A DNA stretch of 35,816 nucleotides from a virus. This document shows, one piece after another, positions 1 through 35,816 of this stretch. Both the position numbers and the translations under genes were made by a program. Under the pieces are notes generated by a model. The model saw only the letters and a list, made by a program, of their open reading frames with translations. It was not told the DNA's origin and did no database searches. Each line of letters begins with the position of its first letter. Position 1 is the first letter of the stretch. The stretch covers positions 1 to 35,816 of the IMG/VR virus record IMGVR_UViG_3300032086_004041, one strand, 5' to 3'.

Positions 1-1560
1 ATTATCATTTTCTTTTATTAGCACTCCAGAATCTGCGCCGTATATTAAATTACCAGTTTCAACATCTACTCCTAAAGCGTATGTGGTTTCTGATTCATCA
101 ACAAACTTTAGGCTATTATTGCTAAGATATAAGTGTCGCCATTTTCTTTCAGCTGTGCCAAGATCAAAAGTGGAATTACTATAAGGAATTAAATTGCCGC
201 TAACAAAATATGTGCTAGTAACAAGATTGCCACCTAGAGTTGGATCTGGATCTTCAGATAGGGATTGTATGCCGCTACCACCACCTCCACCACCACTCGT
301 TGCTACGGCAGTACTAAGTGCGGTTATATGACCATTACTATCTAGTGTAATATTCTGAATAAAAGTATTGCCAGTATTACCGTTAGAAGATGAAGCAGCA
401 CTGATGGTTGGGTGGGCGTCAAGATAACCAGCATCATTAACTAATTGACTAATATTATCTCCAGAAACAAGCACTTGGTTCCCACCGATATAAACATTAC
501 CATTGCCGCTATCGTAGACAAAATCTGGTGTGCTTCTTAAACCCATAGCGTTTGTATCACCAAGAGCGCCAATATAAGGTATTCCGCTTAAGTTCGCATA
601 ACCATTAATAGATTTTACATCTCCTCCACCCAGCTTATGTTTGCCAAGAAAAACAAGAATAGTACCATTCGATGGGTGGGCTGAGATTACATGGCCAATA
701 GATGTTGAAAAATTTGGAATTGTTGGAGCGGTGTCTGTAAATTCTCCAGAAGTAGTGGAAAGAAAAATTTCAGCTCCTTGAGCTACCCCCGAAGTTACAA
801 CATTTCTAACAAAACCAAATGTTGTTATATATCCAAAACTAGAAGACTCAATATCGTGAGTAGCTACTCCAGCAACATCAGAATTATCTTCACTATCAGC
901 TGAAGCCAATACAATAGTAGGAGCTAGGCCATTATGAGCGCCATTAATTCTCACAACAGAGCCGTTAGTAATAGTGTCTGGAGTATTATTTCTAACTCTT
1001 ATATATTGTTCATGTCCAATTTGTAAAGCAATATCCGCTTCATTATTGTAGAGAGTTATTGTGTGGGCTTCTTGATCGTAAAATAATCTTCCCTCAGAAT
1101 GTGGAGGATAGTTTGCCTCGGCTATAGGTGTTAAGTCTATAGTGTCTAACGAACCACTAACAGCTGTGATATTACCATCTATGTTAACATTTCCAACACC
1201 AGTAATATTAGATGTATTAAGATCTAAATCACCTCCAAGTTGAGGGGTAGTATCATTTACCACATCTGTTAAGCCACCACCAACTCCAGTATAGTCAATA
1301 GTGATAGAGCTACCAGCAGCCGTTACCTCAAGGTCTGTGCCGCCAACAATACTAATGCCACCGGTTAAACCATTAAGACTACTAACCGCAGCAGCACTCA
1401 AACTACCACTGTCACCAATAGGATCAAGATTTTCCCAGGCGTTAACTCCATCACCAATTTTTAACACATTAAGATCTAGTGCAAATGCTGGTTCTCCGCT
1501 AGATAAAACTACTCCAGTTAATTCAGCATTATTGTTGCGGTGTAATAGTATTTTAGTCAT
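1..1560 (-). CDS. Tail-fibre-like structural protein, 3' end outside window
   Basis: Open frame of 520 codons from the ATG at 1558-1560 to the left edge, with no stop seen. The N-terminus (MTKILLHRNNN..., then LKIGDGVNAWENL) resembles the short N-terminal domain of many phage tail fibres and receptor-binding proteins, where a K-G-DG-x-W motif is common. The middle is rich in Gly, Ser, Thr and Asn with beta-strand character, and a Gly-rich linker (about 7 Gly in a row) lies near residues 421-430. FDLGTAERKWRHLYLS near residue 465 matches the 'LG...RW..LYL' motif that often precedes C-terminal fibre or chaperone domains. Inferred role: virion fibre or receptor binding. The C-terminus that would decide this is missing. 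It follows the small membrane protein at 1567-1899 by 6 bp. Confidence 0.75.
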   Translation of the reverse strand, partial: MTKILLHRNNNAELTGVVLSSGEPAFALDLNVLKIGDGVNAWENLDPIGDSGSLSAAAVSSLNGLTGGISIVGGTDLEVTAAGSSITIDYTGVGGGLTDVVNDTTPQLGGDLDLNTSNITGVGNVNIDGNITAVSGSLDTIDLTPIAEANYPPHSEGRLFYDQEAHTITLYNNEADIALQIGHEQYIRVRNNTPDTITNGSVVRINGAHNGLAPTIVLASADSEDNSDVAGVATHDIESSSFGYITTFGFVRNVVTSGVAQGAEIFLSTTSGEFTDTAPTIPNFSTSIGHVISAHPSNGTILVFLGKHKLGGGDVKSINGYANLSGIPYIGALGDTNAMGLRSTPDFVYDSGNGNVYIGGNQVLVSGDNISQLVNDAGYLDAHPTISAASSSNGNTGNTFIQNITLDSNGHITALSTAVATSGGGGGGSGIQSLSEDPDPTLGGNLVTSTYFVSGNLIPYSNSTFDLGTAERKWRHLYLSNNSLKFVDESETTYALGVDVETGNLIYGADSGVLIKENDN

Positions 1561-1566
1561 GATTTT

Positions 1567-1899
1567 TTACTCGTATATTTTGTGTTCTAGGGTTTCGATA
1601 GCTTTAGCAAGTGTGGCGATTTGAACTTTAAGATCATTCATAACTTCTGTGTTTTTTTCTAATGCTCTGAATAAGATATTCATAGTTTCCTTATGATCAT
1701 TTAATCTTTCCATAATAAAATGTCGATCTCTACTGTATTGGCTTGATTGGGCGCATGATTGGATCATTTCTTCAACGTCTTTTCTATTTACCAGATTCTT
1801 AATAAATGTTGTCCAAAAGCCTATTAAGGAAAGGATAATCATGACCATTGATGTAGTTAGGTTTTCAAAAAAACTACCTAACGTATTTGGGTCTGCCAT
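1567..1899 (-). CDS. Small single-TM coiled-coil protein (holin or membrane-anchor candidate)
   Basis: 110 aa from MADPNTLG. I chose this start because GGAG lies 9-10 bases upstream (GGAGACTATCCTT-ATG); an upstream in-frame ATG would put the ribosome site inside the gene. A hydrophobic stretch near residues 14-34 (TTSMVMIILSLIGFW) predicts one membrane helix. The rest is charged and helical with heptad-like spacing and would form a coiled coil. This topology fits some phage holins, XhlA-type proteins and other membrane anchors, but there is no decisive motif. It is the first gene after the terminator at 1921-1953 and is followed closely by the fibre-like gene. The function is unproven. Confidence 0.6.
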   Translation of the reverse strand: MADPNTLGSFFENLTTSMVMIILSLIGFWTTFIKNLVNRKDVEEMIQSCAQSSQYSRDRHFIMERLNDHKETMNILFRALEKNTEVMNDLKVQIATLAKAIETLEHKIYE

Positions 1900-1920
1900 A
1901 AGGATAGTCTCCAAGTGTAT

Positions 1921-1953
1921 AAAAAACAAACCAACAGTTTTTACACCGTTGGT
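1921..1953 (-). terminator. Rho-independent terminator
   Basis: On the minus strand, ACCAACGG-loop-CTGTTGGT forms an 8 bp stem with one G-U pair and an 8-base loop. It is followed by TTTGTTTTTT. It lies 38 bp after the stop of the gene at 1991-2524, so it should end the transcript carrying that gene. It also separates that gene from the membrane protein and fibre downstream. Confidence 0.85.
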
Positions 1954-1990
1954 CTGCTTTGTTGGTAAAAATTCACAATAAGTTTAGGTA

Positions 1991-2524
1991 TCAGCCAGTT
2001 TTACGACCGTAATCAACATCTGTGCCATCAGCTGTATTTGTTGGGTTTTTCGCCCCGTACATAAACGCAAGTTCGCCAGGAACTTCACGAGTAGGACTAG
2101 CAGCATGGTCAGCAGCAAACGTGTCAACCTGAACAGTTGGATCCACAAAGAACTTACCAGTAAACATATTGTAGTAACCATTTCTGAAAGCTGTGGTATA
2201 CTGTAGGGTACGAGAAGTTTCAGTTTTATGAATACTCTTAGTGAGATCTGGTCTAGGATCTTGATATAGGGTATTTAGGGTCTCAGTAATATCATTTAGT
2301 TGTGCAACATCAAGGAAAACGTTGGCTTTGTTAACAGTAGAGCTAGCAACTGGGGTTGAGCCAAAAACGCCCACATTATTAGTTTTCGATACTAAATTAT
2401 CTCCATCAGCTGTGATGTTAGTGGCTGTAATTGCGCTATTGGCAGCAATATTACCACCATTCATTATTGCTCCACCATTATTGCCACCAGCATTAGCTCT
2501 GGTTTTAGCTGTACGTGTACTCAT
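1991..2524 (-). CDS. Small MSTRTA-type protein, probable virion component
   Basis: 177 aa. The start is set at MSTRTAKTR because GGAGAAGATA directly precedes that ATG; the upstream in-frame Met lies inside the ribosome site. The N-terminus is low complexity (Asn, Gly, Ala) and the middle is mixed (QLNDITETLNTLY, then YTTAFRNGYYNMF). There are no cysteines, signal peptide or membrane helix. The first six residues MSTRTA are identical to the start of the A-type protein at 17373-17741, linking it to that family at least by its N-terminal tag. It has its own leader with two palindromes and a strong terminator behind it, which suggests separate, perhaps high, expression. A structural role is inferred. 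Confidence 0.65.
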   Translation of the reverse strand: MSTRTAKTRANAGGNNGGAIMNGGNIAANSAITATNITADGDNLVSKTNNVGVFGSTPVASSTVNKANVFLDVAQLNDITETLNTLYQDPRPDLTKSIHKTETSRTLQYTTAFRNGYYNMFTGKFFVDPTVQVDTFAADHAASPTREVPGELAFMYGAKNPTNTADGTDVDYGRKTG

Positions 2525-2532
2525 TATCTTCT

Positions 2533-2566
2533 CCATATATGGTTAAATAGACTAAAAGCATATGCT
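2533..2566. promoter_or_regulatory. Leader with two perfect 10 bp palindromes
   Basis: CCATATATGG (2533-2542) and AGCATATGCT (2557-2566) are both perfect palindromes, 14 bp apart, in the 65 bp between the 662 aa gene and the MSTRTA-type gene at 1991-2524. The first overlaps the GGAG ribosome binding site of that gene. They could be operator half-sites or chance AT-rich palindromes. I see no convincing -35/-10 pair here. Confidence 0.3.
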
Positions 2567-2589
2567 ATATTAAATACACCAAAATATTG

Positions 2590-4578
2590 TTATTCTGCAC
2601 AGATACTTAGATTAGCAGTGAGTTCTGGAATACCTCCAGTTCCAATGCTGAAAATTGTTGCTAAAACAGGGTCTAGTTTATTAGTAGTAGGCACAACCGA
2701 GGCATAAACCTTGTGAGTGGTACCAGGATGAGAATAGCCTTTTGCAGTATTTACATTTTTATAATTTATATCACTTTGTGTGTAAATTGGATAATCACCA
2801 CTACTGCCATCTGGAAAAGGTTCCGCCGCAGCTTTAGCTTGACCAGCTTTTAAGTGATTTTGTGCTATTTCAAAAAGATAAGTAAAATTATCAGAATTAT
2901 ATGTAAAATCAAACCCAAACTCCTTTTTGATTTGTATATGTTCCTTAAAGGCTGGTTTACCATCTGCAATCAATGCCTTGGTTACTGGTATTCTTGTTGT
3001 TGTTTTCGATATTTTATTAGGACTACTAAAATCATAATATTCGTTGAGTTTCTGATTTATCCAGTCATTCCAGTCTTTTCTGTTTAATGTTTTCTGAGCT
3101 GCTATCTTAAGTGTCTTGACTAGAATTTGACTTTGAAGAGTTTCTTTTCGTTGTATTATAGCGCTAATTGAAATTAGTTTACTTTTCATATCGTTAAGCA
3201 ATTTTTCTAATCCTGGAAATTTTAATCCTTCTACACTAACCTGATCATAAATATTGTCAGATATAGAATCGGCAAAAGTCTTCCAGCCATTTCTTGGGCT
3301 TGGAAAGCTGACTAGTTTATCAGTAGTGCTTAAATAGTGACACCCTAAAGAAGAGGGACAACGCACTATAAGTTCATTTATTGGTGTCCAATTTGTAAGA
3401 CCATAATTATTATCTGTTCTTGCCATCTTCTTTATGCTCTTCATAATACTTTTAATGTTTTGATTTTGTATGTTATCAATACCGAAATCAGCAATCTCAT
3501 TTAACTTACTGACTGCTGCATCTGCGTATTGCTCTAAAGCCATATAGGCCATCAGGGAAGATATAGCTCGACGATGCACCTTGTTGTTTGCGTTGTATGT
3601 ATTATATTTGTTAAATGCCCCAATTGCCGCTTCATTGAGATCGGCCACAGATTGATTTTTCAATAAATTAGCTTGCGCATTATTAACTAGATTATAGAAT
3701 GCTGAATATTTTGTAATATCATTATCTAAAATGGCTATCTCTGAATTATGATTCTTTATTTCTTCATTTAACTGCAATATTTTTGGATCATTAGTTTCTG
3801 TGCCAGGAACCTTTTCTTCTAGTCCATCTAGTTTTTCTAATATGTCTGCTCTATTAAATAATTTACCTTGATATTTAGATTGTATTGGGCAAATAGCATC
3901 TGGTAAATCACAGTATTTTAACAATTCGTTTATTTTGCTGGTTAAGCGGTTAATTTGTATTTTAGTTTCAGTCTCCCTAATTCTAGCTTCGTAAAATAAT
4001 GATATTGCGCCAGATGCGTAACGTCTAGGGTCATATGATGCTCCTATAAGAACACCTCCTGTTCCAACCAACATCGTGAAACTCACAGTAATCCCTCCAT
4101 AAAAAAAAGCTGCCGCACCGGCTGTTAGTCCTATTGGAGGAAATATGAAACCAGAGAACAATGCAGTTACAACGCCAAAAGCAACCGTCCCAAATGTAGC
4201 ATTGACTTCGGCATTAGAAACCCATGAAGATACGTATGCTTTTATTGCTTCTTGTTCTAACTTAAGAGTTTCTTGAACTTTGGAGACAACTTGAGTAAGT
4301 TCATTTACTGTATCTTGAGGTAATCTCTTAAATTTTAATTGATTAAGATTTTTAGCATACTCGTTTATGGCTGTTTGTATCTCTGCATATGCATCTGTAA
4401 TCTCCTTTGGGACACCACCAAAGCCTGGTATCTTTATATATCCTTTTAAATAGCCATCAGATTGGTGTTGATTTTTAATTTCCTGGAATAGAGCGGTCTG
4501 CAATTGGAAAATTTTTAACTTGTCTTCTTCAATTTCTTTCAATTCTTGTAATCTTGCTAAATTATTACAGTTGGCCAT
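2590..4578 (-). CDS. Large helical protein with central membrane segment (B position of last cassette)
   Basis: 662 aa. The start MANCNNLARL is chosen because it overlaps the stop of the upstream gene as TAATG. Residues about 5-130 are charged and helical and would form coiled coils. Residues about 135-185 hold two glycine-rich hydrophobic stretches (TVAFGVVTALFSGFIFPP and GLTAGAAAFFYGGITVSF) that look like a hairpin of membrane helices. The remainder is helical with scattered cysteines and a mixed C-terminus ending SICAE. The length and the coiled-coil plus hydrophobic layout would suit a tail-length or membrane-penetrating protein, but no family motif is visible. It sits after an A-like and a C-like gene, the place held elsewhere by B-type proteins. 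Confidence 0.65.
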   Translation of the reverse strand: MANCNNLARLQELKEIEEDKLKIFQLQTALFQEIKNQHQSDGYLKGYIKIPGFGGVPKEITDAYAEIQTAINEYAKNLNQLKFKRLPQDTVNELTQVVSKVQETLKLEQEAIKAYVSSWVSNAEVNATFGTVAFGVVTALFSGFIFPPIGLTAGAAAFFYGGITVSFTMLVGTGGVLIGASYDPRRYASGAISLFYEARIRETETKIQINRLTSKINELLKYCDLPDAICPIQSKYQGKLFNRADILEKLDGLEEKVPGTETNDPKILQLNEEIKNHNSEIAILDNDITKYSAFYNLVNNAQANLLKNQSVADLNEAAIGAFNKYNTYNANNKVHRRAISSLMAYMALEQYADAAVSKLNEIADFGIDNIQNQNIKSIMKSIKKMARTDNNYGLTNWTPINELIVRCPSSLGCHYLSTTDKLVSFPSPRNGWKTFADSISDNIYDQVSVEGLKFPGLEKLLNDMKSKLISISAIIQRKETLQSQILVKTLKIAAQKTLNRKDWNDWINQKLNEYYDFSSPNKISKTTTRIPVTKALIADGKPAFKEHIQIKKEFGFDFTYNSDNFTYLFEIAQNHLKAGQAKAAAEPFPDGSSGDYPIYTQSDINYKNVNTAKGYSHPGTTHKVYASVVPTTNKLDPVLATIFSIGTGGIPELTANLSICAE

Positions 4579-5186
4579 TATAGTATTGACTCCCATGTGG
4601 ATTGTACAAAGTCGCCAGAGTAACCAGGTATAATGCCTGATGCATCCACATCGGCAAAATTAGCATCAGGACACCAACCAGACACACTAATGTAATTATC
4701 AGATGTGTTTGTATATGATGTTATAAGAGGAAGGATAATTTCATAGGAATAGTTTTCTGAGCTATCAAATCTCTCTGAAAAAAAACTTGCTAACGAAGTA
4801 TACATCTCATCGCAGGTTTGTCCAGTCAACGGAAATCCTCCAATTGCTAATCCTGTTGAATTTATTTCATAGCCTGATGGATCTAAAAGATAAGCATCAA
4901 GACCAACAGTGCCGCCTCCAATCAAAGGCAATAGGGCATCACCAAAATCAAGTGGGTTGTCAATAATAGAAGTAGAAGGTACTGCATAATTTACGCCGCC
5001 TGTTTCTATAGAAAACGGTGGCATCCACGCCCCAGGAACAGGTAAGCAACCAGAAGGTACACATCCTGAGCCATATAGATTAGACAAAGGATCTAATGAA
5101 ACACTATTAGGTAGTGCGTTAGAGAATGCTGTTACAAGATTTACGTTTCCGGGTGTTGTCGGGCCTATATAATCTGGTCCTGGCAT
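4578..5186 (-). CDS. Divergent C-module protein, probable virion component
   Basis: 202 aa, rich in Gly, Ser, Pro and Tyr. A core of GGFPL-x4-C-x3-Y, then a Tyr-rich strand region and VSGWCPDANFADVDASG, lines up by eye with the C module (GGYPL-x3-SC-x2-Y ... SGxSxNPCxxLPxDV) of the proteins at 16425, 18711, 24968 and 27230. The similarity is weak, so membership is likely rather than certain. Its start overlaps the stop of the preceding gene (TAATG) and its own stop overlaps the next start, so the three genes at 5521-2590 are translationally coupled. The ribosome site is weak, which fits coupling. Confidence 0.6.
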   Translation of the reverse strand: MPGPDYIGPTTPGNVNLVTAFSNALPNSVSLDPLSNLYGSGCVPSGCLPVPGAWMPPFSIETGGVNYAVPSTSIIDNPLDFGDALLPLIGGGTVGLDAYLLDPSGYEINSTGLAIGGFPLTGQTCDEMYTSLASFFSERFDSSENYSYEIILPLITSYTNTSDNYISVSGWCPDANFADVDASGIIPGYSGDFVQSTWESIL

Positions 5187-5521
5187 TAGAATATACTCAC
5201 TTTATATTTTTTAGGATTTTGACTATAAAAAAACTGAAATTTTAATTCTGTTCCAAAGTCTTCTTGACCAGGATATGTTTCGCTTGCTGTATCGGTATTT
5301 TTCTGAACATCTCCGTCAACATTCAGTTTACTGCCATAAATGTAACTTTGGGCGGATGTTTCATCTCCACCAAAACCTGCACTATGATCTGTAACGATTA
5401 TAGGCTCATGCACACCATCTGCGAAATTTTGACCCGCACCATTCTTTACTGGTTGATCAGCTTTGGCTTTTCGGTCATTATATCGACCTTCTTTGCTAGC
5501 GTTATAATAAAAAGTAGCCAT
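5186..5521 (-). CDS. Small MAT-tagged protein at A position
   Basis: 111 aa, hydrophilic and polar, beginning MATFYYNASKEGRYN. It has the short MAT/MST start of the A-type proteins but not their YxPY motif, so the relation is positional (it precedes a C-like gene and then a long gene) and not proven by sequence. AAAGG lies about 10 bases before the ATG. No membrane helix, signal peptide or cysteine. The C-terminus (FQFFYSQNPKKYKVSIF) is beta-prone. A structural role is inferred from context. Confidence 0.55.
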   Translation of the reverse strand: MATFYYNASKEGRYNDRKAKADQPVKNGAGQNFADGVHEPIIVTDHSAGFGGDETSAQSYIYGSKLNVDGDVQKNTDTASETYPGQEDFGTELKFQFFYSQNPKKYKVSIF

Positions 5522-5556
5522 AATAATTTTACCTTTGTTTAAGAAGACTCAAATTA

Positions 5557-6234
5557 TTATACACTTTTCTCCGGAGTTTTTAGCTGATAATGAAAAATTT
5601 TTTCCAGAGTATAAAGATTATTGGTTTTATATCCGTAAATTTTAGGGTTATTCATAATTAAAGATATATGATCATCATTCCACGCATTGCCATTAACAAT
5701 AACGTCAATATAAGGAACTTTTTTAGATATCATCATAGAGGCAATGATATTATCAGAAATATTGTCTAAAAATAGGTTGGTGGATGGATAGATAACATCT
5801 ATTTTGTGAGCAAGAAGCATCTGTGCAATTTTGTAAAGCATATATTCGGTGAATATTCTGTAATCAAGAATATATCTCAATTCTACATTGTGCCGATCAC
5901 ACAGATCTTTGTGGATGTTTATGTCTTGTCTAAATTTGTCATATTTTTTGTTGCAGAGAGCATGGTTAGGAATTACTAGTTCGATAATCTGGGCACCATC
6001 TTTAATAGCCTGCTCTATGGCGTATGTGCGAGACTTGAGAGGAGAAATGCCATAGGGGAAATCTATGACTGTTGATAAGGCACACTGATTTTTAATAATG
6101 TTTTTGCTACATCTCAGATAAGACGGCAAAACCGAAATGGTATTAGGCTGATACTTTAAAGCTTGTTTAATATAGTCTTTTACTTCACTGTCATTTGAAG
6201 CTGTGTCGTAGTATCCGTACTCTAAAATATTCAT
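5557..6234 (-). CDS. DeoC-like aldolase-fold protein lacking the catalytic lysines
   Basis: 225 aa, the usual size for deoxyribose-phosphate aldolase. It has the family's order of barrel strands: TISVLPSYL (30s), STVIDFPYG followed by K and an Ala/Ile helix (55-80), then GAQIIELVIPN (80-90), and DVIYPSTNLF (146-155). In DeoC this last motif is FVKTSTGF and its Lys forms the Schiff base; here that position is Tyr149. The second lysine (usually KxxGGI) is also absent, the matching strand reading YIDVIVNGNAWND. So the fold is recognisable but aldolase activity is doubtful. It overlaps the ClpP-like gene by 4 bp (ATGA) and is likely coupled to it. Alternatives are a binding-only protein or a different aldolase-like chemistry. 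Confidence 0.7.
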   Translation of the reverse strand: MNILEYGYYDTASNDSEVKDYIKQALKYQPNTISVLPSYLRCSKNIIKNQCALSTVIDFPYGISPLKSRTYAIEQAIKDGAQIIELVIPNHALCNKKYDKFRQDINIHKDLCDRHNVELRYILDYRIFTEYMLYKIAQMLLAHKIDVIYPSTNLFLDNISDNIIASMMISKKVPYIDVIVNGNAWNDDHISLIMNNPKIYGYKTNNLYTLEKIFHYQLKTPEKSV

Positions 6235-6902
6235 AAGATCGATTCTTTAACTGACCGTATATTTGGATATTTTCTATTACCTAATACACCATCAGCAAAG
6301 CCATAATAAACAGTTTCATCAGCATTAATATACCAATCGCCCTGCTTCAATTTTGTGTGTAAAAAGTTTTTTACTTTAGAGACAGATATTTTATCACCAT
6401 ATTTTTCTTTGAAGAATTTACCATTAACACACTGATTAGCATATATGTCCATCATAGTGTCACAAATATTTTGTTCATACTTAACCCAGTTTTGCACATT
6501 AAGATAATGGCCGCCAGCTTCTGTTGATCCATAATGACTCATAAAATAAGCATGTGGCATCATTATTCTTAAATCGGCAGCTTGCAGTATTATGCTGCTC
6601 ATGCTTTCTGCTTGGCCATATGCAATAATAGTCACATAAGATTCGCAGTTAATGATGGAGTCATAAATAGACATACCATCAGACCATTCACCACCCAAAC
6701 TTTGCATATGTATGAGTATGGGATTATGATTAAAACTATCTAAAGCCCGTATGTTCTTAATAAAGGTGTTGGCCATCTTATATTCAACACCGGGATTTTC
6801 ATCTGCTACAAAATGGTTATGTAAGAATATCTCTCTTGTTTTAAAACTGGCATTGTTGTTGTGTAAATCTTGCAGTAAGTCATTTTCTACCGAGTTGTTC
6901 AT
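6231..6902 (-). CDS. ClpP-like serine protease
   Basis: 223 aa, close to bacterial ClpP in length. It carries the S14 triad: Ser100 in GQAESMSS, His123 in FMSHYGS, and Asp189 in GDWYINADETVYYGFADG, which aligns with the D...EA..YGL.D end of ClpP. MQSLGGEWSDGMSIYD matches the conserved N-terminal turn (SPGG...G..IYD) with Gln-Ser-Leu in place of SPG. Phages use ClpP-fold enzymes as prohead proteases or as stand-alone peptidases. Its position near small head-type genes allows a maturation role, but no scaffold substrate is identified. It overlaps genes on both sides. Confidence 0.82.
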   Translation of the reverse strand: MNNSVENDLLQDLHNNNASFKTREIFLHNHFVADENPGVEYKMANTFIKNIRALDSFNHNPILIHMQSLGGEWSDGMSIYDSIINCESYVTIIAYGQAESMSSIILQAADLRIMMPHAYFMSHYGSTEAGGHYLNVQNWVKYEQNICDTMMDIYANQCVNGKFFKEKYGDKISVSKVKNFLHTKLKQGDWYINADETVYYGFADGVLGNRKYPNIRSVKESIL

Positions 6903-7305
6903 AAAAGTGTTGCCTTATGTTGTTATTAACATCTCCCATTACATCTCTATCTTTAAAACTTTTTCCGATAGCTATGCGAAATCTATAACGTGTAAAAACA
7001 TCTAATATCTCTATGCCTGGGGTTTTCTCTATAGCATCAGATACCTTTTGGGTAATATCAAAATTAGTATGACCCATCCAAAAGTTGAATATTTTGCTTG
7101 ACGCATTATATTCATTATAAGGAATTAAACCCATAGGGGAAGAAATAGCATACATGCTATGCTTGGTTGGTTCTTCCTCATCATCATACTCTTCTTCTTC
7201 AGTATATGAAGCGTTATTAAAGTCGGGCCATTCTGTTTCTGGTAATTCCGCTAGATAAGGATCTATCCATTTTTCCCAGATAATTTTATTGTTGTGCTTT
7301 AACAT
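6880..7305 (-). CDS. Conserved-looking phage protein of unknown function
   Basis: 141 aa. The N-terminal third is acidic (a run of Glu/Asp near residues 36-47). The C-terminal two thirds (from SSPMGLIPYNEYN through FDITQKVSDAIEKTPGIEILDVFTRYRFRIAIGK) looks like a compact alpha/beta fold. It reminds me of small proteins found in aquatic myovirus genomes, but I cannot name a family. It overlaps the ClpP-like gene by 23 bp and the gene before it by 20 bp, so it belongs to the same transcript. Confidence 0.6.
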   Translation of the reverse strand: MLKHNNKIIWEKWIDPYLAELPETEWPDFNNASYTEEEEYDDEEEPTKHSMYAISSPMGLIPYNEYNASSKIFNFWMGHTNFDITQKVSDAIEKTPGIEILDVFTRYRFRIAIGKSFKDRDVMGDVNNNIRQHFYEQLGRK

Positions 7306-7654
7306 TATTATTGAAAGATGATGGTTGTACTATTGGTTTATCACTTATTGTCTTAAATGCATCATCCAATACTTTCCATTCTAGTATAGTTTTTGTCAAA
7401 AAGGTTTTGCTTTCTGAATTACTATCAATTTCTGCTTTAAAAATATCTAAGATATTACCTGAGAATAAGCCATTATTTATTTTAAATAGCATTTCTGCCA
7501 GCAACTTAGCTAGTACCGGATCATCACTAATCCAGTCACAATAAACATTAACTTGATTATTAGCGTCGATAGAAAACTCTACCGACGCCATGCTCTCTTT
7601 TTCTTCAGCAATATCAACGTCTTGTTCTTTTTTTCTTTGGAAAAATTTAAACAT
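7286..7654 (-). CDS. Small phage protein of unknown function
   Basis: 122 aa. It has a basic start (MFKFFQRKKEQD), then an acidic linker, then VEFSIDANNQVNVYCDWISDDPVLAKLLAEMLFKINNG..., which reads as a beta strand pair followed by helices. No cysteine pair, signal peptide or membrane helix. It lies directly after the sigma factor gene with an 8 bp overlap. I do not recognise the family. Confidence 0.6.
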   Translation of the reverse strand: MFKFFQRKKEQDVDIAEEKESMASVEFSIDANNQVNVYCDWISDDPVLAKLLAEMLFKINNGLFSGNILDIFKAEIDSNSESKTFLTKTILEWKVLDDAFKTISDKPIVQPSSFNNNVKAQQ

Positions 7655-8219
7655 TCAGAAGTTCTTTAATACTAGCTAGAGCCTTATTGATATTTTGCCT
7701 AACGGCCTCTCTAGTTATATTAAAGGCTTTTCCGATCTTTTCAAGCGTTTGACCTTCAAAGTAATACAGTCTAATGTATTCTCTTTGGCGTTCAGATATT
7801 AATTCAGAATTTAATATCGTATATAAATCCTTGTGAAGATTATCGTAAGATTCTATCTCCATAAGAATTGTGCAGGGGTCCTTCTCTTTAGATGGCAAAG
7901 TATCTCGGATATTAGATGAATCCTCATCTTTTGCATAATCTAATGAAGACTTTTTGGGGGCTTTATACTTTTTGGTAGCATAGGTTTGTATAGCCCAAAT
8001 TGCACATTGGTTTCTATAGGAGTATTTGGTCTTTTTTTGACCAGTTGGGCCAGTTCTATTTTCATCCCATCTCCAATCTCCTACCATAATAGCATTAGCC
8101 ACATCTGAGATAGCATCCTCACTACCCATCATTTCTGCCCGAAGAGAGCCGCCAAATTTATTAATAGTCTTTTTGGCAAGCTGTAGGTACGTATCGAGAT
8201 CGTCAAATTCCTTAGTCAT
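7647..8219 (-). CDS. Phage RNA polymerase sigma factor (sigma70-like)
   Basis: 190 aa. A region 2-like part lies in residues about 20-90 (EDAISDVANAIMVGDWRWDENR, then YSYRNQCAIWAIQTYATKK, with the aromatic residues typical of promoter melting). A clear region 4 helix-turn-helix occupies residues about 140-187 (SERQREYIRLYYFEGQTLEKIG, then NITREAVRQNINKALASIK). Regions 1.1 and 3 are missing or short, as in phage late sigma factors. It should direct host RNA polymerase to phage promoters, probably late ones. It sits inside the virion gene block and precedes four small genes with which it overlaps. Confidence 0.85.
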   Translation of the reverse strand: MTKEFDDLDTYLQLAKKTINKFGGSLRAEMMGSEDAISDVANAIMVGDWRWDENRTGPTGQKKTKYSYRNQCAIWAIQTYATKKYKAPKKSSLDYAKDEDSSNIRDTLPSKEKDPCTILMEIESYDNLHKDLYTILNSELISERQREYIRLYYFEGQTLEKIGKAFNITREAVRQNINKALASIKELLNV

Positions 8220-8251
8220 TATTTAGTCCTATGGTAAAAAGTCAAAAATTA

Positions 8252-8659
8252 TTACTTAGTCAATTTCTTCCACTGTTCTGGATCTGGTCGATCTTTGTCG
8301 CCAGGTTTAGCTGGTTTGTATTTTTTACCTTCTCTTTCTTTTTTCTTGCGAATGTTGTCCCAAAGCCCCGGTTTGTCCGAAGCATAAGTATCATCGTCAC
8401 CCAGAGGTACATACTTTACAAAATCATGTATGGTTCTCATGTAATCCTCTGTTATCGCAATTTTACCCTGTAACCAGCTCTCTGTCAAGTTCTCTTTTAC
8501 CATAGGATCTTCGAGAGACGACAGTATTTCCTGTGCATGTCTCATTATTGCATTTAATGAGCCAATATTCATTTCTAAGAAATCTTGCTTATATTCCATA
8601 AGCTCATCAGCTTTTAATTGATTCTGTACGTCTGTTAATAATTGTTTGTAATTTTTCAT
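8252..8659 (-). CDS. Conserved-looking phage protein of unknown function
   Basis: 135 aa, mostly helical. Residues 1-85 hold amphipathic helices (MKNYKQLLTDVQNQL, ending in LTESWLQGKIAITEDYMRTIHDF). The basic tail GLWDNIRKKKEREGKKYKP and then PGDKDRPDPEQWKKL is a short motif I have seen at the end of many small phage proteins. It may be involved in head assembly, by analogy and by position next to the 8664-9173 gene; this is inference. A 32 bp gap separates it from the sigma factor gene. Confidence 0.6.
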   Translation of the reverse strand: MKNYKQLLTDVQNQLKADELMEYKQDFLEMNIGSLNAIMRHAQEILSSLEDPMVKENLTESWLQGKIAITEDYMRTIHDFVKYVPLGDDDTYASDKPGLWDNIRKKKEREGKKYKPAKPGDKDRPDPEQWKKLTK

Positions 8660-8663
8660 AATA

Positions 8664-9173
8664 TCACCATGCCTTACATGACCAGTATCTTGCTTTCCAT
8701 TTTGGACCTGGGTTATCGCAGTTATGTCTAGCCCGAAAGCTCTTACGTCTTTCAGGTATGTTCTTTTTGATCTTCATATTAGGATCACCAAAGTTTACCT
8801 TAACGACATTACCCTTGTCATTTTTTACATATACACTAAATTTCTTTGGTCCGTCAGGAGTGCGAAAAGGTTTGTTTAGTGTTACTTTACGGCCTTCTTT
8901 TTTAGCCGCAATAACCTTGCCTTCCTCATCATATATTTCTGAGGCATCTACCTCCCACACAAACTCATCCCACTCATCATCCCACTCAACAGAAGCCCAC
9001 AGATTGTCGTGAACGGCCTCTATTAAAGAATGTTGTTCGCCCCTAGTCTGATTTAAACAGACGGCTGTACGCTGAGACTGATCGGGATATTCCTTTTTCA
9101 TAACTTCGCTGCTCATGCAACGAGAAACGAATTTTTGTTTATCTTCATTTGGTTTAGGGTTTGGTATTGGCAT
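8664..9173 (-). CDS. Two-part phage protein with conserved N-terminal and C-terminal motifs
   Basis: 169 aa. The N-terminus (MPIPNPKPNEDKQKFVSRCM, then SQRTAVCLNQ) resembles the short motif found at the start of several phage head-maturation or prohead-associated proteins. The C-terminus (FSVYVKNDKGNVVKVNFGDP, then RRKSFRARHNCD and a Trp/Cys-rich end) is a compact domain seen in many myovirus genomes, of unknown function. An acidic Trp-rich linker joins them. The domain pairing suggests a capsid-associated role, but this is inference. It lies 11 bp downstream of the 441 aa B-type gene. Confidence 0.65.
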   Translation of the reverse strand: MPIPNPKPNEDKQKFVSRCMSSEVMKKEYPDQSQRTAVCLNQTRGEQHSLIEAVHDNLWASVEWDDEWDEFVWEVDASEIYDEEGKVIAAKKEGRKVTLNKPFRTPDGPKKFSVYVKNDKGNVVKVNFGDPNMKIKKNIPERRKSFRARHNCDNPGPKWKARYWSCKAW

Positions 9174-9184
9174 ACTTATGTCCT

Positions 9185-10510
9185 TTAATTGTTGTCTTCA
9201 ATAAGAGATAGATATGACTCTCCGATGGTCACAGCTCTTCTTCCTACACCGGAAATCATGAAACTCTCTTTATCTGTAGTGATATTTACTTCTATTACAT
9301 GCGGCATCCATTCGTTTGTTGCTTTACGAATAAGTGTTCGCTTCGCAAAACCACGTTCAAGACTGCCACCAAAACTAGTCGGCTCATCTAGCCAAATATC
9401 TTCAAAACTACCCTCTGAAGCTAGAAACCTTATCTTAAGTGTTGTGGGTATGGAATATTGTTTGTCGGACGGCCTAACATCACCCCGACTCACAAGCTCT
9501 GGGCGATCCAATTTCCATTTACTGCGAGTAGTTCTCCCGACGATCGCGCCGTATATCGATCGGATATATCGGCCGAGTTCTTGCTCAAGTGACTTCCAAA
9601 TGTAAGGCTGTGGGTTCCTTATCTTATTGCCACGAACCTGCCATTTATATGGGCTAGATTGTGTTCCTAAACCAGCAGATGTAATTGGGATTCCATAATA
9701 TACCGAGCTCATTAAACCGCGTCTACCTATCTTAAACGGCGTAAATATAGAGGTCGGGCTATAGGCAAGCGTATTACTTTTAGGGCAAGGCGCGTCCACC
9801 CAGCCACATTGCTGCTGTACCCTGTAAGGCGAGCAGGGGCCCTTATACTCCTTGCAAGCTTGGCCAGCCCATAGTCCATCGGGTTGCCAGCGTGTTACCA
9901 GTCCATGAGGTAAACTAGAGTTTTCATAATTTGCAGTATATACAAATGCTGTTGGGCTGCCTAGTAGGGCTAAATTATAATAGCCATCAATTGGACTATT
10001 TCTGCCAGGGTCACAGTCATCAGCACAAGCTTCTAAATCTGCGGCGTTAGATCCCAAACAATCAACAGGAAAACCGCCCAAAAACGGCCCTTCAGATGTA
10101 CAAGAGAATGAGTCTAAACACGTAAATAATTCTTCAGAGCCAAAGGTAAGTCCATCGCAAGCACTACACGGAATTATGCCCAAGGCATCATAATATTGCC
10201 TAGCGTTATATTCACAGTCTCTGCCAGTAAGGTGTAGATATGGAGGAATATCGAGGGTCTGGGAAGCTTGAATATTACTTCCAATAGTAATAGTTTCAAA
10301 AACTTCAACATCATCGGCAAATATATCTAATAATACTTTAACTATATTGAACTCCCACCCCTTAGTTTTTCTTAAGTCTTCTGCAATTTTATTAGTCTCT
10401 GCTTTGAAAGTTAATAGGTCGGCATCGCCATCTTGGTATTTAGAAAAATTATTATTGAATACTACTTTTTTATTGAATTTAGCTTTTTTTCTTAATTGTG
10501 CAACATTCAT
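9185..10510 (-). CDS. Long Cys-rich protein, B type of cassette, probable virion component
   Basis: 441 aa. Residues 1-100 are helical and basic at the start (MNVAQLRKKAKF). Residues about 100-260 hold many cysteines (CSACDG, CTSEGP, CADDCDP, CSPYRVQQQCGW), and the C-terminal 180 residues are beta-rich. No signal peptide or membrane helix. Its start overlaps the stop of the A-type gene at 10507-10830 as ATGA, so the two are coupled. Membership of the B group rests on position after an A gene, length and cysteine content, because B proteins differ strongly in sequence. Function unknown; a tail or fibre-base role is inferred. Confidence 0.65.
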   Translation of the reverse strand: MNVAQLRKKAKFNKKVVFNNNFSKYQDGDADLLTFKAETNKIAEDLRKTKGWEFNIVKVLLDIFADDVEVFETITIGSNIQASQTLDIPPYLHLTGRDCEYNARQYYDALGIIPCSACDGLTFGSEELFTCLDSFSCTSEGPFLGGFPVDCLGSNAADLEACADDCDPGRNSPIDGYYNLALLGSPTAFVYTANYENSSLPHGLVTRWQPDGLWAGQACKEYKGPCSPYRVQQQCGWVDAPCPKSNTLAYSPTSIFTPFKIGRRGLMSSVYYGIPITSAGLGTQSSPYKWQVRGNKIRNPQPYIWKSLEQELGRYIRSIYGAIVGRTTRSKWKLDRPELVSRGDVRPSDKQYSIPTTLKIRFLASEGSFEDIWLDEPTSFGGSLERGFAKRTLIRKATNEWMPHVIEVNITTDKESFMISGVGRRAVTIGESYLSLIEDNN

Positions 10511-10830
10511 GTTTTGTAATATATTTCTTCAATAGAGGGTGGTTTAAGTTGTAAACTCTCAGACACATAAGGTACATAAAGCCCATTATTAATATAGGTG
10601 TTAACGAAGGTGCATCGATTAATTAGTGTTGGATGATAAGCGTATGGAGTTGTGGGTCTAGGAGGAGATATGGTATTATCGCTTATTTCATTTGAAGTAA
10701 GATTTTCATCAATCTGATAGGATCCATTGTTTTCAGAAAAAGTCTGACTTATTTTTGTATTGTCATATACCTCTGAAAATCTAATATTATTTATGCCATC
10801 GATTTGAGATACGATTTTTCTTGTCGCCAT
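10507..10830 (-). CDS. Type A tag protein (YHP...YVPYV), probable virion component
   Basis: 107 aa. It starts MATRKIVSQ, has a polar middle, and ends with RPTTPYAYHPTLINR, then NTYINNGLYVPYVSES. This ending matches the YHP ... YxPY pattern of the proteins at 17373 and 27952 (AYHPHFV ... WYIPYLPL; AYHPHYL ... LYHPYISS). No cysteine-rich module. The ribosome site is modest (GGTGATCT-ATG). About 58 bp of AT-rich spacer separates it from the glycosyltransferase genes upstream, with no clear promoter. It is followed by a B-type gene with no C module between. Confidence 0.65.
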   Translation of the reverse strand: MATRKIVSQIDGINNIRFSEVYDNTKISQTFSENNGSYQIDENLTSNEISDNTISPPRPTTPYAYHPTLINRCTFVNTYINNGLYVPYVSESLQLKPPSIEEIYYKT

Positions 10831-10888
10831 AGATCACCATTTTGGTATATTGATTCGTATTCATATATACACCTCAGCGACCTAAAAT

Positions 10889-11953
10889 CTACAATAAGTG
10901 TTTAGAAATTATTTTAGCCGTATTTTCCCAGGTAAAAGATTGAGAAGTATTAACACCATTGGGATTGACGCGAATATCATTACTATAGACATATCTCATG
11001 TGTTCTATAATTTGTTCTACTTGCTTGGCTCCTATTTTAGCCCATTTACCAAAACCATCAAACCACATATTATCTACAGCAGATTCCAGGTCATCCATAT
11101 CTACCAAAAAGCTGTTATCTTTATTGCAATATGCTGTATGAGCCGAATAATTAGTAGCAATCACAGGTTTATTCATGGCCATAGTTTCCAAAATCTCATT
11201 ATTCCAGCCTTCTGCCCTAGAGATATAAACACCACAACTCATTTCTGAAATAAGTCCAGCGAGTTGTTTATGTGTTGGAATTCGGTCATGTATGAATATT
11301 TTGTCACCAAGTTTACTATTTTTATACAAATCTTTCCATGCCTGAGCTTGCTCTGGCTTTAGGAATGGATTGTGGTTTACCATATGTAATTCAACGTTGT
11401 CTTTTTCTGTAAAAGCTTCATTGAAAATATGAACAAGTAGATCGTGACTTTTTCTAATTTCCCACTTGCCAATGTTAATGAACTTATATGGTGTGTTCAT
11501 TTGTGGAAGTGTAATATCCGGATTGAATACATTGTGATCTGCGGCCAGTGGAGCTATTACAATTTTATCTGCAGAAATTCCATTATCCACATATATTTGT
11601 TTGGCCCATTCACAAGTAGCAAAGATAATATCTGCATGTTTTAGGCAAGCTAATTCGATTGGCTTAAGTTTATCTATTTCAAAAAACGGAAAAACACCAT
11701 ACTTGCCACTACCTACTCTAGAAAATAAATCGTGCATATGCCATATTTTTAAACATGGGGCGTCTTTACTTTCTCCAGTTAATGTTCTTTGAATAGCTTC
11801 CTGTGCAATTTCCTGATCACCTTCTGTCTCTAATGATATACCACCAATAGGAAAAATATATGTGTCTGTAAGTTTATTCAACTGCTTCCATATGTTAGTG
11901 GAAGTAATGCCATAGCCAGTAGTATTATTTAAGGGGGCAAGTAAGTTTATCAT
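10889..11953 (-). CDS. GT4-type glycosyltransferase (GT-B fold)
   Basis: 354 aa. The C-terminal half has the donor-binding pattern of family 4: FINIGKWEIRKSHDLL (158-173), then E248-x7-E256 in EGWNNEILETMAMNKPVIATNYS, the EX7E motif. The N-terminal half has a short Gly-rich loop (TTGYGITS) and LKHADIIFATCEWAKQIYVDNG, typical of the acceptor domain. It should transfer a sugar from a nucleotide sugar; the acceptor could be virion protein, DNA base or host glycan. It lies 9 bp downstream of a second, GT-A type, glycosyltransferase, so the two may act in series. Confidence 0.85.
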   Translation of the reverse strand: MINLLAPLNNTTGYGITSTNIWKQLNKLTDTYIFPIGGISLETEGDQEIAQEAIQRTLTGESKDAPCLKIWHMHDLFSRVGSGKYGVFPFFEIDKLKPIELACLKHADIIFATCEWAKQIYVDNGISADKIVIAPLAADHNVFNPDITLPQMNTPYKFINIGKWEIRKSHDLLVHIFNEAFTEKDNVELHMVNHNPFLKPEQAQAWKDLYKNSKLGDKIFIHDRIPTHKQLAGLISEMSCGVYISRAEGWNNEILETMAMNKPVIATNYSAHTAYCNKDNSFLVDMDDLESAVDNMWFDGFGKWAKIGAKQVEQIIEHMRYVYSNDIRVNPNGVNTSQSFTWENTAKIISKHLL

Positions 11954-11962
11954 TATTTTCCT

Positions 11963-12817
11963 TTATACATACATAATTTGAGATGGATTAACATATAGGC
12001 CAAAGCTGGGATTGGTGCGAGTTATTTTTTGGTTAAATAAAACGTGTTCACAATTTTCTCCACTATATCTAGCAGAGCAAAAGTCTTTTACATTGTAGAT
12101 ACAACAACCGCCAAAAGCACTGTTGACTTTAATTAGCGGGGAACCAATAAGAGGTATCCACCACTGAAACCAATACATAAGACCATTTTGTTGTGTATCA
12201 CTCCACCAAGTGTGTCTATATGCCCACGAATCATAATTAGTCAATAGAGGATGTTTAGATTCTGTACCATTGGGGAAATTGGTAATTTTGTGAAGAAAAG
12301 AAAATCCTGCTATTGCACTGGCTTCTGGTTTTTCACTAAGCCAGCCGAATGAATTTAATAAACCCTTGATAGAAAAGGCTCGGAAATCACTATCTAATAC
12401 TATAACATAGTCAAGCTTATCCTTGATAGATTCTATATAATCGACATACTTATTTCTTGCTTTAGCTAAATTTTCTGTGCGAGTAGTAGAGGTAGAAAGA
12501 GGCATGTATGGGGTGTCTAGTTTTTCTGTTACAAAAACAACATTGTCTTTCGTCTTTGCCCAATCACCTATAATTTCTGGAGTGTTATCTGAAGAATCAT
12601 TCTCGTATATGTAATAGTGACAAGAATTAAACTTAGGTTCTATTTGTTCAGATAGGAAGTTCAGGTTATTCCCTATGTTTTCTGACGAATTACGTGCAAG
12701 TGTAACAATTGCTATGTTTTTAGTTTTTGCATATTCAGTGCCTTTTTGTATAAGAGTCTCATAGCCATCATTAAACTCTATAAGACACTTCATGTCATGC
12801 ATAGGAATTTCATTCAT
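11963..12817 (-). CDS. GT-A fold glycosyltransferase (GT69/CAP59-like)
   Basis: 284 aa. NIAIVTLARNSSENIGNNL (34-52) and YIYENDSSDNTPEII (69-83) match the nucleotide-sugar entry strand of GT-A enzymes. The metal-binding DxD is Asp142-Ser143-Asp144 in IVLDSDFRAF. RTENLAKARNKYVDYI precedes it as in the CAP59 mannosyltransferase-type family. A Trp-rich stretch near 195-220 and several C-terminal cysteines follow. No membrane helix. It overlaps the upstream deoxyribosyltransferase-like gene by 8 bp. The sugar and acceptor cannot be read from the sequence. Confidence 0.75.
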   Translation of the reverse strand: MNEIPMHDMKCLIEFNDGYETLIQKGTEYAKTKNIAIVTLARNSSENIGNNLNFLSEQIEPKFNSCHYYIYENDSSDNTPEIIGDWAKTKDNVVFVTEKLDTPYMPLSTSTTRTENLAKARNKYVDYIESIKDKLDYVIVLDSDFRAFSIKGLLNSFGWLSEKPEASAIAGFSFLHKITNFPNGTESKHPLLTNYDSWAYRHTWWSDTQQNGLMYWFQWWIPLIGSPLIKVNSAFGGCCIYNVKDFCSARYSGENCEHVLFNQKITRTNPSFGLYVNPSQIMYV

Positions 12818-13343
12818 AATCGAAAAAGCACCATCTTTTAGGTTTGTCTAGCTTGAAAAACGAATTAACATAAACAAGGTATTCTTGCACTTCTTCCCAT
12901 TCGCTAAAAATCATTTCATGAGGAATAGTGCCGAACAACCAGTCAGGAGCATTTTGTTTGCCTTGCTCCATATGAATTATAATAGGTTTCTTTTGTCTAT
13001 TCGCCCAAAAAATTTCTTCTAATGTTCCGCATGGATGAGTGTCTAAGTCTAGATTTACTATTAAGAAATCACTAATATCAACCATCCTTAGATCTACCGA
13101 CCTAATATTCTTCATTAGTTCTGATAATTCATCAAACCTCTTATGCTTTTTTAACTGTAGCTTATATGCTGCTACGTTTTCATCTTCGACGGCAATATTA
13201 GTAGGTTTTTTTAAAGGATTAAATACAGTAACTTGTAAGCTTTCTAAGAAAGGAGTTATAAAATCCCTCCAAGTAGAACCTCTATCAGAAACCCTGTCTA
13301 TTGCACCAGCCAGATAACATCTCTGGTTTTTTAGTTTGTTCAT
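12810..13343 (-). CDS. Nucleoside 2-deoxyribosyltransferase-like protein
   Basis: 177 aa. It has the typical N-terminal YLAGAID (10-16), then WRDFITPFL, and the active-site block RSVDLRMVDISDFLIVNLDL followed by HPCGTLEEIFWA (81-114). The GTLEE glutamate is the expected nucleophile region and MVDISDFLIV the substrate loop. This Rossmann-like family cleaves or transfers the N-glycosidic bond of deoxynucleosides; close relatives act on other nucleotides. It sits between two glycosyltransferases and a macro-domain protein, which suggests nucleotide or nucleotide-sugar chemistry. Its start overlaps the stop of the small ORF at 13340-13507 as ATGA. Confidence 0.72.
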   Translation of the reverse strand: MNKLKNQRCYLAGAIDRVSDRGSTWRDFITPFLESLQVTVFNPLKKPTNIAVEDENVAAYKLQLKKHKRFDELSELMKNIRSVDLRMVDISDFLIVNLDLDTHPCGTLEEIFWANRQKKPIIIHMEQGKQNAPDWLFGTIPHEMIFSEWEEVQEYLVYVNSFFKLDKPKRWCFFDYE

Positions 13344-13507
13344 TGAAAATCCATGTAGACGTATACAAATTTGTCTTTGGTTTTTGGGGCAGCTGGTCTG
13401 TTGCCTGATCTGGTTTCTTTAATGTTTTGCAAACCATTCATAATCCCTATTATAACTCCCATAGAGATTAAGAAAAGCACAGACAGATCAATTGTGGGTG
13501 GGTTCAT
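13340..13507 (-). CDS. Small membrane protein, 55 aa
   Basis: Short gene from the ATG at 13505-13507, with GGAG about 9-10 bases upstream. The product begins MNPPTIDLSVLFLISMGVII, giving one predicted membrane helix at residues 8-24, followed by a basic polar tail that ends VYVYMDFQ. It overlaps the 3' end of the macro-domain gene by 20 bp and the start of the deoxyribosyltransferase-like gene by 4 bp (ATGA). This supports real, coupled translation. Function unknown. Confidence 0.65.
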   Translation of the reverse strand: MNPPTIDLSVLFLISMGVIIGIMNGLQNIKETRSGNRPAAPKTKDKFVYVYMDFQ

Positions 13508-14033
13508 AAATATAAACTCCGAAGTCGTAACACCAAATGTCTTCTATTAAATTAGATATCGTTCGCCAATCACCACCAGCAAATCCTAAGCCTATTTTAG
13601 GAGAATGTATTTGTACTTTATGTTCTTTATCTGAAGATGTTAATTGCTTGCAATAGGCTCTAAGATGAAGCATACATGCTGATAATGCTCCATAGTTAAT
13701 AATCCTTTGAGTAATCTTGTCTTTCTTTCCATTACAAAACATATTGGCTACAATAATTTTAGATTTAGAATTAGAATTCTCATAAGCCACAATTATTTGG
13801 TTGTCACCAAGCTTTTTAGCGTTCAGCAACGAGAGGTTCTCTAGGATTATCGGGTATTGATCGTATAGACTTAAGGAAAATCTAGATTGGTTATTTATGT
13901 CCAACCCGCATACATTGGGAATGACAACGTGGATATCCTGAGTATTAACGACATTCCTAACCTCACTAAAGATATCTTGTCTTAGTGTGGGGAATTTACG
14001 GTATCTATCACTCACCATTTTCCTAGTGGGCAT
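13488..14033 (-). CDS. Macro-domain-like (ADP-ribose-binding or phosphatase) protein
   Basis: 181 aa from MPTRKMVS. This start is preferred for AGGA six bases before the ATG; a Met five codons upstream has no ribosome site, and MVSDRYR five codons further in is also possible. The C-terminal part has YGALSACMLHL, then IHSPKIGLGFAGGDWRTISNLIE, the pattern of phage macro domains, in which a Gly-rich loop binds the ADP-ribose phosphate. The N-terminal strand region FPTLRQDIFSEV fits the start of the fold. Members remove the phosphate of ADP-ribose-1''-phosphate or bind ADP-ribose. The first half is divergent. It overlaps the zinc-ribbon gene by 22 bp. Confidence 0.68.
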   Translation of the reverse strand: MPTRKMVSDRYRKFPTLRQDIFSEVRNVVNTQDIHVVIPNVCGLDINNQSRFSLSLYDQYPIILENLSLLNAKKLGDNQIIVAYENSNSKSKIIVANMFCNGKKDKITQRIINYGALSACMLHLRAYCKQLTSSDKEHKVQIHSPKIGLGFAGGDWRTISNLIEDIWCYDFGVYIYEPTHN

Positions 14034-14242
14034 TTTTGATCCTGCCATGCTAATTTATTGAAAAATTCTTTCTTCTTTGAAATCCCGCACCCACACTCTG
14101 TACATTCTTTATTTTCTTTATCAAAAGACTCACATGCTGAACAGATATTAAATCTGGTCTCTATTTCAAAATTCGATGATTTTGGCATTCCTTTGCTTAT
14201 GTGCCAAAATAATGCTTTAAAAAAGTTCCTAATTCGCCACAT
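14012..14242 (-). CDS. Small zinc-ribbon protein
   Basis: 76 aa. Basic N-terminus (MWRIRNFFKALFWHISKG), then Cys34-x2-Cys37, Cys47-x2-Cys50-x-Cys52 and Cys71 in QKCPLGKW, a likely zinc site. Small proteins with this CSACESF ... CTECGCG pattern are common in phage genomes near enzymes of this kind; the role is unknown, perhaps nucleic-acid or protein binding. It starts 1 bp after the stop of the upstream gene and overlaps the macro-domain gene. Confidence 0.7.
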   Translation of the reverse strand: MWRIRNFFKALFWHISKGMPKSSNFEIETRFNICSACESFDKENKECTECGCGISKKKEFFNKLAWQDQKCPLGKW

Positions 14243-14243
14243 T

Positions 14244-14429
14244 TTAGTTGTAGTATTTTTCCCACTCCTCCCAGAGTTCTTCTTGTTCTATGTCAGTTTT
14301 CTTGTGCTTAAAATCATGCTTTTGATGTCTAGCATTTTTTTGCTCAATATGATCAGAAAATCTCTTGGTGGATTTTTTATTTCCTATAGAGGTTTTTCTA
14401 ACTTGCTTTCTAACGTCATACTCTTCCAT
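14244..14429 (-). CDS. Small highly charged protein, first gene of the enzyme island
   Basis: 61 aa, rich in Lys, Glu, His and Gln (MEEYDVRKQVRKTSIGNKK ... EEWEKYYN), with a basic middle and acidic end. No domain recognised. It has one of the strongest ribosome sites in the window (GAGGAGACAAA-ATG) and lies directly below the promoter at 14450-14477, so it is expected to be well expressed. It could be a nucleic-acid-binding or antagonist peptide, but there is no direct evidence. Confidence 0.6.
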   Translation of the reverse strand: MEEYDVRKQVRKTSIGNKKSTKRFSDHIEQKNARHQKHDFKHKKTDIEQEELWEEWEKYYN

Positions 14430-14449
14430 TTTGTCTCCTCTGACAAACT

Positions 14450-14477
14450 ATTCTAACACCGAAATCTAAAAAGTCAA
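14450..14477 (-). promoter_or_regulatory. Sigma70-type promoter for the 14.4-10.9 kb enzyme island
   Basis: On the minus strand, TTGACT (14472-14477), a 16 bp spacer and TAGAAT (14450-14455) each match the consensus at five of six positions. It lies in the 110 bp gap after the subtilisin gene and 21 bp upstream of the ATG at 14429. The expected start would be a few bases before the GAGGAGA ribosome site, giving a very short leader. The rest of the gap (14478-14539) is AT-rich with no gene. Confidence 0.65.
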
Positions 14478-14539
14478 GTCCACAAATAAAAATTTTATAG
14501 CTTGACATACACACTGTACACTCTTACTAATGATGCAGG

Positions 14540-15439
14540 TCAGGCAGGTACAATAGGGTATAGGATGCCATAACCTTCATACTTCTTATCGCCTTTATAC
14601 TTAGGGTCTTTTAAGCTCTGTGCTGTTTTCTTAAATAGTTTGATAAATTCGTCTCTAGTTATTCTTCTGCCTAAACCAGAAATAGCTAACGAAGCACAAG
14701 CTGCTGCAAAAGGATTGCTCATACTTGTACCGCTCATTTTAGCATAACGATTTCCAGGCACACAACTAAGAATATCTTTGCCTGGTGTTAGAAAGTCTAG
14801 GCTTTTTCCGCTACAGCTAAAACTAGTCCGATTAAGATTAGAGTCTATTGCTGCGATACTGATAGTATTGTTATATCTAGCAGGAAACATGATATCATTA
14901 CTAGGGCCACTATTTCCAGCAGCACAAAAAATAAGACAACCTTTACCGGCCGCATAATTGATGGCGTTTTGCATATGGCGTGAGGAAGTGGGGCTTCCTA
15001 GACTCATGGTAAGTATGTCAGCATCGTTGTCAGCGGCCCATATGATCCCTTCAACGACGTCTTTTAAATTTCCTGAGCCGTTGTCACCCAAACTTTTAAC
15101 AGGGATGATTTTCGTCCTTGGGGCCACACCCACCATCCCTAAGTTATTATCACTAGCAGCTATTGTTCCTGCTACATGAGTGCCATGAGCATTACCATCT
15201 TGAGGATCAGAACCTTCATTAACAAAATTAAATCCAGCTATTAAATTTTCTTTAAGATCATTATGGTTAAGATCACATCCAGTATCTATGACTGCTACCT
15301 TAACGCCTTCTCCCATGCTATATTTCCAATATTTTTGTATCTCAAATTTAATAATTTCCCAGCCATAAAACTGACCACTATTGGAATCTAATCCAAAAAT
15401 ATCTTCTCTGATATATGGTAATAAGCTAATTTTTTTCAT
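14540..15439 (-). CDS. Subtilisin-like serine protease (S8), intracellular form
   Basis: 299 aa. The full catalytic set is visible: Asp52 in AVIDTGCD, His85 in NAHGTHVAGT, the oxyanion Asn176 in AAGNSG, and Ser239 in MSGTSMSNPFAA. There is no signal peptide and only about 45 residues before the catalytic domain, so it resembles intracellular or short-propeptide subtilisins. In a phage it could trim virion proteins, aid host degradation, or be carried in the particle. It overlaps the 3' end of the B-type gene at 15436-16425 as ATGA, so it is the last gene of a cassette, and the promoter at 14450 starts the next unit. Confidence 0.92.
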   Translation of the reverse strand: MKKISLLPYIREDIFGLDSNSGQFYGWEIIKFEIQKYWKYSMGEGVKVAVIDTGCDLNHNDLKENLIAGFNFVNEGSDPQDGNAHGTHVAGTIAASDNNLGMVGVAPRTKIIPVKSLGDNGSGNLKDVVEGIIWAADNDADILTMSLGSPTSSRHMQNAINYAAGKGCLIFCAAGNSGPSNDIMFPARYNNTISIAAIDSNLNRTSFSCSGKSLDFLTPGKDILSCVPGNRYAKMSGTSMSNPFAAACASLAISGLGRRITRDEFIKLFKKTAQSLKDPKYKGDKKYEGYGILYPIVPA

Positions 15440-16425
15440 AATAATCTATTAATTTGTATATCTGTGTTATCAGTGTAGTACCATTGTTCTAGATGATAAG
15501 ATTCAGTGGGAGTGAAGGGTGGTAAGGGGCACTCTGTTAAAAAGCATTGCGAGTTTACGCCGAATTCAATTGATACAATTCCCATTTTATTTAATGTTGC
15601 TAAATTTGGAATCGCGTATTCCCAACTCCAAGCCCAATTTCTGTAGTTAGCACTTACACCTACCGGATTATATTTATCTATTTGTAAAAAATCAATATTT
15701 AACCTAGTGGGAATTTTTTCTTCATGATCAAGAGTCACACCACCCGATTGTAGTGCTTTTGTATCTATAAGATTAGTGCTAGCACCAAAATTAAAAGTCC
15801 TGCCTTTGATTTCTTCTTCGCTAAATTGACTAAGCAAATATTCTTTTTCTTTTTGCATAAGATTTTTTATTACTATTGAATCAAATGTTATACTTATAGT
15901 TTCATAATGGTAATTTACGACAAATCCATTTTTTATGTAATCAGTATATTTACAGTCGGGGAACCCACTAAATGTCAATGGTCCACCCAAACGCCGTTCG
16001 CAGGTGGCCTGCTTACGCATGGGTGATGCTTTGTTGGTTTTTGGGTTATTGTATCGATTGATAATTTCGCTTGCTGTATTGAGGTCTGGACATACATCGT
16101 CTATTTCAAATGTTGGTGCAGTTTTTCTTTTGTTCCTGTCGTAAGGGTCATAATCATCAGTCCACCACGCCTTTAAATCTAACGATGAATGTTCGTCTAG
16201 GCTGCCATCTTTAGGTATTGTTGTTGTAATATCCTTTTCTCCCCCGACACAAGCACCATTGGTTATAAATTTCGGTTGGCAAGGAAAAGGAGCTGGGCCT
16301 ACAAGGATTCTATGGCCTCTTTCATCTGTTCTATATACTGGAGGACCCCAAAGCACTCTTCCATATAAATCAGAGTTATAATTTACATTTTCTATTTCTT
16401 CACCTACTATCCAGTTACATGCCAT
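15436..16425 (-). CDS. B-type cassette protein, probable virion component
   Basis: 329 aa from MACNWIVGEE. This start overlaps the upstream stop as TAATG and has GGGAG nine bases before it; an in-frame Met nine codons earlier lies inside the previous gene. Residues 1-70 hold VLWGPPVYRTDERGHR and several cysteines, residues 100-170 hold a Cys pair region (CERRLGGPLTFSGFPDC), and the C-terminal half is beta-rich with a Cys near FLTECPLPPF. No membrane helix. It closes the A-C-B set at 17741-15436 and is coupled to the subtilisin gene. Sequence similarity to other B proteins is low. Confidence 0.62.
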   Translation of the reverse strand: MACNWIVGEEIENVNYNSDLYGRVLWGPPVYRTDERGHRILVGPAPFPCQPKFITNGACVGGEKDITTTIPKDGSLDEHSSLDLKAWWTDDYDPYDRNKRKTAPTFEIDDVCPDLNTASEIINRYNNPKTNKASPMRKQATCERRLGGPLTFSGFPDCKYTDYIKNGFVVNYHYETISITFDSIVIKNLMQKEKEYLLSQFSEEEIKGRTFNFGASTNLIDTKALQSGGVTLDHEEKIPTRLNIDFLQIDKYNPVGVSANYRNWAWSWEYAIPNLATLNKMGIVSIEFGVNSQCFLTECPLPPFTPTESYHLEQWYYTDNTDIQINRLL

Positions 16426-17354
16426 TATGTTGTCTCCCAGAATGAACCACATTTTTGTTGACCAGAAATTGGTGGCAATGATTGTTTTTGAACAGTATAG
16501 CTAGCACTACTAAAAGAAATATCGATGTTGCTGTATGATTCAGCAGCTTCGCTGCATATTGTTGGGCTTTGTTCACCGTCGTAGGTAAAAGCGTCAATAA
16601 CATCTGCTGGTAAATCTGCACATGGATTTACTGAAGTACCCCCTACAAAAGTACTATCTAGATAAGTAAAACTCCATGTAAACTCACTCAGCACCGCCGA
16701 AGTGCCGCTGTGGGTAGCTATTTCGTTATAATAATCCGAGCAGGATCCAAAGTTAAGAGGATATCCACCGCTAGCATCAATTGGCCCATCGTTGTCAGGA
16801 AAGCTAACGCCGCCATCCATCTGCAAGCCATTTACTACACATCTTGGACAAACAGGAGCATATGCATCCATATATTCACCTATAATACCAAGCTCCTGGT
16901 CTTCTAATACTGGTATTTCTGGAGCTTTTATATTATCTATTATATCATTAGAAGGTCTAGTAATGGAGTCGACATCTGACCATAAATCTATAGATATTAA
17001 TATATGATTATCACAGTCTGGTTTGCCACAACAAGGCTCATTGGTGCAGCATCCGTTGCATCTATCTTTTTGACAAATACCAGCATCTCTACATGGTTCA
17101 AAATTTCCATCAAAAATTTTGACCAATAATTCAAGCGGATCCAAACCCATGCATCCAATATTTTTAAATATACATCCGTGCAACCTGTCTCTGTCTTCTC
17201 TTCTTTTCAATCTGTCTATTGCGTCATGAACTTTTTCAATAGGATTTTTATCGCTTACTGGAGTTTTCGCAGGGAACCCCTGTGTATTATTGCTATCTGA
17301 TTGTGCTTGTTTAACAGCTTCTATTTGATTTTTTGATAATTGAGGACCAAGCAT
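16425..17354 (-). CDS. Free-standing C-module protein (subfamily C1), Cys-rich
   Basis: 309 aa. It begins MLGPQLSKNQIEAVKQAQSD, similar to the start of the C protein at 27230 (MLDPVIIAAIKASLDSN). Residues 61-114 are very cysteine-rich (CQKDRCNGCC, then CCGKPDC), a possible metal or disulfide cluster. Residues 169-303 are the C module: CPRCVVNG, GGVSFPDNDGPIDASGGYPL, SCSDYYNEIA, SVNPCADLPADV, ICSEAAESY, and a final Cys. The C module is closest to that of 24968-25936. Strong ribosome site (AAGGAGACTATA-ATG). Structural role inferred. Confidence 0.7.
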   Translation of the reverse strand: MLGPQLSKNQIEAVKQAQSDSNNTQGFPAKTPVSDKNPIEKVHDAIDRLKRREDRDRLHGCIFKNIGCMGLDPLELLVKIFDGNFEPCRDAGICQKDRCNGCCTNEPCCGKPDCDNHILISIDLWSDVDSITRPSNDIIDNIKAPEIPVLEDQELGIIGEYMDAYAPVCPRCVVNGLQMDGGVSFPDNDGPIDASGGYPLNFGSCSDYYNEIATHSGTSAVLSEFTWSFTYLDSTFVGGTSVNPCADLPADVIDAFTYDGEQSPTICSEAAESYSNIDISFSSASYTVQKQSLPPISGQQKCGSFWETT

Positions 17355-17372
17355 TATAGTCTCCTTGGAATA

Positions 17373-17741
17373 TTAAGCAAATCTGATTCTGTTTTGCCCT
17401 TGCTTAGTTAAATCATAAAATGTAACTGTGTCGCTAAGTGGCAGATAACTAAGATCTGAAGATAATGGCAAATATGGTATATACCAACGATTTAAAGAGT
17501 AAAAATTAATCATAGGCGCCGTATCTACAAAGTGTGGATGATAGGCGGTTCTTTCTGGTATAGCTAAGCTTGTGGGGTCTGTTTGCATCAATGATCCGAC
17601 ACCCTTTTCTGCTATAGCACGACTTACATCCCGAAGATCATACAATGATTCTTCTGAGTCATAATTCAGATAGCCACCAGGCTTTCGGTTGAAAGAAACA
17701 TTATTTTTAGATTGAGATGATGTTGCTGTGCGTGTACTCAT
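17373..17741 (-). CDS. Type A tag protein, free-standing, probable virion component
   Basis: 122 aa. Starts MSTRTATSSQSKNN, with a polar middle. Residues 65-92 hold AYHPHFVDTAPMINF then WYIPYLPL, the YHP ... YxPY signature shared with 10507 and 27952 and, in shorter form, with the fused proteins at 18711, 22893 and 24968. No cysteines. No ribosome site is visible before the ATG (TAATATAAAAACTAAT), and the upstream stop is 13 bp away, so re-initiation after the preceding gene is possible. It is followed by a C protein and a B protein. Confidence 0.68.
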   Translation of the reverse strand: MSTRTATSSQSKNNVSFNRKPGGYLNYDSEESLYDLRDVSRAIAEKGVGSLMQTDPTSLAIPERTAYHPHFVDTAPMINFYSLNRWYIPYLPLSSDLSYLPLSDTVTFYDLTKQGQNRIRFA

Positions 17742-17754
17742 ATTAGTTTTTATA

Positions 17755-18696
17755 TTAAGTGAATGATTTTAATTCCATTTGTGCTATATTAAATAGTCCA
17801 CTAAGTTCACGATAAACTTGAGGGCCAGTTATACTATCTTTGTGTATATTTGCTATCTCCACACTACCAGACGCACGGTTTGCGCTTCCAGAGAAACTTT
17901 TACCCACTATCATATATGGTAAATAGCCTGATGAAGTCTTCACAACTCCCTGATCAATAGGCGTCATAAGATCAGATACAGAAATAAAATTTATTTGATT
18001 ACCAGACGTATACTCTGCAACTGACATATCTAAGCTAAAGTTATTCATCCTAGCAGCTCTGTTTCGAGTTTTATAATCAATCCACTTCTGTAAATCTTGT
18101 GATGTGCCAAATCTAAAAGCATAAAAATTACCTTCATAGCTAATACTTGTTGAGAACGCATCGTCACCCAACGCAACACCTGTGCGTCGTTCACCAAGTA
18201 CAGGATAGAAACGCATTTTGGTTACCTTGGCTTGCCAAGCTTCTCTATTGCACGATCTTTTTCTAGAAGTAGATGGGCTTGAAACTGTTCCTACAATTTT
18301 TTCACTCCCAGCACTACTACACTTAACACCCATAATTGAATTGCCGCAGACACATGAGAACGGCTGCCCAAACCTAGTGCCACTGCCTATTTTAGTGTAA
18401 CTACATCCCGCATTTTTTTTCTTGCAAGGATGACTTCCTCCCATTATTGGTAGACCACTTCCAGGATCTATGGGTAAACCATCACAATCGATAGGATTGT
18501 CTGGGCAAAATGAATCGCATGTTTTAAAATTTCCGATTCCGACTGCTCGCCACGCTGTTCCTGGACTTGAGATTAAACCTCTCTCAATCCATTGATTACT
18601 AAGAATGGTTTCGTGAGTAGGGCACGTCTCACTTGCTTGATTTTTTTGATTTGTAGATAAAATTTGTTGTATTTCTACCGCTTGGCTTAAACGCAT
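17755..18696 (-). CDS. B-type cassette protein, Cys-rich, probable virion component
   Basis: 313 aa from MRLSQAVEIQQIL, chosen for the strong GAGGTAATT-ATG site; an earlier in-frame Met would overlap the previous gene. Residues about 25-135 hold many cysteines (CDSFCPDNPIDC, CKKKNAGC, CVCG, CSSAG), and the C-terminal 170 residues are beta-rich with FSLDMSVAEY. The layout of a helical start, a Cys-rich third and a beta-rich end is shared with other B proteins while the sequence is not. It directly follows the A-C fusion protein at 18711-19751. Confidence 0.65.
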   Translation of the reverse strand: MRLSQAVEIQQILSTNQKNQASETCPTHETILSNQWIERGLISSPGTAWRAVGIGNFKTCDSFCPDNPIDCDGLPIDPGSGLPIMGGSHPCKKKNAGCSYTKIGSGTRFGQPFSCVCGNSIMGVKCSSAGSEKIVGTVSSPSTSRKRSCNREAWQAKVTKMRFYPVLGERRTGVALGDDAFSTSISYEGNFYAFRFGTSQDLQKWIDYKTRNRAARMNNFSLDMSVAEYTSGNQINFISVSDLMTPIDQGVVKTSSGYLPYMIVGKSFSGSANRASGSVEIANIHKDSITGPQVYRELSGLFNIAQMELKSFT

Positions 18697-18710
18697 AATT
18701 ACCTCACTAG

Positions 18711-19751
18711 CTATATTAATCTGCCAAATAAATCTGAACATGGAGTACCAACGATTGGTACAGTACCACTACTTGAGACAACTACCTCTGTATCAAAACT
18801 ATCAAAATATATATTGATACCTGAATATTGTGTAGCTAGAGCCTCGCACCCTGGTCCACTTAATCCAGCAAAAGATTGCGATGAAGCGTCTGCAAAATCT
18901 TCCGGTACATTTTCACATCCAGAGCCACTAACCACAGTACCGTCTTTGTATGTAATAGTCCAGTCGATAGGATAACCCAACTCCATAGAAGTATCGCTAT
19001 AGCTTGCTAGCGTGTTGGCTATCTCTTGTTCTAACTCTGCACAGCTTGACGCCACTAAAGGGAAGCCTTGTTCATTATTAAGAGGCCCATCTCCACTGGG
19101 AAAACTGACACCAAACCGTAACGAAAAGTCTCCACCTTCTACCACACAGCCAGGACAAGTACCAGCCATAGATCTGTAATAAAAATATTCTACGTTAAGA
19201 TTTTGAGCACTAATATCCTGTGCATTTTGTGTATTAATTTGATTATCAATAAAATCTTGCAATATTTGCTGCATTGCTAGAGATGTGTCAGGTGCATAAT
19301 AATTGTATATAGTATTTGCATCTTCTCTACCAATAAAAAATTCTTTGTTTTGCTTTTTATTGTAAAAATTTTGCGTAAAAGTAGTTACACTCGTATCAGA
19401 AATTTTCTTTAATTCATGAGCAGACAGACTTTCGCCTACGTTTTGAGTATAAAATAGCGAAGGGTCAGGCAAAGGTATGTTGTTTTTGATGCCTAAATAT
19501 GGAACATCTATATTTCTAAATACAGCCGTATTTTGAGGATAGATACTATTAGTGAAAGAGTTATTATTTGTTGCTTTTGTTTTTCGTTGAGATGGCAATA
19601 TAGGATCAGTATTGATACCTACACTCTGATCAGGATTAATTACGGTTTTATCTCTCAGTATCAAATAATAATAATCGTTTTGCTTCTCTTTGATTGTATT
19701 GAATTTTATTGTATTTGTGCTTTCACGGGCTACAGCCGTATATGTACTCAT
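18711..19751 (-). CDS. A-C fusion protein (C subfamily C2), probable virion component
   Basis: 346 aa. Tag MSTYTAVARE; A motif YPQNTAVFRNIDVPYL at 71-86, nearly identical in place and pattern to the 24968 protein (YPVNTAVFLGHRIPYL at 71-86). A shared linker has DFIDN and YFYYRSMAGTCPGC. The C module at about 199-340 has GDFSLRFGVSFPSGDGP, QGFPLVASSC, GYPIDWT, VSGSGCEN and a final TPCSDLF. The C module is closest to that of the free-standing gene at 27230, not to the other fusion. Its start lies 1 bp after the protease stop with a weak ribosome site, so coupling is likely. Confidence 0.72.
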   Translation of the reverse strand: MSTYTAVARESTNTIKFNTIKEKQNDYYYLILRDKTVINPDQSVGINTDPILPSQRKTKATNNNSFTNSIYPQNTAVFRNIDVPYLGIKNNIPLPDPSLFYTQNVGESLSAHELKKISDTSVTTFTQNFYNKKQNKEFFIGREDANTIYNYYAPDTSLAMQQILQDFIDNQINTQNAQDISAQNLNVEYFYYRSMAGTCPGCVVEGGDFSLRFGVSFPSGDGPLNNEQGFPLVASSCAELEQEIANTLASYSDTSMELGYPIDWTITYKDGTVVSGSGCENVPEDFADASSQSFAGLSGPGCEALATQYSGINIYFDSFDTEVVVSSSGTVPIVGTPCSDLFGRLI

Positions 19752-19752
19752 A

Positions 19753-20511
19753 TTACAAGTCTTTCGTTAACTTTTTAATATTCTGTATCCATTCATAATA
19801 TACACTAATCCTAGTGAAAACCCCTTCATCACCATAATCAGAGTTTGCGCTGCCATCTGTCGAAAAAACACGAGAATTAATTCCTGCTAATTTTTGGTCA
19901 ATAAATAAACCACCACCACTATCTCCTGGTGCAATCATGAATTCCAGTGTGGTTTTCGTGCCCTTACCAGTACTGCAAATTAAAAAATCGTCTTCTATTT
20001 TATCAATAATATTAGATCCAGCCCTTTTAGTATTATCAAATGGCCTATTAGCACCTGTCTTTAAAGTACCAGTAAATCCATATCCCGCCATCCCACAAAC
20101 TTTTCCAACCTCATCGTCTGCTGAATATAGCTCAGGATAGAAATCTAGTTTTAATGGTCTTTGTAATTTAGCTAATGCTATATCACTACGCCCAAGACTT
20201 ACATCTTTTTTAAATTCAACCGGTATTACTACAACTCTACAAGGATAAACTTCATTCTTGTAGATTACATGCTGAGTAATTGATCCTTCTACTACATGAG
20301 CGGCTGTTAATACATAATATTCATCTATTACAACACAGGATGCCTTGAACTGACTATTAAGCTTATCAGCATATATTCCGGCTATAGGTAAAACGCACTC
20401 ATATTTTTTACCATATTCTACATACTTACTATCTGGAACACTAGGGTCAATAGTGCCACCCAGACACAAACTAGCAGACAGTAAAAGTATAGTGACGATT
20501 TTTTTAAACAT
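19753..20511 (-). CDS. Secreted trypsin-like serine protease (S1) with signal peptide
   Basis: 252 aa. Residues 1-18 form a signal peptide (MFKK, hydrophobic TILLLSASLCL, then GG); the Cys lacks a proper lipobox, so export rather than lipidation is expected. Catalytic triad: His72 in LTAAHVV, Asp110 in GRSDIALAKL, Ser198 in APGDSGGGLF. Six cysteines in the mature part may form disulfides. The C-terminus (GVFTRISVYYEWIQNI) matches the usual end of S1 domains. It overlaps the 3' end of a B-type gene by 8 bp and so belongs to the virion cassette transcript. A phage gene with an export signal suggests action in the periplasm, at the envelope, or on released virions. Confidence 0.9.
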   Translation of the reverse strand: MFKKIVTILLLSASLCLGGTIDPSVPDSKYVEYGKKYECVLPIAGIYADKLNSQFKASCVVIDEYYVLTAAHVVEGSITQHVIYKNEVYPCRVVVIPVEFKKDVSLGRSDIALAKLQRPLKLDFYPELYSADDEVGKVCGMAGYGFTGTLKTGANRPFDNTKRAGSNIIDKIEDDFLICSTGKGTKTTLEFMIAPGDSGGGLFIDQKLAGINSRVFSTDGSANSDYGDEGVFTRISVYYEWIQNIKKLTKDL

Positions 20512-21709
20512 GGGTTATATTCCTAAAGCCAGCAAGAGTCTTCATTATTATGTGAGGATATTTTTTAATTAGTTTTTCTGGAAGAGTGATGGAATAATCC
20601 TCATCAGCCTTAAAGGTTACTGGAGTCTTTACATATTTTATTTTTACGCCTCCTAAGGCGTTACTCACGGGATGTCTCCACAGCTCAACCGTTTTACCTT
20701 CAGAAAGGTTTTCCAATTTTTCTCCATACCATATCTCTGTTGCTATCCATCCATCTGGAAGGGGGAGCTTTTTAACGTGTGAAACAACGATATTAGCCGC
20801 TTCACTCAACGTTATTTTTGCCATCTCGCCTTCCCAGTTGTTGCTTGCACCAATCAAAGGATTAATATTGGTATTTTCACCAGAGAGTCTAATCAAATCA
20901 CTATAGGTCATTGTGTGCGTTAATTCATAATCAGCCTGAATTTTAGAACTACTATCTATTTGTTCTTCAAATTCAAAGCTGTTATACTTAGATCGCCTAT
21001 CATAATATTTTCCGGTTATAACCTTTACAGCTGTTTCTTTAGCCTCGATTAATCGTAGTGCCGATTTTGTGCCTCTTCTACTTGTAATTCTGTATGGCGT
21101 CTTATACTCCTCGCCGTCGGCAAGAATTACCTTGATAGGCCGCCGAGTCTTGTAATCGCTAAAATTCCCATAAGAAGTTACAGGATCTCCCACCTCCACA
21201 ATAGATTGTATATCGTAACATTGACGGCACATGCAGCCAGGGCTATATGGGTCGACTGGTTGATTATTTTTTTTAAAAACTGTCATCCCAGCACTACATA
21301 CTTGAAAATTTTGAAGTCTTTTAACATCTGCATCCGAAAGACATCTAGTATTCGGACCTATTATTATTTTGCAGTGACATCCTAGTACCGTGCAGGGGGT
21401 TATAAATCCTTGGGTTTTATCTTGTGTAGAAAAACATCTACATACATTTTTAAATACAGCTAAGATTTTATCAGGATTGTTTGAATAAAATCTCATACTT
21501 TTTGCCCATGGCACTAACCCACCCTCAGAGGTTCGATTAGCTTCGATTAGCCGTTTTATCTCGACATCAGTAATCCCTCTGGGTGGCATTTCAGACCCTG
21601 TTTTTACATCTACATATTCACATGCTAGTTCATTCCATCCAGGAATGCAGCTTTCTCCTCTCGGCAGAGAAAAGCCTTTAGTTACCTTGTAATAATTATT
21701 GTATGCCAT
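20504..21709 (-). CDS. B-type cassette protein, tandem paralog 2
   Basis: 401 aa from MAYNNYYKVTKGFS, chosen because AGGAG is six bases before that ATG; a TTG two codons earlier is not needed. Clear paralog of the protein encoded just upstream (21727-22875): both have MAYNNYY, a GSE(M/I)P turn, RRxTxxxxRLIxAKE, VKV-TGKYY-RR, EGEMAKITL and a KTP(V/I)T-KAD strand. The N-terminal third has about 10 cysteines (CRCFS, CTVLGCHCK, CMCRQC), and the rest is beta-rich. Function unknown; its neighbours point to the virion. Confidence 0.7.
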   Translation of the reverse strand: MAYNNYYKVTKGFSLPRGESCIPGWNELACEYVDVKTGSEMPPRGITDVEIKRLIEANRTSEGGLVPWAKSMRFYSNNPDKILAVFKNVCRCFSTQDKTQGFITPCTVLGCHCKIIIGPNTRCLSDADVKRLQNFQVCSAGMTVFKKNNQPVDPYSPGCMCRQCYDIQSIVEVGDPVTSYGNFSDYKTRRPIKVILADGEEYKTPYRITSRRGTKSALRLIEAKETAVKVITGKYYDRRSKYNSFEFEEQIDSSSKIQADYELTHTMTYSDLIRLSGENTNINPLIGASNNWEGEMAKITLSEAANIVVSHVKKLPLPDGWIATEIWYGEKLENLSEGKTVELWRHPVSNALGGVKIKYVKTPVTFKADEDYSITLPEKLIKKYPHIIMKTLAGFRNITHV

Positions 21710-21726
21710 AACCAACTCCTATTGAA

Positions 21727-22875
21727 CTAAGTATTATAGCTGAAGCCTTCAAAACCACAATAAAGACTCGTTAACATATTACGAAATTTACTCATTGCAG
21801 TCGGTGCTTGTAGCTGTATTTGCTGATCAGCCTTAATGGTTATAGGGGTTTTAATGTAATCTATGGTTATTCCACCAAATTTGCTGATAGAAACCCGTAC
21901 GCCACCAGGACCAGTAAAATAAGTTGTTGTTTCTGTTTCAATTTTTGACCACCCATCTGGAAGAAGGCTCTCTGTAGGTGCCATAATCACACTAGTTACT
22001 TCACGTAATGTTATTTTTGCCATCTCGCCTTCCCATGAGTCTGATTCCCCGTTAAGAATATTGAGATTTTCATCCATTGGATTTGTCCAGTTACCTAGCC
22101 TTTCTGGAACACCATTATATTGATCATATATCTCAAAAAGATTTTTAGTTAACATTCTATATTCTAGCCTATAAGTAGTTACAACCGTAGAACTACTATC
22201 TGCTGATGATATAATTTCAAACGAATTATTGATTGGCCGCCTATTATAATATTTTCCAGTATAAACCTTAACCTCTTCCTCTTTAGCGTTGACTAGCTTT
22301 ATACCAGCTGCTGTTCCTGTTCTTCTTATAATTTTGCTTGGAATAAGTTTTCCGCCAATACCTCTATATCTTGTGTACGACGCAACGCTATAATTAGCTA
22401 TAGGTGCGTATTTGCGGTTGTTATCCAACCTGCATACAGTGCATCCACAGCAGCCTTCTTTTACCAACCCAGCTCTTGGTGTTCCCGAGCATATCTCGTT
22501 ATCTTTAAACTTATCAATCTCCCATTCTGACCAGCATTTTGCTTCAGGGCCAGCAATCCCCTTACAACACGCATCACAACTCGACAACACACAACCTCGG
22601 TGTTTACAGAATGTTCTACAAATCTTGTTTTTTGTTATTAGTATACTATCAATGTCATTTGATAAAAACCTAAGATCTATAACGGTTTTCATAAGCGACA
22701 GATACCGATTAGTGATCAATAATCGTCGTATATATGATACAGGGAGTGGTAAGGGAATTTCAGAACCTGGAGCAGCATCTATCCATTCACATGAGTTTAC
22801 ATTATATTCTGCACACGTATACTTATCTCCTTTGCTAAAACCCACTACCTTTTGATAATAGTTATTATAGGCCAT
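21727..22875 (-). CDS. B-type cassette protein, tandem paralog 1
   Basis: 382 aa from MAYNNYYQKVVGFS; a GGAG lies eight bases before this ATG and an upstream TTG is rejected. The N-terminal third is very rich in cysteines (CRTFCKHRGC, CDACCKG, CCGCTVC), spaced differently from its paralog at 20504-21709. The second half is alignable to that paralog over the VKVYTGKYYNRR, SWEGEMAKITL, LPDGW and YIKTPITIKAD motifs. The gene pair sits 11-18 bp apart, so a tandem duplication followed by divergence of the Cys-rich part is the simplest reading. Confidence 0.7.
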   Translation of the reverse strand: MAYNNYYQKVVGFSKGDKYTCAEYNVNSCEWIDAAPGSEIPLPLPVSYIRRLLITNRYLSLMKTVIDLRFLSNDIDSILITKNKICRTFCKHRGCVLSSCDACCKGIAGPEAKCWSEWEIDKFKDNEICSGTPRAGLVKEGCCGCTVCRLDNNRKYAPIANYSVASYTRYRGIGGKLIPSKIIRRTGTAAGIKLVNAKEEEVKVYTGKYYNRRPINNSFEIISSADSSSTVVTTYRLEYRMLTKNLFEIYDQYNGVPERLGNWTNPMDENLNILNGESDSWEGEMAKITLREVTSVIMAPTESLLPDGWSKIETETTTYFTGPGGVRVSISKFGGITIDYIKTPITIKADQQIQLQAPTAMSKFRNMLTSLYCGFEGFSYNT

Positions 22876-22892
22876 CGCCAATCTCCATTAAG

Positions 22893-23888
22893 TTAAGTAA
22901 TATGATTAAATTCAACACTACAAGGAACATAACCATCAGGAATTCCTGTTACTGGATAAATGCTCATACCATTTGCTGGAATCCAACCATAACAGCCAGA
23001 GGTTGCAGGATCGTTGTTGTAAGCATTACATTCATTTTCGCTATCGTAAGTATCGCCAACCATCCTAGCTGAAAGACTCCAAAGATCACCTACCATATCT
23101 GTTACATAGGTTGGAATAACGTGATTAGAGCATGTACCGAACACACCGCTAGCTATTATACCGCATGTTTCGCCACTTACATAGTGCGTCCAACCGTCAG
23201 GAACACCAGACGGATCGCAACTATAGCTCGTGTTTGCCGACCATTCCCACTGATATACCGCACAATATCCACAACTATCTGCATCTGGCGCAGCATATCT
23301 ACTCAATGTTAAAGCTAAAGCAGAAACCTCGTCTGTATTTGAAATTTCAAAGTCATTATTTTGTACCACAAAATCTGGAATAGTTTCAAAAAACGCCAGT
23401 TCTTCTTCAGTAAGAAATCCTATAGGACTATTAAAAAGAGGATTTTTAATGTGTTTTTTATTTGTGATTGGTCTAGTTTGTAAATTGTTATAGAATGTAA
23501 AACTATTTTGTTTGCTGATACTTTTACTGTTAGTCAATAAATTGTTAGTATTATAGTCTATGTTCTCAATATTATCTGTGTAAAAGTTATCAGAAGTTTC
23601 AACAGTGCCGTCAGCAGGAGAATTTTCTACGCTAATAGGCAGATATGGAACATATATTCCATACTTAATACTGCTATTAGTATAGTCTCCAATAGTTTGG
23701 AAAAAACTATTTGGTTGAATGTTACCGTAATGCCTAGCGGCCTGGTTTGCATCTAAAGCAGTACCTTCAGTATTATAAAAATTTACTTTAGATCTAGTAT
23801 CCAGATTAGGATATGGATCTGGATATACTTTAGCTATATTAATAGTTGGTACTGTTTTTTTATTTGGATTTATTTTATATGTTGACAT
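22893..23888 (-). CDS. A-type fusion with a different Cys-rich C-terminal domain
   Basis: 331 aa. Tag MSTYKINPNKKTVPTINIA and a motif IKYGIYVPYLPISVE near 73-87 place it in the A family. Its linker differs from the two A-C fusions. The C-terminal 130 residues are Cys-, Trp- and Tyr-rich (DSCGYCAVYQWEWS, then SCDPSGVPDGWTHY, GETCG, ECNAYNNDP, GCYGW, VPCSVEF) and do not match the C module. So this is an A head joined to a third kind of tail. The ribosome site AAGGA is good. It precedes the tandem B pair and follows the B gene at 23937. Confidence 0.65.
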   Translation of the reverse strand: MSTYKINPNKKTVPTINIAKVYPDPYPNLDTRSKVNFYNTEGTALDANQAARHYGNIQPNSFFQTIGDYTNSSIKYGIYVPYLPISVENSPADGTVETSDNFYTDNIENIDYNTNNLLTNSKSISKQNSFTFYNNLQTRPITNKKHIKNPLFNSPIGFLTEEELAFFETIPDFVVQNNDFEISNTDEVSALALTLSRYAAPDADSCGYCAVYQWEWSANTSYSCDPSGVPDGWTHYVSGETCGIIASGVFGTCSNHVIPTYVTDMVGDLWSLSARMVGDTYDSENECNAYNNDPATSGCYGWIPANGMSIYPVTGIPDGYVPCSVEFNHIT

Positions 23889-23936
23889 AGCTATCCTTAA
23901 TTTTGTGGAGGAATACTTGTATATGTGTTCATGTTA

Positions 23937-24971
23937 TTACCCTAAAGTATATTTATATCTAGTGCGACTATTACGACGCTGTGAACCATTCCATCCGGCC
24001 CATTTTTTACTTCCATAAACTACACTATCAGTCCAAGCCTCAAATTCTATTACCATAGTTTTCTCTGAACCAATACTCTTCTCAATAATCAGCTCATTTG
24101 ACTTGTAAATCGGATAGCATGTTCGAAGTTCTCCGTAAAGTCCCCATTGGACACATACCGTACCCACAATCGTATAATTTGCATTATTAGAATCAATTCT
24201 AGCTTCTGTTACAGAATATGTGGTTTTAGTCCCAGATTTATTCTTATTTGTCTTTATCTTCATGGCAGAATATACTCCGCCTTTTGGTCGAAAGCTATAT
24301 GTCCCGGTCTTCGAACGAACTCTTTCGCCAAGAGTATAGTGCTCGAGTGTGCCAGTTATCTCATGAGATTGAGTGGTTACTGATATAGTCTCTATCTCTG
24401 CATCCGCAGGAAGACCTCCTAATATAGGACTTAGTCTTTTATATTCGATTTGCCCGGTGAATTTAACTCTATTAGGAGGCCTTAAACTTGCCCCCCATCC
24501 GCCACCAATTTCACCAGTAGCCGCCAATAGTTCTTCACCAGGAATAGGGATTATGCCCTGATAAAATGGGACATGGTTAATGACTTTATTAGTCAAATTT
24601 CTTATACGCAGACTTTTGTTCTGCAACGAGTTTCTAAAGGTTAGCTCGTCCCTACAGCCGGTTGCACAATACTTTATGTCAGGGTCTGTGCTACACGTCA
24701 CTAAGGACTTACATCCTTTTCCTGTTTCTAGTTCATTATATGCGCTACTAAACGATGAATCGCCTAGGTTGTTTAATTGCTTAATACTGGGGGAGTAAGT
24801 TGGTAAATAACGTTCAATACCAACCGGCTTTGAAGGACATTTCTTCTTATTGTATTGGCTTCCCTCTTCTTCACCTGAATACCATGCATTCTCTACCCAT
24901 GACAGATAACTTGTGCGGTTACCTGCTCCATTTGGCCACCCACACCAACCACCCCCACTAAATACGCTCAT
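23937..24971 (-). CDS. B-type cassette protein, probable virion component
   Basis: 344 aa from MSVFSGGGWCGWPNG. This start overlaps the stop of the preceding gene as ATGA and has GGAG about eight bases before it; an earlier Met in the same frame lies inside that gene. The N-terminal 130 residues hold several cysteines (CGW, KKCPSK, CKSLVTCSTD, CATGC), and the rest is long beta-rich sequence ending in a basic strand (RRNSRTRYKYTLG). No membrane helix. It follows the A-C fusion at 24968-25936, repeating the A-C then B order. Confidence 0.65.
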   Translation of the reverse strand: MSVFSGGGWCGWPNGAGNRTSYLSWVENAWYSGEEEGSQYNKKKCPSKPVGIERYLPTYSPSIKQLNNLGDSSFSSAYNELETGKGCKSLVTCSTDPDIKYCATGCRDELTFRNSLQNKSLRIRNLTNKVINHVPFYQGIIPIPGEELLAATGEIGGGWGASLRPPNRVKFTGQIEYKRLSPILGGLPADAEIETISVTTQSHEITGTLEHYTLGERVRSKTGTYSFRPKGGVYSAMKIKTNKNKSGTKTTYSVTEARIDSNNANYTIVGTVCVQWGLYGELRTCYPIYKSNELIIEKSIGSEKTMVIEFEAWTDSVVYGSKKWAGWNGSQRRNSRTRYKYTLG

Positions 24972-25936
24972 ACATATTCTCCAAATAAATCGGAACACGG
25001 TGTACCCACAGGAGAACTTGGCGGTGTTCCTGTGTAAATAATTTCTGTATCGTACATATTCATAGATATATCTATATTAGGGTATGTTTCTGCTGCTAAA
25101 TCACAGATTCTTTCATTAGCTCCAACATAACTAAAAGCAGCAGTAACATCTGAAGGTAGTTCATCACATGGATTTAACGAAACGCCGCTAATACTGCTTT
25201 CGTCAAGATAAGTAAAAGTCCATGTCAATTCATCCATCACCGCTGATGTACCAGCTTGTCTAGCTATTTCTAAATCATAATCTGCACATGATGTAAGATT
25301 AAGAGGATATCCACCGCTACCATCAATTGGCCCATCACCGCTTGGATAGCTAACACCACCAATCATTTCAAGACCATTTACTTCACACGCAGGACAAGTA
25401 CCATTCATAGACCTATAATAAAAATATCTGATATCTGGTTCTGCCAATGTCTGAAACGATTGTGCTGACTGTGTTTCTATATCTGGTAGATTGTCTATAA
25501 AATCTTCAAATGCTATAGAAAGACCAGCAAGAACTGAAGAGTCAGGAAATTCTGCAACTCTTTCATACTGTTTAGATTCAAAATATTTATGGTAGAAGGT
25601 AGGCTTATATCCATCATTCACTGGCAACGTAGAATATATTTCGGATTCATATGGATAAACAGTGCTAGCTCCAATAGGCAAATAAGGAATTCTATGCCCT
25701 AAAAATACAGCAGTATTGACTGGATAATTGGTATTAGCGACCATATCATTAGTTTTAGTCAAACTCTCAACATGCGTAACATCATTAGCAAAAATAGGCG
25801 TATTAACTGTTGAGGAAAGTTCGTTTGCTAGAGTGATATCTCTACCTAATGTAGTCGTAGGAGGTATATATTCTCTCTTATTTTTATTAAAAGATATTCT
25901 GCTAATAGCTTTTGGATTTATGTTATATGTCGACAT
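24968..25936 (-). CDS. A-C fusion protein (C subfamily C1), probable virion component
   Basis: 322 aa. Tag MSTYNINPKA; A motif YPVNTAVFLGHRIPYL at 71-86. The linker has AFEDFIDNL and YFYYRSMNGTCPAC, shared with 18711. The C module at 181-316 has GGVSYPSGDGPIDGSGGYPL, SCADYDLEIA, SLNPCDELPSDV, ICDLAAETY, NIDIS and TPCSDLF, with six cysteines. It is closest to the free-standing C protein at 16425, not to the other fusion. Ribosome site weak (GAAGTAAAGT-ATG). A 47 bp AT-rich spacer precedes it. Confidence 0.72.
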   Translation of the reverse strand: MSTYNINPKAISRISFNKNKREYIPPTTTLGRDITLANELSSTVNTPIFANDVTHVESLTKTNDMVANTNYPVNTAVFLGHRIPYLPIGASTVYPYESEIYSTLPVNDGYKPTFYHKYFESKQYERVAEFPDSSVLAGLSIAFEDFIDNLPDIETQSAQSFQTLAEPDIRYFYYRSMNGTCPACEVNGLEMIGGVSYPSGDGPIDGSGGYPLNLTSCADYDLEIARQAGTSAVMDELTWTFTYLDESSISGVSLNPCDELPSDVTAAFSYVGANERICDLAAETYPNIDISMNMYDTEIIYTGTPPSSPVGTPCSDLFGEYV

Positions 25937-25983
25937 ACTTTACTTCTTTTTTTACGACGAGTATGCATGTGTGGTTAGTATAT

Positions 25984-27210
25984 CTATACACCACTTACAT
26001 ATTTATTAAATATCTCTTGATCATGCGGAAATCCTTGGAATTTGCCTGGACCTGAGATAAAGTTATAGGTATTAGTTTCTAAATTATCGGTTATTTCAGT
26101 GCTGTCGTTGTAATAATATTTTCTTGTCAAACCATCTTTTAATCCTAATTCTGCAGCGGTTATGTTGTGAACTACTTCTTGATAAATATATACTGTTAAA
26201 CTAGATATAGCTCTTGTTTCTCTTAAAATTTCAATAGGATGTATCAATAAAGTAAAACCATTTGTAAATGGATGTTTTGACAAATCTTGATATTCAATAC
26301 GTTCAGCTGTAATATTTTTTAAATTCTCTTGAAACAATGGTAATACTGCATAAGTATAACTATTATCAGGAAGTACACCCATACCTCCTAAAAACCTACT
26401 GCTTCTAACAGCTAAAAATTTAGCTTCTGGCCAATTGGCTAGTTTTAGTTTTGGATTCTTTATATTATTATTTAGCCATTTCCACTTCAAATTAATCAAT
26501 TCATAATATACAGGATCTATATTTGCTACAACATAAACTTTTCTGATCAACCAAGCAGGATTAGGCTTAGCTGGGAGCAGTGGAGTGCATTCTTGTATAG
26601 GTTTTTCTTGATGATTAAGTATCGCTCCCCACCCAGGTATGGTTAATCTTAAACCTTTATTTAAATGATTTTTGTCTATTGTAATCTTCAATCTACCAAG
26701 ATCAACTGGTGAATTTATTGTTAGTCCTAATTCATTGCTTACTTTTCTTTTACGATACTCAAATTTTTTTGTAATACTCGTCAAAAAATTATCATAATCA
26801 TTCAAGCTAGCATTAATATTTGCTAAAGATTTTGATATAGGATAATATTCTTTTTCTTGAATAGATATTTTTGTTTCGAATGCTTTATTATGACCATTTT
26901 TATCTTTTATGTTAAATGGATCTGTGTCTATAAATAAACCGTAGGATGAATAAAAATTTCTCGGAATTTTGTTTTCATCACCCATAAATGGATCTTCATA
27001 AAGGTTCCATACTCTCTCGGGAAATAGTTCGCCATCAGGACCTGTACTCCATTGGTAACACGCCCCATTCCTATTTTCGTATGTTGGTCTGTATGATGGT
27101 CCTCCTTCTTTTAAGTCAGCAGGAGTAGGGTCTGAAGGGTCAGTTACGCCCGGTTCTTTTCTGTATACAGAATATATTGTAGACATTGGATCTGCTGGAG
27201 ATATACTCAT
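25984..27210 (-). CDS. B-type cassette protein, probable virion component
   Basis: 408 aa. Start MSISPADPMSTIYSVYRKEPG; the inner MSTIYS could instead be the true start, because it recalls the MST tag, and neither has a strong ribosome site. Few cysteines compared with other B proteins. The middle is helical and basic (KSLANINASL ... KKFEYRKRKVS), then there are beta-rich stretches and a Tyr-rich C-terminus (RKYYYND, NTYNFISG). No membrane helix or signal. It closes the first A-C-B set (28269-25984). Function unknown. Confidence 0.62.
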   Translation of the reverse strand: MSISPADPMSTIYSVYRKEPGVTDPSDPTPADLKEGGPSYRPTYENRNGACYQWSTGPDGELFPERVWNLYEDPFMGDENKIPRNFYSSYGLFIDTDPFNIKDKNGHNKAFETKISIQEKEYYPISKSLANINASLNDYDNFLTSITKKFEYRKRKVSNELGLTINSPVDLGRLKITIDKNHLNKGLRLTIPGWGAILNHQEKPIQECTPLLPAKPNPAWLIRKVYVVANIDPVYYELINLKWKWLNNNIKNPKLKLANWPEAKFLAVRSSRFLGGMGVLPDNSYTYAVLPLFQENLKNITAERIEYQDLSKHPFTNGFTLLIHPIEILRETRAISSLTVYIYQEVVHNITAAELGLKDGLTRKYYYNDSTEITDNLETNTYNFISGPGKFQGFPHDQEIFNKYVSGV

Positions 27211-27229
27211 TTTATTATATACTTTCTTA

Positions 27230-27949
27230 TTATGACTCTAATCGATAACCACCGTCTTGACAATATACATATGGATCGAAATATGACTCTGGAGTTCCTG
27301 TAGACACAATAGCAGTATTCTGTATCCAAGAAAGAGTAAATCTATCAGTGCTTACGCAATCTGATTGACTTAGACCTTTTACTTCCGAGTACATCGTTGC
27401 AATATCTTCTGGTAAATTTTCGCATCCGCTACCGCTAACTGATTCACCGTCTGCATATTGGAAAGTCCAGTCGATAGGATAACCGATAATTATTTCTGCT
27501 CCTTCAATCAGTGGCTCCATACTAATATATTCGTTAAGTTCTTCACAACTAGTTGCAATTAGAGGGTATCCCTGAGTGTTACCTTCTGGCCCATCGCCGC
27601 TTGGATAAGTTATGCCGCCTCTTAATGAAAAATCTCCACCAACAAGTTGACACGAGCCGCATGAAGGTATATCTGGAGCTATTAATAAATAAACAGCTTC
27701 TCCCGGTACATTCGGCTTTGCTAATATGAATCGATCTTCAAAAATATCTGAATCTATATCGCTAGACAAAGCAGGTGCTGCATTCGATGAACTGGTATTA
27801 ATATTAGATAATATTATGTCCCAATCTATATCACTTACTATTGGAATCCAAGTATCATAATCATTTTTATTTTTCGAAGGAACTGTAGCAACCTTTTTAT
27901 TGCTATCAAGTGAAGCTTTAATTGCAGCTATGATTACTGGATCTAACAT
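27230..27949 (-). CDS. Free-standing C-module protein (subfamily C2)
   Basis: 239 aa. Starts MLDPVIIAAIKASLDSN, like the other free C protein at 16425. A polar linker is followed by the C module from Cys97: CGSCQLVGGDFSLRGG, TYPSGDGP, QGYPLIATSC, GYPIDWTFQY, VSGSGCEN, and a late Cys. Best visible match is to the C half of the 18711 fusion (GDFSLR, GYPIDWT and SGSGCEN are shared). It lies 2 bp after the A protein at 27952, with a purine-rich leader (GAAGAAGAAGAATAATT) that also encodes the Glu run at the end of that protein. Structural role inferred. Confidence 0.7.
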   Translation of the reverse strand: MLDPVIIAAIKASLDSNKKVATVPSKNKNDYDTWIPIVSDIDWDIILSNINTSSSNAAPALSSDIDSDIFEDRFILAKPNVPGEAVYLLIAPDIPSCGSCQLVGGDFSLRGGITYPSGDGPEGNTQGYPLIATSCEELNEYISMEPLIEGAEIIIGYPIDWTFQYADGESVSGSGCENLPEDIATMYSEVKGLSQSDCVSTDRFTLSWIQNTAIVSTGTPESYFDPYVYCQDGGYRLES

Positions 27950-27951
27950 AA

Positions 27952-28269
27952 TTATTCTTCTTCTTCTTCTTTTATTATTCTGTAAAACGAATAAATAGAA
28001 ACAAATGGTTTATTATTAAGATTACTACCAGAAGAAATGTATGGATGATATAGATTATTTCTTATGAAGGTATTCATCAATAGAATTGATACTAAATAGT
28101 GTGGATGATATGCGGTTGCTGGTCTTAGTGGCTTGTTGTAGTTCATTCTAGTAGTCGTTTGCCGACTGCTTTCATACTGATTTCTATAATCCCTACCTTG
28201 ATTATTTACATTAAACAAAGTATTTTGCTGATTACTTTTTTTTGTATCATTAATCTTATATGTTGCCAT
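27952..28269 (-). CDS. Type A tag protein, free-standing, with poly-Glu tail
   Basis: 105 aa from MATYKINDTKKSN, matching the family start; an ATG four codons upstream also exists. Polar middle, then RPATAYHPHYLVSILLMNTF and NNLYHPYISSG, the YHP ... YxPY signature. It ends IIKEEEEE. No cysteine. No convincing ribosome site (TTTTAGATGGTATATAAT-ATG). First gene of the long virion cassette run, after a 40 bp gap from the HNH gene. A nearby TATAAT is too close to the ATG to serve as a -10 for a leadered transcript. Confidence 0.66.
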   Translation of the reverse strand: MATYKINDTKKSNQQNTLFNVNNQGRDYRNQYESSRQTTTRMNYNKPLRPATAYHPHYLVSILLMNTFIRNNLYHPYISSGSNLNNKPFVSIYSFYRIIKEEEEE

Positions 28270-28309
28270 ATTATATACCATCTAAAATAAAAAGATAACC
28301 ACTTTGCTT

Positions 28310-28636
28310 TTATACACCATACTTTTTAGGTCTATTTTTTATATTTTGCAGATACCACGCAGCATCATTGACTATATTCACATTCCAGCTTTTATAGTCC
28401 ATAAAATGGCCAAATACAAAGTGGCAATATTTATCACAGAGCGTGATGAGATTATCTGGGTCTAGCTCCCTAGCTGGCTCTAGGTGTACCGGGACTATAT
28501 GATGTACTTCCGGTTTCTTACAAGACCCACAAGCCATACAACATGGCTGTTTTTCTAGATGTTTTTTTCTTAGTGTAGGCCATTTACCTGACCTAGTAGC
28601 ATATCTTAACTCTTTTCCGAAGGGCCAGAACGCCAA
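28310..28636 (-). CDS. HNH endonuclease
   Basis: 108 aa with a TTG start supported by GAGG seven bases upstream; no other in-frame start lies before the domain. Zinc ligands Cys33-x2-Cys36 and later Cys67 and Cys71, with His45-His46 in VHHIVPV, then Asn62 in DPDNLITLC and a late His, form the HNH core. Free-standing HNH proteins in phages act as homing nucleases or in genome packaging. This one is far from any recognisable terminase and overlaps ThyX by 31 bp, so a homing or DNA-processing role is more likely. Confidence 0.85.
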   Translation of the reverse strand: MAFWPFGKELRYATRSGKWPTLRKKHLEKQPCCMACGSCKKPEVHHIVPVHLEPARELDPDNLITLCDKYCHFVFGHFMDYKSWNVNIVNDAAWYLQNIKNRPKKYGV

Positions 28637-29262
28637 TTTAGTGCCTCAGATATAGTAGGAAATTGTTCACTAAATATATCTTTACACCGATTTGCAATAT
28701 CCATGTGTTCTTTTTGGGTTCCGTTAGCTGATCTAAGCTGTATGTAGTGCATCCAGGAACGCACTGAGCCGCTCATATATAAACGAGTAGGTGTAGCCAA
28801 GGGTAAAATAAAACGGGCGCACTCCTTAGCTATTCCGTCCTGTAGCATCTGATCATAAAGACCCTTTGCTTTGGCAAAATGTTCTCTAATCAAAACATTA
28901 TACTTATTACGCATTTCATCAGATATATCATCAATGCTATTTTGTCTATTCTTATCGTCCTGTCTGCGTAATTCAAAAACAGGTATAGCCTCTGCTAAAA
29001 AGCTGGCATCAGCATACCTCTGACTAAACTCCTGAAATGTAAAACTACGATGTCTAAGAATTTGAGCAGCAATACCTCTTGTGGTATTAATCTCTATCGT
29101 TAAAAAAGCTTGCTCAAAAATACTCCAGTGATTATGATCAATACAATACTTCAGTAGTCTTGCATAGCTTTCATTGTTTTGATTATTCGGATTAGATACT
29201 CTAGCACAATACGCTATGTTTTTTTCAGCGTCTGGAGTTACACTAATTAAATTGACCGTCAT
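28606..29262 (-). CDS. thyX: Flavin-dependent thymidylate synthase ThyX
   Basis: 218 aa. Signature RHR-x7-S with R70-H71-R72 and Ser80 in RHRSFTFQEFSQRY. HNHWSIFEQAFLTIEI matches the His-x-Ser-x-Phe-Glu strand, and ARFILPLATPTRLYMSGSVR followed by WMHYIQLRS matches the C-terminal substrate and FAD region. It makes dTMP from dUMP with methylene-tetrahydrofolate, FAD and NADPH, supplying thymidine for phage DNA synthesis. It overlaps the upstream unknown gene as ATGA and the HNH gene by 31 bp. Confidence 0.93.
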   Translation of the reverse strand: MTVNLISVTPDAEKNIAYCARVSNPNNQNNESYARLLKYCIDHNHWSIFEQAFLTIEINTTRGIAAQILRHRSFTFQEFSQRYADASFLAEAIPVFELRRQDDKNRQNSIDDISDEMRNKYNVLIREHFAKAKGLYDQMLQDGIAKECARFILPLATPTRLYMSGSVRSWMHYIQLRSANGTQKEHMDIANRCKDIFSEQFPTISEALNWRSGPSEKS

Positions 29263-29909
29263 TCTTTTTCCTTAAACTCATAAAAGTATACTTCTTCGTT
29301 AGATTCAGATACCCATCTTGATCCTTGGTGTTCACAGCTAAATTCTTGACTAAATACTTTCCAGTCTGGCTTCTTGTCAAACTTTCTGCTAATAAAACTA
29401 CCACCATCAACCCACAAGACCCTGTTGTTAGGCTGCATAAAATATTGACCACCTTCACCTTCAAAGAAATGTCCGCATTTATGTCCAGCCGCCATTTCTC
29501 CATAACCACATTGATATTGCGGCCCTAAGCACCAATCTATAGTAAAAAGATATTTAGCCTTATGTAGAGTTTTGTCTTTAAGCATAATGTTGGCTGAACG
29601 ATTTTTAGTATATTGATTAATATTGCATGATGCGTAATAACTCATGCTATCCCACAGTTCTAACCAATCTAGAGAATATTCTGTGCCACCACTTTCATCT
29701 GCTCTTAAATATTGTAGTGGTACTCTAGCGTGTTGACTACCATATTCAGTCATCACAGAAAACATAGCACATCTTTGAGGTATGCTAGTAAAAGAAAATA
29801 CTTCTACCACTATTCTGTCGTTTTTTATACTAGGCTCTTTATCGTAAAGAAAGCCTGTATCTAAATAACAAAAGAATGTAGGTATATCTATGTTTAGATA
29901 ATTACTCAT
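29259..29909 (-). CDS. Conserved-looking phage protein of unknown function
   Basis: 216 aa, rich in Tyr, Phe, Trp and Cys. It contains ARVPLQYLRADESGG, RSANIMLKDKTLHKAKYLF, CLGPQYQCGYGEMAAGHKCG and FFEGEGGQYF. The cluster of Cys and His near residues 127-150 could bind a metal. No signal peptide or membrane helix. Its place directly before ThyX hints at nucleotide metabolism or DNA synthesis, but I recognise no family. Confidence 0.6.
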   Translation of the reverse strand: MSNYLNIDIPTFFCYLDTGFLYDKEPSIKNDRIVVEVFSFTSIPQRCAMFSVMTEYGSQHARVPLQYLRADESGGTEYSLDWLELWDSMSYYASCNINQYTKNRSANIMLKDKTLHKAKYLFTIDWCLGPQYQCGYGEMAAGHKCGHFFEGEGGQYFMQPNNRVLWVDGGSFISRKFDKKPDWKVFSQEFSCEHQGSRWVSESNEEVYFYEFKEKE

Positions 29910-30060
29910 TTTTATTCCACCATTTTACGAGTTTTTCCCATAATGGTTTAAAGAACCATATTGTAATATAAGCAACAATAGCCTCTATGGCCTTGCCGAA
30001 TATAGTAGAAATGGTAATGCTTTGTTTTTTTATCTCTTTAGAACCCGTATCCTGTGTCAT
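29902..30060 (-). CDS. Small membrane protein, 52 aa
   Basis: From the ATG at 30058-30060, with AGGA about nine bases upstream. The product starts MTQDTGSKEIKKQS, then a hydrophobic stretch around ITISTIFGKAIEAIVAYITI and a Trp/Lys-rich end (WFFKPLWEKLVKWWNK). One membrane helix with a basic, tryptophan-rich tail is predicted. It overlaps the gene before it by 23 bp and the next start by 8 bp. Function unknown; small holin-like or membrane-stress peptides look like this. Confidence 0.6.
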   Translation of the reverse strand: MTQDTGSKEIKKQSITISTIFGKAIEAIVAYITIWFFKPLWEKLVKWWNKNE

Positions 30061-30310
30061 ATTTTACATCCTGTTGAAATAATTGTTCTTGGTATTCCTT
30101 TTGATATTCTATATGTTGATTACTTGTGATATGATTATATATCTCTAATGCAAGACTACTGACACTATTAGTTAGTCCAGTGGCTTGAGGGTCACCTGAC
30201 TTGGCCCAATAGTAGTCATACTTATTAGGATTATCTGCTCTGTCTGTTTCTTCTCTAAAAGATTCATATCCATAGCTTTTAGCCCAACTCTTAACTAATG
30301 ACCATTTCAT
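30038..30310 (-). CDS. Small phage protein of unknown function
   Basis: 90 aa from MKWSLVKSWAKSYGYES. This ATG overlaps the upstream TGA as TGATG and has GAGGAATTGCTG before it; a TTG two codons earlier is less likely. Charged N-terminus, then NKYDYYWAKSGDPQATG and an amphipathic helix (VSSLALEIYNHIT), with a Gln-rich end. No cysteine or membrane helix. No family recognised. Confidence 0.6.
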   Translation of the reverse strand: MKWSLVKSWAKSYGYESFREETDRADNPNKYDYYWAKSGDPQATGLTNSVSSLALEIYNHITSNQHIEYQKEYQEQLFQQDVKYDTGYGF

Positions 30311-30615
30311 CAGCAATTCCTCGCTTCAAGTTCTTCTTTAGTGAAAAATTTTCTTTTTACAGAATCATAGTTCTCAATCGGCTTATCGTATCTTTTCCAT
30401 GCTTCTTTGTGTCTATTGGCTGTTAGCTCATGCTCTTTACGAAATATTTGCTCCATTTGATAGGCGATTAGATCATACAAATCATTAATGTGTTGACATA
30501 CTTCTGGGTGTTTGTCTATAGAGCCTATACGATCTCGCACATCTGCTTGAAAACAAGAATAACGCAAAGGATGTTTATCTGCTTTGGTTAAAGGAGTATA
30601 TATTTCTTCAGACAT
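30310..30615 (-). CDS. Small helical protein of unknown function
   Basis: 101 aa. After a short polar start (MSEEIYTPLTKADKHPL) it is almost all helix with Glu/Lys/Arg patterning (DLYDLIAYQMEQIFRKEHEL...), and ends in a Lys/Glu tail (FFTKEELEARNC). It overlaps neighbours by 1-8 bp. Could be an accessory factor for the replication genes around it; this is only context. Confidence 0.6.
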   Translation of the reverse strand: MSEEIYTPLTKADKHPLRYSCFQADVRDRIGSIDKHPEVCQHINDLYDLIAYQMEQIFRKEHELTANRHKEAWKRYDKPIENYDSVKRKFFTKEELEARNC

Positions 30616-30844
30616 TTTTTACTCTAGGATAATTTTCCAATGCTGTCTCTAGCGAAGATATTAATTGAAATAGATACATACTTTGAGTATTGCTCATATC
30701 TTCTATAGTGTCTAAGTCCTCGATCATATATCTTAATATATTCGTACATCCAGTGTTGTCAATAAATGCACGAATTCTATCTTTATGCTCCAGGTAATTT
30801 AATTCTTCTTTTCTTTGCTTCTTTTTACATACATAACTATTCAT
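30608..30844 (-). CDS. Small helical protein of unknown function
   Basis: 78 aa, basic start MNSYVCKKKQRKEELNYLEH, then a mixed helical region (IRAFIDNTGCTNILRYMIED, ending QLISSLETALENYP). No motif recognised. Its ATG overlaps the stop of RuvB (TAATG), so it is translated together with that protein and may work with it. Confidence 0.6.
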   Translation of the reverse strand: MNSYVCKKKQRKEELNYLEHKDRIRAFIDNTGCTNILRYMIEDLDTIEDMSNTQSMYLFQLISSLETALENYPRVKNV

Positions 30845-31731
30845 TATATTTTACCTAACACCCTACCTCTCTGTGTTCTTAAAACAAAACCCTTCCTTAT
30901 CATATACGGCTCAATACTGTTTTCAATAGTTTCCATAGCAATACCTGTCAGACTAGATAATGCCTTTAAGCCAAGTGGATTAGCACGATTTTTCCTTAGT
31001 ACATTTATATACTTTTTATCGTTTTGATCAAACCCGTTCTCGTCAATACCTTGACTACTATAAATTTTCTCAATATCTTTTTCATTAGGATAATATGCAG
31101 TATAATTTTTATACCACTGTAGTCTAGCATTTAATACACGAGGAGTTCCCTTACTACGTTTGGCTATTTCTATTTTTTCATCATCTGACAGATTAAGTCC
31201 CAGCTTGCTTGCGTTCAATCCTACCAGTTCAGCTAGTACATCTGGCTCATAAAAAGATAGATGTTCTTTAATCATAAAGCGATCATAAAACGGCTGACTT
31301 AAACTACCTCCGCTAGTTGTAGCACCCACCAGTGTAAATTCTGGTATATCAATAGTTTCAGGATTTTGTTCTATAAGAATTTCCATCTTGAAATCTTCCA
31401 TCACAGGATAGAGAAATTCTTCGACTATCTTTGGCAGTCTGTGGATTTCATCAATGAACAGCACAGATTTTAATGTGATGCCCATGAGATATGGCATTAG
31501 ACTCTTAATATTACGCACATTAGCGGCATTAAGCGTATACAGATTCACGCCCAGTTCACTGGCTATAGCACTCGCTATGGTGGTCTTGCCGAGGCCAGGA
31601 GGCCCGTCTATTAAAACATGAGGCATCGCACTGGTCGAATTTTTACAGCCGAACGCAGAGATGCGTAGACGATCAACAACATCTTTCTGCCCAATAATAT
31701 CATCAAACTTTTGAGGACGCAAATTCATCAA
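30844..31731 (-). CDS. ruvB: RuvB-like Holliday junction branch-migration helicase
   Basis: 295 aa, somewhat shorter than bacterial RuvB (about 335). Walker A GPPGLGKTT at 43-51, Walker B LFIDEIH at 91-97, sensor 1 GATTSGG near 136-142, arginine finger in YDRF (Arg151), and sensor 2 GTPRVLN near Arg198. A C-terminal winged-helix region (NPLGLKALSSLTG, then IEPYMIRKGFVLRTQRGRV) follows. In bacteria it needs RuvA to load on four-way junctions. No full RuvA is in the window, but the preceding gene may supply a RuvB-docking domain. Likely works in phage recombination or replication. Confidence 0.93.
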   Translation of the reverse strand: MMNLRPQKFDDIIGQKDVVDRLRISAFGCKNSTSAMPHVLIDGPPGLGKTTIASAIASELGVNLYTLNAANVRNIKSLMPYLMGITLKSVLFIDEIHRLPKIVEEFLYPVMEDFKMEILIEQNPETIDIPEFTLVGATTSGGSLSQPFYDRFMIKEHLSFYEPDVLAELVGLNASKLGLNLSDDEKIEIAKRSKGTPRVLNARLQWYKNYTAYYPNEKDIEKIYSSQGIDENGFDQNDKKYINVLRKNRANPLGLKALSSLTGIAMETIENSIEPYMIRKGFVLRTQRGRVLGKI

Positions 31732-32140
31732 TTGTTACTCCAAAATCAAAAATAATTTTCTTAACCAAATCTACCAAGTCTTCTGTCTGATATTTAGCAT
31801 ATCCTTCCTTAGCTAGTATCAGTGCCTCATCTTGATCAAAACCATATTCACACAGAGTTTTGCAGCAGCGGTTGACTATGTTAGTTACAGGCTTGGGACG
31901 CTCAATATTCTCCTGCTCTTTTACATACTCAACTTTAATATTGGATATTTTTGTCGGTATAATTATGCTATCGCACACTGGACAACAAATCTTGTATCCA
32001 TCTGTTTGATTCTCTTTGTAGCTAATCCAATTAATAGTTTCACAATCTTCGCAGATGTACTTAAAATGAATGTCCGCACGACTAGGTTTCTTCTTCTGTA
32101 TCTTTTGTGTCTTGTTCATTCGGCCAAAAAACGAAGTCAT
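31703..32140 (-). CDS. Zinc-ribbon protein with possible RuvA domain III-like C-terminus
   Basis: 145 aa from MTSFFGRMNK, supported by GAGGAAAAAA-ATG; an earlier start would extend far into the previous gene. A basic N-terminus is followed by a zinc ribbon: Cys30-x2-Cys33 and Cys53-x2-Cys56. Residues about 86-131 form three short helices (IVNRCCKTLCEYGFDQDEAL, then TEDLVDLVKKII) in a pattern like RuvA domain III or a UBA-type bundle (L..LGF...EA...). In bacteria that domain binds RuvB, and this gene overlaps ruvB by 29 bp. The similarity is short, so the assignment is a hypothesis. Confidence 0.6.
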   Translation of the reverse strand: MTSFFGRMNKTQKIQKKKPSRADIHFKYICEDCETINWISYKENQTDGYKICCPVCDSIIIPTKISNIKVEYVKEQENIERPKPVTNIVNRCCKTLCEYGFDQDEALILAKEGYAKYQTEDLVDLVKKIIFDFGVTIDEFASSKV

Positions 32141-32492
32141 TTTTTTCCTCATCGAAAGCAATATTTAGTAGATTTTTATTAGCTAATGATTTTAGTAAGT
32201 TACTTGTCATTCTAGAGGTCAACGCTGCCAGATAATCCATATATTCGGTCTCTGTCATATATAAAGCATCATCCTTCTTCCTTGCGTACTCATTAAATAT
32301 TAATGTAGCCTCTTTAGTATTTAAGCAAGTTTCTAGTTCTGCTACTTCTTCTAGGGTTAGAGTTTTAATATCAAACTCATATGAGATAGGTTTTTCTGGT
32401 GGTTCTTCTTGTGAAAGTCCAGAAAAATTTTTGTATACAAATACTCTAGAACCATTCACAAACCTTACGACATCAGTGATTTCGTATTTCAT
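32082..32492 (-). CDS. Small acidic-ended protein of unknown function
   Basis: 136 aa. The N-terminus is a beta-strand region (MKYEITDVVRFVNGSRVFVY), the middle is helical (LTLEEVAELETCLNTKEATL, then TSRMTSNLLKSLANKNLL), and it ends in Glu/Asp (EQDTKDTEEET). The last 59 bp overlap the start of the zinc-ribbon gene. No motif recognised; it belongs to the same replication block. Confidence 0.6.
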   Translation of the reverse strand: MKYEITDVVRFVNGSRVFVYKNFSGLSQEEPPEKPISYEFDIKTLTLEEVAELETCLNTKEATLIFNEYARKKDDALYMTETEYMDYLAALTSRMTSNLLKSLANKNLLNIAFDEEKNDFVFWPNEQDTKDTEEET

Positions 32493-32902
32493 TAGTTTAA
32501 TATGTCAAACATTCCTTTGTAGTACGATGGTTGCCGCAGAAAATGAACAGCATGACTAGCAATATGGTTATTGTATGCTGTTTGTAATGGCTTTTTCACC
32601 AGATAAGTTTGTTTCCAAATGGCCTCGTTGTACTGATTGCTTCCAAGATACAAGAAATACTTATCTTTACCAGAATTATTTGGTTGCGATTGTTTTTTAG
32701 GGGCAGTTAATTTATGTCCAAAAATCCAAACATTATCGCTTTCTTCTGAAATATCAAATAACGCTTTGGACAACCACTGTTCCCAAGCAGACCAATCTAC
32801 ATCAAACTTTTTTGAACTATAGGGATATCCATATTCATTATATTCTGGATAATGCTTATAATCATCATCGTCATAATCTTCATGTTCTGGGTCTTGGTGC
32901 AT
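32492..32902 (-). CDS. Small protein of unknown function with acidic N-terminus
   Basis: 136 aa. An acidic, His/Tyr-rich start (MHQDPEHEDYDDDDYKH) is followed by Trp-rich sequence (VDWSAWEQWLSKALFD, then NVWIFGHKLTAPKK) and a basic half. GAGGAAAGCGTAAA-ATG gives a good ribosome site. It is the first gene behind the hairpin/promoter at 32919-32973. Function unknown. Confidence 0.6.
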   Translation of the reverse strand: MHQDPEHEDYDDDDYKHYPEYNEYGYPYSSKKFDVDWSAWEQWLSKALFDISEESDNVWIFGHKLTAPKKQSQPNNSGKDKYFLYLGSNQYNEAIWKQTYLVKKPLQTAYNNHIASHAVHFLRQPSYYKGMFDILN

Positions 32903-32918
32903 TTTACGCTTTCCTCAA

Positions 32919-32973
32919 GGGGCCGCAGGGTGACGCTGACTATTTATTATACCCCACGGCCCCGACAAATCAA
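32919..32973 (-). promoter_or_regulatory. Candidate promoter within a strong hairpin
   Basis: GGGGCCG...CGGCCCC plus GGGGT...ACCCT form an imperfect stem of about 13 bp (32919-32931 with 32951-32963) around a 19-base loop, with no U tract after it. On the minus strand TTGATT (32968-32973), 16 bp, TATAAT (32946-32951) make a candidate promoter whose -10 starts at the loop edge. Transcripts from this promoter would lack the upstream arm of the hairpin, while read-through transcripts from the primase gene would fold it. Possible processing or attenuation site. Confidence 0.5.
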
Positions 32974-34205
32974 CCTATGCAAAACTTATCGCTGATCTCA
33001 TCAGCCAGTTCCCGTGCAGCCCTACTCAGGAAGTGGTTCTTGCTAAACCATAGCGGTGTAGAGACTTGATTGAGGAACTCAACGGTTTTCTTTAAAAGGA
33101 ACGTCTGCTGAGTGTCAGCGTTTAAATCAACGCTTGGCAGGCTGTCTGGATCAACCGCAGCAGGTGCTACTGGTTGAGGTTCGCCAACAGTTCTTTGAAC
33201 CATTTCATCAGCACGATCTTGACTGACCGAACCCATCACAGCTCTTGCGTGATCTATAATACTCTCATTATTATTAGGCTCCTTATAATTACGAATAGCA
33301 GATTCTACATCATAAGAAGGAGTCTTTACCTCCACAGGATTACAACTCATCCCAAGAAATCCTTTATTTCCACAGGTTTCTTTTGCCTCAAAAACAATAT
33401 CAGCAACCTTGCGATGCAATTCTCTACGCTCACCCCAACTCATATTTTCTACTGGAGTGCCGTTGCTTGCTGCTTCGTCAGCAACCAGCTTCCAAGCATC
33501 AAACCAAGCATTGCTACTCTTGCTAAGATTGCGATAATCAATATTAGCCGATGTTCCATCAAGAGCATTTTTCAGATCATTAAATCCCACCGTATGACCA
33601 TCACTACCGGGAAGTATACTAGTAAAGTAAGGAGCCTTACCTTCCCAGCCCTTACGCCACCAAGTATAAGGCACTCTATAAATCTGATTAATCTTGATTG
33701 CTAAAGGATCACCACCAAAATGATTTGCAAGTTTCTTTTGCACACCCTTCCAAGTAGTCTTATTGACATTTCTATCTTCAGCAGTCAGAATCCAATAGCA
33801 CTGATAACCATTACGAGTATCTACTACCCAAGATGGTGGAACTGGAAAACTATTGATCTTGTCCAAGAACCGTTCTTTGTGCTTCATTACAACACTAGGC
33901 TTGAAATACTTGCCTTCATCATCACGCCCAGCATCCATATCGCAGAAACATGCGGCTATTTGATTTATGGCATATTGCTTACGTCCACCATTAATATAGA
34001 AGTAAGCATCAGAACCTTTCTGGTTTGCTTCAAGTACATCTTGGAACATTGAAGTATGAGCCATACTACTAATCTTCTTGCGAGGATTACCATTATAGCA
34101 AAAGATATGCTGTTGACGAAATGATTGAAAAAAATCCACCGCCACAGATGGACTATTGTTTTTGTCAAAAGGATTAAAACCCAAATCGCTACTGAAATTT
34201 CCCAT
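32970..34205 (-). CDS. AEP-type DNA primase (RepB/PrimPol-like)
   Basis: 411 aa. Catalytic acidic pair Asp89-x-Asp91 in ACFCDMDAG, NGYQCYWIL (132-140), Asp166 in HFGGDPLAIKINQ and RVPYTWWRKG (177-186), the order of RepB-type archaeo-eukaryotic primases. The usual His of the second motif is replaced (Gln in GYQCYW). The C-terminal half is helical with a Pro/Ala linker near 335-350 and no helicase motif. It would make primers for phage replication. Ribosome site AAGGAAGATTTATC-ATG; the upstream 170 bp holds the tRNA-like element. Confidence 0.75.
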   Translation of the reverse strand: MGNFSSDLGFNPFDKNNSPSVAVDFFQSFRQQHIFCYNGNPRKKISSMAHTSMFQDVLEANQKGSDAYFYINGGRKQYAINQIAACFCDMDAGRDDEGKYFKPSVVMKHKERFLDKINSFPVPPSWVVDTRNGYQCYWILTAEDRNVNKTTWKGVQKKLANHFGGDPLAIKINQIYRVPYTWWRKGWEGKAPYFTSILPGSDGHTVGFNDLKNALDGTSANIDYRNLSKSSNAWFDAWKLVADEAASNGTPVENMSWGERRELHRKVADIVFEAKETCGNKGFLGMSCNPVEVKTPSYDVESAIRNYKEPNNNESIIDHARAVMGSVSQDRADEMVQRTVGEPQPVAPAAVDPDSLPSVDLNADTQQTFLLKKTVEFLNQVSTPLWFSKNHFLSRAARELADEISDKFCIG

Positions 34206-34305
34206 GATAAATCTTCCTTACTGCACTTAACTCAAAATCAAAAGTTGGTTGTCTCTGGGGCAGAAAACACTTCTACCAAAAGCAGCGACACTAATCTAGT
34301 TGCAG

Positions 34306-34354
34306 AGGATGCGGCGGGATCGAACCGCCTTAGCCCAAATTGCTCACCCATCCA
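34306..34354 (-). other. tRNA-like element without anticodon arm
   Basis: On the minus strand: GGATG (34349-34353), GGT, GAGC-AATTTGG-GCT (D-arm-like, loop with the paired GG), AA, then a perfect T-arm GGCGG-TTCGATC-CCGCC (34313-34329), then GCATCC (34307-34312). Five bases of the acceptor stem pair (GGATG with CATCC). Where the anticodon arm and variable loop should be there are only two bases. No CCA is encoded. It lies alone in the 170 bp gap between rIIB-like (34376) and primase (34205); nothing else is seen in that gap. It may be a deleted tRNA gene or a tRNA mimic. Confidence 0.55.
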
Positions 34355-34375
34355 ATCACAGGGAATCACAGACTA

Positions 34376-35215
34376 TCAATATTCATCATCATCATCATAA
34401 TCATCATCATACTGATCCCAGTAGTCCTCATCGTATTCATCATACAGACTACCTTCGTCCTCATGGTAATCATCTTCACCAAACTCGCTCTTGTAAAGAG
34501 GCTTGAGAAGTTCACCTTGATATTCTCCGACTACTTCATATCGACAGGTACGAAGTTTCTCGCAGTTGCAATCACTAGGAACACTAACTACATCTGCCGG
34601 ATTAATCTTAACGATCACAATTCTATCGTTGTTTTCTACGCTGCCATAACTGGCAACATAGTTCAAAGCACCAGCATGAAGTCCGTTAGAACATCCTACG
34701 CTACGATTATCGTCAACCTTGGCTCGACGCATTTCACAGACGTTGCCAACATGGTTGTCGAAAGCTCCTCTGTACTTATCCATGTAGTCACTACGAACTG
34801 CCTTATAGGCGAGGAAATGTCCATCCTCAGTAATTGGCAGATGTTCATGCTCAAGGAAATCGTACAACTCTTTCTGACTCTGCATACTAGGGTTGCTCAT
34901 CAAGTTGTTCAAGAAATTTACGAGAGGCTGGAACGGTAGACCCTTCTTCATAAACTCTAGAATACGCTGGCTAATACTGCCGTGGACTTCTTCGCCCTCA
35001 AACAATACCTTGCCATTCTTGACCTCTACCAGACCGTCGCTAAAATTTGCAACTGCCTTTTCAAGATCAACCAGTTCCAACAACTCATCTTCATTTGCTG
35101 TTGGTAGTGCTTCCAGAATCATCTTGTAGTTAGTATGTTCTGGCAAAACTTGGTGAGCCTTGTTCTTGAGGATCACCGTCAAATTTCCATCAACCCACAT
35201 AAAAGGAACGCTCAT
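34376..35215 (-). CDS. rIIB: RIIB-like protein with acidic tail
   Basis: 279 aa. The core DGHFLAYKAVRSDYMDKYRG (131-150), then HVGNVCEMRR, SVGCSNGLHAGALNYVASYG and IVIVKINPADVVSVP with SDCNC, is the conserved region of T4 rIIB-type proteins. These act at the inner membrane or nucleoid with rIIA and are known from exclusion and lysis phenotypes, with no settled biochemistry. The last 35 residues are nearly all Asp, Glu and Tyr, encoded by GAT/GAC repeats. No rIIA gene is in the window. Strong ribosome site (AGGAGTAATTAACA-ATG). Confidence 0.82.
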   Translation of the reverse strand: MSVPFMWVDGNLTVILKNKAHQVLPEHTNYKMILEALPTANEDELLELVDLEKAVANFSDGLVEVKNGKVLFEGEEVHGSISQRILEFMKKGLPFQPLVNFLNNLMSNPSMQSQKELYDFLEHEHLPITEDGHFLAYKAVRSDYMDKYRGAFDNHVGNVCEMRRAKVDDNRSVGCSNGLHAGALNYVASYGSVENNDRIVIVKINPADVVSVPSDCNCEKLRTCRYEVVGEYQGELLKPLYKSEFGEDDYHEDEGSLYDEYDEDYWDQYDDDYDDDDEY

Positions 35216-35243
35216 TGTTAATTACTCCTGTGATAGAACCTTT

Positions 35244-35792
35244 TCAAATCAACTTTCCCAAATCCCGACGCAGACCATCTGCATCGACAGTTTTGTACCA
35301 CTCTGGCGTATAGTAGCCATCTGTGCAAATCGGCTTGTCTGGATTAGCCTCGCCAACGTGTCCACTACTACTATCGTCCATTCCTACAATATACTTGAGC
35401 AGAGGTGAGTTGTCAACCTGTGCTTTAAGATTTTTTCTGATGACCGTGATATCTTGCAACTGATGCTTTCTTTCACGAATACTTTTATCTGAAATTTTTA
35501 GAGCATCAGATATAGTGTCGGTAAAATTGCCCAGAGCATTTACGGTTTCTGTATACTTTTCATAGACTTTCTTAATCTTTGCCGGATCAAGACCATTCAT
35601 ACCATACTTTGCGAGAATAGTTGCAATATGTGCATTAACATCGCCTTGCTTAAAGTTTCTGAATCTAGTATCATCTGGAATCATCTTACCAAAGAACCAT
35701 ATAGCCATCCAGTTATCCATCACATCACACAGACTCTTGTTATTGATGTGACTACGATACTCTAGACCATAAATGTTCAGCAGGGTTGCCAT
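35244..35792 (-). CDS. Phage protein of unknown function upstream of rIIB
   Basis: 182 aa, mostly helical, beginning MATLLNIYGLEYRSHINNKS. It contains DNWMAIWFFGKMIPDDTRF, amphipathic helices with Lys/Glu (KIKKVYEKYTETVNALGNF) and a polar C-terminal part (PEWYKTVDADGLRRDLG). No zinc site, signal peptide or membrane helix. It precedes the rIIB-like gene by 28 bp, the place rIIA-linked genes often hold, but it is too short to be rIIA. The 24 bp between it and the right edge of the window hold nothing recognisable. Confidence 0.6.
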   Translation of the reverse strand: MATLLNIYGLEYRSHINNKSLCDVMDNWMAIWFFGKMIPDDTRFRNFKQGDVNAHIATILAKYGMNGLDPAKIKKVYEKYTETVNALGNFTDTISDALKISDKSIRERKHQLQDITVIRKNLKAQVDNSPLLKYIVGMDDSSSGHVGEANPDKPICTDGYYTPEWYKTVDADGLRRDLGKLI

Positions 35793-35816
35793 AATTCTTT
35801 TATCACTAGCACTAGA

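Follow-up and report, generated by a model that had tools for sequence, protein, structure and literature searches.

The virus record IMGVR_UViG_3300032086_004041 carries a long run of minus-strand genes that recur in small sets, which raises the question of whether these sets are related to one another and what they build. The window, as the term is used here, is that entire record of 35,816 bases, and in reverse-complement orientation its sequence matches positions 21,919-57,734 of a longer contig, IMGVR_UViG_3300031841_004380 (G001, 58,620 bp), at 99.994% identity. A reading from the sequence alone had described cassettes of three genes in the order A, C, B, seen in the direction of transcription, and had suggested that they might be virion fibres or adhesins made of interchangeable units. 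With rIIA as bait, 38 loci were fetched, and the related contigs reach 195 kb, which indicates that the window is a piece of a large tailed phage. In the relatives, open reading frames were assigned by simply taking the longest first, and G013 and G032, which are indistinguishable at locus II, were counted as one phage, as were G029 and G016. In G033, a terminase (PHROG 2) and a capsid protein mark a separate head-tail module, the capsid protein distantly resembling the Bacillus phage G major head protein (21% identity, E 6e-6). Genes for DUF1559 and DUF1501, both of which hint at planctomycete hosts, are present in G001, and DUF1559 occurs in seven of eight clade contigs, compared with none of 14 control genomes. 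As this domain is apparently restricted to Planctomycetes (PMC10632474), with 74 planctomycete-specific copies in Rhodopirellula baltica (PMC2754498), a planctomycete is the most likely host. When DUF1559 was used to look for a host genome, no planctomycete was returned, its matches covering the generic N-terminal pilin region only.

Up to seven cassettes are present, five at locus III and the others at loci I and II, with all genes concerned, and the promoter boxes before them, on the minus strand. Following transcription, locus III begins after an HNH gene (28636-28310) and a late-type box, GGTGTATAAA (28309-28318). Cassette 1 comprises an A gene (27952-28269), read from the ATG at 28269 to give MATYK and lying within a longer frame from 28281, a C1 gene with the six-cysteine module (27230-27949) and a B gene of type V without detectable relative (25984-27210). 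The box GGTGTATAGA (25983-25992) precedes cassette 2, which consists of an A-C1 fusion (24968-25936) and a type I B gene (23937-24971) overlapping it by 4 nt. In cassette 3, a protein with an A-like N-terminus (22893-23888) is followed by two type II B genes, 21727-22875 (ATG at 22875) and 20504-21709 (ATG at 21709), whose clear mutual match confirms the B pair proposed at this position. A trypsin-like protease gene (19753-20511) comes next. It had been overlooked as an interruption of the array, and it is a conserved neighbour, found also in relatives that have no array, rather than a member of the cassette set. Within it lies the box AGTGTATATT (19797-19806) that precedes cassette 4, composed of an A-C1 fusion (18711-19751) and a B gene (17755-18696) assigned to type I from its position and short motifs. 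Cassette 5 contains an A gene (17373-17741), a C1 domain placed after an N-terminal region of its own (16425-17354) and a type III B gene (15436-16425), beyond which lies an S8 protease gene (14540). A role for the neighbouring proteases in serving the cassettes was considered and set aside, since both are retained in array-less relatives.

The two outlying sets are simpler. At locus II, the box GGTGTATATA (10864-10873) is followed by an A gene (10507-10830) and, with a 4-nt overlap, by a B gene (9185-10510) classed as type IV by position; this A-B set had been predicted, and its A gene is recovered by a leave-one-out HMM. At locus I, the box AGTGTATAAT (5556-5565) precedes a short A-like gene (5186-5521; G013 homologue, E 9e-4), a possible C-like gene (4578-5186) with a short weak match around GFPLTGQTCDEM (probability 22%, E 1e-3) and a gene for a large protein at the B position (2590-4596). 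The analogous layout claimed for this set is present, but the short gene, which has a MAT start and lacks YxPY, is not detectably homologous to A. Gaps are often 45-55 nt between cassettes and range from -8 to 21 nt within them, and the 4-nt and 1-nt overlaps suggest that translation of B is coupled to that of its partner.

The recurrent order was borne out by all-against-all phmmer comparison and leave-one-out HMM searches. On this evidence the A genes are true paralogues, with five copies in the window and a weaker sixth. The proteins of 27952-28269, 17373-17741 and 10507-10830 and the N-termini of 24968-25936 and 18711-19751 recover one another in the leave-one-out test (E 1e-9 to 2e-4). 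The sixth copy, 22893-23888, did not pass this test on its own; it begins with MSTYKINP, the DNA of which matches the start of the gene at 25936 (E 6e-4), carries YVPY, and matches the A region in profile comparison when taken together with its orthologue in the related phage L113. The signature proposed for these proteins was partly upheld: PY occurs in all six copies, and the strict YxPY form is found in four of them.

The C domains are likewise true paralogues by sequence comparison, the four window copies giving mutual matches down to E 1e-45. The expected six-cysteine module is present: exactly six cysteines are invariant in an alignment of six C1 sequences (C181, C184, C217, C257, C278 and C314 of 24968), and each of the four fused A-C1 proteins, two from the window and two from L113, has exactly six cysteines. 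The unexplained tail reported on the A gene of cassette 3 is indeed a fusion, and the tail is a second C type, C2, with the orthologue at L113:853-1836 (E 3e-48). The A-C fusions suggest that A and C are in physical contact. An AlphaFold2 model of the A-C1 protein 24968, based on an alignment of eight rows, was confident over most of the C1 part (approximately residues 180-300), where strands and helices are mixed and 51 residues exceed pLDDT 90, while the A part remained below pLDDT 50.

The B proteins, in contrast to A and C, do not form the single paralogous family that had been claimed. Within the window, 20504 and 21727 are the only two with a mutual match, and profile comparison over the window and L113 distinguishes about five unrelated types, so that the description of the array as paralogous proteins is true of A and C and false of B across cassettes. 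The type I grouping was drawn from position and short motifs, and pairwise scores gave it no confirmation. Long proline-rich linkers are contained in the locus-II B proteins, and the AlphaFold2 model of a type II protein reached pLDDT 31, which is not a usable structure.

An independent version of the array is found in L113 (IMGVR_UViG_3300040856_003394), which was reached with the S8 protease as bait, the two proteases being 77% identical; the locus-III arrays compared here come from two independent phages, that of the window being known from fragments. The order in L113 is HNH; A-C2, B-II; trypsin-like protease; A, C2, B-III; A-C1, B-I; A-C1, B-I; S8 protease. Module types and neighbours are shared with the window and the array stands in the same place, with one cassette fewer, a single type II B gene and rearranged surroundings of the trypsin-like gene, which indicates that the window array is not a product of chance. 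Orthologues can be paired in cassette 5, at L113:3759-4145 for A and L113:4972-6015 for B-III (E 4e-9). Between them, at the 16425 position, the N-terminal halves are orthologous (33% identity, E 2e-10) and the C-terminal halves do not align; the window carries a C1 domain there and L113 a C2-like one, the latter assigned from a 28-column match to 22893 (E 5e-4) and a profile match. The C domain thus appears, from these alignments, to have been swapped on an orthologous N-terminus. At locus II, where syntenic A genes occur in L113, L114 and G013/G032, the arrangement is a tandem A-B-A-B in L114 and one A-B pair in G013/G032. These changes in copy number, order and domain content agree with the notion of interchangeable units. 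No A gene was found in G015, G026, G029, G016 or G033, which share backbone genes with the window, and the S8, trypsin-like and HNH genes stand next to one another in G013 and G026.

The three components also differ in their rates of divergence. Between the window and L113, identity is 42-87% for core genes, 28-37% for A, 31-43% for C-bearing proteins and 23-27% for B. Between G013 and L114, dN/dS is 0.02-0.2 for most core genes, 0.075 for the locus-II A gene and 0.61 for the locus-II B gene. The ratios were obtained by Nei-Gojobori counting with no site model, and a few small core genes also show high values. The locus-I B proteins of the same two phages are 32% identical, compared with 77-82% for their cassette partners and mostly over 90% for the core genes beyond, a pattern as expected from allele replacement. 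Judged by these comparisons, between close relatives A is conserved and B is fast-evolving or replaced.

Further evidence on the organization of the cassettes comes from their upstream regions. GGTGTAT is the most enriched 7-mer upstream of clade genes, occurring in 50 regions compared with 3.6 expected, mainly 30-69 nt before start codons, and rearranged control motifs behave differently. A box of the GGTGTATA type stands 25-75 nt before the start of 8 of 14 A genes, which open their cassettes (27952, 24968, 18711, 10507 and 5186 in the window; 853, 3759 and 6071 in L113), and before none of 17 C and B genes, with 6 occurrences in 500 inside-gene controls. The Fisher p-values, 4e-6 against other genes and 4e-4 against C and B genes, are optimistic, as the motif came to notice in front of A genes and was afterwards loosened to [AG]GTGTA[AT], and the genes counted include relatives of one another. 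Firmer than these p-values are the overall enrichment across genes and the contrast between A and C/B genes, part of that contrast being attributable to the little intergenic room in front of C and B genes. Within head-tail modules the box was found, in three genomes each, ahead of a probable portal gene, which lies between terminase and capsid, and ahead of a gene resembling a tail tube; in two genomes it also stands before the head gene that comes after the portal. Portal and tail tube are labels given from position and sequence without a family hit. A second group of genes, among them DNA ligase, rIIA and a UV-endonuclease-like gene, has promoters of the form TTGACA-spacer-TATACT, and none of 72 genes with such early-type promoters has the box (p 0.002). 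Generic scans for sigma-70 promoters and terminators gave no useful information. From the box at A genes, its lack at C and B genes and the pattern of gaps, each cassette looks like a separate transcription unit, the box suggesting late expression; the six A genes without a box count against this, and their cassettes may be read through from upstream.

Comparison with known families gave nothing credible for A, C or B in Pfam, PHROGs, NCBIfam, PADLOC and the PDB. No fibre, spike, lectin or gp10-like domain was detected in the cassette proteins, no match to T4 gp10-like XD branching domains was returned by PHROGs or Pfam (at profile level, a match at fold level being possible), none to beta-helix depolymerase receptor domains by Pfam, PHROGs or NCBIfam, and none to an enzyme, toxin or defence family. 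For A in particular, Pfam, PHROGs and NCBIfam gave no match of weight, and no known chaperone family (Tfa, gp38) was seen. The A-C1 model retrieved nothing with E below 1e-3 from the PDB and BFVD by Foldseek, a search handicapped by the low-confidence A half. A C-domain scan of bacterial and archaeal genomes and tblastn with 24968 and 2590-4596 in annotated phages found no match, and when viral contigs were scanned with nothing but the A, C and B profiles, the near-identical G001 was the sole contig recovered, other relatives having been reached with core genes as bait.

With the paralogy of A and C, synteny, shuffling, domain swap, late-type boxes and fast B evolution established at sequence level, the reading that we favour, at a probability of about 0.6, is that the cassettes encode a late, virion-attached, multi-unit apparatus for receptor binding or adhesion. 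Each A-(C)-B cassette would supply one arm of a host-recognition apparatus on the virion, in which A, or the A part of A-C, would act as a common anchor or adaptor, C as a six-cysteine connector joined to A and probably stabilised by disulfides, and B, made from the next gene in coupled amounts, as a variable tip contacting the host surface. Duplication and shuffling of cassettes, swapping of C domains and replacement of B could then broaden or shift adsorption. This is consistent with the evolution and replacement of B, the proline-rich linkers at locus II, the lack of signal peptides as judged by eye and the presence near the cassettes of an Mtd_N-domain tail protein (window 1-1560). The fibre or adhesin role first suggested has indirect support from the box common to head and tail genes, the missing signal peptides and the turnover of B, but no fibre-type domain or structural match accompanies it, and the location of the cassettes, which in the relatives is separate from the head-tail module, also counts against it.

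That last position, among accessory genes such as proteases and glycosyltransferases, would also suit late host-directed factors, proteins of several subunits that are not part of the virion and act in or on the infected cell, in envelope remodelling, superinfection exclusion or counter-defence, with B as the variable effector. Late-type boxes precede genes that need not encode virion proteins (trypsin-like, HNH and thioredoxin-like), and a high dN/dS fits an intracellular arms race equally well. We nonetheless regard this explanation as unlikely, as no enzyme, toxin or defence family is matched, and cysteine-rich C and B proteins and the proline-rich linkers would be more typical of exposed structural proteins. 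Still less probable is a decoration of the virion without receptor specificity, a capsid or tail coat serving stability or weak adhesion to particles, in which B would be dispensable and loosely constrained. The array is missing from relatives with the same backbone and is thus dispensable in the clade, and the boxes fit this as well, but relaxed constraint poorly explains the near-complete replacement of one B between well-conserved genes or the domain swaps on conserved N-termini. Anti-phage defence, toxin or selfish genes moving as cassettes, which their modular and mobile outline might suggest, are very improbable: the sole PADLOC match was at background level (E 0.05), on which a known defence system was rejected, no integrase or toxin family was recognised among window proteins, A is under strong purifying selection, and reverse transcriptase PF00078, present in three control genomes, was absent from G001, G033, G032, G026 and G029 (fragments), for which reason a diversity-generating retroelement was also rejected.

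If, as we infer, the array is a multi-unit adsorption apparatus, it can be set beside several known designs. Lambda Stf-Tfa and T4 gp37-gp38 are pairs of a tail fibre and a fibre-assembly chaperone, and resemble the array in that every large variable gene has a small companion. In the array, however, the companion precedes its partner, is in some cassettes fused to C, and falls into no known chaperone family. Mtd diversified by a retroelement is known from Bordetella phage BPP-1, and the Mtd_N protein near the array recalls it, whereas no reverse transcriptase was found in the searched contigs and the variation looks like shuffling and replacement of whole modules. In RaK2, nine long tail fibre proteins, gp526-gp534, are combined through gp10-like domains (PMC10253068). 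RaK2 and phiK64-1 (Alcyoneusvirus) and CBA120 encode many receptor-binding proteins together, with conserved attachment and diverse tips, much as the array would if it does bind receptors. In those phages anchor and tip lie in one polypeptide with T4 gp10-like XD branching and depolymerase domains, whereas here A, C and B are for the most part encoded separately, many cassettes are preceded by a late-type box of their own, and neither domain type was detected, for which reasons the array is not placed with the RaK2-type members. Modular receptor-binding proteins of Klebsiella phages (PMC8262889) have an N-terminal anchor and a C-terminal specificity module, and so share a conserved attachment part and an exchangeable tip. 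As described there each is one protein, whereas in the array the tip gene is separate behind A or A-C and the connector is exchanged too.

A more specific proposal, offered tentatively and with somewhat less than even prospects, is that the array represents a new split combinatorial adhesin of a planctomycete-phage clade, built from a shared anchor A, a six-cysteine C1 or C2 connector that can be exchanged, and unrelated B tips of about five families, all encoded by separate genes that are grouped into independent late transcription cassettes. A limited literature search found no dedicated phage study for Planctomycetes, and to our knowledge their phage receptors are uncharacterised. If the proposal is true, it would describe an adsorption system of separately encoded, exchangeable parts without detectable homology to known fibres or spikes, and its anchor and tip parts would be testable on Planctomycetes. 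The GGTGTATA late-promoter signature can, in addition, help to separate early from late genes across the clade.

Two promoter classes have been recognised in the window and its relatives. The late-type promoter, GGTGTATA, lies mostly 30-69 nt upstream of gene starts, while the early-type promoter comprises TTGACAA and TATACT, with a CGATA box within the spacer. Window sites listed for these classes are 1938-1947, 2571-2580, 6281-6290 and 28679-28688.

At locus I, the large protein in the B position (2590-4596) carries a long hydrophobic stretch (window 4027-4188, approximately residues 137-190), the remainder being coiled-coil-like. Judged by eye, this stretch was not seen in the positional counterpart from the related contig G013.

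Other Cys-rich proteins and candidate adhesins occur in the related contig G033 (IMGVR_UViG_3300050343_000285). At 116074-130812, adjoining the position that the cassette array occupies in the window, two giant ORFs (2607 aa and 1669 aa) containing long repeats rich in Thr and Pro are flanked by a homologue of window 14012-14242 and an S8 protease gene; these may be adhesins of a different type that occupy the same hot spot. A series of Cys-rich proteins, some with EGF-like spacing, is encoded at 18327-25223, upstream of the terminase. A GGTGTAT box lies 51 nt ahead of the first gene of this run, whose product bears an N-terminal NNIRFN resembling the A proteins, which come first in the cassettes. 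In another relative, G015 (IMGVR_UViG_3300030451_005792), a block of approximately 14 kb (67820-81450), with genes resembling sugar-nucleotide, methyltransferase and glycan genes, is inserted between two genes homologous to those at 10889-11953 and 12810-13343 in the window.

The rIIB homologue of the window (34376-35215) has its top match among annotated phage records in LR756511, a 595 kb uncultured phage (43% identity). In the clade contigs, rIIA is often found close to a DUF1559 gene, which is present in seven of the eight (G001, G033, G015, G013, G026, G016 and G029; at 16241-17209 in G001, IMGVR_UViG_3300031841_004380) and carries an N-terminal, pilin-like methylation motif. The DUF1559 family has been described as apparently confined to Planctomycetes (PMC10632474). 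A hallmark family of the probable host as a core gene of its phages is noteworthy in its own right.
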